Shown piece after piece: positions 1 to 64,000 of a DNA stretch of 64,000 nt; position 1 is the stretch's first letter; the number at the start of each line of letters is the position of its first letter. The notes beneath the pieces are model-generated. The model saw only the letters and a program-made list of their open reading frames with translations. It was not told where the DNA came from and did no database searches. Both the position numbers and the translations under genes were made by a program. The DNA is from Bryum argenteum (taxonomy: Eukaryota > Streptophyta > Bryopsida > Bryales > Bryaceae). The stretch is taken from assembly GCA_037043015.1 (NCBI GenBank), contig CM073321.1, forward strand, positions 23,867,001 to 23,931,000. Reading direction: 5' to 3'.

Positions 1-900
1 CCGATTACCCACGTGCCCTGTATCCTATCCTGGTGCGGATACCCGGGTAGGAGGTGGTGGGGGTGTTATGGTTTAATTTAACCTCTGTATTCACCTCAGA
101 GGGGTTTTCCCGGACTTCGTTAAGTGGGGGGATTAGGCCACTCTTTCCGTTGATTACTATGACCGGAAAGGTTACCGGGTTCTTTCTCTCGTTGCCCTGT
201 TTAGGTACTTCTCTTACACCGCCCTCTACGCCCGAGAGCCTAACCCGCATGCATGTCACTGAGGGGATATCCGGTTCTCCTATTCCCCGGTTATCACGAC
301 TCACTATCCGGGTTAGTAGATCCCGGGTTACCGAAATGAGGTAGTGCGATTGGCCCGGAGTTCACCGCTAACACCTATCGATGAACCTGCCTATCTGGAT
401 TCCAACAGCCCAGGGGAACTCAACCGAGGGTCCTCTTGGGAGTTGGTTGAGCGACCGGAATCCCTTCCGGGTCGCTGTGATCCCAGACGCGAGCGGAGAG
501 ACCAGACTGTGCCCTAAGTGCGAGGTGTGGTTCACTGGCCGCACTTCTCCTCTATTGGCTTCTCTGCCTCCCTTTCTCCTCTCTGTTCAACACACGGAAC
601 CGCTCTCTCTTGCCGAAACAGTAAGGGCCCTCTGTAATTCACGCAAAACCCCGACCCAGCATGCAAGACAGGAGACCAAGAGACTTTTACAGAACAACAC
701 AAGTGGGGAAAGGAGGCGTACTTGCGGCTGAATTAGGGTATACGAAAGGCACAAAAAAGAGCGAGGGAGCCTTCCTCCTTCGGCTAAGTAGCGGATCCTC
801 CCTAGCATCTCCAGGAGAGGACAAAATTCCGCGCTCGAGAATCTTCCTAATTCTAAACCTGTTAGTAGTGCGCCGCTATTCTCCTACCCTCATTTTATGC
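1..900 (+). repeat. Unassigned LTR-like repeat, left copy of an inverted pair
   Basis: The reverse complement of about 2535-3515 aligns along this stretch. Shared landmarks include a segment reading cggagttcaccgct near 358-372, a gcgaccggaatcccttcc block near 452-472, a pyrimidine-rich part near 560-600, and an aagtagcggatcctccct block near 785-805. The copies are clearly diverged, so the duplication is not recent. The style (about 0.9 kb, no long coding frame, repeated CCGGGT words) is that of a retroelement LTR, but neither terminus can be fixed, because the left side runs off the window. Short open frames here are not credible genes. Confidence 0.5.
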
Positions 901-1489
901 TACTTAAGCTAACTAGGTATGACTAGACTCCGTCAGAGGTATCTACTAATAACTACATGGGCCTCGGTCGTCCCTCATCCGCTTGGTGGGCCGTGCAGCC
1001 TCGGGAGTCTCAGAAGTGCCAGCTACCCGCGCTTTTAACTCGGGTAGGGAGGTGATTTCCTCCTCTTCTCCCGTCCTGCCATGTGTCGGAAAAGATCCTT
1101 CGCCGTCCACGATCTCCTTGTCCCCTGAAGGGACTAGAGCTAAGCCATCAGGCAATACCTCCCCAGTCTTCGGGATGTCTACCAGCTCCTCGTGAATGAG
1201 AGCGATGGTCTCTTAGGTGCGGGTGATCTCGGGGGACGCCTCGTGATCAGGGGATCCTGACAGGGAGATTACCTCCCGCCCGTGGGGTGGAAGGGGTACC
1301 CCCGATCCCTGTCCGGGTTGCCGGGTGTTGGCCCCCATATCTTCCCCTGGTTGGATTGTGGCCTCCGGAATGGGAGCACGACTCTCGTCCATGGGGTCCA
1401 CAACCCGGTCTGGTAGGCTCGGTGAGGAAGCTCTCACCTTGTTGTCCTCTTCCGCTCTCCGGGAAGCCCTTCTCTCCAAAAAGGGTATT
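901..1489. other. Sequence between LTR-like repeat and chromovirus LTR; no gene recognised
   Basis: GC-rich sequence that continues from the left LTR-like copy and ends where the minus-strand chromovirus LTR starts. Open frames of 70-112 codons occur on both strands and overlap one another, with no recognisable motif. It may be the leader or gag start of the element whose LTR precedes it, which is an inference from position only. Confidence 0.35.
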
Positions 1490-1899
1490 TGTCGCGGCCC
1501 TAATTACTCCCAACTCTTTTTCTTCAAGTAAGCCTTACTTGGTAGCGGAATCACGGCTTACTTTGTTGGTAGCAACCGGCCACAACTTAGCTAACACTGC
1601 ACATGCCAAGCACACACAATGTTAGCACCATTTCTAGTCAAGGTGTCCAACCCACCTTGACTCCCCCAACTCATTACCCGGAACCCGTAAACCGGAACTC
1701 CCACAAAACACATGGGCATGCCACTTGGTGGCACTAGGCGGCCTTCCACACATGTCCAAGCTCCCAAGGGTGGCACTACTCACCCCCGGAGCTAACCGCC
1801 CTTGCATATTGTCAAACTCCCCACTAGTCCCCTTCCATTCATGTCTACACTCTCCATTTTGGACATTACCGGTAACCGGTGTCAAACCTCATTTTTTCG

Positions 1900-3630
1900 T
1901 TTTTGCCCCACGTAAGTCCGGATAGCGGTTAGTTATAGCTAATTAGGAGAAATAAACGCCCATATCCTGGCCTACCCGGGTAATGACCGGGTAAGGTTAG
2001 CTCGGCCAGGAACGTGCCCACCTAGGAGCATCCTTAGGCTTAGTGGACAGGGTAGGGTAGCACTACCTTTTGAATTTTCTTTTGCTTTGTATCTCCTGTT
2101 CTCGAGCCAGGATCCTGCCTAGTCGTATCCAGTCGGCCCGCTGCGGACCCGGATAACGCGTAGCGGCTCTTCGCGGGTTGACTCCTACCCGGGAAAGGGC
2201 TGCCTCAACCGGGTATACCTCAACCGGGTACGGCCAGCCGGGTATGGCTCGACCGGTTGAGGCCCGGCCGGTTGTCGAAGACCGGGGAAGGCAGCGGCCG
2301 GGTCGGTAGCCACGAACGGGTCGGGCGGGGACAACCCTGGCGGCGGCGTACATGAAGAAGGCTGCAGAAAGGATGGAAGGAGCTCTCCAGGAGATGAGAG
2401 GCCTCATCGGGGAGATGGCCCGGACTTTTCCCGGGGAGGCACCTCCCCTTGCAATTGTAGAGGATACCCGCACCCAGGGCAACCCCGAAGCGACTGGCGG
2501 ATGCACCTGGCCGAGGATAGGGTTAGATTTTAGTGCCTTTATGGCGAGTAGGAGAATGACGGCGTTAGACTGACAAAGGCCGGATTTAGAAAGATTCCCT
2601 GGCGCAGGATTTTGTCCTCTTCTGGGATGCCAGGGAGGATCTGCTACTTAGCCGAGGGAAGGATACTCCCTCGGGGTCTTTTTGTGACTTTGCAATACCC
2701 TAATCCAGTGCAAGCACGCCTCTTTCTCATCTCCCTCGTGTGTGTGCGTGTGTGTCTGATTGTGTGTCCTTCTCATTTTCCTGTCTTGTCTGCTGAGTCG
2801 GGGTGTTTGCAGAGTTCGGAGGACCCTTGCTATCCGGGCAAGAGAGAGAGCGGTTCCGTCCTTGAACGGAGAGTAGTACGGGAGGTAGAGAAGCTGACAG
2901 GGGAGGAGTGCGGCTAGCGAACGGCACTTGCCACTTAGGGTTCGGTCCGGTCTGTCCGTGTAGCGTCTGGGATTACAGCGGCCAGGAAGGGATTCCGGCC
3001 GCTCAACCGACTCCCGAGAACACCATCGGTTGAGTCCCCCTAGATCGCTGAAGTCCGGGTAGGCAGGTTTGTCTGTAGGTGATAGCGGTGAACTCCGGGC
3101 CAGTCGCACCATCCCCCAGTCCAGTAACCCGGGATCTACTAACCCGGGTAGTGAGTTGTGATAACCGGACCATAGGAGAACCGGATACCAACCTTTGTGA
3201 CATGCGTGTGGATTTAGAGTCCAGGCGTAGAGGGAGGTATAAGGGAAGTTCCTAACAGGGTAAGGAGAGAGAACGTCTCGGTGACCTTTCCGGTCACGTT
3301 AATCAACGGGAGCAGTGGTCTAACCCCTCCACTTATCTAAATCCGGGGAAACCCCTATGAGGTGAATACAGAGGCTAAACTAAACCACAAAGACTAAAAT
3401 CTCCTCCTTTCTCCTGTCCGGGTAGCTTCTTCCAGGACAGGATACGGGGTACGGGGGTGATAGGACAGTACCCGGATAGCACAAATCCGGGTTAGCTAAC
3501 TGGTGGAAATTGTGTTCTTGCACTTCACAGGATCTCCGTGGAACGAATACTCGGGTTCTTGTTTGGGAAACCTCTTTTACCACGAAAAAGGGTTATCCGG
3601 GCACGAATCGGGAAAGCACGTTACGACAAC
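1900..3630 (-). mobile_element. Foreign insertion inside the LTR of copy G
   Basis: Family LTR sequence stops near 1900 (after a ccccttccattc segment near 1829) and resumes near 3630 (ccggcactacttttcacggggact). The intervening 1.7 kb carries the right copy of the inverted LTR-like pair on the minus strand (2535-3515) and a GC-rich block (2060-2535). That block has overlapping frames on both strands (minus 2063-2506, plus 2352-2573) where a gag leader would sit. Exact borders and target duplication could not be resolved. A solo or truncated retroelement is the simplest reading. Confidence 0.5.
2535..3515 (-). repeat. Unassigned LTR-like repeat, right copy of an inverted pair
   Basis: Reverse-complement counterpart of 1-900, sharing the same ordered blocks; for example agtagatcccgggtta near 315-330 corresponds to taacccgggatctact near 3125-3140. 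A short TG-rich run (gtgtgtgtgcgtgtgtgt, 2739-2756) is unique to this copy. It lies inside the insertion that splits the chromovirus LTR. Confidence 0.5.
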
Positions 3631-3997
3631 CGGCACTACTTTTCACGGGGACTAGTTTGGAGCGGGACAATTTTCCAACCCAATGTTTCGGGATGCACAC
3701 CACAAGCATCCCATAGTGCCCAAGGTGCGGGATTGAGGCTCCATCCCAAGCCTGACCCCTTAGAGCCACCCAGGCTCTCCTCGGCACCATGTGGAAGTGA
3801 GGAGGGAGACCACCCCTCCTCATAGTACTCTCTGGAGTCTTCGGTAGGCCCCCCCCCCCTCTTGTGTTGAGGGGCCTTCCGTGACACACTTTTGTTTTGG
3901 AAGACCACCCGTTTAATTTTGCCTTAGCCTCAAAAACGGGCCGTATCTTCTTCTCGGGCTGACTTGAAGCTCAGTTAACCAAGTGGGACGTGCGAGC

Positions 3998-4032
3998 TGA
4001 ATTTCGACATCTACTCTTTGAGTAGATGTTGA
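3998..4032 (-). other. LTR stem-loop (GACATCTACTC / GAGTAGATGTC type)
   Basis: The sequence reads cgacatctactctttgagtagatgttg, so an 11-12 bp stem closes a three-base loop. The same hairpin stands at the same place in every LTR of this family in the window (for example 37571-37599 and 43774-43802, where the stem is 13 bp), and in shorter form in the second LTR family. Confidence 0.6.
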
Positions 4033-5435
4033 TAGACTCCTCACTTGTCCCAATCGGAGCTTCTATGTGGGAGCTATGCTCCTCTGAACATTCGGGCGTC
4101 TCGGGAGGCAGCAGTCCCGGAGTCCCGAAGTCCCGATGCATTGGAGAGCCATATCTCCCAAAGCATTGCTTTGCTCTTCACGAGCCTTGGCATTTTGGAA
4201 GGCTCTTGTCCAAAGCTTTCCAAAGACATGCAACATGCCGCCATCCAAGAAGGACGACATTTTGAGTCCCGAAAGGTAACACTCCCAAGTCCCGGAGTGT
4301 CCCGGAACGCGCTTCAACTTTGGAGAGCCATATCTCATGACTCACAACTCCAAATCGCGCGTTCTTTGGACCCACGGGTGCGTGCTCAAACAAGGTTTCC
4401 AACCATGTAAGGCACACCACCTAGTTTGTGCCAAGCACGACGCCATTGCGTGCTGTTTGCTCGGGACTCCCCTTGGTCACTTCACCTTGTCTCTTGCCAA
4501 GCCCGGAACGTCACTCCCGGGGTCCTCTTGGCTCACCACGGTGTTCGGGCATCCTTTGGAAAGGGATGTGACACTCACCCCCACCAAACAGCGTCGATGC
4601 CCTCATCGACAATCTCTCTTGTCGGCAGTACCAAGTTCTTGAGGTAGCCTCCTCCTTGGCACTTGCATTGCGTTCGAGGGTAGCTAGCCCCGCAATGCTC
4701 TAAGCATCCTTCCACTTAGAAAATGGCTAAGTCCTCAAAGGTGGCATTAGATAGGTCTAAGGTCCTTGGCACCCTAGAGTTTCCCTTCAAAGGACCTACA
4801 AAATCTAGACCTATCTACTTTGAGACTTACATGGGATGCCCACAATGGCCCCAAGTTAGGCTCAACTAGCCTATCATACTCACATGACTTAGGATTGAAT
4901 TCAAGGCTAACCAACACTTTCTTGGTCGCAGCACCAAGCCCTCTTTCAAGCACTTAGGCTCCCAAGTGGTGAACTTTGCTCGCCTAGGGATAATACTAAG
5001 TCCCGCCCGACCTAGCCTTTGCTTCACCCTACCGAGACATGGATGGCCAACCCATGCGTTGACAATGGTCAACCCGCAAAGGGCACTTTTATGAGCCCGT
5101 GCCACTGTCTTGCTCCCGCCCGAGCAAGTCCTAAGCTTGAGAGTCATGGGGATTCACCCACTCACAACTCCCAAGCCAAGGTCCCTGGTTTGCAGCATTC
5201 CAAGTATTGGCTTTGCGTATCCTTCAACCTCTTCTAACCAACCTAGCAATCCAACATGAGACTAGGACACATCTCACATTCAACATGCAATCACGGAAAC
5301 TTGCCATTCAGTTTGCAACTTTATTGTCAACCAAGTATTGCAACATGTGCAATTTGCACCAAATACTAGACAAAACTTAGGCCAAGTCTACACAAGTGTG
5401 GTGATTCACCCCCACTTCAAAAGTTGATGTCCTCA

Positions 5436-6944
5436 TCAATGCTTTCTCGGTGTCTTGGATCTCCGTTGGCTTTCATACCTTTCCACCATCTCCTTTGCAT
5501 TGGCCATGTACTTGGCCTCAACTCATGTTGCTTCCTTCTCATGGTACCCCCGCCACTTCACCAAGTATTCTTTGCCCTTCTTCTTGGTGTTCCGGCATTT
5601 CAAAATGCCTTCTACCTCGAACTTTAGGTGATCACCAACTAGTTTGGGTGGAGGCCGCAACACTTGCTTGCGTTCCGGCCTCACTTTATCTTCGTGATAT
5701 GGCTTGAGCAATGACACATGGAAGGTGGGGTGAACTTTGATCTCTGGTGGTAAGTCCAACTTATAAACATCCTCAAACAACCGTTTTGCAATGACAAATG
5801 GACCCGCATACTTTGCCATGAATTTGGGAGTCAAGCCATCCGGTAAGGTGAAGTTCTTCACATTCAACCACACCTTTTGGCCCTCCTCATACTCCTCATG
5901 GCGCCGCCCTTTGTTAACTTGTTTCAAATACCTCTTTTGCGCCTTGTCTAAGTACCACTTGGTCTTCTCAAGTAGTTGCTCTCTCTTGGCCACAAAGTCT
6001 TCAGCAACTTGGCTTCTTTCCAACTCCGATTGCAGTCCTTCCAAAGCTAGGTCGGCAGGCATAAGTGGCTCAACTCCATAAGCCACCTTGAACGGTGATT
6101 GCCCCGTAGCTGAATGCCTTGATGCATTGTAGCTAAACTCCGCCAAACCCAAGTACTCACTCCAATCACTTTGGTCTGCACTCACATAGTTGCGAAGGTA
6201 CTGATTCAAGACCCCATTCACCCGTTCCGTTTGCCCATCGGTTTGAGGATGAAAAGCCGTACTAAATGTCAACTTTGTCTTCATCCTCCTAAACAAGTGC
6301 CTCCAAAATGCACTTGTAAACTTGGGGTCTCTATCGGATACAATCACCTTTGGCAATCTATGGTGCCGCCACCAAACGTTGAAAAAGAGCACCGCGGTTT
6401 CAAAGGCGGACGCCGTCCCTTTTGTTGGCTCCATCCTTGCCAACTTACTAAACCTATCAACCACCACAAAGATAGCGTCACTCCCTCGTGACTTCGGAAG
6501 GCTTGTAATGAAATCCATAGAGACACACTCCCATGGACCATCTGGGATAGGCAAAGGCCTTAACAAACCCACTTGCTTTCGGTATGAAGCCCGGTTGGCT
6601 TGACAAGTGATACAAGTTTTCACATAATGGGCAATGTCTTCCTTCATCCCGGGCCAATAGATCCTCTTTGAAACCGAGCATATGGTGGATTTCTCCCCCC
6701 TATGCCCGACCAAGAGGTTGTCATGCTCCTCCTTGAGCACACTCAACCTCAACTTGCCCTTTCGAACATATACCCTATTTTGCTTGAACTTGATCATACC
6801 TTGGTGAAGCCGGATACCTTTGGGCTTCTTGCCACACCTAAGTTCATCTAAGAACTTTTGAGCCTCGGGGTCTTTCATATATGCCTCCCTTATCCGCTTT
6901 GCCAAATCACCTTCTCCCGCATACATCACTCTCAAAACTTGTGT
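5436..6944 (-). CDS. Chromovirus integrase with C-terminal chromodomain (partial pol, nearly intact)
   Basis: This is the C-terminal part of a Ty3/gypsy polyprotein, about 500 codons in one frame. It inserts reverse-transcribed element DNA into the genome. Seen in order: an HHCC zinc module (GHRGEK ... YVKTCITCQ), the integrase core with the first Asp in SMDFITSLP, the second in VSDRDPKF and the Glu in QTERVN. Then comes the LPDGLTPKFMAKYAGPF linker and a chromodomain (GILKCRNT ... EYLVKWRGYHEKEATWV). The full acidic triad is present, unlike in the two complete family members here. The only defect seen is an in-frame TGA at 5523-5525 that replaces the Trp of the chromodomain ATWVEA motif; the frame then runs on to a stop at 5436. 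The 5' end is cut by an LTR at 6945, and the first dozen residues of the open frame belong to that LTR. Confidence 0.9.
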
Positions 6945-8234
6945 TGTCGCGCACCTCTCCTTGAGGAGTGCCCGCAACACCAAGGGCCCAAGGGGGACAC
7001 CGGAGTGACGCCCGGGCCTTGGGGTGCCAAGGTGAAGGGAACCTAAGTGGGCCTAGTGTGGGAGAGGACCCCGGGCGTTGGAGACGCCTCTCACCCACGG
7101 AGACTAGGAGCCACGAGGGAATGGACATGAGATTATGGAAGCTCATGTTGCCACGATTCCGGGATGCTAAGGAGCACCTCATTTGGAGGTGTGAGCTAAA
7201 AGTTATGGGAGTTGGAAGATTGTGGGACTAAAGGGAGTGCTGTCCAGGGACAGTGCTGGACTGGGAAGCTGGCCCGGGACTCCCGAATCTTCAGAGGGGC
7301 ATAACTCCCTCAATACTTGTCGGAATGAGGCAAGTAAGGTGTCTATCGGCATCTGCTTGACGAGTAGATGTCGATAGAGTGGTCGCTCGTCGCGTTTGGA
7401 TGCGGGACGAGGTAGATACGAGCCCTGGAAGGTTCGGGAAGTCTCCGGGCCTTCCAGCGGCTAAGGCATTGGGAGATTGGGTGGTCTTCCAAAACTAAGA
7501 GGTGTGAGGGTCCAGCCCTTCACCTAGGACCAGGGGCTGCCGAATCCCACAGAGTATACTATGGGGAGGGCTGGTCTCCTCCCCACTCCCATGGTGCCTT
7601 GGTGGTGACCAAGGTGGGAGTCCCGAGTGGTGTGGCTAGTGTTGGGGCCTCACCATGGGGACCCAAGCCAAGGTGAGTCCCAATGGGTGGAGCTAGTGTT
7701 GGGGCTCCACCATGGGGACTCAAAGTGCAAAATGAGGCACGGTGGGTGGAGCTAGTGTTGGGGCTTCACCACGGTGGCTCATAAGGACAAGGTGAGTCCC
7801 GGTGGGGGAGCTAGTGTTGGGGCTTCACCACGGGGACTCATATAGGCAAAATGAGGACCATGAGTGCTACCGATGTGGGGTGGTGTCTCACCGCCGGCGT
7901 TGTGATTACTTGGTGGCCTTGGGGTCACCATGGTGGTCATGGGCGGTGGTGAGGAGACACCACCAAGTGCGGTTAGGCCGCGTGGTATGGGAGTGCCACC
8001 AAGTTGGGCCTTGGACATAAGTGGAAGTCCGCACCTAACCATTGGCTACCTACGAAGGGGTTGAGTCCCGGTTGCATGAGTAGGAGGGATTGATAACCAA
8101 GCGGTGAGCTTGGTGGTTGGTATGGAGAGCTAACTTTGTGCATGTGGGGGATGTGCAGAGTTAGCGCTCGTGACACTTGCTACAGTTGGGAAAAAGTTGG
8201 TGTAAGCTAAGGTGAGCTAGCAAGGGTCGCGACA
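6945..8234 (+). mobile_element. LTR of a second, related gypsy family (LTR-F copy 1), without target duplication
   Basis: It starts TGTCGCGC and ends GGGTCGCGACA, so the termini form a perfect inverted hexamer. It is almost identical to 13424-14717. It shares short blocks with the chromovirus LTR (gggactcccgaat-cttcagagg-gcata, and a catctac..gtagatg hairpin near 7350-7372), so the two families are related. It interrupts integrase sequence on the left (minus strand), but the right flank is the 3' tail of a plus-strand family member. The flanking bases tgtgt and atgaa do not match, so this is not a simple solo-LTR insertion. Confidence 0.75.
7629..7865 (+). repeat. Four tandem units of about 58 bp inside LTR-F copy 1
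   Basis: The word gctagtgttggggc recurs at 7635, 7692, 7751 and 7810, each followed by a (t/c)caccacgg or caccatggggactc segment. The spacing is 57-59 bp. The array is repeated in the other copy at 14116, 14174, 14233 and 14292, so it belongs to the LTR and predates the copying. Confidence 0.7.
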
Positions 8235-9966
8235 ATGAAAGCCAACGGAGATCCAAGACACCGAGAAAGCATTGATGAGGACATCAACCTTTGAAGTGGG
8301 GGTGAATCACCACACTTGTGTATACTTGGCCTAAGTTTTCTCTAGCATTTGGTGCAAATGGTGCAAATGACACATGTTGTAATACTTGGTTGACAATTAA
8401 GTTGTTGGCAAGTTCCTTCATTGCATGTTGGAAGTGAGATGAGTCCTAATCTCATTTTGGATTGCTAGGTTGGTTAGAAGAGGTTGAAGGATACGCGAAG
8501 CCAATACTTGGAATGCTGTAAAACAGGGACCTTGGCTTGGGAGTTGTGAGTGGGTGAACCCCCACGACTCTTAAGCTTAGGACTTGCTCGGGCGGGAGCA
8601 AGGTAGTGGCACGGGCTCATAAAAGTGCCCTTTGCGGGTTGACCATCGTCAACGCATGGTTTGATCACCCATGTCTCGGTAGAGTGAAGCAAAGGCTATG
8701 TCGGGCGGGACTTAGCATTACCCCTAGGCGAGCAAAGTTCACCACTTGAGAGCCTAAGAGTTTGAAAAGAGGGCTTGGTGTTGCGACCAAGAAAGTGTTG
8801 GTTAGCCTTGAATTCAATCCTAAGTCATGTGAGTTTGATGGGCTAGTTGAGCCTAACTTGGGGCCATTGGGGGCATTCCAAGTGAGTCTCAAAGTGGATA
8901 GGTCTAGTTTATGTGGGTCCTTCCAAGGAAAGTCCTTGGGTGGAAAGGACCTTAGACCTATCGGGTGCCACCTTTGAGACTTAGCCATTTTTCAATTAAA
9001 AGGATGCTTGGAGCATTGCGGGGCTAGCTACCCTGGAACGCAGTGCAAGTGCCAAGGAGGCGGCTACCTCAAGAACTTGGTACTGCCGACAAGAGAGATT
9101 GTCGATGAGGGCATCGACGCTGTTTGGTGGGGGTGAGTGTCACATCCCTTTCCAAAGGATGCTCGAACACCGTGGTGAGCCGAGAGGACCCCGGGAGTGA
9201 CGCCCCGGGCTTGGCAAGAGACAAGGTGAAGTGACCAAGGGGAGTCCCGAGCAAACAACACGCAATGGAGTCGTGCTCCGGACGAAATTGGTGGCGTGTC
9301 TTACATGGTTGGAAACCTTGTTTCAGCACGCACCCGTGGGTCTAAAGAACGCGCAATTTGGAGTTGTGAGTCATGAGATATGACTCTCCAAAGTTGGAGC
9401 GCGTTTCGGGACACTCCGGGACTCGGGAGTGTTGCCTTTCGGGACTCAAAATGTCGTCCTTCATGGATGGCGGCATGTTGCATGTCTTTGGAAAGCTCTA
9501 GACAAGAGCATTCCAAAATGCTAAGGCTCGTGAGGAGGAAAGTTATGTTTTGGGAGATATGGTTCTTCAAAGCTTCGGGACTTCGGGACTCCGGGACTGC
9601 TGCCTCCCGGGACTCCCGAGTGTTCAGAGGAGCATAGCTCCCACATGGAAGCTCCGATTGGGACAAGTGAGGACTCCATCGACATCTACTCAAAGAGTAG
9701 ATGTCGAAAATGGGCTCGCACGTCCCATTTGGATCACTGAGCTACAAGTTAGCCCGAGAAGAAGATACGGCCCGTTTTTGAGGTTAAGGCAAAAACGGGT
9801 GGTCTTCCAAAACAAAAGTGTGTCACGGAAGGCCCCTCAACACAAGAGGGGGGGGCCTACCGAAGACTCCAGAGAGTACTATGAGGAGGGGTGGTCTCCC
9901 TCCTCACTTGCACATGGTTCCTTGAGGAGCCGGGGTGGCTCCAAGGGGTGAGGCTTGGGATGGGGT
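8235..9966 (+). mobile_element. Chromovirus 3' fragment: end of pol, untranslated tail and partial LTR (copy H1)
   Basis: From 8235 the sequence matches 42330 onward of the complete element at 37031-44723. It holds the last codons of the chromodomain frame (to the stop near 8273), the roughly 860-bp 3' untranslated segment, the purine-rich tggtgggggtgag tract, and an LTR starting TGTCACATCC at 9138. The LTR departs from the family at about 9966 (after gcttgggatgggg), so the element is broken on both sides. Open frames inside it are shared non-coding LTR sequence. Confidence 0.8.
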
Positions 9967-10227
9967 GTGATGTTAAATCCCGGTGCTCCGGTTTCTAACT
10001 CACAAGTGGGCCGTGGGGGTGGGTGCAAACAAAACAATCTTCCAAGCAATGGACAACCTAGCAACACTTAGCAAATCTTCTCAACATATCCTATGAAGTT
10101 CAGAGTTAAACTGGGCAGCGCTTCCGCGCTTGGTCATAAATTTCCGAATTTTTAACCTAAACTTGTAAATTCAACATAAAACTTGGGCAGCGCTTCCGCA
10201 CTGCCCTTACTCGTGGTGCACACCAAC
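9967..10227. other. Short spacer with a duplicated 15-mer
   Basis: AT-richer sequence between two chromovirus pieces, with no gene. The 15-mer gggcagcgcttccgc occurs at 10113-10127 and again at 10185-10199. The last five bases, ccaac, are the left flank of the next LTR. Confidence 0.5.
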
Positions 10228-11716
10228 TGTCACATCCCTTTCCAAAGGATGCCCGGACACCGTGGTGAGCCGAGAGGACCCCGGGAGTGACGCCCCGGGC
10301 TTGGCAAGAGACAAGGTGAAGTGACCATGGGGAGTCCCGAGCAAACAGCACGCAATGGCGTCGTGCTCGGGACGAACTTGGTGGCGTGTCTTACATGGTT
10401 GGAAACCTTGTTTGAGCACGCATCCATGGGTCCAAAGAACGCGCAATTTGGAGTTGTGAGTCATGAGATATGACTCTCCAAAGTTGGAGCGCGTTCCGGG
10501 ACACTCCGGGACTCGGGAGTGTTGACTTTCGGGACTCAAAATGTCGTCCCTCATGGATGGCGGCATGTTGCATGTCTTTGGAAAGCTCTACACAAGAGCA
10601 TTCCAAAATGCTAAGGCTCGTGAAGAGCAAAGCAATGCTTTGGGAGATATGGCTCTCCAAAGCATCGGGACTTCGGGACTCCGGGACTGCTGCCTCCCGG
10701 GACTCCCGAATGTTCAGAGGAGCATAGCTCCCACATGGAAGCTCCGATTGGGACAAGTGAGGACTCCATCGACATCTACTCAAAGATTAGATGTCAAAAA
10801 TGGGCTCGCACGTCCCATTTGGATAACTGAGCTACAAGTTAGCCCGAAAAGAAGATACGGCCCGTTTTTGAGGCTAAGGCAAAAACGGGTGGTCTTCCAA
10901 AACAAAAGTGTGTCACGGAAGGCCCCTCAACACAAGAGGGGGGGGCCTACCGAAGACTCCAGAGAGTACTATGAGGAGGGGTAGTCTCCCTCCTCACTTG
11001 CACATGGTGCCTTGAGGAGCCGGGGTGGCTCCAAGGGGTGAGGCTTGGGATGGGGCCTCACTCCCGCACCTTGTGAAAAGTAGAGAGTGCTTTGGAGCCT
11101 CTCTAAACATGGGGTTGGGAAGTGTCCCTCTCCAAGTTAGTCCCCGTGATAAGTAGTGACGGTTCCCGGGAGTGACCGGGAATGGCTCAAAAGGGTGAGG
11201 CATGGAAAGGAAGCCTCACTCCTACATCTTGGGCATTGTGGGATGCTCTTGAGCATCCCGCAACATTGGGTTGGAAAGAGTCCTGCTCCAAACTAGTCCC
11301 CGGGAAAACTAGTGCCGGATTCTGGGAGGATTTCCGGCAAAGTCCCGAATGGGGTGAGAAACAAGAGTGGAAGGAGACTAGTGGGGAGTTGGACAATATG
11401 CAAGGGCGGTTAGCTCCGGGGGTGATTAGTAGCACCCTTGGGAGCTTGGACATGTGTGGAAGGCCGCCCCGTGCCACCAAGTGGCATGCCCATGTGTTTT
11501 GTGGGAGTTCCGATTTACGGGTTCCGGGTAATGAGTTGGGGGAGTCAAGGTGGGTTGGACACCTTGACTAGAAATGGTGCTAACATTGTGTGTGGGGCAC
11601 ATGCAAGTGTTAGCAAAGTCGTGGCCGGTTGCTACCAACTAAGTGAGCCGGGATTCCGCTACCAAGTAAGGCTTACTTGCAGAAAAAGAGTTGGGAGTAA
11701 TTAGGGCCGCGACACT

Positions 11717-11728
11717 TGGTATCAGAGC
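11717..11728 (+). other. Primer-binding site, initiator-Met tRNA type
   Basis: TGGTATCAGAGC, complementary to the 3' end of plant tRNA-iMet including CCA, two bases after the LTR end. The same site is at 38523-38534 and, reversed, at 30911-30922. Confidence 0.9.
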
Positions 11729-11729
11729 A

Positions 11730-12731
11730 GGCTACGTAGCGGGATCCAATCAAGAGTAGGATGGCATGAGAGGCCGGAAGCTCTTGCTATGGCCCGAAGA
11801 CACGTAGTTAAGCCTTTGTGGCCGGTGATGCCCCTCATCAGGAGTCTTCTTAAAGTCCATTGGAGGAGCCGGTGGAAATAAAAGGGGACCAAGGGGAACA
11901 AAGAGAAGTTGCTAGTTGTGAGAAAGACACTCATCATGAGGAGGAAGAAAATCCTTGAAGTCCCGTTCCGGGAACCAAGGCTACAAGAGGAAGGCACGAG
12001 ATGAAATGTTCCATGAGCTTGTCAAAACTCTTCAAGTCATGCAAGAAGAGATCAAAGAGCTCAAGGGGAGGGCATCAAGCCTTTCTTCCCGCAAGTTGTG
12101 CAAGACCAACTTGCCCTCTTCCTTCACGGAATTGGGCAAGGCAAAAAGGTCAAGGACTTCATTGTGGAACTTGAGCTCTACTTTGAGGCTCAAAGGGCTT
12201 GTCAAGAGGACAAGATCACTATTCTTGTGACCTTCTTGAAAGAACATGTTCATTTGTGGTGGACTCGTTTCCGGGATGAGAACGCAGCAGTGGTGAGCAA
12301 CTTGACTTGGACCGGTTTCAAGGGGATCCTAAGTGATCGCTTCACCCCGGAGTACCAAGAGATTCGAGATGGCATGGCCATTGTGCAACTGAAGCAAACG
12401 GGCACTCTTCATGCCTATGTGAAGGATTTCAATGCACATTGGAATGTGCTCCCGAAGTTAGATGAATTGGCCAAATAGGTCATTTTCTTCAATGGACTCT
12501 AAGGTTGGGTGGAGCGGGCATTATTCAAGATGCCGAGATTGCCGGAGACTTGTGCCAAATTGCTCAAGTTGGCAAAAGCTTTAGGGTGGTGAGAGTAGGC
12601 CTTCCAAGGATGGGAAGGACAAGTTTGCCAAGGACAAGCCCAAAGTGGGGACAAGTCCATAATAAAAAGAGACAAGTTACATTACTTGTTTGAACTGTGG
12701 TGAAGAGGGCCACATGGCAATGCATTGCTCC
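11730..12731 (+). pseudogene. Chromovirus gag with CCHC zinc knuckle (copy H2), frameshifted
   Basis: Gag forms the particle that packages element RNA. Fragments in three frames together give the family gag. They comprise an acidic N-terminal part, a KTLQVMQEEIKELKGR helix near 12024-12071, then a retrotransposon-gag domain (FIVELELYFEAQ ... VHLWWTRFRDE, 12098-12478 frame) ending TPEYQEIRDGM. A stop follows at 12476-12478. A CX2CX4HX4C knuckle (CLNCGEEGHMAMHC) lies at 12687-12728. Several frameshifts and stops mean no full-length Gag can be made from this copy. Confidence 0.8.
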
Positions 12732-12822
12732 TAACCAAAGGGGCAACCGACTCCTTCATAAGTCCCGAAGCATCGAAGAGGATGGACTTGCATTTGAGTA
12801 AGCAAGCTCATCCAAGTGAGGT

Positions 12823-13423
12823 TTGCAAAGAGGCAAGCCTCACCAAACGTTCCTTGTAGCAACGGAAGTAGAAGGGAAGTGCCGAATCTTCACCTTTGTG
12901 GAAAACTTCAAGGTTTGTGAAATGGATGGGATTGGTCTCATCTTATGTAAGACTTCCTTTGATACCTTTGGGGTAAAGATAATGAGGTGGCCATTGAAAG
13001 TGGTTGCCAACCCCGAAGGCAAGGAGATTGAGTTGGAGTTCACCAAGGCTCCCAACATGTTAGGGAGTAGAATCAACTTGGTGAACTTGGAGGAGTTAGA
13101 GGAAAACCGGTTCTAGATGATGCTAAGGACCGATTTGGGACTTGAAGGGAATAAGCCCACTTCTAACTCCACACTTCCCAAGTGTATTTGGGAGGTGGTA
13201 AAGGCTTTGATGATGCCTTTTGGGTTGTGCAACGTGTCATCAATGTTCACAACCCTCATGAATACGGTGTTCCATCAAGAGATGGATGTGTTGGTCATTG
13301 TCTACATCGATGACATATTGGTGTTCTCCAAAACCGCGGAGGAGCATGCACAACACCTTGCAATCGTGCTTGAAAAACTTAGAGACAATAAGTTACATGC
13401 AAATGGGGAGAAGAGTGAGTTTG
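12823..13423 (+). pseudogene. Chromovirus protease-like and reverse transcriptase segment (copy H2), deleted fingers
   Basis: A frame at 12823-13113 (stop 13114-13116) carries a retropepsin-like C-terminal part (GIGLILCKTSFDTFGVKI). Directly after it comes a reverse transcriptase fragment with LMMPFGLCNV and the catalytic YIDDIL box (about 13300-13323). The fingers and first palm motif, which normally separate protease from MPFGL, are absent: only about 35 codons lie between the protease-like frame and MPFGL. The same shortening is present in copies A and B. The frame is cut by LTR-F at 13424. Here both catalytic Asp residues of YIDD remain. Confidence 0.75.
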
Positions 13424-14717
13424 TGTCGCGCACCTCTCCTTGAGGAGTGCCCGCAACACCAAGGGCCCAAGGGGGACACCGGAGTGACGCCCGGGCCTTG
13501 GGGTGCCAAGGTGAAGGGAACCTAAGTGGGCCTAGTGTGGGAGAGGACCCCGGGCGTTGGAGACGCCTCTCACCCACGGAGACTAGGAGCCACGAGGGAA
13601 TGGACATGAGATTATGGAAGCTCATGTTGCCACGATTCCGGGATGCTAAGGAGCACCTCAGTTGGAGGTGTGAGCTAAAAGTTATGGGAGTTGGAAGATT
13701 GTGGGACTAAAGGGAGTGCTGTCCAGGGACAGTGCTGGACTGGGAAGCTGGCCCGGGACTCCCGAATCTTCAGAGGGGCATAACTCCCTCAATACTTGTC
13801 GGAATGAGGCAAGTAAGGTGTCTATCGGCATCTACTTGACGAGTAGATGTCGATAGAGTGGTCGCTCGTCGCGTTTGGATGCGGGACGAGGTAGATACGA
13901 GCCCTGGAAGGTTCGGGAAGTCTCCCGGGCCTTCCAGCGGCTAAGGCATTGGGAGATTGGGTGGTCTTCCAAACTTTAGAGGTGTGAGGGTCCAGCCCTT
14001 CACCTAGGACCAGGGGCTGCCGAATCCCACAGAGTATACTATGGGGAGGGCTGGTCTCCCTCCCCACTCCCATGGTGCCTTGGTGGTGACCAAGGTGGGA
14101 GTCCCGAGTGGTGTGGCTAGTGTTGGGGCCTCACCATGGGGACTCCCAAGCCAAGGTGAGTCCCAATGGGTGGAGCTAGTGTTGGGGCTCCACCATGGGG
14201 ACTCAAAGTGCAAAATGAGGCACGGTGGGTGGAGCTAGTGTTGGGGCTTCACCACGGTGGCTCATAAGGACAAGGTGAGTCCCGGTGGGGGAGCTAGTGT
14301 TGGGGCTTCACCACGGGGACTCATATAGGCAAAATGAGGACCATAAGTGCTACCGATGTGGGGTGGTGTCTCACCGCCGGCGTTGTGATTACTTGGTGGC
14401 CTTGGGGTCACCATGGTGGTCATGGGCGGTGGTGAGGAGACACCACCAAGTGCGGTTAGGCCGCGTGGTATGGGAGTGCCACCAAGTTGGGCCTTGGACA
14501 TAAGTGGAAGTCCGCACCTAACCATTGGCTACCTACGAAGGGGTTGAGTCCCGGTTGCATGAGTAGGAGAGATTGATAACCAAGCGGTGAGCTTGGTGGT
14601 TGGTATGGAGAGCTAACATTGTGCATGTGGGGGATGTGCAGAGTTAGCGCTCGTGACACTTGCTACAGTTGGGAAAAAGTTGGTGTAAGCCAAGGTGAGC
14701 TAGCAAGGGTTGCGACA
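13424..14717 (+). mobile_element. LTR-F copy 2, without target duplication
   Basis: 1294 bp, near-identical to 6945-8234, with the same TGTCGCGC start and GCGACA end. The left flank is chromovirus reverse transcriptase (gtttg); the right flank is unrelated single-copy-looking sequence (gctgg), so no target duplication is seen. It carries the same array of four units of about 58 bp (first unit at 14116). Confidence 0.75.
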
Positions 14718-15505
14718 GCTGGACCTCCTTCGAGCTATCCGAATGATTATTTTGTTCTTGCCATGGTTTCACCGGTTTTTGTCAATGAATGTCGACTTTT
14801 TTCGCACTTTGTAGGTCCGGTGTTTGCGTCTTGGTAGGTGGTAGGCTGGTGGCTATAGAATTCTCTAGATTGGGGTCCGACCTCGTGTCGATGGCTGCTT
14901 GAGACACTTCAGTGATGAGGCTGCTTGACGATGTTGTTTTTTTCTCAGGGATTTCTATGAGGAGAGCCAGTCTTGAGTCCATGCAAGGCTGGCCTCAGAG
15001 CGCAATTGTTCTGCATTTCTGTCTTTCATCCCGCACCTTGCTGCTTTTTGATGCTCATTGTCATCGTTTGGGTGTGTGCCTGTTGGTCTCCTTCGTCACG
15101 TAGCTTTGTTGATTTGGTTCTCATGCATGGGGCTGGACCGAGCTGGTCGTCCTTTTCCATTTGCTTTGGCATGTAGAAATCTGTGCATGGGGCCCAACCT
15201 TGTGTCGTCTCCTGGTGCAAACCTGATCGAAGGCTAATGTTTCGCTCATTGGGGATTATTTTCCATCGGCCATATGTTGCTGCTTTTTATCACTTAGAAT
15301 CCAACGGAGGTGTAGGGTGGGGGGAGAATATACTTATTTCTAGAATTTATAGTGTACATTAAAAGATTGATTATGTTGATTTAGGTTTGTTTTTCAGATT
15401 AGGGCAGAAATCAATTGATCAAACTCGGATTATGTTAGTGTTGTTGGTTGTTTCTAAATGTTTGTTGACATTCGCCTTCTTACATTTTTGTGTGTTGGAT
15501 TGCAG
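14718..15505. other. Intergenic stretch upstream of the ParB/methyltransferase-like gene
   Basis: No coding frame longer than about 70 codons and no recognisable repeat. A pyrimidine-rich stretch and tgcag acceptor at 15501-15505 end it, so part of it is probably the first intron, and an unrecognised first exon could lie here. Confidence 0.4.
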
Positions 15506-18500
15506 GATCCTTTGAAGAAACTGAGAATCGTAGAAGATGAGGAATCCGACGCTGATAGCAACTTATCAGAGATTAGAGTCCGTGTTTAGAAAGTAGTTGA
15601 GTCTCGGCGTTTGGCAATAGCATTGTTGTCAGATCCAGTAACGCCCCCTGCTGCTTCTCGTGCCCGTCACACTTCAAGTGATGATGTTGATCGGGTTGCA
15701 CGGGCAAGTTACCTGCGAAAGAATTACGCACAGGCAAAAGCACGTCGTCTCGAAGCAAAGGCATTGGCCAAAAATGCTCCACGATGTTCTCCACGACTTG
15801 CAGCAAAGTCCAAGTCGGAATAGATCTTTGTCTAAATTATATGATACTTTATTGTTAACTTCATCATATAACAATTTTATGATTGGATTCATCTTTTATT
15901 TTGATTTCGACATATTCTTATTATGTAGTTGCATTGTTGTATTTGGTTTTTTTCTTGACAGATGAGATTATCACCAGCCTCTCCAATCGAAGTTGATGAG
16001 GATGTTCAACCTCCTCCTACCGATCAAAATGATAACATCATTGGTGATGACGAGATCGTTCCACAACAACAACGGCTTGAAGACTCGAGCGATGCGGTTC
16101 CCCATGAAAGTCTGTCGGAAGCTGCCCATCTCCCTCAAACATTCGATGCTAGTGATGGACATGATTCTCTTTCCGATGATGAGGAACCTGCATTGCGGGA
16201 AGTGTCAACGTTGGGATTGTCCACATGCCCCCTCATCTCCAAAACTAAGATCCAGACTGGAGTGGAAATGAGATGCGAATGATTCACAAGAGTGATTCAA
16301 TTGCCATCATAAACAGGTTGCGATACGAACCTCTGAAGAAGTCTCGCATGCTTATTCCATTGTGTCGTCTTGTTTGTTATCCTAAGGTTCGACCTATATC
16401 GGAACAAGAAGTTAGAAAATTGGATAATGAATTCAACAAAGGCTATCGCGAGGGCGACCGGGTCATGTACGTTTCTTTCATCGATAGGAAAGGGAGAGAA
16501 AAAATTGTTGATGCCGGAGATGATGTGTTCACGGATACGCTTTGGAGAAAGGCTAATGACGAGTTCGACAAGACGTTGCGGTCGGATCTAGATCTCCATC
16601 ATCTCATCGGCAAATATTTCTATGTTCATGAAGGTAACCATCGTGTTACGGTGTGGATGCGGCACATCAAAAGGTATCATAAGCTGGATGCTCCGTGGCA
16701 TATTTCGGTCGACTGTATCATCCTTGATGCTCGGAGGGAGAGCAGTTTGCTCCTCGACGTTATGAATGACATCAATTGGTAAAAGGATATCACTTTTTTT
16801 TAACTTCAAATTGTTATATATTTTATCGTCCTACAACGTTACTAATTTATGATTCCGCTATGTAGGTCTACTGAACATGACCATGTTGAAGATAGCCTAT
16901 GTGCTAAACTTCAAGGCATGAGGAAATTTTGTAATTTGAAACTGCATGATTTCGAAGATCTCATAAGTCCAAGGGACTACAAAATCTGTAATAACGCCAA
17001 GGCAAAAAAAGAAACTTGGTATCCAGTCACCCTAGACGTCTTCGTTAAGTTTTTATACTTGGTAAGTTTTCCTTACACGTGCTTGTCTCTTGTACATAAT
17101 ATTTAATTTTTCACATCTGCTTATTTTAAGTTTCCTATTGTACAGAGGAGGTTAGGCAAAGTATCATACAATGCCAAGACTAATTATTAGGCCACTGTCC
17201 CGAGAGATAACCAAACGGGGCCGGGAGTATGGAGTGCGATGGATAATGCCATTAAAGCAGAAATCAAAGCAATCCGTGGCTAAAATTATGACAAGATGGT
17301 CGCAGTGGCGAATTACAAACTTGGGAGAGTACTCCCGAAAGAGGTGTATATGTGACTTCTTTAAGATTCCTTTTGCTCCTATACATTATTGATTTCCAAA
17401 ACTATATTCCGTACTTCAATCCGTATCTTCTGCAGATTTATTCACACTACAGCCAAAACCTCAAACCGGATATGACAATCAATCGCTTGCACATGGTAGC
17501 CACTACCAATGTTCATTTCGAGTTCAATGGAAAGTGGTTGCAATGGTGGAACTCACCAAACGATGTTCAACGATCAGTCCACTTCCCGGAGGACCGCCCT
17601 ATGAAGCATAAAAGTTTAATTACATTTCTCCATCGTGCTTTTGTGTGGGCACAGGTAATTTCGTCCCCACAGTCAATGTCGTTAGACGCGGTGCACGACT
17701 GACTCAGGTTTCCGAAGGTGGACTTAGGAATGCAGGATCCCCTCCTGTATCCTTTACCAATGACCACAACTCTCTGCAGTCTCCTTGTCGCCTTAGTCAG
17801 CCCAAATTTGCCAAATGCCCTCTTTCAAATGACATTGGTAGCAGCTCGTCGTCAAAAATATCAGTCACTCTGCCTATGTACCTCGAGAAGGGGAACATCG
17901 GAGATTTGGTCCATTTCTCGTTGAAGACTAGAAACTGGAATTCGCAAATTCTCGATATCGTCCAACACATCAAAAAGGTACAATTTTGTACAATTCTTAT
18001 TTATAATTTCCTTATTTACATTTTGTACATGTAAATTTATTATCCACTATCTAATTATTCACGTGTATCTCAGATTGGAAAAGACCGGAAGTACCCGTGT
18101 ACGGCGATGGAATATAATCCCAAGCATCCAAGGATTGATCGCATTTTTGCAAATGTTCCAGAGACCTTGCCTATACCAGGTGTGTGTCCAAAAGAAATTC
18201 CATCCTGGAACCGGCGTGATAAAAACTACTTTCAGAGCCTCTTCTTCTTTGCCGCATATCATTTGACAGACGTTGGAGCCATTCTTGTGATGCATCCCAA
18301 ATGTCGTAAAATCCAGCGTACTCTCGATTCTAAGTCCCATACATATATTTTTCGTGTTGTTCGAGACCGGTGGGGATATAACCCCTACCCAATGGCCTCT
18401 ACCTTACGGCACTCGAAAGAGGTATGGGGCAGTTTGTAGTTTCCATTTTCACAATTCATGATTACTGCCTTCTATGCTTGTATGTTAATATATCTATAAT

Positions 18501-19342
18501 TGTGTTTTGCAGACTGACCGCTTACACATCAAAGTTTATGTTTGTAAAGAGTTTCTTTCGAAGTTCCAAACTCGGCAAGTGGCACACGCATACGCGGGTG
18601 TGGCAATCATACCTGATGAGGAAGACCACCTGTCTAACGTTGCAGACAAAGAGACATTGCGTTATCGTCCAAACGCTACGCCATGTGGAGGCTCACGAGA
18701 GAAGGATCCTTCCTTCATTCAATGTTTTGTGGAGTGTCTCAGAAACGAGGGGGTATAGTCTTCGACTAGAGGAATGTTTCCATAAACGCTACTTTAGAAT
18801 TTGATTATACATTTTGCATTTCTAATGTGGGCTTCTGATTTTTTAGGTCCATCTGTAATTGCTTGTGCGCACTCAAACCAAAACGTCATTGCTGTGGAAC
18901 CTGACGAAGAAATCTTTGATTACAAGAATGGTGATCCCGGTGATGAAGAAAGTGGAGAATTGGCTCCACCCGCAGATTATGACTTTAACAAACTGCAAGT
19001 AAAGAAGCCACGGAAGTTTATTGGTGCGCAGAATTATCGTCTATTTTCTTTCTTTATTTGGTATTCTGTTCTTACAAATATATTGTACTGACTTCCTTTG
19101 TACTTTTAGCATGGTTGGTCTGAAAGAGCGATTGACTCGCAGCGCTCATCTCTACAACAACCCTCCATCAACATTCACCCTACCTTCCTACGCTGAGCGT
19201 CTTGCTCAAGAGTTGTTCAAGCTCCATCTCCCATTTTGTCTGATACTACACGTCCACGTTATAGTAATAGTGTGCTTAAGTTTATAGACTTTGAGGCTGA
19301 TGAGTATGACCTGCACTTCAATGGTGCTACACCTTCAGCGTA
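15506..19342 (+). pseudogene. Multi-exon gene: ParB/sulfiredoxin-like GNHR domain plus amino-methyltransferase-like domain, decayed
   Basis: About ten exons with clean GT..AG borders: 15506-~15812, 15962-16778, 16866-17061, 17146-17343, 17436-17654, a segment to 17977, 18074-18421, 18513-18752, 18847-19023 and 19110-19342. Exon 2 encodes a ParB/Srx-like fold (RPISEQEVRKLDNEF ... FYVHEGNHRVTVWMRHI); GNHR is the family's nucleotide-binding signature. Later exons resemble a bacterial-type N4/N6 amino-methyltransferase. IDRIFANVPET sits where an (N/D/S)PP(Y/W) motif belongs, and EKDPSFIQCFVECL precedes DFLGPSVIACA ... NVIAVEPDEEIF, like motif I plus the acidic loop. In-frame stops (15587, about 17188, about 17275, about 19192) and frameshifts near 16200-16280 and 17655 show decay. 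The ParB part is recognisable; the methyltransferase call is an inference from motif order, and the family could be something else. Confidence 0.55.
16273..16778 (+). other. ParB/sulfiredoxin-like domain within exon 2
   Basis: An open frame of 169 codons to 16782, of which about 168 are exonic. It shows RPISEQEV near residue 40, a predicted strand MYVSFIDRKG, then YFYVHEGNHRVTVW near residue 115-130 and a basic KRYHKLDAPWHIS segment. In ParB N-terminal folds GxHR lies after a helix in this way. No stop interrupts it, which contrasts with the flanking exons. Confidence 0.6.
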
Positions 19343-19971
19343 GTATGTGCTTTGTTTTCCGATAGGTACTCGATTTGGTAGCGCCATGTATTCGTGGTTG
19401 CCATAATCTACTATTTATCTATAATTTGTTCAATTCGGTTTTGAATTATTACTTATCATGATTATCGTTGATATCTGTACCTACACTAAGTGCTTCATGA
19501 AAGTCAATACACTGTAATAGAAAATGATGACTTTAACCGTTATTCTAATGTAAAACTTACTACTCCAAATTAAATGTCACTAAATAAAATATAATCTCAA
19601 TGTCATAATTCAAATAAAAGCATGCAAAAAATATTAAATCATATTGAGAGACGATGGTGACCTCCAATTTCATATGATTTGGGAACGATGATGTCAGCCC
19701 TAATTTATGGTCGACAATAAAATACGAGGCCAGGATCCCCTCCTTAATGATTCATAAAATGGCGCCATGATCACATTCACATGGAAATAGGATCTAAATC
19801 CACGAATTTGGGGTACCTAATTGGACTAAAGTAATCCTTGAAAATTTTATAAACGCTTAAATCAATGGTTATAGGGTCCCTAGCTTTCGCAGAATTTTTT
19901 TAAAATGTTCACGTCTACCCATGCTATCTTGGACCTCACCGCTCTACGCTCTACGTTCACCGCTCACACCT
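19343..19971. other. AT-rich intergenic stretch
   Basis: No gene or repeat structure recognised; short frames only. It separates the decayed methyltransferase-like gene from a copia fragment. Confidence 0.4.
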
Positions 19972-20691
19972 CTACATTCCCCGCTCCAAAGGGGCTAATT
20001 GTCGCATTTGGTGTCCCACATTGGCCAGTTCATGCATGGAGAAGGGCACTTCATACAAACTCCCTACTATTGGCAATCTAGCAATTACCTTTCTACTGGC
20101 ATCCCTCAAAATGCATGCATCATCATCAAACTCCACTTTTAAACTGTTCAGAGCAAGTTTTACCACGGAAATCAAGTTCCTCTTGAACTTGGGGATGTGG
20201 AGCACCTCCTTCATGTTGATCTTGTGGTTCACTCCCATCACCATCACCTCCTCAACATCCCCATGCACAACTCCAACCGCATGCAAAATGCTATCATCTT
20301 CCAAGTGCACAATTCATGGTGGTGATATTACCTCATATGTTTGGAACAATGCCCTATGGGGAGACATGTGCTTGGTTGCTCCCGAATCCATGAACCACTT
20401 GGCCATGGTCTTGTCATCTCCATCATTGATTGGAAAGGCATGCTTGACATCCATCTCCTCTTTGCTTGCAACAACAGCGCTTAAAAACGCATAATCCGCC
20501 TCATTGTCATTGTTGCTTGCAACATTGGCACTCTCCTTCTCCTTCTTGGTGCTTTGCCATGGAGTTTCTTGTGTCAAGGTTGGTGCACGAAGAGTCCAAG
20601 AGGAAAGAGAAGGGTGCTCCAAGTGGTGAAGCAGCGTTGGTGGCAGCCCAAAACAAAGGGAGGATGCAAAATGGCCTAAGGAGAGTGCCAA
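19972..20691 (-). pseudogene. Ty1/copia gag-pol fragment with aspartic protease
   Basis: Minus-strand frame of about 240 codons with one in-frame TGA at 20314-20316. It contains the copia protease signature WFMDSGATKHMSP. Past the stop it continues with VNHKINMKEVLHIPKFKRNLISVVKL, the standard segment between protease and the GAG-pre-integrase region. Integrase and reverse transcriptase are missing: the low-coordinate end stops near 19972. Upstream (higher coordinates) the serine/threonine-rich tract fits the gag tail, but no zinc knuckle was found. Confidence 0.85.
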
Positions 20692-22449
20692 TGTTGCAAT
20701 GCACCAATGTCGCCCTTACAACACAAAGCACTCAAATCTAGTTCCTAAACACTTAAATCAACTCTCTAGGAGTGCGCAACCATACTTGTGCACGAAACAA
20801 TGCACAACAAGCATCTTCAACACTCAAACAAGCAAGATACAATTGCTCCTACTCAAATCCAATCCCCTTCAAGCAATTTGACCTCCAAATGGAACATATC
20901 GATGTCTTCCACATACACAAGATTCGGCCCTCTCAACTCATGGTTGCACCTCAAAGCACTCAAATGAACCCTCAATGCATGCAAATGAGCACTTGTGCAC
21001 TCCCTACACTAGATCAACCCTACACTATGTCAACAAAGCTTGTAGGTCTACAAATCACTCAAATCTAAGCTTAGGAGTCTCAAAACACCTCTTTTTGCAC
21101 CTCAAATGCTAAAATCAGCCTTATGTGTGCACATATGCACCCCAAATGCTAGATTCGGCCCTCTCAACTCTAAGTGCACTCAAGTAAACATTACAACATA
21201 CACTCCTACGCCCAAAACACTTCAAACAATGGATTTGAGAGCACTTAATGCAAAGAAGCACCTTCAATGTGCAAGGAGGACTCAAACAACAAGCATACAA
21301 TCTTACAAGCGTTTGAGTCACCTCCAACACCTCCAAATTGCTTCTATTGCCTCCAATGCTCCAAACCACCTTCAAAATGGTTGCAAACACCTCCAAATGA
21401 CTATAAGTGCACCTCCAAATGTCCAAGAGACTCCAAGTAGTGCAAATGAGCCCTACTTGTGCATGCAACACCTCTTTGACCTACCCAAGCCTCCAAAGTA
21501 CTTAAACTCAACCTCACTACAGGAGTAGGGCCCACATAACCTCTTGAGGTTCAATAGAGGGAGAAGGAGAATAGAACACACTCAAAGCTTACAAGTAGTA
21601 GAGCAAAGAATGCTTGAATGAGATACTCACTCATTCTAAGCACTTACTTATATATCCAAGTGAAGGCACTAAGTGCTACAACAAAGATAAGGTTTGAGTG
21701 GACAAAATTACTCTACAAAGGATAGACCACTAGAGGACCTTCTCTCTCTACACACGATAAGGCTCTTGTGGATGAGCCCTCTTCATATACGATAAGACTC
21801 TATTGGTCCAACCCTCTCCACATACTCTAATCAAGTCTAGTTACCCTTAGTAACTACGAGCAATTTAATCTTCAACACTAAGTCGACCAACATTCGTATT
21901 TTGAGGCAGCGTAGAGTATCTCCATAGAGTAGAAGAAAGGAGGGAGTACATAGGGTGTTAAGAAACACTTGGGAATCATACAGGACCCACCTAAAACAAC
22001 GTTGTCTGGAAGGTTGACTATAGGTGAACATTGTATTAACTCAGCGTCGGTTTGGGTGTCTTTGGGTAACTTAGAGAAAAGGTGTCTTTGGCATCAGCGT
22101 TGTTTCCTAAGGACGGAGTAGACAGGAGAGTGTTAACACTTAGCCAGCGAGAGAGTGAGAGAGAGAGAGCGGAGGAAGAAGCTACAGTTAGAAGGTTACA
22201 AGCGTTGTCTTACGTTGTCTATTAGGCAGGCAGCTGAAGGAGGGTGAGGGGTGTTCTTCCAGAACCCTTCTCGGCCTGCAACGGAGTCAAAGGCAGCGGA
22301 GGTCACAAACAAGAAACAACATGCAGGAAGCGTAGGAAGACGAGGGTTAGGAATTTAACATTATCTAGTTTAGAGCACGCATTTTTAGAGAGAAGACCGG
22401 TTTTTGACTTGTATTGATAATGAAATAAGAGTACAAATGTTTGAACTCC
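20692..22449. other. Low-complexity CA/CT-rich stretch, no gene recognised
   Basis: From 20700 to 21530 the plus strand is poor in G and rich in words such as cacctccaaat, ctcaaat and aagattcggccctctcaactc; the last phrase recurs near 20921 and 21153. Long open frames (for example 21106-21528) follow from that composition and show no motif. From 21540 to 22450 the sequence is unremarkable, apart from a purine-rich gagagagtgagagagagaga tract near 22150. It may be the remains of the copia element's leader and LTR. Confidence 0.4.
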
Positions 22450-22623
22450 TAATTTCATGTCTCAATGTCAAACAAAACAAGAGGTCCCTTTTCTGAATCC
22501 GCTTCACTCTCAAATACTGCTGATGCCTCCAAAGTCTTCCGCTGTCGATTGGTGGCCCTATCCTCCCGACTTGGTTGCGCCCCGTGCTCGCAACGTTAGC
22601 TACGGTAACAATTAGCCAATGTA

Positions 22624-22905
22624 TTGGTCAACGGACGCGCCAGGGTCAACGTGATAAGCAATCACCTACGGCAGCAATTAGGACTTCCACCGCCAACGAC
22701 CGCTCACTTTGTTCTTAGAATGGCCAACAACGCTCTTGTCACTCTGTTAGGGATATTGGCCGCCGTAGCCATCACTATCCACGGTATCACTACACCGGCA
22801 ACCTTCGTTGTCATAGACATGCCGGACAGTAGTAATTTTCCTATAATTTTAAGACGACCTTGGTTACGAGACATGAATGCAATTCATGAGTGGGCAAGAA
22901 ATTAG
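22624..22905 (+). pseudogene. Retropepsin-like protease segment of the OTA gypsy element
   Basis: Reads VNGRARVNVISNHLRQQLGL, then LLGILAAVAITIHGI and FPIILRRPWLRDMNAIHEW. In related elements the active site is a D-[ST]-G or D-G-G type triad just before VNV(I/M)S; here the Asp is Asn (NGRA), so the enzyme would be inactive. The ILRRPWL segment is the usual (I/L)LGRPWL motif with its Gly replaced by Arg. Confidence 0.7.
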
Positions 22906-23307
22906 ATTAGAATCCGGAGATATGGAAAAACTATGATAATCCCCATGGATAGTTGTATCACTCGGGAGAAAGTCAAACAAATACAAAACTAGACTGGTAC
23001 CAAATGGGGCAATAGACTCACTCAGAAGCAAGTGGCCTTGGTGTTCCACACCGACCCAAATCTGGTTTCGCTAGCAGAGATTTACTTGGCTAGCGTGGTC
23101 TTTCAGGAAGAGAAGCTCGATATCTTGCCATAGTTTACCACGGTAGTTTCTGGGGGAGTCACCGTTGATAACACTCCGGCAAGTAAAACCTTCAGTCAAC
23201 ACGTGGTGACGAGATGGACGCATGGATCTAAGAAACAGGTGGAGTTGGTTAACCTTGGTACCGCACAAGAGCCAAAAAATGTGAAAATTAACGGCAACGC
23301 GCCTAGC

Positions 23308-24649
23308 TGTCGCAACCCTGCTTACTCCAACTCATTTTTTTTCTTAGTGAGTCTTAATTGGTAGCGGAATCCCGGCTCACTTAGTTGGTAGCAAGCGGCC
23401 ACGACTTTGCTAACACTTGCATGTGCCCACACATACAATGTTAGCACCATTCTAAGTCAAGGTGTCCAACCCACCTTGACTCCATAACTCATTACCGGAT
23501 ACTCATTACCCGGAACTCCCACACTAGTCCCCTTCCACTCTTGTTTCTCACTTCATTCGGCACTTTTTTTCCCGGGGACTAGTTTGGAGCGGGACTCTTT
23601 CCAACCCAATGTTGCGGGATGCTCAAGAGCATCCCACAATGCCCAAGGTGTAGGAGTGAGGCTTCATTTCCATGCCTCATCGTTTTGAGCCATTCCCAGT
23701 TACTCCTCGGAACCGACACTACTTATTAGGGGGACTAACTTGGAGAGGGACACTTCCCAACCCCATGTTTAGAGATGCTCCAAAGCACTCTCCATTTTCC
23801 ACAAGGTGCGGGAGTGAAGCCCCATCCCAAGCCTCACCCCTTGGAGCCACCCCGGCTCCTCATGGCACCATGTGCAAGTGAGGAGGGAGACCACCCCTCC
23901 TCATAGTACTCTTCCGAGTCTTCGGTAGGCCGCCCCCCTCTTGTGTTGAGGGGCCTTCCGTGACACACTTTTGTTTTGGAAGACCACCCGTTTTTGCATT
24001 GGTCTCAAAAACGGGCCGTAACTTCTCCTCGGGCTAGCTCCTAGCTCAGGTATCCAAATGGGACGTGCGAGCCCATTTTTGACATCTACTCTTTGAGTAG
24101 ATATCGATGAAGTACCTACTTGCCTCAACTCGGGTCTGTCCCAAGGGAGATATGCTCCTCTGAACATTCGGTGTCCCGGGAGGCAACATTCCCGAGTCCC
24201 GAAGTCCCGACCACTTTGAGGAGCCATATCTCCTAAACTATTGCTTTGCTCATCATAAGCCGTAGCAACCTAGAAAGCCCTTGTCATTAGCTTTCCAGCA
24301 ACATGAAACGTGCCGCCCTCCAGGAAGGTCGACACATTGAGTCACGAAAGGCAACACTCCCGAGTCCTGGAGTGTCCCGAAACGCGCTCCAACCTTTGGA
24401 GAGTCATATCTCATGACTCACAACTCCAAATCCCGCGTTCTTTGGACCTATGAGTGCGTGCTTGAACAAGGTTTGCAACCATGTAAGCCACCCCACCAAG
24501 TTCGTCCCGAGCACGACACTATTGCGTGCTGTTTGCTCGGGACTCTCCTTGGTCACCTCACCTTGTCTCTTGCGAAGCCCGGGGCGTCACTCCTGGGGTC
24601 CTCTTGGCTCACCACGGTGTTCGGGCATCCTTTGGAAAGGGATGTGACA
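23308..24649 (-). mobile_element. Solo LTR of the chromovirus family
   Basis: 1342 bp, starting TGTCGCAACC and ending GGGATGTGACA (minus-strand orientation), flanked by a perfect 5-bp target duplication CTAGC at 23303-23307 and 24650-24654. There is no internal region, so it is a product of LTR-LTR recombination. It is more diverged from elements A and B than they are from each other (for example a cacttttttt tract near 23560), so it is older. Confidence 0.9.
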
Positions 24650-24702
24650 CTAGCGCTATCAAACAAGCTACCATAGCTCTTTTCAAAGAATACCAAGATA
24701 CC

Positions 24703-26221
24703 TGTCGCGACCCTAATTACTCCAACTCTTCTTTTTCTTAGTGAGCCTTACTTGGTAGCGGAATCACGGCTCACTTAGTTGGTAGCAACCGGCCACGACT
24801 TTGCTAACACTTGCATGTGCCCCACACATACAATGTTAGCACCATTCTAAGTCAAGGTGTCCAACCCACCTTGACTCCATAACTCATTATCCGGTACTCA
24901 TTACCCGGAACTCCCACCAACACATGGGTATGCCAACCCGGAACTCCCACCAACACATGGGCATGCCACTTGGTGGCACGGGGCGGCCTTCCACACATGT
25001 CCAAGCTCCCAAGGGTGCTACTAATCACCCCCGGAGCTAACCGCCCTTATCCATTTTCCAACTTCCCACTAGTCCCCTTCCACTCTTGTTTTCTCACCCC
25101 ATTCGGGACTTTGCCGAAATCCTCCCGGAATCCGGCACTAGTTTTCCCGGGGACTAGTTTGGAGCGGGACTCTTTCCAACCCAATGTTGCGGGATGCTCA
25201 AGAGCATCCCACAATGCCCAAGATGTAGAAGTGAGGCTTCCTTTCCATGCCTCACCTTCTTGAGCCATTCCCGGTCACTCCCGGGAACCGGCACTACTTA
25301 TCACGGGGACTAACTTGGAGAGGGACACTTCCCAACCCCATGTTTAGAGATGCTCCAAAGCACTCTCCATTTTCCACAAGATGCGGGAGTGAGGCCCCAT
25401 CCCAAGCCTCACCCCTTCGAGCCACCCCGGCTCCTCAAGGCACCATGTGCAAGTGAGGAGGGAGACCACCCCTCCTCATAGTACTCTCTGGAGTCTTCGG
25501 TAGGCCCCCCCCTCTTGTGTTGAGGGGCCTTCCGTGACACACTTTTGTTTTGGAAGACCACCCGTTTTTGCCTTAGCCTCAAAAACGGGCCGTATCTTCT
25601 TCTCGGGCTAACTTGTAGCTCAGTTATCCAAATGGGACGTGCGATCCCATTTTCGACATCTACTCTTTGAGTAGATGTCAATGGACTCCTTACTTGTCCC
25701 AATTGGAGCTTGTATGTGGGAGCTATGCTCCTCTGAACATTCGGGAGTCCCGGGAGGCAGCAGTCCCGGAGTCCCGAAGTCCCGATGCTTTGGAGAGCCA
25801 TATCTCCCAAAGCATTGCTTTGCTCCTCACGAGCCTTAGCATTTTGGAAAGCTCTTGTCCAGAGCTTTCCAAAGACATGCAACATGCCGCCATCCATGAG
25901 GGACGACATTTTGAGTCCCGAAAGGCAACATTCCCGAGTCCCGGAGTGTCCCGGAACGCGCTCCAACTTTGGAGAGTCATATCTCATGACTCACAACTCC
26001 AAATTGCGCGTTCTTTGGACCCATGGATGCGTGCTCAAACAAGGTTTCCAACCATGTAAGACACACCACCAAGTTCGTCCCGAGCACGACGCCATTGCGT
26101 GCTGTTTGCTCGGGACTCCCCTTGGTCACTTCACCTTGTCTCTTGCCAAGCCCGGGGCGTCACTCCCGGGTCCTCTCGGCTCACCACGGTGTTCGGGCAT
26201 CCTTTGGAAAGGGATGTGACA
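24703..26221 (-). repeat. 3' LTR of element B
   Basis: TGTCGCGACC ... GGGATGTGACA on the plus strand; the element reads right to left. It contains the LTR stem-loop near 25655-25681. Differences from the partner LTR are a few one- to few-base indels, for example near 25095 and 25480. Confidence 0.9.
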
Positions 26222-27074
26222 CTCACCCCCACCAAACAGCGTCGATGCCCTCATCGACAATCTCGCTTGTCGGTAGTACCAAGTTCTTGAGGTAGCCGCC
26301 TCCTTGGCACTTGCACTGCGTTCCAGGGTAGCTAGCCCCGCAATGCTCCAAGCATCCTATTACTTGAAAAATGGCTAAGTCTCAAAGGTGGCACCCGATA
26401 GGTCTAAGGTCCTTTCTACCCAAGGACTTTCCTTGGAAGGACCCACATAAACTAGACCTATCCACTTTGAGACTCACTTGGAATGCCCCCAATGGCCCCA
26501 AGTTAGGCTCAACTAGCCCATCATACTCACATGACTTAGGATTGAATTCAAGGCTAACCAACACTTTCTTGGTCGCAACACCAAGCCCTCTTTTCAAACA
26601 CTTAGGCTCTCAAAGTGGTGAACTTTGCTCGCCTCGGGGTAATGCTAAGTCCCGCCCGACCTAGCCTTTGCTTCACTCTACCGAGACATGGGTGATCAAG
26701 CCATGCGTTGACGATGGTCAACCCGCAAAGGGCACTTTTATGAGCCCGTGCCACTACCTTGCTCCCGCCCGAGCAAGTCCTAAGCTTGAGAGTCGTGGGG
26801 GTTCACCCACTCACAACTCCCAAGCCAAGGTCCCTGTTTTGCAGCATTCCAAGTATTGGCTTCGCGTATCCTTCAACCTCTTCTAACCAACCTAGCAATC
26901 CAAAATGAGATTAGGACTCATCTCACTTCCAACATGCAATCAAGGAACTTGCCAGCAACTTAATTGTCAACCAAGTATTACAACATGTGTCATTTGCACC
27001 ATTTGCACCAAATGCTAGACAAAACTTAGGTCAAGTGTACACAAGTGTGGTGATTCACCCCCACTTCAAAGGTT

Positions 27075-28440
27075 GATGTCCTCATCAATGCTTTCTCGGT
27101 GTCTTGGATCTCCGTTGGCTTTCTTACCTTTCCACCATCCCCTTTGCATTGGCCATGGACTTTGGCCTCAACCCATGTTGTTTCCTTCTCATGGTACCCC
27201 CGCCTCTTCACTATGTATTATTTGCCCTTTTTCTTGGTGATCCAGCAGTTCATAATGCCTTTCACTCCAAACTCCAAGTGATCACCAAGTAGTTCAGGTG
27301 GAGGCCGTTACACTTGCTTGCGTCCCGGCCTCACCTTATCTTTGTGATATAGCTTGAGCAATGAGACATGGAAGGTGGGATGAATCATGGTCTCCGGTGG
27401 TAAGTCCAACTTATACACATCCTCAAACAACCGTTTTGCAATGACAAATGGACTCACATACTTTGCCATGGATATCGGAGTCAAGCCATCCGGTAAGGTG
27501 AGATTTTTCACATTCTTCTACACCTTTTAGCCCTCCTCATACTCCTCATGGCGCCGCCCTTTGTTAACTTGTTTCACATAGCTCTTTGGGCCTTGTCTAG
27601 GTTTTCTTGGTCCTTTTCAATAAGTTGCTATCTCATGGCTACCAAGTCTTTTGCACCTTGGCTTTGTTCCATCTCCGATTGCAATCCATTCAAAAGCTAG
27701 GTTGTTAGGCATAAGTGACTTCACACATAAGCCACCTTGGGCGGCGATTGACTCATAGCTCCATGCCTCAATGCATTATGGCTACCAACCGCCAAACCCA
27801 ATTAATCACTTCGATCACTTTGGTCTTGGCAACCCATGGTGCCGGCACCAAACACTGAAAAAGGAGCACCTCTTGTCAAAGGCGGTCACCATCTCTTTTG
27901 TTGGCTCCATCCTTGCCAACTTACAAAACCTATCCACCACCACAAAGATGGCGTCACTTCCTCGTGACTCCGGAAGGCTTGTAATAAAATCCATGGAGAC
28001 ACACTCCCATGGACCATCCCGGATAGGCAAAGGCCGTAACAAACCCACGTGCTTTTGATATGGCGCCCGGTTGGCTTGATATTCAAGTGATACAAGTCTT
28101 CACATAATGGGCAATGTGTTCCTTCATTTCGGGCCAATAGAACCTCTTTGAAACCAAACATATGGTGGACTTCTCCCCCCTATGTCCGGCCAAGCGGTTG
28201 TCATGCTCCTCCTTGAGCACACTCAACCTCCACATGCCCTTTGGAACACACACCCTATTTTGCTTTAACTTGATCATAGATTGATAAAGCCGGATACCTT
28301 TGGGCTTCATGCCACACCTAAGTTCACTTAAGAACTTTTTGAGCCTCGGGGTCTTTTAAATACGCCTCCCTTATCCGTTTTGTCAAATCACCTTCTCCCG
28401 CATACATCACTCTCAAGACTTGCGTGGTATTTGACTTATG
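27075..28440 (-). pseudogene. Integrase and chromodomain remnant of element B, catalytic core deleted
   Basis: On the minus strand the frame shows the zinc module (GHRGEKSTICLVSKRFYWP ... HYVKTCIT) and the first core Asp (SMDFITSLPESRGSD). At HHGLP it jumps to sequence matching the SDWSEYLGLAEFSYNA part of copy G, near 27780-27835. About 63 residues holding the second Asp and the Glu are gone. The linker and a chromodomain (RRGYHEKETTWVEAK, 27026-27211 frame) follow with several frameshifts and stops. Confidence 0.8.
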
Positions 28441-28609
28441 TTCACCTTCCAACCTAGTGCATCCGGCGCCCATTCACTCGGCCCGGCTTGTGAATCAACT
28501 CCACATTTATAAGCACTAAGGTAACATGCCACCTCAATTGCTTGGGTGCAACTTAGGCTTATGTTTCAAAGTACTTCAATGAAACATTATTGGTGAATAC
28601 CTTGATCTC

Positions 28610-29348
28610 ATAGAGACCAAGGTAATGTTGCCATGTCTTCAAACAATGCACCATGGCAACCATCTCCTTTTCATGCATTGGCCAATTGATTTAAGTGCCA
28701 TCAAATTTCTTGCTCTCAAATGCAATTGGCCTTCCTTCTTGCATAAGCAATTCCCTGATGGCAAAGTCACTTCCATCGGTGTGCACCTCAAAAGGCTTAT
28801 CAAACTCCGGGAACTTCAATACCGGCGGGAGGAGAGCTTCTCCTTGAGTTTGTTTTTCAAATGCTTGCACACATGAATCGGTCCCATCCAAGGCCAAGTT
28901 TTTCTTAAGCAAACCGGACATAGGCTTAACAATCTTGGAGAAGTTCTTTATGAACCTCCCATCATAATAGGCCAACTCAAACAATGACCTCAATTCCCTT
29001 TGTGAAGTGGGTTGGCTCCCCTTCTTGATTGCTTCTACCTTCTTGTGGTCCGGTTTGACACTTTGCCCCGTCATAATGAGTCTCAAGAACTCAATCTCTT
29101 GCAAGCCAAAACTCACTCTTCTCCCCATTTGCATGTAACTTATTGTCCCGAAGTTTTTCAAGCACGATTGCAAGGTGTTGTGCATGCACTTCCGCCGTTT
29201 TGGAGATCACCAATATGTCATGAATGTAACAATGACAAGCCCATCCATCTCTTGATGGAATACCGTATTCATGAAGGTTGTGAACATTGATGAGACGTTG
29301 CACAACCCAAAAGGCATCATCAAAGCCTTTACCACCTCCCAAATACAC
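28610..29348 (-). pseudogene. Reverse transcriptase/RNase H remnant of element B
   Basis: Minus strand. A shortened reverse transcriptase lacks the fingers. The catalytic box reads YIHDIL, so the first Asp of YIDD is His. It continues with KTAEVHAQHLAIVLEKLRDNKLHANGEKSEF and a connection segment (KAIKKGSQPTSQRELRSLF ... GRFIKNFSKIVKPMSGLL). The RNase H start follows (FEVHTDGSDFAIRELLMQEGRPIAFESKKF). Frameshifts separate the pieces. Confidence 0.8.
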
Positions 29349-29766
29349 TAAGGAGGTGTGGAGTTAGAAGTGGTCTTATTCCTTTCAAGTCCCCAATCGG
29401 TCCTTAGCATCATCTAGAACCGGTTTTCCTCTAACTCCTCCAAGTTCACCAAGTTGATCCTACTCCCTAACATATTGGGAGCCTTGGTGAACTCTAACTC
29501 AATCTCCTTGCCTTTGGGGTTGGCAACCACTCTCAATGGCCGCTTTTTTTATCTACCCCATAGGTATCAAAGGCAGTCTTACAAAAGATGAGATCAATCC
29601 CATCCATCTCACTTATAATGAAGTTTTCCACAAAGGTGAAGTTTTGACACTTCACTTCCACTTCCATAGCTACAAGGCATGTTTCGTGGAGCTTGCCTTT
29701 TTGCAAACCTCACTTGAATGAGTTTGCTTACTCAAATGCAAGCCCATCCTCTTGAAGCTTCGGGAC

Positions 29767-30923
29767 TTATGAAGGAGTGGGTTGCCCCTTTTGTTTGGAG
29801 CAATGCATTGCCATGTGGCCCTCTTCACCACAATTCAAAACAAGTAATGTAACTTGTCTCTTTTTATTTTGGACTTGTCCCCACTTTGAGCTTGTCCTTG
29901 GCAAACTTGTCCTTCCCATCCTTGAAAGGCCTACTCTCACCACCCTAAAGCTTTTGCCAACCATTTTTCTTATGTTGGCTCTTGGATAGTAATTTGCCTT
30001 GCTTTCCGGTTGAGGCCCTCTCTTTAGAGGCCTTTTGGTGACCTTCATCATCACCAATCGATTTTGCCAACTTGAGCAACTCGGCACAAGTCTCCAGCAA
30101 TTTCGGCATCTTGAATAATGCCCGCTCCACCCAACCTTAGAGTCCATTGAAGAAAATGACCTATTTGGCCAATTCATCTAACCGGGAGCACATTCAAATG
30201 TGCATTGAAATCCTTCACATAGGCATGAAAGGTGCCCGTTTGCTCCAATTGCACAAGGGTCATGCCATCCCGAATCTCTTGGTACTACGGGGTGAAGCGA
30301 TCACTTAGGATCCCCTTGAAACCGGTTCAAGTCAAGTTGCTCACCACTCCCGCGTTCTCATCCCGGTAACAAGTCCACCACAAAAGAGCATGCTCTTTCA
30401 AGAAGGTCACGGTAATGTTGATCTTGTCCTCTTCACGAGCTCTTTGGGCCTCAAAGTTGAGCTCAAGTTCCACAATGAAGTCCTTGACCTTGTTTACCTT
30501 GCCCAATCCCGTGAAGGAAGAGAGCAAGTTGGTCTTGCACAACTTGCGGGAAGAAGGGCATGATGCCCTTCCCTTGAGCTCCTTAATCTCTTCTTCCAAG
30601 ACTTGAAGAGTTTTGACAAGCTCATTGAACCATTCATCTCGTACCTTCCGCTTGTGGCCGTGATTCCCGGGAACGGGACTTAGAGGATTTTCTTCCTCCC
30701 CATGGTGAGTGACCTCCTCACCACTAGCAACTTCTCTTGGTTCCCCTTGCTCCTCTTTTATTTCCATCCGCTCATTCGATGGACCTAAAGAAGACTCCTC
30801 ATGAGGGGCAACCCCGGCCTCAAAGGCTTGACTACGTGTCTTCGGGCCACATCGCGAGCTTCCGGCCTCTGGTGCCATCCTACTCTTGATTGGATCCCGT
30901 TGCGTAGCCTGCTCTGATACCAA
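29767..30923 (-). pseudogene. Gag of element B
   Basis: The first 198 codons (30327-30923) are open: an acidic N-terminal half, a helix KTLQVLEEEIKELKGR and the gag domain FIVELELNFEAQ ... HALLWWTCYRDE. Downstream, frameshifts break the rest. The zinc knuckle near 29830-29845 has one extra T compared with copies A and H2, so the first Cys falls in another frame (what remains is NCGEEGHMAMHC). Confidence 0.8.
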
Positions 30924-30924
30924 G

Positions 30925-32440
30925 TGTCGCGACCCTAATTACTCCAACTCTTCTTTTTCTTAGTGAGCCTTACTTGGTAGCGGAATCACGGCTCACTTAG
31001 TTGGTAGCAACCGGCCACGACTTTGCTAACACTTGCATGTGCCCCACACATACAATGTTAGCACCATTCTAAGTCAAGGTGTCCAACCCACCTTGACTCC
31101 ATAACTCATTATCCGGTACTCATTACCCGGAACTCCCACCAACACATGGGTATGCCAACCCGGAACTCCCACCAACACATGGGCATGCCACTTGGTGGCA
31201 CGGGGCGGCCTTCCACACATGTCCAAGCTCCCAAGGGTGCTACTAATCCCCCGGAGCTAACCGCCCTTATCCATTTTCCAACTTCCCACTAGTCCCCTTC
31301 CACTCTTGTTTCTCACCCCATTCGGGACTTTGCCGGAAATCCTCCCGGAATCCGGCACTAGTTTTCCGGGACTAGTTTGGAGCGGGACTCTTTCCAACCC
31401 AATGTTGCGGGATGCTCAAGAGCATCCCACAATGCCCAAGATGTAGAAGTGAGGCTTCCTTTCCATGCCTCACCTTCTTGAGCCATTCCCGGTCACTCCC
31501 GGGAACCGGCACTACTTATCACGGGGACTAACTTGGAGAGGGACACTTCCCAACCCCATGTTTAGAGATGCTCCAAAGCACTCTCCATTTTCCACAAGAT
31601 GCGGGAGTGAGGCCCCATCCCAAGCCTCACCCCTTCGAGCCACCCCGGCTCCTCAAGGCACCATGTGCAAGTGAGGAGGAGACCACCCCTCCTCATAGTA
31701 CTCTCTCTGAGTCTTCGGTAGGCCCCCCCCTCTTGTGTTGAGGGGCCTTCCGTGACACACTTTTGTTTTGGAAGACCACCCGTTTTTGCCTTAGCCTCAA
31801 AAACGGGCCGTATCTTCTTCTCGGGCTAACTTGTAGCTCAGTTATCCAAATGGGACGTGCGATCCCATTTTCGACATCTACTCTTTGAGTAGATGTCAAT
31901 GGACTCCTTACTTGTCCCAATTGGAGCTTGTATGTGGGAGCTATGCTCCTCTGAACATTCGGGAGTCCCGGGAGGCAGCAGTCCCGGAGTCCCGAAGTCC
32001 CGATGCTTTGGAGAGCCATATCTCCCAAAGCATTGCTTTGCTCCTCACGAGCCTTAGCATTTTGGAAAGCTCTTGTCCAGAGCTTTCCAAAGACATGCAA
32101 CATGCCGCCATCCATGAGGGACGACATTTTGAGTCCCGAAAGGCAACATTCCCGAGTCCCGGAGTGTCCCGGAACGCGCTCCAACTTTGGAGAGTCATAT
32201 CTCATGACTCACAACTCCAAATTGCGCGTTCTTTGGACCCATGGATGCGTGCTCAAACAAGGTTTCCAACCATGTAAGACACACCACCAAGTTCGTCCCG
32301 AGCACGACGCCATTGCGTGCTGTTTGCTCGGGACTCCCCTTGGTCACTTCACCTTGTCTCTTGCCAAGCCCGGGGCGTCACTCCCGGGGTCCTCTCGGCT
32401 CACCACGGTGTTCGGGCATCCTTTGGAAAGGGATGTGACA
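30925..32440 (-). repeat. 5' LTR of element B
   Basis: Partner of 24703-26221, with the same termini, the same 33-bp internal duplication and the stem-loop near 31873-31899. Next to its right end the second copy of ATACC resumes the OTA gypsy pol. Confidence 0.9.
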
Positions 32441-32766
32441 ATACCTTTGCGTGAATACATGAAGATTTGAAGAGGATACCGAGAACTATAGCCGAACATA
32501 TCATCGACTTGATACCGAAGGCACACCTGGTACAGCTGCGCAGATACCGAATGAACCCTCACTACGCTACCAAAGTCAAAACTGAGTTGGACAAATTACT
32601 TAGTGCCGAATTCATATCTGCGGTAGACTTGGCACTATGGTTATCCCCGATGGTGATCATCTCCGAAAAGAATGGCGCACTACAAATCTGTGTCGACTTT
32701 TGCAAATTAAATGCGGCCTATCTGTACCACTACTACGGATGGGACGGCACCGGTATGACGCGGTAG
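32441..32766 (+). pseudogene. Reverse transcriptase fragment of the OTA gypsy element
   Basis: From 32467 the frame reads IPRTIAEHIIDLIPKAHLVQLRRYRM ... AEFISAVDLALWLSPMVIISEKNGALQICVDF. This is the start of a gypsy reverse transcriptase: the basic RRYRM-NP segment, then the palm CVDF corresponding to the usual (C/R)VDYR. It breaks off after about 100 codons; the catalytic YxDD box was not found. Confidence 0.7.
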
Positions 32767-32958
32767 ACGGAAACATTGGTTCCAAAACCCGACATCGCGC
32801 AGAGGCTATCGGGGATGGAGCCGGAGGGCAAGTGCGGCTACGACGTCTTCACGGTCGGAGCACAACTGAAGGAACCTTGGTTTGTCTGAATCTGCAATAT
32901 TCTTAGTCAAATATTCTACCGATGCGACTGTAACAGAGTAACACCTGCGCAACTGGAG

Positions 32959-33650
32959 TTGATACTGCTAGCGGATGCAGGAACGAAGATAAATTGGGGT
33001 ATACTCCTTGAAGACAACTTGCGCGTAGAGCTCCAAAACTATCAGCGCTGGTCCAACTACATGAGTCTCATTGGACCATTCTTCTCTACATACATCTTAA
33101 GGTTCATGAAGTACCAGAGAAAAAATAACAGGTTGCCACCTCTTGCCAACTTTGTGGACATCCAACGCCGTAACTCCACGTCGCCAATGAAACCGGTCAG
33201 AGACGCCGCGGCACCGAGTTCCAGCAAGCACCCAAGGACAAAGTACAAGGCTGCCTCCAGGGATACCTAACAGTCACTGGGAAAACAACTTGGCAACCAC
33301 TCAAAGGCTAAGGTAGCATGCGTGCAGAAGGTGGTACACCAACTGCAGTCCACGGAGCATCAGCAGCGCCAACTCCAAGAAGAAAAGGCACGGTACGTGA
33401 AAACCACGGAGGGTCTGCAAACGCTCCTGCGTCAGAAGGACAAGAGTTAGTCCGTGCCAACAAAGACATGGACGAGGCTAACCACGCAACCCAGACCCTC
33501 AAAAGTCAGCTCGTCGCATGTGACATGCATGCTACAACCGCGCGGCTCAACAAAATAAGTCTTACCTGTCCTATTACCACGAGAATCTCCGCCTGCGAAC
33601 CAACGCCGCAGGGTACTGCAGCAGCGCCACGGGGTAAAGCCTAGGGAGCG
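32959..33650 (+). pseudogene. Unrecognised frame downstream of the OTA reverse transcriptase
   Basis: An open frame of 103 codons at 32959-33270 (ILLADAGTKINWGILLEDNLRVELQNY ... FMKYQRKNNRLPPLANF). After stops and shifts it continues into a Gln/Lys/Glu-rich part (33310-33640), which could form a coiled coil. I do not recognise it. It lies where some OTA elements carry an extra open reading frame, but it could equally be an unrelated captured fragment. Confidence 0.35.
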
Positions 33651-35276
33651 TGTAGTGCAATTAGGGTTTAACTCATATAAAACCGAGGATGCAATGCACG
33701 GTTTAGTACTATTCATGTTATAGACAGTATCGAGATTGATAGCCGAAGCACTTGTAAGCACTTCAGCCGGATTGGCTCTATACTTCCTTATCTTATCACA
33801 AATTGTCTCATTCCCTTGTGCTATCTCTCTCTTTTGCTCTCTCTCTCTCTCTCACCCTCTCTTGCCTCTGGACGATCACACGGTTAGTCGGCTGTCGAAT
33901 GTTATGTATCAACGTTGTCTTTCCTTACTTGTTTATTAGTGTAATTCCCGTGTTTAGGTGACTCGTGTATTGTTCCAGAGATTCTGTGAAGTAATTAAGA
34001 CAAGGTAGTGCTAAGGCAACTAACCCAAATTCTTTTATATCCTCAGACTTATATTTTGGTCTTGCTTGACAAGGGTATCCCTTTGCAAGAGGGGATGCAC
34101 AAAGACTCTTTCCCTTATGTTTTAAGTGGCGGAAACTTCCACGTCTAAACTCTAATCACGCACACACACACACACACACCAGACATTCATTACGTCCTTA
34201 CAACTAATCTGATCAGGCCGGATTAGGAGGTCACGCAAGACGTCCTGATTGCCCTATCGCACTTATTACAACGACAAACTCCAAGAGATCCAAATCCGGC
34301 TAGAGGACGGCTACACGTACTCCGGTCACGTACTGCTCCTAATCCGTCCTCTGAGACTAGAGAAGAACCCGACTTTGTAACAGTTCGAGGTCAGATAGCA
34401 ACCGGCCTCGCCCACTTTACTCCTAGACCTTCCAGATCGTAAAGTGTTTGCTACAAGCGTTTCCCTCTCTCAGCAATTCTAGACTGACTTAAGACACAAG
34501 GGACTCGCCAATACGCCAAACACAACCCCAACTCCAGAGATCCGATCTAGCAAGGAATCCGGATTACCTAACCCCCAACTTATAGCTCATAGATAGTAGA
34601 TGCAACTTCTAAGCAACTGATCTCAAAGGAAGACAGAGCAAGGATCACACTGAATATGATTGCGCATAAGAGGTTGTTGATGAACAAGTAAGGAATGTTT
34701 TAGGTGACAAAACCTTCACCTATAAGTACCCAAAGTCAAAGACTTTGAAACCTAACAACTTAGTGGCCGTTGTCCTACACGGCCTACTCCATGAAAAGCG
34801 ACTCGCTTTCCTGGACGTTGCTACCGTGTAAGCGTTGAGCAGTGGGCAGTGAGCGGTAAGTATATATTTTGATGACTAACATTGTATTTTTAGTAAAAAA
34901 ATTTCTGAACATAGTTTAATACTTTTTATTAGGGAATAATTCTCCAATATTCTTGGGAGTATTCAAATATTATAGACTTATTTCTGTGGGTTTAGTGACC
35001 CAACCCGTGGAAATAAGGCTTAAATTCCCTGAATCTGGTTGGACTTGAGCTACAAAACCCGATAGTAAATCACAATTCGTAAATGTCAAGAGGTTTCTAA
35101 GGTAATATTTCTAAGTGATAAGTACTCCAAATAAGACAAATTGGCAAGGTTTGTTGTCAATGTAGGTATTGGTATAATTATTTTTAATAAGTTGTGAAAA
35201 AATATCACATATGGTGTGGAGCACCCAATTATAGGACTAACATATAGCGTATGTAGATGAGGAGATTTAAGGCATT
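33651..35276. other. Intergenic stretch with microsatellites
   Basis: No gene seen. A (CT)n run lies at 33836-33854 and a (CA)n run at 34161-34179. The remainder is unremarkable and becomes AT-rich after 34860. Confidence 0.4.
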
Positions 35277-36600
35277 CTAATATGTTGCATGGTCTAGGAT
35301 TCCTCCCTCCAGAATTTTCTTCACCTTGTTGAAACTAAGAGTGGCCGCGTGGATGAAGAGGTTAGTATCCGCATCGAATTTGCAAACAAATACCGTGATG
35401 AAGTATAGGTGCTTGCACGGTCGATATAGATCTCTCCATTCTAGCGCTGAAATTGTTTTCTTGAATGTTGGGCATGAGCAATCCGGAAATTTACTGATTG
35501 GAAATATATAAACTGCATCCGTATCCAACTCCAAGTCTACAATTCACCCAAAACCAAGCAGCGGATCATGGTCAGCTTGATAATTCTGGCTTGCATTGAG
35601 TTGGCAGACTCAATATTCTTCGAATAGATTTTTTCTTAAATTTTAAAAATTTAAATAATTGTTAATGTAAAAATTCAAAAAAGTAGAATTTTCTCTAGTA
35701 AAAAAGTAAATATGTTTACGGATTTACTAGACATAAAAGCTACACTGACTGCGGACTCACCAGTTCCATGAAGCCACCCCACTGCCTGTATCCGAAGTGC
35801 CAGAACGCAAGCAAGTGTTTGAGTTGACCTAATCCAACTTTAGAGGTGGCCTGCGCCGACGCCCACCACGCTCGGATTGCCCAGTATCTTGTCTCCGCCT
35901 CAGCCATACTGCGTGCATCTTTCTAATGCTTATAAAGATGTCGATGTTGATCCTGCAGCTCGTGCACGATGTATTGTTTGGTGTGTTTCTCTAGGGATTG
36001 CGTCGAATGAAAGTAGCAAGTCCGCTCGCGGCCTTCCATGGGATTTTTAGGGTTTCCAGAGCCGTAAATAATCTGCACAACGTTCCAGTTGGCTTGCGCA
36101 CTGTTGGCCATGAACCCTTGAAACTGCGGCGCTTCCACTCATTTCTTGCTCATGACGTGATTGAGGTTCTTCCAGAAGACAATTTGAGCTTCTCCGTCTT
36201 CAGACTAAAAATCACAGCATGCAATAGTCAGAGTGCGTCAGATTTTTGAGTCATAAACGTGGCACGCCATGTTGGTCTAGTTCTTGACACGCTTGACGTG
36301 ATCGAACATCATCCATGCGTGGGACAGGTCGTCTCGGGGCTAAATACGGCGAACAAGGTCAACACCGCTTCCGAGGCCGACCACGGACATCTTGAAAATG
36401 AAAAATTTGTCACTTTCATCTCCTTGGCCCGAGAACTGGTTACGTTGAATGTAAGCCTAGTTGCTGACGCCTCGAAGTTTGGTGATCCCATCAAGAACAC
36501 TGTATCTACGCAAGTGCTTAAAAGTGCTAATACGATTCCTGACGCTCAGAGAGTTCAGCTCCTTACACTGATCGAAGATAGGTTCTAGCTCTTGGAGGGT
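35277..36600 (-). pseudogene. MULE-type transposase remnant with SWIM zinc finger
   Basis: The minus strand carries ordered pieces of one protein. They are ACCDFQSED-like and EAQIVFWKNLNHVMSKK, then APQFQGFMANSAQANWNVVQIIYGSG (ORF 35923-36138), TQSLEKHTKQYI and QDQHRHLYKH. After one stop come EAETRYWAIRAWWASA and FWHFGYRQWGGFMEL, up to a good GTGAGT donor near 35763. Past a putative intron, 35277-35534 encodes a SWIM finger (CSCPTF ... PCKHLYFI). This order is that of Mutator-like transposases with a C-terminal SWIM finger. Stops at four or more places mean it is dead. It is not an LTR element, and no terminal repeats were found. Confidence 0.7.
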
Positions 36601-37030
36601 GAGCTTGGAGGTTACAGAGTCACCTTCTTCACGGAGAAGTAAGTTTCCGAGTAAGTCTTTTGCTTGCCTACATGACTATTTTGGACGTGGTAGCTTGTGG
36701 GTTAAGTTCTACGTGCTCCTCTATTAAGTCATCAATTATTTTACGTGCACATTTGTAGTCTTTGACCTTGACAGACTATTCGTGGGTACCAATATGCACA
36801 CTCGCTCGCTCTTGACTCTCCTCTCCGAATACGTAAAATATTTTAGAAGGGCATAGAGCAACACACACGGGAGGTTGTTTGTACATCTTACAGACTAGTG
36901 TTGAAGATGGAGGAGGCGAGTGGCCGAAAGAGAAGTTGTCCTTCATAAAGCCCTCGAACTCCACCTCATTCACTAGTGCTCTGCGGTCAGATCGGGGGGG
37001 GTGAGCGTCTCGACCCCTGGCTTGACCAGT
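36601..37030. other. Flank of element A, no gene recognised
   Basis: A minus-strand frame runs from here into the LTR, but it is a chance read-through. The last five bases, CCAGT (37026-37030), are the left target duplication of element A. Confidence 0.5.
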
Positions 37031-38520
37031 TGTCACATCCCTTTCCAAAGGATGCTCGAACACCGTGGTGAGCCGAGAGGACCCCGGGAGTGACGCCCCG
37101 GGCTTGGCAAGAGACAAGGTGAAGTGACCAAGGGGAGTCCCGAGCAAACAGCACGCAATGGCGTCGTGCTCGGGACGAACTTGGTGGCGTGTCTTACATG
37201 GTTGGAAACCTTGTTTTAGCACGCATCCATGGGTCCAAAGAACGCGCGATTTGGAGTTGTGAGTCATGAGATATGACTCTCCAAAGTTGGAGCGCGTTCC
37301 GGGACACTCCGGGACTCGGGAGTGTTGCCTTTCGGGACTCAAAATGTCGTCCTTCATGGATGGCGGCATGTTGCATGTCATTGGAAAGCTCTGGACAAGA
37401 GCTTTCCAAAATGCTAAGGCTCGTGAGGAGCAAAGCAATGCTTTGGGAGATATGGCTCTCCAAAGCATCGGGACTTCGGGACCCGGGACTGCTGCCTCCC
37501 GGGACTCCCGAATGTTCAGAGGAGCATAGCTCCCACATGGAAGCTCCGATTGGGACAAGTGAGGAGTCTATCGACATCTACTCGAAGAGTAGATGTCGAA
37601 AATGGGCTCGCACGTCCCATTTGGATAACTGAGCTGCAAGTTAGCCCGAGAAGAAGATACGGCCCGTTTTTGAGACTAAGGCAAAAACGGGTGGTCTTCC
37701 AAAACAAAAGTGTGTCACGGAAGGCCCCTCAACACAAGAGGGGGGGGCCTACCGAAGACTCCAGAGAGTACTATGAGGAGGGGTGGTCTCCTCCTCACTT
37801 GCACACATGGTGCCTTGAGGCCAGGGGGTGGCTCTAAGGGGGTGAGGCTTGGGATGGGGCCTCACTCCCGCACCTTGTGGAAAATGGGGAGTGCTTTGGA
37901 GCCTCTCTAAACATGGGGTTGGGAAGTGTCCCTCTCCAAATTAGTCCCCGTGATAAGTAGTGCCGGTTCCCGGGAGTGACCGGGAATGGCTCAAGAAGGT
38001 GAGGCATGGAAAGGAAGCCTCACTTCTACATCTTGGGCATTGTGGGATGCTCTTGAGCATCCCGCAACATTGGGTTGGAAAGAGTCCCGCTCCAAACTAG
38101 TCCCCGGGAAAACTAGTGCCGGATTCCGGGAGGATTTCCGGCAAAGTCCCGAATGAGGTGAGAAACAAGAGTGGAAGGGGACTAGTGGGAAGTTGGACAA
38201 TGGATAAGGGCGGTTAGCTCCGGGGGTGATTAGTAGCACCCTTGGGAGCTTGAACATGTGTGGAAGGCCGCCCCGTGCCACCAAGTGGCATGCCCATGTG
38301 TTTTGTGGGAGTTCCGGTTTATGAGTACCGGATAATGAGTTATGGAGTCAAGGTGGGTTGGACACCTTGACTTAGAATGGTGCTAACATTGTGTGTGTGG
38401 GGCACATGCAAGTGTTAGCAAAGTTGTGGCCGGTTGCTACCAACTAAGTGAGCCCGGGATTCCGCTACCAAGTAAGGCTCACTAAGAAAAAAATGTGTTG
38501 GAGTAATTAGGGTCGCGACA
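37031..38520 (+). repeat. 5' LTR of element A
   Basis: Begins TGTCACATCC and ends GGGTCGCGACA. A perfect 13-bp stem with a 3-base loop lies at 37571-37599 (tcgacatctactc / gagtagatgtcga). Many short inverted words (gggactcccg, agcattttgg) suggest folding, but no coding. Confidence 0.95.
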
Positions 38521-38522
38521 CT

Positions 38523-38534
38523 TGGTATCAGAGC
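38523..38534 (+). other. Primer-binding site of element A
   Basis: TGGTATCAGAGC, two bases after the LTR; initiator-Met tRNA type. Confidence 0.92.
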
Positions 38535-38542
38535 AGGCTACG

Positions 38543-39657
38543 CAATGGGATCCAATCAAGAGTAGGATGGCACCAGAGGCCGGAAGCTCGCGATGTGGCC
38601 CGAAGACACGTAGTCAAGCCTTTGAGGCCGGGGTTGCCCCTCATGAGGAGTCTTCTTTAGGTCCATCGAATGTGCGGATGGAAATAAAAGAGGAGCAAGG
38701 GGAACCAAGAGAAGTTGCTAGTGGTGAGGAGGTCACTCACCATGAGGAGAAAGAAAATCCTCTAAGTCCCGTTCCCCGGGAAGCACGGCCACAAGCGGAA
38801 GGCACGAGATGAATGGTTCAATGAGCTTGTCAAAACTCTTCAAGTCTTGGAAGAAGAGATTAAGGAGCTCAAGGGAAGGGCATCATGCCCTTCTTCCCGC
38901 AAGTTGTGCAAGACCAACTTGCCCTCTTCCTTCACGGGATTGGGCAAGGTAAACAAGGTCAAGGACTTCATTGTGGAACTTGAGCTCAACTTTGAGGCCC
39001 AAAGAGCTCGTGAAGAGGACAAGATCAACATTTCCGTGACCTTCTTGAAAGAGCATGCTCTTTTGTGGTGGACTTGTTACCGGGATGAGAACGCGCGGTG
39101 GTGGTGGAGCAACTTGACTTGGACCGGTTTCAAGGGGATCCTAAGTGATCGCTTCACCCCGGAGTACCAAGAGATTCGGGATGGCATGGCCTTGTGCAAT
39201 TGAAGCAAACGGGCACTTTGTTGATGCCTATGTGAAGGATTTCAATGCACATTTGAATGTGCTTCCGAAGTTAGTTGAATTGGCCAAATAGGTCATTTTC
39301 TTCAATGGACTCTAAGGTTGGGTGGAGCGGGCATTATTCAAGATGGCGAGATTGCCGGAGACTTGTGCCGAATTGGTCAAGTTGGCAAAAAGGATTGGTG
39401 ATGATGAAGGTCACCAAAAGGCCTCTAAAGAGGAGGCCTCAACCAGAAAGCAAGGCAAATTACTATCCAAGAGCCAACATAAGAAAAATGGTTGGGAAAA
39501 GCTTTAGGGTGGTGAGAGTAGGCCTTCCAAGGATGGGAAGGACAAGTTTGCCAAGGACAAGCCCAAAGTGGGGACAAGTCCATAATAAAAAGAGACAAGT
39601 TACATTACTTGTTTGAATTGTGGTGAAGAGGGCCACATGGCAATGCATTGCTCCTAA
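38543..39657 (+). pseudogene. Gag with CCHC knuckle of element A, frameshifted
   Basis: The first frame (about 38522-38812) gives the acidic N-terminal part (RCGPKTRSQAFEAGVAPHEE). A shift near 38790-38812 moves to the frame 38847-39203 with EEEIKELKGRASCPSSRKL and the gag domain (FIVELELNFEAQ, ALLWWTCYRDE). A further shift occurs near 39195. The knuckle CLNCGEEGHMAMHC (39610-39651) is intact and followed by a stop at 39655-39657. The order equals copies H2 and B. Confidence 0.85.
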
Positions 39658-39745
39658 CCAAAGGGGCAACCGACTCCTTCATAAGTCCCGAAGCATCGAA
39701 GAGGATGGACTTGCATTTGAGTAAGCAAGCTCATCCAAGTGAGGT

Positions 39746-40593
39746 TTGCAAAGAGGCAAGCCTCACCAAACGTTCCTTGTAGCAACGGAAGTAGAAGTGA
39801 AGTGCCAAAACTTCACCTTTGTGGAAAACTTCAAGGTTTGTGAATTGGATGGGGTTGGTCTCATCTTATGTAAGACTTCCTTTGATACCTTTGGGGTAAA
39901 GATAATGAGGTGGCCATTGAGAGTGGTTGCCAACCTCGAAGGCAGGAAGATTGAGTTAGAGTTCACCAAGGCTCTCAACGTGTTAGGGAGTAGGATCAAC
40001 TTGGTGAACTTGGAGGAGTTAGAAGAAAACCGGTTCTAGATGATGCTAAGGACCGATTTGGGACTTGAAGGGAACAAGCCCATTTCTAACTCCACACCTC
40101 CTAAGTGGATTTGGGAGGTCATCTAAGGCTTTGGTGATGCCTTTTGGGGTTGTGCAACGCCCCATCAATGTTCACAACCCTCATGAATACGGTATCCATC
40201 AAGAGATGGATGGGCTTGTCATTGTTACATTCATGACATATTGGTGATCTCCAAAACGACGGAAGTGCATGCATAGCACCTTGCAATTGTGCTCAAAAAC
40301 TTAGGGACAATAAGTTACATGCTAATGGGGAGAAGAGTGAGTTGGCTTGCTAGAGATGGAGATCTTGGGACACATTATGACGGGGCAAAGTGTCAAAGCG
40401 GAGGACAAGAAGGTGAAAGCAATCAAGAAGGGGAGCCAACCCACTTCTCAAAGGGAAGTGAAGTCATTGCTTGGGTTGGCCTATTATTATGGGAGGTTCA
40501 TAAAGGACTTCTCCAAGATTGTTAAGCCCATGTCCGGTTTGCTTAAGAAAAACTTGGCCTTGGATGGGACCGATTCATGTGTGCAAGCATTTG

Positions 40594-40631
<38 letters not shown>

Positions 40632-40838
40632 AAGAAGAAGCACTCCTCCCCGCCGGTATTGAAGTTCCCGGAGTTTGATAAGCCTTTTGAGGTGCACACC
40701 GATGCAAGAGACTTTGCCATCGGGGGAGTATTCATGCAAGAAGGAAGGCCAATTGCATTTGAGAGCAAGAAATTTGATGGCACTCAAATCAATTGGCCAA
40801 CGATGAAAAGGAGATGGTTGCCATGGTGCATTGTTTGA
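39746..40838 (+). pseudogene. Protease-like, shortened reverse transcriptase and RNase H of element A
   Basis: 39746-40039 is the protease-like frame (GVGLILCKTSFDTFGVKI), closed by a stop. Reverse transcriptase then begins at the MPFG region, with fingers missing, and carries codons for YIHD instead of YIDD near 40226-40240, in a frameshifted context. Frame 40347-40838 gives the connection (KAIKKGSQPTSQREVKSLLGLAYYYGRFI...) and the RNase H start (FEVHTDARDFAIGGVFMQEGRPIAFESK). A 35-base poly(A) lies inside this frame (40594-40628). Confidence 0.85.
40594..40628 (+). repeat. 35-base A homopolymer inside pol of element A
   Basis: Thirty-five consecutive A between gcatttg and ctcaagaagaag. The corresponding site of element B reads gaaaaacaaactcaaggag, so a short A-rich codon run has expanded here and encodes poly-lysine. 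Confidence 0.9.
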
Positions 40839-41003
40839 AGACATGGCAACATTACCTTGGTCTCTATGAGATCAAGGTATTCACCAATAATGTTTCATTG
40901 AAGTACTTTGAAACATAAGCCAAAGTTACACCCAAGCAATTGAGGTGGCATGTTACCTTAATGCTTATAAATGTGGAGTTGATTCACAAGTCGGGCCGAG
41001 TGA

Positions 41004-42371
41004 ATGGGCACCGGATGCACTAGGTTGGAAGGTGAACATAAGTCAAATACCACGCAAGTCTTGAGAGTGATGTATGCGGGAGAAGGTGATTTAGCAAAAG
41101 GGATAAGGGAGGCGTATTCAAAAGACCCCGAGGCTCAAAAGTTCTTAAGTGAACTTAGGTGTGGCATGAAGCCCAAAGGTATCCGGCTTCATCAATCTAT
41201 GATCAAGTTAAAGCAAAATAGGGTGTGTGTTCCAAAGGGCATGTGGAGGTTGAGTGTGCTCAAGGAGGAGCATGACAACCGCTTGGCCGGGCATAGGGGG
41301 GAGAAGTCCACCATATGTTTGGTTCCAAAAAGGTTCTATTGGCCCGAAATGAAGGAACACATTGCCCATTATGTGAAGACTTGTATCACTTGAATATCAA
41401 GCCAACCGGGCGCCATATCAAAAGCACGTGGGTTTGTTACGGCCTTTGCCTATCCGGGATGGTCCATGGGAGTGTGTCTCCATGGATTTTATTACAAGCC
41501 TTCCGGAGTCACGAGGAAGTGACGCCATCTTTGTGGTGGTGGATAGCTTTTGTAAGTTGGCAAGGATGGAGCCAACAAAAGGAATGGTGACCGCTTTTGA
41601 CAAGGTGGTGCTCCTTTTTCAGTGTTTGGTGCCGGCACAATGGGTTGTCAAGACCAAAGTGATCAAAGTGATTATTTGGGTTTGGCGGTTGGTAGCCATA
41701 ATGCATTGAGGCATGGTGCTATGAGTCAATCGCCGCCCTAGGTGGCTTATGTGTGAAGCCACTTATGCCTAACAACCTAGCTTTTGAATGGATTGCAATC
41801 GGAGATGGAACAAAGCCAAGGTGCAAAAGACTTGGTAGCCATGAGATAGCAACTTATTGAAAAGGACCAAGAAAACCTAGACAAGGCCCGAAGAGATATG
41901 TGAAACAAGTTAACAAAGGGCGGCGCCATGAGGAGTATGAGGAGGGCTAAAAGGTGTAGAAGAATGTGAAAAATCTCACCTTACCGGATGGCTTGACTCC
42001 CATATCTATGGCAAAGTATGTGAGTCCATTTGTCATTGCAAAACGGTTGTTTGAGGATGTGTATAAGTTGGACTTACCACGGGAGACCATGATTCATCCC
42101 ACCTTCCATGTGTCATTACTCAAACCATATCACAAAGATAAGGTGAGGCCGAAACGCAAGCAAGTGTTGCGGCCTCCACCCGAACTACTTGGTGATCACT
42201 TGGATGAATTGCCGGATCACCAAGAAAAAGGGCAAAGAATACTTGGTGAAGAGGCGGGGGTACCATGAGAAGGAAGCAACATGGGTTGAGGCCAAGTCCA
42301 TGGCCAATGTAAAGGAGATGGTGGAAAGGTATAAAAGCCAACGGAGATCCAAGACACCGAGAAAGCATTGA
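41004..42371 (+). pseudogene. Integrase with deleted core and chromodomain of element A
   Basis: The zinc module (GHRGEKSTICLVPKRFYWP ... YVKTCIT, 41004-41393) is open. The core starts (SMDFITSLPESRGSDAIFVVVD) but at about 41640-41665 it jumps from the GLP/KTK region to SD-YLGLAVGSHNA. The second catalytic Asp and the Glu are thus deleted exactly as in element B. The linker (LPDGLTPISMAKYVSPFVIAKRLFEDVYKLDLP) and chromodomain (KKKGKEYLVKRRGYHEKEATWVEAK, 42219-42371) follow; the conserved Trp of VKWRGY is Arg. Confidence 0.85.
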
Positions 42372-43233
42372 TGAGGACATCAACCTTTGAAGTGGGGGTG
42401 AATCACCACACTTGTGTACACTTGGCCTAAGTTTTGTCTAGCATTTGGTGCAAATGGTGCAAATGACACATGTTGTAATACTTGGTTGACAATTAAGTTG
42501 CTGGCAAGTTCCTTCATTGCATGTTGGAAGTGAGATGAGTCCTAATCTCATTTTGGATTGCTAGGTTGGTTAGAAGAGGTTGAAGGATACGCGAAGCCAA
42601 TACTTGGAATGCTGCAAAACAGGGACCTTGGCTTGGGAGTTGTGAGTGGGTGAACCCCCACGACTCTTAAGCTTAGGACTTGCTCGGGCGGGAGCAAGGT
42701 AGTGGCACGGGCTCATAAAAGTGCCCTTTGCGGGTTGACCATCGTCAACGCATGGTTTGATCACCCATGTCTCGGTAGAGTGAAGCAAAGGCTAGGTCGG
42801 GCGGGACTTAGCATTACCCCTAGGCGAGCAAAGTTCACCACTTGAGAGCCTAAGTGTTTGAAAAGAGGGCTTGGTGTTGCGACCAAGAAAGTGTTGGTTA
42901 GCCTTGAATTCAATCCTAAGTCATGTGAGTATGATGGGCTAGTTGAGCCTAACTTGGGGCCATTGGGGGCATTCCAAGTGAGTCTCAAAGTGGATAGGTC
43001 TAGTTTATGTGGGTCCTTCCAAGGAAAGTCCTTGGGTAGAAAGGACCTTAGACCTATCGGGTGCCACCTTTGAGACTTAGCCATTTTTCGAGTAATAGGA
43101 TGCTTGGAGCATTGCGGGGCTAGCTACCCTGGAACGCAGTGCAAGTGCCAAGGAGGCGGCTACCTCAAGAACTTGGTACTGCCGACAAGAGAGATTGTCG
43201 ATGAGGGCATCGACGCTGTTTGGTGGGGGTGAG

Positions 43234-44723
43234 TGTCACATCCCTTTCCAAAGGATGCTCGAACACCGTGGTGAGCCGAGAGGACCCCGGGAGTGACGCC
43301 CCGGGCTTGGCAAGAGACAAGGTGAAGTGACCAAGGGGAGTCCCGAGCAAACAGCACGCAATGGCGTCGTGCTCGGGACGAACTTGGTGGCGTGTCTTAC
43401 ATGGTTGGAAACCTTGTTTTAGCACGCATCCATGGGTCCAAAGAACGCGCGATTTGGAGTTGTGAGTCATGAGATATGACTCTCCAAAGTTGAGCGCGTT
43501 CCGGGACACTCCGGGACTCGGGAGTGTTGCCTTTCGGGACTCAAAATGTCGTCCTTCATGGATGGCGGCATGTTGCATGTCATTGGAAAGCTCTGGACAA
43601 GAGCTTTCCAAAATGCTAAGGCTCGTGAGGAGCAAAGCAATGCTTTGGGAGATATGGCTCTCCAAAGCATCGGGACTTCGGGACTCCGGGACTGCTGCCT
43701 CCCGGGACTCCCGAATGTTCAGAGGAGCATAGCTCCCACATGGAAGCTCCGATTGGGACAAGTGAGGAGTCTATCGACATCTACTCGAAGAGTAGATGTC
43801 GAAAATGGGCTCGCACGTCCCATTTGGATAACTGAGCTGCAAGTTAGCCCGAGAAGAAGATACGGCCCGTTTTTGAGACTAAGGCAAAAACGGGTGGTCT
43901 TCCAAAACAAAAGTGTGTCACGGAAGGCCCCTCAACACAAGAGGGGGGGGGGGCCTACCGAAGACTCCAGAGAGTACTATGAGGAGGGGTGGTCTCCCTC
44001 CTCACTTGCACATGGTGCCTTGAGGAGCCGGGGTGGCTCTAAGGGGTGAGGCTTGGGATGGGGCCTCACTCCCGCACCTTGTGGAAAATGGGGAGTGCTT
44101 TGGAGCCTCTCTAAACATGGGGTTGGGAAGTGTCCCTCTCCAAATTAGTCCCCGTGATAAGTAGTGCCGGTTCCCGGGAGTGACCGGGAATGGCTCAAGA
44201 AGGTGAGGCATGGAAAGGAAGCCTCACTTCTACATCTTGGGCATTGTGGGATGCTCTTGAGCATCCCGCAACATTGGGTTGGAAAGAGTCCCGCTCCAAA
44301 CTAGTCCCCGGGAAAACTAGTGCCGGATTCCGGGAGGATTTCCGGCAAAGTCCCGAATGAGGTGAGAAACAAGAGTGGAAGGGGACTAGTGGGAAGTTGG
44401 ACAATGGATAAGGGCGGTTAGCTCCGGGGGTGATTAGTAGCACCCTTGGGAGCTTGAACATGTGTGGAAGGCCGCCCCGTGCCACCAAGTGGCATGCCCA
44501 TGTGTTTTGTGGGAGTTCCGGTTTATGAGTACCGGATAATGAGTTATGGAGTCAAGGTGGGTTGGACACCTTGACTTAGAATGGTGCTAACATTGTGTGT
44601 GTGGGGCACATGCAAGTGTTAGCAAAGTTGTGGCCGGTTGCTACCAACTAAGTGAGCCGGGATTCCGCTACCAAGTAAGGCTCACTAAGAAAAAAATGTG
44701 TTGGAGTAATTAGGGTCGCGACA
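43234..44723 (+). repeat. 3' LTR of element A
   Basis: Partner of 37031-38520 with equal length and the stem-loop at 43774-43802. It is followed directly by the second CCAGT. Confidence 0.95.
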
Positions 44724-44728
44724 CCAGT

Positions 44729-45185
44729 GACCCTAATCCGACCTCATCGACAAAATAGAGTCACTCCAGGCCAATCTTACTTCTGAGAGGGGTATTTTGA
44801 CTGAGGGTTGCTCCCAGTTGCCTGAATTCAGGCACTGCTTGGCGGCCGTAGAGAAAAAGTAGTTAGCACATATAGAATTAGGTTTCGGCTGTAGTTGCAA
44901 TGATGAGTACAATAATGTATTCAAAGATAAAAACGCGGTCTTTAAAACAGATATTGATTAGGGTTTTGGTTTTTGCAACCAAATCTGGAGGCAATGATAG
45001 AACGTCGAGGAGAAGTGATGACGCTTCAGACCGGAGACGAGTTTGAGGAAGCCGACTTAGAGAGAGTAAGCTCAGGTTCTTTCAACCTCTCAAAGATTGG
45101 CTTCATAAAATTGCAAGGAAATGTAAACACTTTAGTTCCAAGATCAAAAGCGCATATGGAGGAGGGCTTCACCATGAGACAAAAC
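44729..45185. other. Flank between element A and the giant hAT-type element
   Basis: No recognised gene. A 99-codon frame at 44973-45272 (EAMIERRGEVMTLQTGDEFEEAD...) runs into the hAT terminus and has no known motif. It may be a piece of an older gene or element. Confidence 0.35.
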
Positions 45186-45196
45186 CAGGGATGTCA
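45186..45196 (+). repeat. Left terminal inverted repeat of the giant hAT element
   Basis: CAGGGATGTCA, the exact reverse complement of 62332-62342. Confidence 0.7.
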
Positions 45197-45220
45197 ATCT
45201 GGACGTCTTTTGGGTTTTTT

Positions 45221-45266
45221 TGGTCGGACGGACGTCCGTCCAGGACCGTCCGGACGTCCGTCCGGG
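45221..45266. repeat. Subterminal GGACGTCC palindromes, left end
   Basis: Overlapping self-complementary words cggacggacgtccgtcc and ccggacgtccgtccgg. The right end has ccggacgtccgg at 62314-62325. Transposase-binding sites of hAT elements are often short repeated subterminal motifs; that role here is an inference. Confidence 0.55.
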
Positions 45267-45385
45267 GGGTAAATCGGAATTACTATGCATGTAGTAAATT
45301 TTTTAACCGTCAGATCGTATTGGAGGTCGCATCGTAGCCGTTCAAATAGTGTTGTGAGTGTAGGTGGTTACCATTGCATTGTAAA

Positions 45386-45712
45386 AGGCGGCCCAGGACC
45401 GTCCGATTGGCCACGGCCGACCGACCGGTCGACGGCGTCGGATCGGTCGCAGCCGACGGATCGGTCGCTTGATCGGCCGCAGGCCGTCCGATTGGCCACG
45501 ATTTCGGTCGGCCGTCGGATGGGGCGCGGTCGGCGTCGGTCTTCCGATCGATCGCGACCGGCCGGTCGGCGCCGGCCGTCCGATCGGTCGGTCGATCGGT
45601 CGGGTCGGCCGCTGCTGATCGGTCGGGTTGGTCGGGCCGGTCGGCACCAGCCGTCGAATTGGTCGGGCCGGTCGGCCATCGGCCGTCCGATCTAGGTCGC
45701 CGGTCGGCCATG
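45386..45712 (+). repeat. GGTCGG/GGCCG-rich array upstream of the kinase-like gene
   Basis: Irregular tandem words such as cggtcggccg, gatcggtcg and ccgtccgat for about 330 bp, extremely GC- and CpG-rich against AT-rich surroundings. Arg/Pro/Asp-rich open frames on both strands are by-products of the repeat. Confidence 0.75.
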
Positions 45713-45723
45713 CGACTGCGGCC

Positions 45724-45730
45724 TATATAA
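45724..45730 (+). promoter_or_regulatory. TATA box of the kinase-like gene
   Basis: TATATAA, a dozen bases after the GC array and about 175 bp before the first ATG at 45898. Confidence 0.6.
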
Positions 45731-45897
45731 GTCCGACCGGTCCTCCACTCTCCTCACTTCTTTCCTTCCTTTTCAGGGTGCGGAGAGGTAGTAGGTTGGA
45801 AATTTTTTTAATTTTCATCCACTGGCTCCTTATCCTAGGGAGGAAAGAAGTCTATCCGTTTGTAAGTGGGAAATTTTGCTTTTTTTTCTTCAAAAAG

Positions 45898-47363
45898 ATG
45901 CCAAAACATGGGGTTGGGGGCAGTGGGGGGAATCGAGGCCGGAGACCAAGGCCGTTTAGACATCTTGAGAAGTGGGAGCACCCATCAAATAAGTGCAAGA
46001 ACTTTCTTCGGGAGAATGTAATCGTGCAATTTTATGAGGCTAACAGTCTTTCACGTTTGTTCAACACATACGTAGGAATAAAAAGGAAGCTCAGGCCAAA
46101 TTCAAAGACGACATGATGAACCTCATGATGGAAGCGCTCACCGATAAGCGTGGATTTACGGATTGGATGGAGGATAGATTAATTGATGCTCTCTGGAACG
46201 CTGTCGACATATTGAAGAGGTTTGAGAGAATGAGTCGAGCGGGTGATGAGGAGTTGAGGAATGTGGTATTGAATGCAGAGGCTTTTCAACAAGCGATGAG
46301 GCCGTATTCCAAGAATCAAAACTGGTGCGGCTCCATAGGATGGTGGCACACGGATCAAAGAAGGTTAATGGAGCTGGATTGCATGAATAATTTGATAGTA
46401 ATTCCTGTCACGGCCCGTATCATCGAACTTAAGAAGAGGACTCTAAGGGGAGGATACGGCACAATTTCCAAAGTTCACATAAGAGGGGTTGTGGCCACTG
46501 AAGAGTTTTGGGAATTTGCTGCAAAGACTTCCAACCATGCTATGACACGACCAGACTTGGCCAAGGTGGAGCATCAGAATGAGGCGTTTGCTATGAGGAT
46601 ACAACATCCAGGTGTTATTCGTTTTATAGCCATTCATGCAAATAAGTTCCAAGGCTATACGTACTGGTGGAATGGCGGCACGATTCGATCGATGTTGGCC
46701 CTTGATGCAAGATATGGAGATGATGTTCATGGAGAGATCGGACTCTCACCTCATTCTGATGATGAGCGTATTCGAGCTTGGCAGTTGGTCCGGTTTCGCA
46801 AAAAACGAACAGAGCTTGTTTGGGCTTTAGTGCATATCATGTGTGAAGTCCACCGGTTGAACTACCTCCACAACGATGTGTCTCCAGACAGCATACTTCT
46901 TCACTTCCCTCAAGATGAATCACGAGTGTATATTGGAGTATGCGACTGGGGGCTAACCACGAGCATGGATGATAAAATGAGGTCCTTGTATACGTTCACA
47001 AAACCCCAAGAGAGAATTGATACTCTACAAGTACGATATTGGGTGGATCCTCGGGTGGCGTACTTGTACAAACGGAGTGATGACATTGATATTATTCCCC
47101 TTTTAAATTGCGCTTCGGAGGAGTTTGCTACGGCACGAATAGCACAACAAATCCGCAAGAAGAGCATGTCGACGGCCTACGAGAATTGCCAAAGTACAAC
47201 GGGGCCAGACCGGTGGTCAAATCAAGACTTGGCAAATGCTTTTGACCAATACTTGGAGATGGTCGCCGATGCAAAGTATACGCTGACTCACGTTGTCAAC
47301 CGCTTCATGGAATCATTCCATTGGCCGGTGCCAAATGATCATTATCGCACCAAGTATGATTAG
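45898..47363 (+). pseudogene. Protein-kinase-like gene with one frameshift
   Basis: A frame opens at ATG 45898 (MPKHGVGGSGG, basic N-terminus, then FLRENVIVQFYEANSLSRLFNTYVG) and stops at 46114-46116. From there a 416-codon frame runs to 47363. Reading context suggests loss of one A in the five-A run at 46079-46083. The second frame has a glycine loop (RGGYGTISKVHI, residue 112-124), a catalytic-loop-like HNDVSPDSILLHF (residue 253) and a DWG in place of DFG (CDWGLTT, residue 278). The Asp of HxD and of DWG are present. The Lys and Asn of the HRDLKxxN consensus are both Ser, so activity is doubtful. It is the first cargo gene inside the hAT-type element. It may be a pseudokinase or an atypical kinase. 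Confidence 0.65.
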
Positions 47364-48102
47364 TAAATTAATTATGCGCATTTGTTTTAGTTCTTGCGGC
47401 TTTATTAGCTTTTTAGATTCTTCATTGAAGTTCTCATGTAGATGTAGGCAAATTTTTTGTAGTCAAATGTATTACATGCCTTCTATATGTAGCGGCTTCA
47501 ATTACATTCTTGTTTATATATACCTTGCAATGATTCTAATGAATGACTTCTTCTCCATTGTTTGTTATTCTATTTTATTACTTCTTACCTTCAATAGAAA
47601 TATCTCCAAATCTTCATGAACAACATTTGAGAATATATAATGAATTGTGAAACTTCTTCATTATATCAACCTTGCGTAGTTGCGATATTAATGGTTTGTC
47701 CGAAGTCAAGTCAAGCATAATATGACTTTTCTTACATATGCCTTTATTTGTATGAATTGAATAACATATCATATGTTAGGTGAGAGTGTGAATAGTGAAA
47801 AAAGGCTTAAAGCCTTACAAAAGAAACTATTACCACCAAGTGAACTCATAGTAAAAATACAAGACATCGCGATAAAATCCTTGAAATAACAAATTGCATA
47901 GTATATTAATATATAACGATATAGTCCGATATCGGATAATCCATTCATAAACAAAATATGGATTTCAGTATTCTCAAAATTGGCCCCTAGCAAGGCGATA
48001 ATGGTGTAGACATTATCCGTTGCAAAAAACTACATAACCTTCACTATAATGACACTATGTATGATGATTTGTCATTCTTAATCCGAGTCTTCATCATCAT
48101 GT
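47364..48102. other. AT-rich gap between convergent gene ends
   Basis: 3' flanks of the kinase-like gene (+) and the following minus-strand gene. No frame with a motif; terminator and polyadenylation signals of both genes presumably lie here. Confidence 0.4.
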
Positions 48103-49296
48103 TTACGACTTGGCGCTTGTGTAGTAAGAAGGTGGTCCTCGAGAAGATTCTCCAAACAAGTAAGTTTGCTTAAAGTTTCTTTCGGCTTCAAGCTGTTCAA
48201 TGTATTCCTGCTGACTTAGAAGTGTGGCTTGTTGGAGATCTCGTTGGTACCTCGCCTCTTCGTCCTCCGGAGATAGATAAGGTGCTGAAGGCAGGTCGTT
48301 ACTTCCGTATGCATTCTGACCATATCCATAATTTGTGTAGCCAACAATGTCTGATCTTCTATCATATTGACCTCCATACTCGTATGTTTCCTTCGGGTGT
48401 GATGGCCTACGGTACTCGGGACTTCCGAATGTTGTACCGTATTGGTTCCCACGATTGTATGGGTTTATAGGATGAGTTGGGCTTGAGTTGCATTGAGCAT
48501 TGGATCCGCTACCCTGCTCACCTCCTAAACCATGTGTACCTCCTGTATACATTGGAGATGGGTAGTTCGAACTAGATCCACCTCTACCGTACTCGCGTTC
48601 GACTTCGTACGTGCTCTGCTGATGGGGTAGCATATAACTCACAGGAGTACTGAATTGGTGGTTACCATGGTTATACTCCTCACTTCCTGTTCCAAAGGAT
48701 ACTAGTGCTTGACGATCATCATGGTTTGAGTCTTGGTTAGTGCCCCCATATGCCCTTGGAGTTCCATGTTGTTGAAGTTGGGCATCCATATCAGCTGAAC
48801 GTTCTGAATAAATAGTATAACAATCGCTTGGTCCCATCCAATTTGTTGGAATGAATCGGTTGCTGCGATCCAATAAATCCACGTTCAAACCTATCACAGT
48901 AGTCCAGTCAATGTCCTTGTGAAGGACTATTTCAGCCCAGACCATGGCCATGGTAGAATACAGCATCAATTCTGGCCTTGTGTTCTTGATTCCAACCGCA
49001 ATTGTGACTTCATGATATTTGTGCGCAAAATGGTCGCTCTTGCAGCTCTTCACTGGGCCTTCGCGATGAGGACCATATTTCTCTGCTTCGTGCCGCGGCC
49101 ATAACTTCATTATGTGATACATCTTCACGTACTTCTTGCACATGGTGCAATTCCAAATGTCTGCCCTCTCCTCTAGCCAATCCGGCTCTGCAACACAGTT
49201 TGGGTCACTCCATGCTTCCCAATCCATTTTTGGAGGGTCGCCCTTTGGTCGTGGAGACTTGGCCTCGCCTCTCGAACGTGAAAACTTCGGCGCCAT
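48103..49296 (-). CDS. Protein with unrecognised CKKYVKMYHI domain and Tyr/Gly/Ser-rich tail
   Basis: About 397 residues. The frame is open from 49404, but the TATA-like ataaata at 49437-49443 would put transcription start near 49405-49412, so MAPKFSRS at 49296 is a likely initiator; 49404 remains possible. The order is a basic N-terminus, DWEAWSDPN, then a conserved block CTMCKKYVKMYHIMKLWPR and CKSDHFAHKYHEV (a possible Cys/His metal site). STMAMVWAEIVLHKDIDWTTV follows, then a long low-complexity Gly/Tyr/Ser/Gln tail ending in a charged helix (EDEEARYQRDLQQATLLSQQEYIEQLEAER). The first half is paralogous to the product at 54945. No known domain is recognised. It is intact, without stops. 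Confidence 0.7.
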   Translation of the reverse strand: MAPKFSRSRGEAKSPRPKGDPPKMDWEAWSDPNCVAEPDWLEERADIWNCTMCKKYVKMYHIMKLWPRHEAEKYGPHREGPVKSCKSDHFAHKYHEVTIAVGIKNTRPELMLYSTMAMVWAEIVLHKDIDWTTVIGLNVDLLDRSNRFIPTNWMGPSDCYTIYSERSADMDAQLQQHGTPRAYGGTNQDSNHDDRQALVSFGTGSEEYNHGNHQFSTPVSYMLPHQQSTYEVEREYGRGGSSSNYPSPMYTGGTHGLGGEQGSGSNAQCNSSPTHPINPYNRGNQYGTTFGSPEYRRPSHPKETYEYGGQYDRRSDIVGYTNYGYGQNAYGSNDLPSAPYLSPEDEEARYQRDLQQATLLSQQEYIEQLEAERNFKQTYLFGESSRGPPSYYTSAKS

Positions 49297-49436
49297 TCTC
49301 AGCAGCGACAAGTATGCACAGTGTGGGCGTGGAAGACCTACGCGGACTCTGAGCAACGCAATTGATGCAGCTCTAAAAAAAGCCACAACGTACAGCCCAT
49401 TCACCAGAGTGAGGGAGAATGAGCCCCTCCCATCCT

Positions 49437-49443
49437 ATTTATG
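49437..49443 (-). promoter_or_regulatory. TATA-like box of the minus-strand cargo gene
   Basis: ATAAATA on the minus strand, directly next to the GC-rich array 49450-49745. Confidence 0.45.
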
Positions 49444-49449
49444 CCAACC

Positions 49450-49745
49450 GGAGATCGGACGCCATTGGCCAGCTGGCACTGGCCGTCCGATCCCGGAGGA
49501 CAACCGTCACATCGGCAATCGAGCGGCCGGCAATCGAGCGGCCGGCGATCGGCCAGTACAACCGATCGGGGTCGCACGACCGGTCGGTCGATCGGAGCCG
49601 CCCGATGGCGCGGCCGATCGGTCAATCGGGGCCGCCGATGCTGGCCGACCAATCCAAGCCACCGGCGACCGGCTATGCAACCGGGCCGGCAACCGTCGAC
49701 CAGCCCGGCAACCGGCGTCCGGGCTCGCGACCGACCACGTCCCCT
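49450..49745 (-). repeat. GC-rich GGTCGG/GGCCG array upstream of the minus-strand cargo gene
   Basis: Words such as gatcggccag, ggtcggtcgatcgg and caatcgagcggccgg; same composition as the arrays at 45386, 54525 and 61972. The plus-strand side (49700-49900) recurs next to the array at 52515. Confidence 0.7.
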
Positions 49746-50492
49746 AGGCGACCTGTCGGTCGCTCGTTCCCCGTACCTCTCCTCCACTTCCACTACTTGC
49801 ATCTCCCCAACTTCCCCATGCACGATTTCGAGGACTTCCCTGCATTACATATTTGCAATTTGAATAGTACTATTTTTAGCCTGGATAGTCCACTTGGTGT
49901 CTAAATATGGACAGGGAATGTTCTGACAAGGGAATGTCGGGAATATCTTTTCGTCATAAACGGGAATGTTTTATGACAAAGATACTATCGGCTTTAAATA
50001 TATCTATAATAAGGGACTCTTTGCAAAAGGAGTGAAGGCCAACAAATCTCCAAGCCAATTCACTCACTTTTTGAGTTATGTTGCCCAATTAGCTTGAATT
50101 GGACAAAACATTTAACGATCAATATAGTGGGGCCAATTTTCCAAGTCGTGAAGTCCTTCGAAGTTGAAGCCCATCTCTAGAAGGAGAGCCAAGGCCATGG
50201 GGCCAATTCTTATTATTAACTAGAGTCCATGTTGTTTATTTGTACACTTTTATTTTTTATTTTTTATTTTTTTGAAATATTCTTTTCTAACACCTTAACA
50301 ACCATGGCCACCATTTCGTCTTTTATCGTCACGGCCAAAAAATGTTTCATATTCAACTTCAAATGTTATGATCTCGCATCTAGTGATGATCCAACGGTTG
50401 AAGATTTCACACTACTACATATGGTAGTCTACTCAAGATCCTATGGTTGAAATTATAAAATATATTCAAAAATATTGGACATAGCCTCTTTA

Positions 50493-50776
50493 TGGTGAAA
50501 CCACCTATTGTCGTGCACTTAAGGAAAATTGAGGGAATCTATATACTTGGTGTGAGAAATGAGTGGGTTACTATTTTTCACGGATAGGGAATAGGAAAAG
50601 ACAAGCTAACACTATTTATGTGCTTTTTTAAAGCACACACATAAAGAAATACAAATTTTAGAAGGAGAAGCCTAAAGGCGGGCACCCTAAATATGTACGC
50701 ATGAGGTACATGCAAGGGAGGTGAGATCTTTATAAAGGCAAGAATCTTGGGTGCCCGCCTTTAGGTGGTTTCACCA
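50493..50776. mobile_element. MITE with 14-bp inverted repeats and TA duplication
   Basis: The left end TGGTGAAACCACCT and right end AGGTGGTTTCACCA are perfect inverted repeats, and TA flanks both sides (50491-50492, 50777-50778). An inner inverted pair (cctaaaggcgggcaccc / gggtgcccgccttta) extends the fold. 284 bp, no coding capacity. TA targets suggest a Tc1/mariner-type source. Confidence 0.7.
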
Positions 50777-51758
50777 TAGTTCATAGTGGTGAGTGCTAGT
50801 ATTGCAAGCTCCCATGGATTGACATTCATTTCTTCTATCTCCCAACTTTTGTCAAAAAGTTATCCATTCTCACTAGGAGATTTTGCCATGTTTTGGCCCC
50901 CATTCATGGCTTGCCCCTAGTGTGTACCCTGAGGTGGCCTTAAATCCTCTTAGATTACATTCCAAAAATTTTAACTATTCCTTGGTGAGAGTATACTGAT
51001 GTCTAACATTGGAGAGATCCAAGTATATATGAAATGTAGGTGAGCATGTGTGAGCATTTACTTTTCATAACTTTGGTATTACTGTGTTTGTCAATATTTA
51101 GACTTTCTATTTGGGGCTTAACTTTTCCACATTTTATGGTCTATATTATTTGATGGGCATTTGGAAATTACTCCATCGTTGTGTATCTAATTCAGTAGTA
51201 CTTATTATAAAAAACATTGTGCTTAAACAATTAATTCTATTATTGGCTATTTTTTGTCTCACACCCTTCAACTAACCTAGGAGTACATATATAATCTAGT
51301 ACATATAATTGTAACTAATTTGCAGATATACTTTTTTAAAAATTAATTGTAGCATTATTCTTATTGTATGGATTTGAATAGTTACTTATTTCCCTCTTAC
51401 AAAGGTAATAGAAATAAGTTTCTATTGTTACTATTTTGCAATCATAAAATAAGAGAAATAAATAGGGAGACAAATAAATTTATGAAAATATCCCACCCTA
51501 TAAGTGTTTAACATATGGCAATAATGGCATCAACTTCTAAATTTTTAATCATATTTGATATTGTACACGTATAGTACATTAGTACTAAGATTAGATGTTA
51601 TATAAAATACATTATTCGTATACGATGATTGATTGATTTGGGAATAGAATATTTTGAAGAGCCATCACTTCTTCATTTACAGTATCTAATGGATAAAATC
51701 ACTTGTGGATTAAATTTAAGTTCTTGGTTTAAGATGTATGAATTACTATCTAGGCCTC

Positions 51759-51813
51759 TAGGGTATAGGGTTTAGGGTTTAGGGTCTAGGGTTTAGGGTT
51801 TAGGGTTTAGGGT
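51759..51813 (+). repeat. Interstitial TTTAGGG telomere-type repeats
   Basis: About seven consecutive gggtttaggg-type units, some degenerate (gggtatag, gggtctag). The second duplicate has a more decayed version at 53661-53691 (gggtttacggtttacggtttaggg). Confidence 0.8.
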
Positions 51814-52514
51814 CTTGAGGATTTGGGATGGATTTCATTTTAATCCTAGTTTTTGTGTTGCAAAGCTTTGCAAACACAATTGTGTGTGGAAGTAAAATAA
51901 TGGATCCCTATATATATGGTGTAGTTCGCAATTATATTTTACATGGAAACAAGTTGCACTTCTCTACATCGCATAGTTATTATGTGCAAAATAATCTATT
52001 TTGTATTTATCATTTTTGATTGAAGATGTTATTGACATGGAATAAATCACACATTTATTGCAAAGAATATATAGGTATAGTATTCAACATTCAACATAGG
52101 GATTAAGATTCCAGAGTCTTCAATCTCATAGCCTATTTTTAACCAATATTGGAATAGAGTTACTATTGTAGGTCATGTGGCTTAGAGTTTAATTCATAGA
52201 GCCTCATAGATGATAACGTATGAGTACTGAAGTAGTATTTGTACAAAACATCTTTGATTTCGTGAAGATCTATACTTTTATGGAGTCCACTCGAAATGGT
52301 TATGAACTTAAAATTTAAAGTTCAGATGTATCCGTGAAAAAAGAATACATAGCATTTCAGAAATCAACATAGGATTCCTTTTTGCATTGTGTACTAATTA
52401 CTGAAAATCAAGTAACAGAAATCTTTGAGGACTAAAAATAGGATCCTATGCAAATTTATTACATTTTAGTGATATATATAGAAAAAAAAATTTTAAAAAA
52501 AAAATAAAAAAAAA

Positions 52515-52645
52515 ACCCTACAGCGACCGCCCATATCGGTCGGCCGCCATCGGGCGGCCGTGGGACCGGCCCGGCGTCCGGCGACCGGCCTGGCGACCAA
52601 CTACATCCCCCGAGCGACCGGTCGGTCGCTCGTTCCGCGTCCCCC
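52515..52645 (+). repeat. GC-rich array without an attached gene
   Basis: gaccgcccatatcggtcggccgcc and similar words, followed by a pyrimidine-rich segment matching 49740-49800. It is part of the second copy of the tandem duplication; no open gene follows. Confidence 0.6.
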
Positions 52646-54445
52646 CTTCCCCCTCCTCCTCTTGCCTCTCCCCAACACTCCCCGTTTGCACAACTTTGAT
52701 CACTTCCCCGCGTTGCATACCTGCATTTTCAAAACTACTATATTTAGCCTGTATGGTCCACATGGCGTCTAGATATGGACAGGGAATGTTCTGACAAGAG
52801 AATGTCGGGAATATCTCTTTGTTCCAAACGAGAATGTTTTATGATAAAGATACTCTCGGCTTTAAATAAATCCATAATAAGGGACTCTCTTCAAGGGGAG
52901 TTAAGGCGAGCAAATCTCCACGCCTATACACTGACTTTTTGAGTTGTTGTGCCCAATTGGCTTGAATTGGAGTAAACATTTAACAATCAATATAGTGGGG
53001 CCAATTTTCTCATTTGTGAAGGCATTGGGAGTTGATGCCCTTGTCTATAAGGAAAGCAAAGGCCATGGGGCCAATTCTTATTATAAGTTAGAAACCATGT
53101 TTTTGATTGTACACATTAATTTATTTCTGTTAAAATATTCCTTCTTAACCCCTAAAGATCCATGGACACCAAAGTGGAGGTTTTCTATTTCGGGTAGCTT
53201 AGATGAAGAGGTCAAAAGTAATAATTTTTTATTAAATTTTTACTGGTGCTCCTTACACCGCAAAGTGCATGTGGTAAAATTTGCACATCCAAATTCCAAA
53301 TTTACAACCTACATCTAGAATATTTAGGTTTGAAGTCCATAAAGGGCAGTTAAATTTAGTCTTTGTTTGAAATTCTTTTTTGGAAATATGTTCATGAACA
53401 ATTTACTACTTGAGTTCGAAAGTGACCCAAGTCAAAATGTTTTTCAATTTCACAAGGGTAGCCTTGAGAGATTACAAAAATAATCTTCACAATTTCTAGT
53501 AATTTCTGAATTAACTCTTCCTTCGATTGATTGTTTTGAAAATATAATATTTTAAAGAGGCATCTCTTCTTCATTTAGAGTATCTAGTGGATAAAATCAC
53601 TTGTGGATAGGATTTATGGTTTATGGTTTAGGATGTATGAATAACTCTTTAGGCCTCTATGGTATAGGGTTTACGGTTTACGGTTTAGGGTCTTGGGATT
53701 TTGGCATAGATTTCATTTTCATTCTAGTTTTGGTGTTGCAAAGCTTTGCAAACACCATTGTGTGTGGAAGGGAAATATTGGACTCGTGTATGTATGGTGT
53801 AGTTCTAAGTTATATTTTAAATGGATAACAATTGCGAAGACTGTACATCGCATAGTTAATATGTGCAAAATAATCTATTTTGTATATATCATTTTTGATG
53901 AAGATGTTATTGACATGGAATAAATCACACATTTATTGCAAAGAATATACTGGTACAATATTGAACATTCAACATTCAACATAGGATTTAGGATTATAGA
54001 TTCTTCAATCTCATAGCCTATTTTTTACCAAATGACGCTGTTCCAAAATAAGTGTCCTATATTAAAATGAGGATACTCCAATTGACATTCTCAACCATGC
54101 AATATTGGAATAGAGTTACTGCTGTAGGTCATATGGCTCAAAGTTAGATTCATAAAGCCAATGTCCAATTAATTTACAAAAGAAAAATAGAGAAGAAAGA
54201 TACTGATTGGAACCAAATGAATGCCTTATGTATGAAACATCTATGAATTTGTGAAGATTTACACTTTGAAGAGTCCACTCAAAATGGTTATGAACTTAAA
54301 ATTTAGAGTTAAGATGTATCCGTGAAAAAAGAATATATAGCATTTCAGAAATCAACATAGGATTCCCCTTTTCATTGTGTAATAATCACTGAGAATCGAA
54401 TAACCGAAATCTTTGCGGAATAAAAAAGGATCCTATGCAATTTTG
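52560..54445 (+). repeat. Second copy of the large imperfect tandem duplication
   Basis: Matches the two blocks of 49680-52470 in the same order and orientation with a shorter middle. Both copies end in A/T homopolymer-rich sequence (52480-52515, 54460-54520) directly before a GC-rich array. Confidence 0.75.
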
Positions 54446-54524
54446 TAAGATTTCTGTAGTATATATTTTATTTTATTTTTTATTTTTTTAAAAAAAAAAA
54501 TTGAAAAAAATTTGAAGAAAAAAA

Positions 54525-54790
54525 CCGCAGCGGCCGCCGAGATCGGTCGGCTGCCTTGGTCGATCGGCATCGAACGGCCGACACCGAGCGGCCAGGATCG
54601 GCCGACCACATTGGTCGGCCGTAATCGGTCGGCCGATTGTGGCCGGTCGGCAGCGATCGACCGGCGCGAACGACCAGCCACGATTGGCCGGCCCCGATCC
54701 GTCGACCGGATCGACCGGCCACGATCCGTCGGCCGGACCGGCCGGCCAGCATCGGTCGCGACCGTGATTGGCCGAGCGACCGGTCCGTGC
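54525..54790 (+). repeat. GC-rich array upstream of the second CKKYVKMYHI gene
   Basis: Tandem gatcggtcggc, ggccggtcgg and gaccggccacgatc words over about 265 bp. A TATA-like ataaaag follows at 54822-54828. Confidence 0.7.
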
Positions 54791-54821
54791 GGCCAGTCTC
54801 TAGGGTTAGGAAAGGGAGGGG

Positions 54822-54828
54822 ATAAAAG
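54822..54828 (+). promoter_or_regulatory. TATA-like box of the second CKKYVKMYHI gene
   Basis: ATAAAAG about 32 bp after the GC array and about 117 bp before the first in-frame ATG at 54945. Confidence 0.45.
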
Positions 54829-54944
54829 GCCTTTGGGGCCTCATTTCCCCTCACTTCTTCTCGTATACATCCATCTCAACTGAGCTGCAACTGTGGGCAT
54901 TAGCTTCTTGTGTGCTGCATTTGTGGTGGCGGGGGGAAGTCAGC

Positions 54945-55928
54945 ATGATACTTGCGGCTGCTGCATCGAATTTTTGCATACTTGGGATATCTTCGGGGTA
55001 TTTTAAATACTCCCTATTCTTCATGGCGACGGATATCGATAACACGAACATGGATGCTGGTTCTGAACAGACCTTGAGGTCATCTGCGACAGAAAACTCA
55101 AACGCAGGATTGGTGGAGACTGAGTTGGTTTTACATGAGACACTGTCAAAGAGAGTGAAACCAAAAGGAGCGAGACATGAGTTGCACTACGAGATCTTGG
55201 ATAATGAGGCCATCAAAGCTGAGAGAGGTTGGGCCAATGAAACGGAGGAATACTGGAGATTGGCGACGTGCAAGAAATATGTGAAGATGTATCACATTGG
55301 GGAACTTTGGCCTCGAGAATGTCACAAAGTTAATACCAATAATTTTACTTACAACCCACAAACATGCAAGGATGATCACTTCCTTCATCGTGCTGAAGAA
55401 GTTTGGATGGCATTGTTTGGAACTCGTCCCAAGAGCAAAGGTTATTTTTCCTATACGCTTTTGAGCATGGTGTATGCTGAGCTCATATTGAAGCGCAAGG
55501 TGAACTGGAGCACATTCACGGCGAGTAGTGCATATCCTCTTCGAATCGGGAGAAATCAGAAGGATATCCCAGATATGTTTAATCTAGAATCGAACTCTAC
55601 AAAGGCCTTATTGCAGCACTTGAGGAGGAAAACTCATGAGACGACGGTGAAGGAATCTCCTTCAACAACCACGACACATGAGGAGGATGGAAGGAATATG
55701 GTTGCCACGGATGCCCCAATCGTAGAACCGACTATAACTGATAGGCTCGAAGGTGCAAACGTAGTTGAAGAACCTCATGTAACCTCGGTACCAACATCAG
55801 AGGAGGCAGGGCCAAGTGAACTACGGGAAACCAGAGCACCAAGTGATGCCATGGATGACATGGATCCCAATTCGGATGTGGTGCCAAATTTCGAGGGGTA
55901 TCTGCGTAAGGTACTAAAGGATAACTAA
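54945..55928 (+). CDS. Second protein with the CKKYVKMYHI domain; frame continues into the RING gene
   Basis: About 327 codons from ATG 54945 (MATDIDNT at 55023 is an alternative start). The central block CKKYVKMYHIGELWPR, CKDDHFLHRAEEV and LLSMVYAELILKRKVNWSTF aligns with the minus-strand paralogue at 48103-49296. Around it are acidic, Thr/Glu-rich linkers. The frame ends in TAA at 55926-55928, but the same frame continues (DEWMKKAERLADWCNEVD), meets TAG at 55998-56000, and then runs open to 57644 through a RING protein. So this was probably the N-terminal part of one long protein, or the two are read separately. No function is assigned; the Cys/His pattern could bind metal. Confidence 0.6.
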   Translation: MILAAAASNFCILGISSGYFKYSLFFMATDIDNTNMDAGSEQTLRSSATENSNAGLVETELVLHETLSKRVKPKGARHELHYEILDNEAIKAERGWANETEEYWRLATCKKYVKMYHIGELWPRECHKVNTNNFTYNPQTCKDDHFLHRAEEVWMALFGTRPKSKGYFSYTLLSMVYAELILKRKVNWSTFTASSAYPLRIGRNQKDIPDMFNLESNSTKALLQHLRRKTHETTVKESPSTTTTHEEDGRNMVATDAPIVEPTITDRLEGANVVEEPHVTSVPTSEEAGPSELRETRAPSDAMDDMDPNSDVVPNFEGYLRKVLKDN

Positions 55929-56087
55929 TTGGATGAGTGGATGAAAAAAGCAGAAAGATTGGCAGATTGGTGCAATGAGGTAGATAAAGAGCAAGGTTAG
56001 TCAGGGAATGATTGGGAAAGTACTTCGGCTGAAAAGATAGGTGCTCTAGGGATCAACTTAAAGACGGGGTCAGAAATACTTGCGGAA

Positions 56088-57644
56088 ATGGGTCCTCCTT
56101 TTGTGGAGATGACTCACACTTTTGCAGGTATCATGCCCAACGTTCTACTAGCTGCCATAAATTTTGAGGCACTCGTAGATCGGTTTCTGCCTCTACTGAC
56201 GGGCCGAGTGAAAGATTATCAGATCATTATCAAAATGCACAAACAACACCAAATTACGCAACGTCTCCTTGACGAGTTTTACAGGGAATTGCGGTTGTTT
56301 GGCCAAGGTCCTGCTAGGGAGTATGTGACAAAGTACCAAAAAGCAATGCGCCAAAGGGATGCGTTAGAAGACTTAGAAGATAATGACAACTTTGTTCCAT
56401 CACAGAATGACACTCAGGGGGCTTCATGTAGTCATGTTGTTCCAGAAGGTGATGCGGGTGGTAAAGACGATGGTAAAGAGGATGGTGAAAAGGATGGTAA
56501 TAAAGATAAGGGGAAGACCATTATCGAGACTTCTGATAGTCTTTTTCTTTCACAAATTGATGCGGGTGGTAAAGAGGATGGTGAAGAAGATAATGGACAA
56601 GCCTATATCAGGGGTTTATCTCCTCTTAGAGAGGTTGGTGAAGAGGATGGTAAAGAAGATAAGGGAAAAACCATTATCGAAATAGACGATGATGACGATG
56701 ATGAAATTCCGGGGGAATTGAAGTTAATAATATCACAAAAGGAGATAGATAATGCACAGATTGAGCGACAACGAGCATGGGCGATGAAGTTCGCGGCAGT
56801 GAAGAAGGAGAGAGATGTTACAGTTGCGAAATTGGAGGAGGAAGCAAAAGCATGCTCAATTAAGTTGGAGGCTACAAGTAAAGAGAGAGATGAGGCAGTC
56901 GCTGAATTGGAGGCATTACGGAAAACCTTCAAAACGGTAGATTCTACAGAGACAACAATCCAACTACGCATACTACCATGGTTGGGATGGGTTCATCGAC
57001 TTCAAGATAGGAGGAGCTTGGTTTCAAGGGCAAAAGAAGATCTGAAATCTATTGCATCTACATCAAAAGAATCACGTGAAGTTGTAGATGCTTCATTGGA
57101 GAAGTTCTGTACGAACATATTGAAAAAACGATATGACCCTGTAGAGGTCACTTTTTGGGGGGATATTGAAAAGATGATGGAGCGTACAAACTACTTTAAG
57201 ATGGAACAAAACAATGATGTTGATTGGACTATGGAGATAGAGGAAGGATGGGCGCCGTATAGTAGATCCTCATCGCACCTACAAGAGTCAGCTCGCATTG
57301 TAATAAACACATGCGACTTTCCTCCCGCATTACTTAAAGACAAATGTGCGGTGTGCCAACATAATTTTGGTCCAGAGGGCGCATACACGTTGGGCCAATG
57401 TGGCCATAACTTCCATGTTACTTGCATATGCCGATATGCGATGACTAAATCGGTATGTCCGGTATGTCGCTCCCCATTTAGCACGAGATTCTACGAGATG
57501 ATGGGAATACGAGATCTTATGCCACCAGGGCACGAGTTCAAACGATGGAATCTTCCACTGGATCAATACCCAAAGAAATTTCTAAACTACTCTGATTGGG
57601 GAATGCACTTAACTAGAGTTCGTCCGAATCAAAACACCAACTAG
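56088..57644 (+). CDS. RING-H2 protein (probable E3 ubiquitin ligase type)
   Basis: 518 codons. An N-terminal helical part (MPNVLLAAINFEALVDRFLPLL) comes first. Two imperfect acidic/basic repeats follow (GGKDDGKEDGEKDGNKDKGKT and GGKEDGEEDN..., residues about 120-210). Next is a coiled coil (ERQRAWAMKFAAVKKERDVTVAKLEEEAKA, about 225-285), a VEVTFWGDIEKMMER block, and near the C-terminus a RING-H2 finger (CAVC, QCGHNFHVTC, CPVC; residue 420-460). All eight metal ligands are present in C3-H2-C3 order. RING-H2 proteins usually recruit E2 enzymes. The ATG at 56088 lies in the same frame as the upstream gene, separated by two stops. The last block before the RING is shared with 57870-58367. Confidence 0.75.
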   Translation: MGPPFVEMTHTFAGIMPNVLLAAINFEALVDRFLPLLTGRVKDYQIIIKMHKQHQITQRLLDEFYRELRLFGQGPAREYVTKYQKAMRQRDALEDLEDNDNFVPSQNDTQGASCSHVVPEGDAGGKDDGKEDGEKDGNKDKGKTIIETSDSLFLSQIDAGGKEDGEEDNGQAYIRGLSPLREVGEEDGKEDKGKTIIEIDDDDDDEIPGELKLIISQKEIDNAQIERQRAWAMKFAAVKKERDVTVAKLEEEAKACSIKLEATSKERDEAVAELEALRKTFKTVDSTETTIQLRILPWLGWVHRLQDRRSLVSRAKEDLKSIASTSKESREVVDASLEKFCTNILKKRYDPVEVTFWGDIEKMMERTNYFKMEQNNDVDWTMEIEEGWAPYSRSSSHLQESARIVINTCDFPPALLKDKCAVCQHNFGPEGAYTLGQCGHNFHVTCICRYAMTKSVCPVCRSPFSTRFYEMMGIRDLMPPGHEFKRWNLPLDQYPKKFLNYSDWGMHLTRVRPNQNTN

Positions 57645-57680
57645 CCATTCAATTTGGTGGGGAGCATGATCAGTTATTTT

Positions 57681-57842
57681 TGATGACACGAGATTACAAA
57701 ATAGAGATAAGGGCGAGGAATATCGAAGGTGATGAGCAACGAGAGTTGTTTTGTCCTTACTTTGGAGGGCATTGGAGCGTCGAACACAACGGTTTCTTTC
57801 GATTTCCTCCAAAGAGAGTGGAAAAGGGAGAAGATGGTTCGT
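57681..57842 (+). CDS. Small frame after the RING gene
   Basis: 54 codons (MTRDYKIEIRARNIEGDEQRE ... CPYFGGHWSVEHNGFF) in another frame than the RING gene; the frame is already open upstream of 57645. It could be a shifted C-terminal extension of the RING protein. No family recognised. Confidence 0.3.
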
Positions 57843-57869
57843 GACACAAAATAACCGATTCAACCAGCT

Positions 57870-58367
57870 TTGGTGAGGAGTAAAGAAAGTACGATCAATA
57901 CTCCAATTGGAAGAGCTGCGGTCCTTGCGAAATTGGAGGAGGTCGCAATATACCAGACTTCGATACCAGAAAATTCTTTTGAAGATGTAGAGGTCTCTTA
58001 TTGGGATGCGGTGAAAAAGTTTGATGTGCGTATCGATGATGCCATTACATTTTGGAGAGAATGTCTTTTAAACCCAAAAGACACACAACTTCTATTATAG
58101 GATGAGTTTGAAGGTGTTGTACAGGATGTCGTTGCAAAGATCGAGAAGGCCATGGAAATCTTACGTAACAAACAAGTGGATCCTAGCAAAAAGCGGAAGA
58201 GGCAATCGGGTGAAGATGGGGAGGATAGTTGGCAGGCGGAGATGAGAGGCGAAATCGCAGCCGTGGATCGAGAGTATGAAGAGGGCGGTCGAATCGCCCG
58301 TCCAAGTCAAAGACCGCGTACTCGTAGTGTAGCTCAGATTGGCCAATCGGATGGATCTTCAGTTTGA
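57870..58367 (+). pseudogene. Paralogous fragment of the RING protein's middle region
   Basis: One frame of about 165 codons with a single TAG at 58098-58100. The block VRSKE ... VEVSYWDAVKKFDVRIDDA resembles VSRAKED ... VEVTFWGDIEKMMER of the RING protein. The C-terminal part is basic (PSKKRKRQ, a possible nuclear localisation signal) and Arg-rich. No RING finger follows, so it is a partial tandem copy or a separate small gene. Confidence 0.5.
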
Positions 58368-58758
58368 AGTTAGAACGGATGTTGGACCTTAAGTTGCACG
58401 TATATAACTATATATATATATATATATATATGCTTTTTCTAGGTTGTATGGTTGTTGTTTTAAAAATGATGAAAATGCCACCATTGATCCATGGGGCCTT
58501 ATTTTTGAAGTAAAGGGTTACAATCTTTTTGATTTAATGTGCATTTCTTCTCTATGCTTGAGAGTGAAGACTATTGTACGACAAGTCTGTAAAAATATAT
58601 GTAATATTTTTCAACACATTGAATGTAGTCATGTAGACAATAGAATCTCCAAATGCATTCGGAGTATATCAATAAAGTACTACAATAAACTATAGATACA
58701 ATTTCTATAATAAGTATAAGTCCTATGAACCTATACTACATAAAGATGCCAAATTCAA
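58368..58758. other. AT-rich gap with (TA)n microsatellite
   Basis: (TA)n at 58409-58431; otherwise no gene. It separates the plus-strand cargo genes from the 3' end of the transposase. Confidence 0.5.
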
Positions 58759-61662
58759 CTACTCATCAAGACCAGAGGATTGCTCATAATCGCTATCTCC
58801 CTTCACTTCAGCTCCACTAGACCCCGTAGGATCATATTCATAATCGCTTGGAACCTCCTCTTTGATCTTCGGTTTAATCTCTGGACATTGTATATACCCA
58901 TACTTATGCCAAGTATCAAATTCGGGGAGATTAATAGGGATCTTCGGTTTTTTAGGCGGAACAATTGGAACCGTTGCAGGTTTTCGTTTATGCGACTTGG
59001 AAGTGCCAAGCATGTGCTGTAACCCCGTGGCAGTACGAGGAACATTGGCATTTTTTAAATACCTGCCCAACGGTACATCATAGTCACTAGGAATGCTCCC
59101 ATATTTGGCTCTTGAAAGGGATACTAAACCCTTAGAGGATTTCTCCAAGGTTGTCGTAACCCTTGTAGTAGAGGGTTGAAATAAAGCGCGGGGAGTAGCA
59201 CATTCATCAAATACTTGATCCTTACTACCGGATGCGATATTCTCCGCGACCGGATCAGAGCTCATAGTGCGCGCAGTAGTATTGCACACAGTGGTCTTCA
59301 CATCTATCGCCTCCTTTTCCAACCGTAAACCACTAGCGAAAACAAGTAGGACGTTATTCGATTTGTCCATGCCGCCTTGTGTCATTAACCGTGCTAACAG
59401 CTGCTCATCATCTAGATCATCCGCCGAAACACCATGAGCGATAAAATCACCATTAGCATCCTGAACGTTTGGAGCATCTTCATCATTTGAAGCGGGGAAG
59501 AAAGTCATATCATCGTCTTGATCACCAAATTCAAAATCATCATTGTCATCAGTCTCTGATTCGTCCTCGACAGCTTCCTCATCGTTCTCATGTACTTGGT
59601 CTTCCTCTAAATCCAAGTTCTCTCTATACCACCGCCCATCATCACTCAACTTATCATTCGCGAGCAATTTCGAGTTGGAATATATGTAGACCAAGTCATC
59701 AGCTCTGCCCAGTAGTAACCGATTCCGTTTCTTGTGGTGAACATAAGAGTAGCTACTCCAGTTGCGTTCGCAAGCCGACGAGGACACGGTATGTGCTAGT
59801 ATTCGCTTTGCAATTGGAGAGAGGAGCTTAGCACAAGCACCTTCAAACTCCCACCATGCATGTGGAGCTAGTTTTTGAGTATTAGGCTCCAGCATGTCAT
59901 GGAATGGTGGACCCCTTACTCGAAACCCAAGAAATTCACTCACCACGTCTGCGTAATCCTCCGCATGACATAATTTTTGTAAAACACGCTTGCAAGCTAT
60001 TGTAAGATCGGGATCGTCAGCTAACTCTTGGTCATGTAGTAAATAAGGATTTAAAAGTGCAGCCGCGCCATGTAAATCCGTTGTCATGAGCCGTTTCCGA
60101 TGGTAAAACTCCTCTTTTGCGGTGGCCACCTCAAGTGGTTCCAATGAGATTGGCGGTGTGTGCAAAGTATGGACATGTCTCTCAAGATCACGCATGATAT
60201 GCCAAGCCTTGCCCGTACTAGGAGCCTTGCCGTCGAATTCTCTCAGAGCGTACACTACGGGGGCCACCATATCCCGTAATCTTTTGCATTACTCCCAAAA
60301 GTCATCGCTCAACACCTCCTTCTTGACCTTACGGGAGAATATAAGCTTATCTCTAGCAGGTACCGTCTTCTTCGAGGCATAGGCTGTGAACATAGGGTCG
60401 ACAACAACTTGCTCCAATGATTCCTTGACCTCCAACAAGCGATCTATCATTATGAATTGACTAGCAAATCTTGTTTTCCCAGGCATCAGTAGGCTGAATT
60501 TCGCCTCGTGTTTACGAAACACAGCTAGGGGCATTTGTCGCCTCTTGATAAACTTGACCATTTTCTTCGCCATGACCAAAGTATTCGCCATCCATCCAGC
60601 CTTTCTCCAATCCTCCAACAACAAGTCCATTGCATGTGTCGCACACCCTTGCATGAAAATGTTCGGATATTTCTCAAGGACTATTCTTGAGGCATTGAGC
60701 ATTACAGAAGCATTGTCTGTGCATACTTGAACAATGTTCTCTGGTCCAACTTGTTTTATGTACTTCAACATGAGAGTTGACATGTACACCGCTGTTTTTT
60801 CTATGCCAGTAGTATCCACAGCACCAAGAAAAAGCTCTCCAGCTTGAGTCACGAGCATCGCATTCACCAAAGGGCGACTAGTCACAAATGACCATCCATC
60901 CATAGTCAAAGTTCTTCCAAACTTCCAAAGGCTCTCCAAGAGTCAACTATCTAGTTTCTTTTGTAACTCCGTCTTTACTTCTCCCAACAACCTTGTTCGA
61001 ATGTCATGGTAAGATGGTGGAGCATAGGATTTTTGAAATCCCGCAGTCTTCATCACGGCTGCTTTGAACGCATCATTCCGCGCTACAGAAAATGGTATAT
61101 TTGCTTCGTAGAAAAATCTCGCCCAAAGTTTATCCAACTCCCGCCTATCCGCTTCTGCAAAAGTAGCTTCAATTGAAGATTGCTTCGTTTGCTTCATAGA
61201 TCCAAACATCGGGCGAGTATCCTTAATTCCCCTCATAAGCATGGAAGAAGCAGAGGTTGACCCAACCAAAAGATTTGTTGAATTCATGGGGGTGCCTAGC
61301 GAGGACCCTACACAAGAGTCACTCCTAGAAGTTTCTGGAATGTCATGTTTTGAAGCACCTGGAACGTTCGTGGATGGAGTGAGAGAACATTCACTAAGAA
61401 ATACGTCCAATTCTCCGTAATATGGAGGGAACTCCCCGCCACATTTTAAATATAATTGCCTAATTTTTCTAGGAAGCTTTGGGCAAAGGTCAGAACTCGA
61501 ATCCCTATGTCCAGGAATCTTCTCGTACCCATAATGACTTAGATTCCGACTCTTCTTCTTGGAAACTATTATATGACATAGTGAGCATTGTATGAAGGAC
61601 CCAGACGCTTTGCCTTCCTTCTCGATGTCTCTAAACCAAGGCTCATATGGAGCAGGGCCCAT
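58759..61662 (-). pseudogene. hAT transposase (BED finger, DUF659-like core, hAT dimerisation), two in-frame stops
   Basis: One continuous minus-strand frame of about 968 codons, from ATG 61660-61662 to 58759. It is broken only by TGA at 60943-60945 and TAA at 60289-60291, with no frameshift. In order it shows a BED-like zinc finger (CSLCHIIVSKKK ... H) near the N-terminus and a Ser-rich linker. The RNase-H-like core has the first Asp in LTMDGWS, the second in VCTDNASVM and a C-x2-H (GCATH). The Glu is in SSACERNWSSY, followed by the dimerisation segment (KKRNRLLLGRADDLVYIYSN). The C-terminal 200 residues are acidic, then Lys/Pro-rich. This enzyme would cut the element at its inverted repeats. 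The stops suggest this copy is recently inactivated, unless it is read through. Confidence 0.85.
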
Positions 61663-61862
61663 TTTGATAAATAAGACGCCTCAAAGTCATAAACAGTGGT
61701 GGGTCCGTGACGTGAAAAAAAATGGCAAGAGGTCCTTACGGAAATCCTCACTTCCGAACTCAATACCTACCAAGCAATGTACACATATAAGGAATTATGC
61801 AGCTCAAAGCCCTTAGAAAGTGTTCAAAATTCGGAAGTGAAATGAGACTCAATGTCTCTTCT

Positions 61863-61870
61863 CTTATATA
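61863..61870 (-). promoter_or_regulatory. TATA box of the hAT transposase
   Basis: TATATAAG on the minus strand, about 200 bp before the start codon and about 100 bp from the GC-rich array. Confidence 0.6.
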
Positions 61871-61971
61871 CCATCCAACTCTGAATATGATCGTTGCAAT
61901 TTGAAATTGAAATGCTCCTAAACCGTTGGATGCTGAAGGGGGCCATCTGGTCATAGGTGGTCGCCAAATGC

Positions 61972-62225
61972 GAGGGCCGGTCGCAGCGGCCGACGGCCGG
62001 TCGCCCGAGCCGACGTCCGGACCGAAGGCCGGTCACCCGGGACCGAAGGCCGGTTACCTGGAACCGACGGCTAAACCGAAGGCCGGACTGAAGGCCGGTC
62101 ACCCGGGACCGACGGCCGAACCGAAGGCCGGACCGGTGGCGCGACGGCCGGTCGCCCTCCCCGACGGCCGGCCAGCCGAGCGGTCGGTCGGGCCGACGGC
62201 GAGCTGGAGGACCGGTCGACGGGGT
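61972..62225 (-). repeat. GC-rich array upstream of the hAT transposase
   Basis: The most regular of the arrays: gaccgaaggccggtcacccgg-type units repeat (for example near 62019, 62040 and 62090). It lies between the right terminal repeat and the transposase promoter. Confidence 0.75.
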
Positions 62226-62331
62226 GGTTCAACCAATGAACGCACCGCGATGGTCATTTACCCTTAGTAAAAAGACCAGAATCTCTAAGTCACGGGCGGT
62301 CCCCAGACCCTTGCCGGACGTCCGGACGCTG

Positions 62332-62342
62332 TGACATCCCTG
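62332..62342 (-). repeat. Right terminal inverted repeat of the giant hAT element
   Basis: TGACATCCCTG, exact reverse complement of 45186-45196. The bases outside (aggagaat) do not match the left flank (gacaaaac). Confidence 0.65.
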
Positions 62343-63249
62343 AGGAGAATGTCGTGCAAAACATCTTCATAGACATTCCAGTAAACGTCTACGCAGATAT
62401 TCATGCCTGATCGTAGTTATGGTAAGTTGAACATCGTGTTAGACATCTGACTAGATATGACTTGTCAAGGGGTTCGACGAGGAATTTTCGTTGCCATGTA
62501 AATAAAGCGTTGTAAATAACTTTTTTAATCTATGTCCACGTGTTTTTTGAGGATTAAATATCCACGAAAATATTTTTACTTTGAAATTCTATTTTTCGGC
62601 ACCATTGTTAATTTATAGATAGTATATTTTATTTATAATAATTTTTAAATATTTAAATATTTTTAAATCATAAAAAAAAACAAAATTATAATAACCTAAT
62701 TTACTTGAATATAATACAAATTTACAAAATATATTTTTTATTGGAATATAATTTTGTATTTTAATGTTTTAAAAAATAGACCAATGAAAAAATAGTGAGA
62801 ATACCCTGAAATTAGTGATTTCAATATTGCCACATCATATAATGATTTAATATTAAAAAAATAAGAAAATAAAAAAAAAAAAGTGTAATGTTTTTTTTTT
62901 TTCATTTTTGAAACCGCTGCCCATTCACCTACTTTTTTAACATAGGAAATGGTTTTCACCTTCTCCACCGGTAACTTTTAGTCGTTTTTACCTTGCAAGT
63001 CGAAAATCGCTTATCAGCGTGGCAACTTGATGTCTTCGGCGATGTCTAGTCAGACATCTAGAAAACTTAGACGTTTCGACCAACATCCCCAGACATCCCG
63101 GTTACGACGTCCTCAGAATCTCTAAGACATCATATTATACATCCAACAAATCGGGATGTCCTCTTAGACATCAAAGTATCAACGCAAACATCCTCACGCG
63201 TTTTGGATGTCTAGTTTAGACATTCAAAAAACAGGGTTTTCTAATAGTG
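62343..63249 (-). mobile_element. CACTA-type (EnSpm-like) element end
   Basis: Read from 63249 leftward the terminus is CACTATTAGAAAACCC, a CACTA-superfamily end. Inside it are repeated, inverted subterminal words of the type gatgtctaa / agacatc (for example 63040-63060, 63105, 63165, 63205, and again at 62360 and 62440). No transposase is present, and the middle (62560-62900) is AT-rich. The opposite CACTA terminus was not found in the window, so this is a partial or interrupted element. Confidence 0.55.
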
Positions 63250-63515
63250 CATTGTCACCCTGTTGCATCAGAATCAGTTTAAAGGGCCGCCAGATCAAGG
63301 TGATCGTGGAAGTATCGGAGGATGAAGTGCATTGACTCTGTCGCCTCTTCATCTGACTGGTCCCCTTCACTGGGCTCGATGTTCCAACCTTCCTTGTTGG
63401 CCATCATCAAGATTGCTTATCTGTGTTTGACATAGGGCATGGGTGGCGGGACTACATGCAAGCGAGGGAGGAATCGTGGGAAGTGGCGGTGAGAGTGGAG
63501 ATTGTATGGTCCTAG
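63250..63515. other. Short stretch, nothing recognised
   Basis: No coding frame, repeat or RNA gene supported. Confidence 0.4.
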
Positions 63516-63846
63516 CCAAGGTTGTCAAACTCGGCAGGCACCTCGCCTGCCCAACTTGCCGCCCGATTGAGTTGTGGCTTGCCCGAGAGGGTCAAACGGC
63601 TGTTGACTTTTAGTTTAGGTAAAAAAACGACGATGTGGCAAGGGTTTAGGTGAAAACTAAGCCACTTGGCCGCCTCGTGCGGGCCGCGTGGAACACCAGA
63701 CACGTTTTTTGCTTCAAATTTTGTTACCCACGAAAAATTACTCACTCCCTACAATCAAGGTGGGCAGGCATGCCTACTTGTCCGGGACAACTAGTTCGCC
63801 TGGTTTGCCCGCCCAATCACCTAAACGTGCCCGGTTTGACAACCTT
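63516..63846. mobile_element. hAT-type MITE
   Basis: Inverted ends (cc)AAGGTTGTCAAAC and GTTTGACAACCTT flank about 330 bp without coding capacity. The 8 bp outside are ggtcctag (63508-63515) and ggtcctgg (63847-63854), one mismatch, as expected for a hAT 8-bp target duplication. The frames through it are by-products. Confidence 0.65.
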
Positions 63847-64000
63847 GGTCCTGGGCCATGGGTAAGTACCATCCGGATTTTGTTGTATCGTAAAGCGCTC
63901 CGGAGTGGCATGCCGTGGGGGAGATAATACTGGTAAGTGTTGCTGCGGTGAGGCTGTTTGCGTGTATTGTCATGGAGATGGATAGGGAGTGTGGTCATGC

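Follow-up and report, generated by a model that had tools for sequence, protein, structure and literature searches.

The 64,000-nucleotide stretch of Bryum argenteum DNA analysed here, hereafter referred to as the window, contains an element of 17,157 bp (positions 45186 to 62342), which is collinear with copies bearing target site duplications (TSDs). From left to right, it carries the genes K (+), U1 (-), UR (+) and T (-). The element is bounded by the 11-bp terminal inverted repeat (TIR) CAGGGATGTCA, which was located by motif match at 45186 to 45196 on the plus strand and at 62332 to 62342 on the minus strand; the ends are inverted and perfect on both sides, as an earlier note on this DNA had claimed. 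The same note described matching subterminal palindromes, which holds for the right one (CCGGACGTCCGG, 62314 to 62325, exact), whereas the left one (CCGGACGTCCGT, 45250 to 45261) matches only 11 of the 12 positions. Within one window, the 11-mer alone is not beyond chance, as at least two matches with at most one mismatch were obtained in 50 of 100 shuffles; for the subterminal palindrome, two matches with at most one mismatch occurred in 0 of 100 shuffles of the window. Genome-wide, the CAGGGATGTCA 11-mer occurs 616 times compared to 102 times for the reversed control, and convergent pairs around 17 kb apart recur among the 11-mer matches listed. With at most one mismatch counted at the ends, the TIR of 11 bp falls within the range of 5 to 27 bp described for the short TIRs of hAT elements (PMC12506042).

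The transposase gene T (58759 to 61662, minus strand; open reading frames, Pfam and alignment) encodes 967 amino acids in an intact copy, and this frame contains a DUF659 domain (PF04937, 3.5e-35) and a hAT dimerisation domain (PF05699, 1.2e-10), both above the cut-off. The MULE domain PF10551 scored 17.1 bits, which is below its cut-off of 27.6. Ten of 11 copies keep the aspartate of the MDGW motif, which is N in L029; all 11 keep the DNA-motif aspartate, and ten keep the glutamate of the CERNW motif, which is lost in L045. These residues, which would correspond to the catalytic residues of Hermes, lie in a protein whose C-terminus gives a weak alignment to Hermes (E 0.05). The hAT transposase with three catalytic residues that had been noticed earlier does read inward and has the D/D/E residues; however, its frame in the window is split into three open reading frames with two in-frame stops. 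A second transposase subfamily, which is around 74% identical, is also present.

The protein-kinase-like gene K (45898 to 47363, plus strand; open reading frames and alignment) encodes around 496 amino acids where intact, and such a frame of 496 amino acids exists in the family; in the window, K is split between two frames, with the change between about 46,044 and 46,116. K has 46 protein relatives with 26-55% identity, 17 of which have a precomputed Pkinase domain. In an alignment of 28 rows, comprising 26 of the 46 relatives and two sequences from the B. argenteum genome, the Lys, the alpha-C Glu, the HxD Asp and the DWG Asp are invariant, the motifs being mostly HND and always DWG. Among 11 copies of the element, the HxD Asp is replaced by Glu in L037, and the loop Asn by Ser in L031 and in the window. 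The family's own K reached 16.5 bits against Pfam Pkinase, which is under the cut-off, and its best PDB match in a single-sequence search was casein kinase I gamma (E 0.0008); a PDB profile search with the K family gave no match at 0.001, and NCBIfam yielded no match for K or U1. K relatives are present in the moss Ceratodon purpureus, and the species-named relatives are those of Ceratodon plus one from a metagenome bin labelled Bacilli, which may be contamination. The Ceratodon relatives bear gene names, and one locus tag is V-like.

U1 (48103 to 49296, minus strand; open reading frame and alignment) encodes around 400 amino acids, has no stop in the window and combines a C-x7-H-x23-C-x3-H domain with a G/S/Y/Q-rich C-terminal part; an intact frame of 405 amino acids exists in the family. 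UR (55023 to 58367, plus strand; domains and alignment) spans about 1,107 codons in the copy used as reference and contains 6 stops in the window. It consists of an N-terminal U domain, an acidic and coiled middle part, a RING-H2 domain and a C-terminal part, and frames of 1,089-1,204 amino acids, which are stop-free over the matched stretch, exist in the family. The N-terminal C-x7-H-x23-C-x3-H domain of UR is the one also found in U1, and every row spanning this region has the CHCH motif, both in the U1 family (27 of 27, out of 34 rows) and in the UR family (7 of 7, out of 8). As judged from its sequence, this U domain is an undescribed zinc-finger-like domain, and a PDB profile search with the U1 family gave no match at E 1. 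U1 has 34 relatives at 34-88% identity and UR has 8 at 33-58%. A single NCBIfam match in UR was far under the cut-off and was taken as chance.

By composition, a GC-rich CpG island lies upstream of each gene: at 45326 to 45800 for K, 49426 to 49850 for U1, 54501 to 54850 for UR and 61876 to 62325 for T, where it contains tandem motif repeats. The central non-coding region (49698 to 54466) has diverged direct repeats and a further CpG island at 52501-52725. The islands have common CGACCGG-like motifs, which are unevenly spread; for instance, the raw counts of CGGTCGG across the five islands are 11, 1, 2, 3 and 1. An island precedes K in 11 of 11 copies, UR in all 10 copies having this gene, and U1 and T in 10 of 11 copies each.

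The genome contains numerous further copies in which these ends flank this gene set. Among the matches listed, at least 18 loci contain all four genes in order (mean of the shifted null 0), at least 38 ordered groups comprise three genes (null mean 0.07) and at least 63 comprise two (null mean 12), with second pieces of the same place removed (5 of 101 K rows, 5 of 100 U1 rows and 3 of 82 UR rows); 61 of 150 T matches are without a partner gene among the matches listed. K, U1 and T are recognisable in all ten copies fetched and UR, the RING gene, in nine; UR is absent from copy C7, which has a perfect TSD. In 17 other two-ended copies read, the TSD is identical at 8/8 positions in 13 copies, at 7/8 in three and at 6/8 in one, a count that leaves out a match to the right end with one mismatch next to the copy at C1:4868731, as the surroundings of this match are not element-like. 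The 8-bp TSD of hAT elements is hence found in the family, whereas the window copy, an 18th, is flanked by GACAAAAC and AGGAGAAT, which are identical at 3/8 positions; the missing target duplication, named before as the weak point, is real. Uninterrupted relatives of the target span the junction in 2 of 6 copies tested when compared within the retrieved sequence of one genome, and these empty sites are paralogous but not allelic. Neither an insertion polymorphism nor an excision was seen in this one genome.

The window copy is broken: the frames of T and K are split, and T and UR contain stops. Each of ten other copies covers 76-99% of it at 89-95% identity and in collinear order. In its last 2 kb or so, the closest copy switches by about 1% identity, a weak signal, and an origin of its right end from recombination is weakly suggested. 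To find a reciprocal recombination partner, the genome was searched with two 19-base patterns; these matched 12 and 7 times, every time with 2 mismatches. At most, the window copy alone could be a recombinant between two family members. Taken together, the stretch from 45186 to 62342 is very probably, on sequence comparison, a broken member of a multicopy family of giant hAT elements of around 17 kb with a fixed gene set, a judgement that concerns the element and its gene set. The earlier note had inferred such a cargo-bearing family, and the multicopy units with TSDs and a common gene order support it. K, U1 and UR are multicopy, with many loci in register with T, and are not single-copy host genes. 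The kinase-like, RING and unknown-domain genes do travel as one fixed set with the transposase in many copies; however, the RING and the unknown domain belong to one protein, and the unknown domain occurs in two.

The hAT superfamily of DNA transposons includes Ac, Hermes and Tol2, and its members are usually a few kb in size. The B. argenteum element resembles them in its 8-bp TSD, its short TIR starting with CAGGG, its transposase with DUF659 and hAT dimerisation domains and the D/D/E residues, but differs in its size of around 17 kb, its three extra conserved protein genes and the CpG island upstream of each gene. With its fixed, multicopy set of three conserved accessory genes, the element departs from the minimal hAT plan. 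VANDAL elements are MULEs, in contrast to the hAT transposase found here. We know of no kinase, RING or U domain in VANC. The VANDAL elements of Arabidopsis are similar in that they encode extra proteins besides the transposase, but their motifs are described as YAGTATTAY (PMC5735166), as opposed to the GC-rich CGACCGG-like motifs of the B. argenteum element. The best-known cargo-bearing 'hAT', ToxhAT or ToxTA, is likewise a cargo-bearing DNA transposon (14 kb); however, it has a TA target duplication and 74-bp TIRs, is non-autonomous, single-copy and fungal, and its authors propose that it belongs to Tc1/mariner (PMC12506042). Fungal Starships are also large transposons with genes beyond the transposase, but combine a tyrosine recombinase captain with variable cargo (PMC12506042), unlike the hAT transposase and one fixed set found here, and the DUF3435 captain was absent from the large open reading frames scanned. 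Teratorn is also a giant composite DNA transposon, but a piggyBac-like composite of 180 kb in medaka (PMC10175614).

As read from one genome, T would recognise the short ends together with the subterminal CCGGACGTCC sites and thereby cut and paste the entire unit. By analogy with VANDAL and VANC, K, U1 and UR may form a self-encoded anti-silencing and expression set, a reading that we put forward tentatively: the GC-rich CpG island preceding each of the four genes would be a binding site for the U-domain proteins U1 and UR, and the target of the RING of UR and of the kinase K would be a host silencing factor, which they would modify or remove. Anti-silencing by VANC has been demonstrated in VANDAL (PMC5735166), whereas for the B. 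argenteum element we infer it. In all four genes, the variants that copies have in common fall preferentially at third codon positions (p 1e-6 to 0.007), which suggests weak purifying selection on all of them; for K, the contrast between shared and singleton variants is not significant (p 0.11), and the T singletons are slightly skewed as well (p 0.049). The median dN/dS is 0.42 for T, 0.44 for U1, 0.47 for K and 0.72 for UR. Many copies carry stops. These stops, the fast evolution of UR and its loss from C7 would fit an ancestor that captured three host genes, which the copies inherit and which do no service to the element; however, the third-position skew in all three accessory genes, the dN/dS values of K and U1 near that of T, and relatives of similar length at around 50% identity speak against this, and it appears unlikely. 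Furthermore, the domain common to U1 and UR and the island upstream of each gene look like an integrated design.

It is more improbable still that the accessory genes serve the plant in defence, signalling or a sex-chromosome function and that they are the reason why the transposon has been kept, as for Starship cargo. A host function would be plausible for a kinase and a RING E3 ligase, and the gene names and V-like locus tag in Ceratodon would agree with this, but the gene set is constant in the copies fetched, unlike the varying cargo of Starships, many copies are decaying, and C1, the contig with most matches, has few matches to a host-gene proxy. Large viruses often encode kinases and RING proteins, and such genes, together with the size of the element, would be expected if the accessory genes came from a large DNA virus in a Teratorn-like fusion; however, Pfam scans of the large open reading frames of the element revealed no viral core domain, one K relative had no match to IMG/VR contigs, and the species-named K relatives come from Ceratodon plus the possibly contaminated bin, making such an origin hardly credible. 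The idea that the left and right ends come from different insertions, of two unrelated elements or with ends matching by chance, is equally far-fetched: it would account for the missing TSD and the weak switch of the closest copy in the window, but the window copy is collinear with TSD-flanked copies, and 16 of 17 other end pairs have a TSD of 7/8 or 8/8. For the family, it is refuted by TSD-flanked collinear copies, which share both ends, and by the ordered gene groups.

Among the matches listed, 59-80% of the scored matches lie on contig C1, which represents 17% of the genome, whereas only 4 of 135 RRM matches, the host-gene proxy, are found there. C1 is large and gene-poor, and most copies seen sit on it; it may be a non-recombining sex chromosome. 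The element offers an independent place to ask whether plant DNA transposons evolve anti-silencing systems of their own outside the VANDAL lineage. Somewhat more doubtfully than the anti-silencing role itself, mosses may carry an old four-gene hAT lineage with its own anti-silencing machinery, consisting of DNA-binding U-domain proteins, a RING ubiquitin ligase and a kinase, which has spread onto the UV sex chromosomes. A moss genome paper describes many single-gene duplicates on the sex chromosomes and suggests a benefit (PMC10619864). Multicopy genes such as these could here be transposon genes, and, if the wider proposal is true, some of the many duplicates recorded on the sex chromosomes of mosses would be transposon equipment rather than moss genes.

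The element at 45186-62342 belongs to the hAT transposons, but has a new and fixed architecture of four genes, in which those for a kinase-like protein (K), a U-domain protein (U1), a protein with a U domain and a RING domain (UR) and a hAT transposase (T) follow one another. Both the family and the set of genes that it carries can be regarded as firmly established. The window copy is bounded by exact 11-bp inverted repeats at 45186-45196 and 62332-62342, as the earlier note had described; the subterminal palindrome reported there is exact at the right end, but matches at 11 of 12 positions at the left end. In the genome searched (258.8 Mb, 25 contigs), of which the window forms C1:23867001-23931000, the 11-mer occurs 616 times compared with 102 occurrences of a reversed control, and convergent pairs around 17 kb apart recur among the places listed, which reach up to 22.0 Mb on contig C1. 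Ten copies were fetched, chosen from the match lists for a correct arrangement of K and T. Six of these possess both ends with at most one mismatch to the 11-mer and are flanked by target-site duplications, five of them perfect over 8 bp and one matching at 6/8, and in the remaining four the K-side end alone was found. Eleven further end pairs, ten convergent ones picked from the 11-mer list and the pair L004/L005, have eight perfect duplications and three at 7/8. The duplications expected at other copies are thus present in this selected, non-random subset of the convergent pairs listed (17 pairs; 13 perfect, three at 7/8, one at 6/8), and the chance of a perfect 8-bp match at one pair is 1.5e-5, assuming equal base frequencies. 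Twelve of the pairs span 16.0-18.7 kb, four span 23-31 kb and one spans 3.2 kb. The latter (C1:8091502-8094747; L065, L066), of which the ends alone were read, shares these ends and is flanked by a perfect 8-bp duplication; it is presumably a non-autonomous derivative that arose by deletion. The window copy itself lacks a duplication (3/8 positions match), as stated previously, and is collinear with the ten fetched copies, each of which covers 76-99% of it at 89-95% identity.

For six copies, the sequences on either side of the element were also joined and matched to the DNA pieces of this analysis. Uninterrupted relatives cross the junction for two of the six: three adjoining repeat units with 71-80% identity for the copy on contig C7 and, weakly, window positions 35287-35533 with 66% identity for the copy at C1:18057733. 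The empty sites suggested earlier were therefore found as paralogous relatives, neither of which is allelic.

The search for other copies with the same gene set was successful: recognisable K, U1 and T genes, some of them partial or interrupted, are present in all ten fetched copies and UR in nine, the exception being C7:11301384-11319398. The unknown domain and the RING protein, previously taken for products of separate genes, are encoded by one gene, UR, which comprises about 1,107 codons. K of the window copy is spread across two frames, while its UR contains six stops and its T two; elsewhere, intact frames are found (T, 967 aa; K, 496 aa; U1, 405 aa), and UR frames of 1,089-1,204 aa have no stop in the matched stretch at C1:17828351, C1:15226890, C1:31495553, C2:26349785 and C4:25865857. 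Genome-wide, 150 T, 96 K, 95 U1 and 79 UR candidates were scored, the best of 790-1,448, so that all counts are lower bounds. When same-orientation matches in canonical order within 34 kb were chained, the scored matches yielded at least 18 groups with four genes, 38 with three and 63 with two, compared with means of 0, 0.07 and 12, respectively, in 200 random-shift trials; 61 T, 25 K, 14 U1 and 8 UR of the scored matches stayed unchained. Another subfamily of the transposase, with about 74% identity, is found at C1:35400487, C1:26441015 and other places, and includes some long open frames (972 aa, stop-free in the matched stretch).

In T, DUF659 and the hAT dimerisation domain each score above the Pfam cut-off. 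K matches Pfam Pkinase weakly and below the cut-off (16.5 bits) and PDB kinases weakly (best E 0.0008), and its family profile has no match in PDB at 0.001; a precomputed Pkinase domain is present in 17 of 46 relatives. An alignment of 28 K rows (26 of the 46 relatives and two from the B. argenteum genome) has no substitution at the catalytic lysine, the alpha-C glutamate or the aspartates of the HxD and DWG motifs. An Asn-to-Ser exchange in the catalytic loop occurs in the window copy (46044-47363) and in the nearest fetched copy (L031, C1:24168655-24185898), whereas none of the other nine copies in the comparison has it. UR possesses a RING-H2 domain above the cut-off (6e-9), and its N-terminus shares a domain with U1 (profile comparison 99.8%, E 3.5e-29), for which no Pfam family scored above the cut-off and, with the U1 profile, no PDB match was obtained. 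The pattern C-x7-H-x23-C-x3-H is found in 27/27 U1 and 7/7 UR rows that span the domain (of 34 and 8 rows), two of the U1 rows having slightly longer spacing. The domain is putatively zinc-binding.

Among 11 copies (55 pairs; 45 for UR), median dN/dS is 0.42 for T, 0.44 for U1, 0.47 for K and 0.72 for UR, with individual pairs reaching up to 1.16 (U1). Variants common to at least two copies are skewed to third codon positions (T, p 1.1e-6; U1, 6e-4; UR, 0.0056; K, 0.0066), whereas single-copy changes are nearly even across positions (T, p 0.049; K, 0.083; U1, 0.66; UR, 0.78); the contrast is significant for T (5e-4), U1 (0.002) and UR (0.009), but not for K (0.11). Such a pattern fits genes that stay functional along an active lineage and then decay in dead copies, a reading that is weak gene by gene, the statistics being tree-blind.

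The genes are preceded by GC-rich islands of 150-700 bp, whose CpG observed/expected ratio is about 1.15-1.65. Such an island is present upstream of K in 11/11 copies, of U1 and of T in 10/11 each, and of UR in all ten copies having this gene (in L039, the first ~96 codons of UR are missing). Another lies mid-element in 10/11 copies, and some copies have additional islands in flanks or inserts. The words CGACCGG, CGGTCGG and CGGCCGA are common to the islands and rare in the remainder of the window, in a comparison made without GC matching, and are unevenly spread, the counts of CGGTCGG in the five islands being 11, 1, 2, 3 and 1. The central region consists of diverged direct repeats (49698-52986 and 51627-54466; spacings of about 1.9-2.0 kb and 2.87 kb), in which part of the island upstream of U1 recurs once; its non-coding part also holds a short run of TTTAGGG-like repeats of the plant telomere type (51770-51815).

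C1, the longest contig seen (44.09 Mb, 17.0% of the genome), holds 100/150 T, 67/96 K, 76/95 U1 and 47/79 UR scored matches. Of 135 matched stretches of the RRM family, a proxy for host genes, four lie on C1 (p 3e-7, the stretches being not quite independent). A Ty3 integrase family has 45 of 150 scored matches on C1 (of 1,801 candidates), among them a group of near-identical members found mostly on this contig; since this also lies above 17% (p 6e-5), C1 is repeat-rich in general, and the giant hAT is still more concentrated there (p 1.4e-10 for T, 1.5e-5 for UR). The window contains Ty3-type retrotransposon fragments at 5523-7052 and 30327-30938 with integrase H2C2 and chromodomain matches, and a capsid-like match slightly below the cut-off. 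Gene-poor and repeat-rich, C1 is a candidate sex chromosome; in the moss Niphotrichum japonicum, sections of PMC10619864 propose the sex chromosome from largest size, lowest gene density, highest repeat content and Hi-C contacts.

Outside Bryum, the species-named relatives of K are the Ceratodon purpureus proteins M758_3G001500 (54%) and KC19_VG055000 (40%), the latter of which would lie on the V chromosome if "VG" in its locus tag is read in this way. Its cluster (P0032), for which 126 member sequences and one contig are listed (longest contig 110.5 Mb), may represent annotated transposon cargo. One further match stems from a Bacilli metagenome bin and is possibly contamination. The Ceratodon relatives and the TTTAGGG-like runs agree with a moss as host.

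Searches of an open-access library for giant or cargo-bearing hAT and moss hAT elements yielded no giant hAT with a kinase, RING or U domain; most subscription papers fell outside this scope. The nearest precedent is the cargo-bearing fungal transposon ToxhAT, for which its authors, in sections of PMC12506042, propose Tc1/mariner. The accessory genes of the giant hAT probably serve the element itself. In Arabidopsis, dense motifs in non-coding DNA are the sites at which the VANC proteins of VANDAL elements act, as sections of PMC5735166 describe; by analogy, the accessory genes might counteract silencing of the element, which is put forward as a specific and tentative guess.
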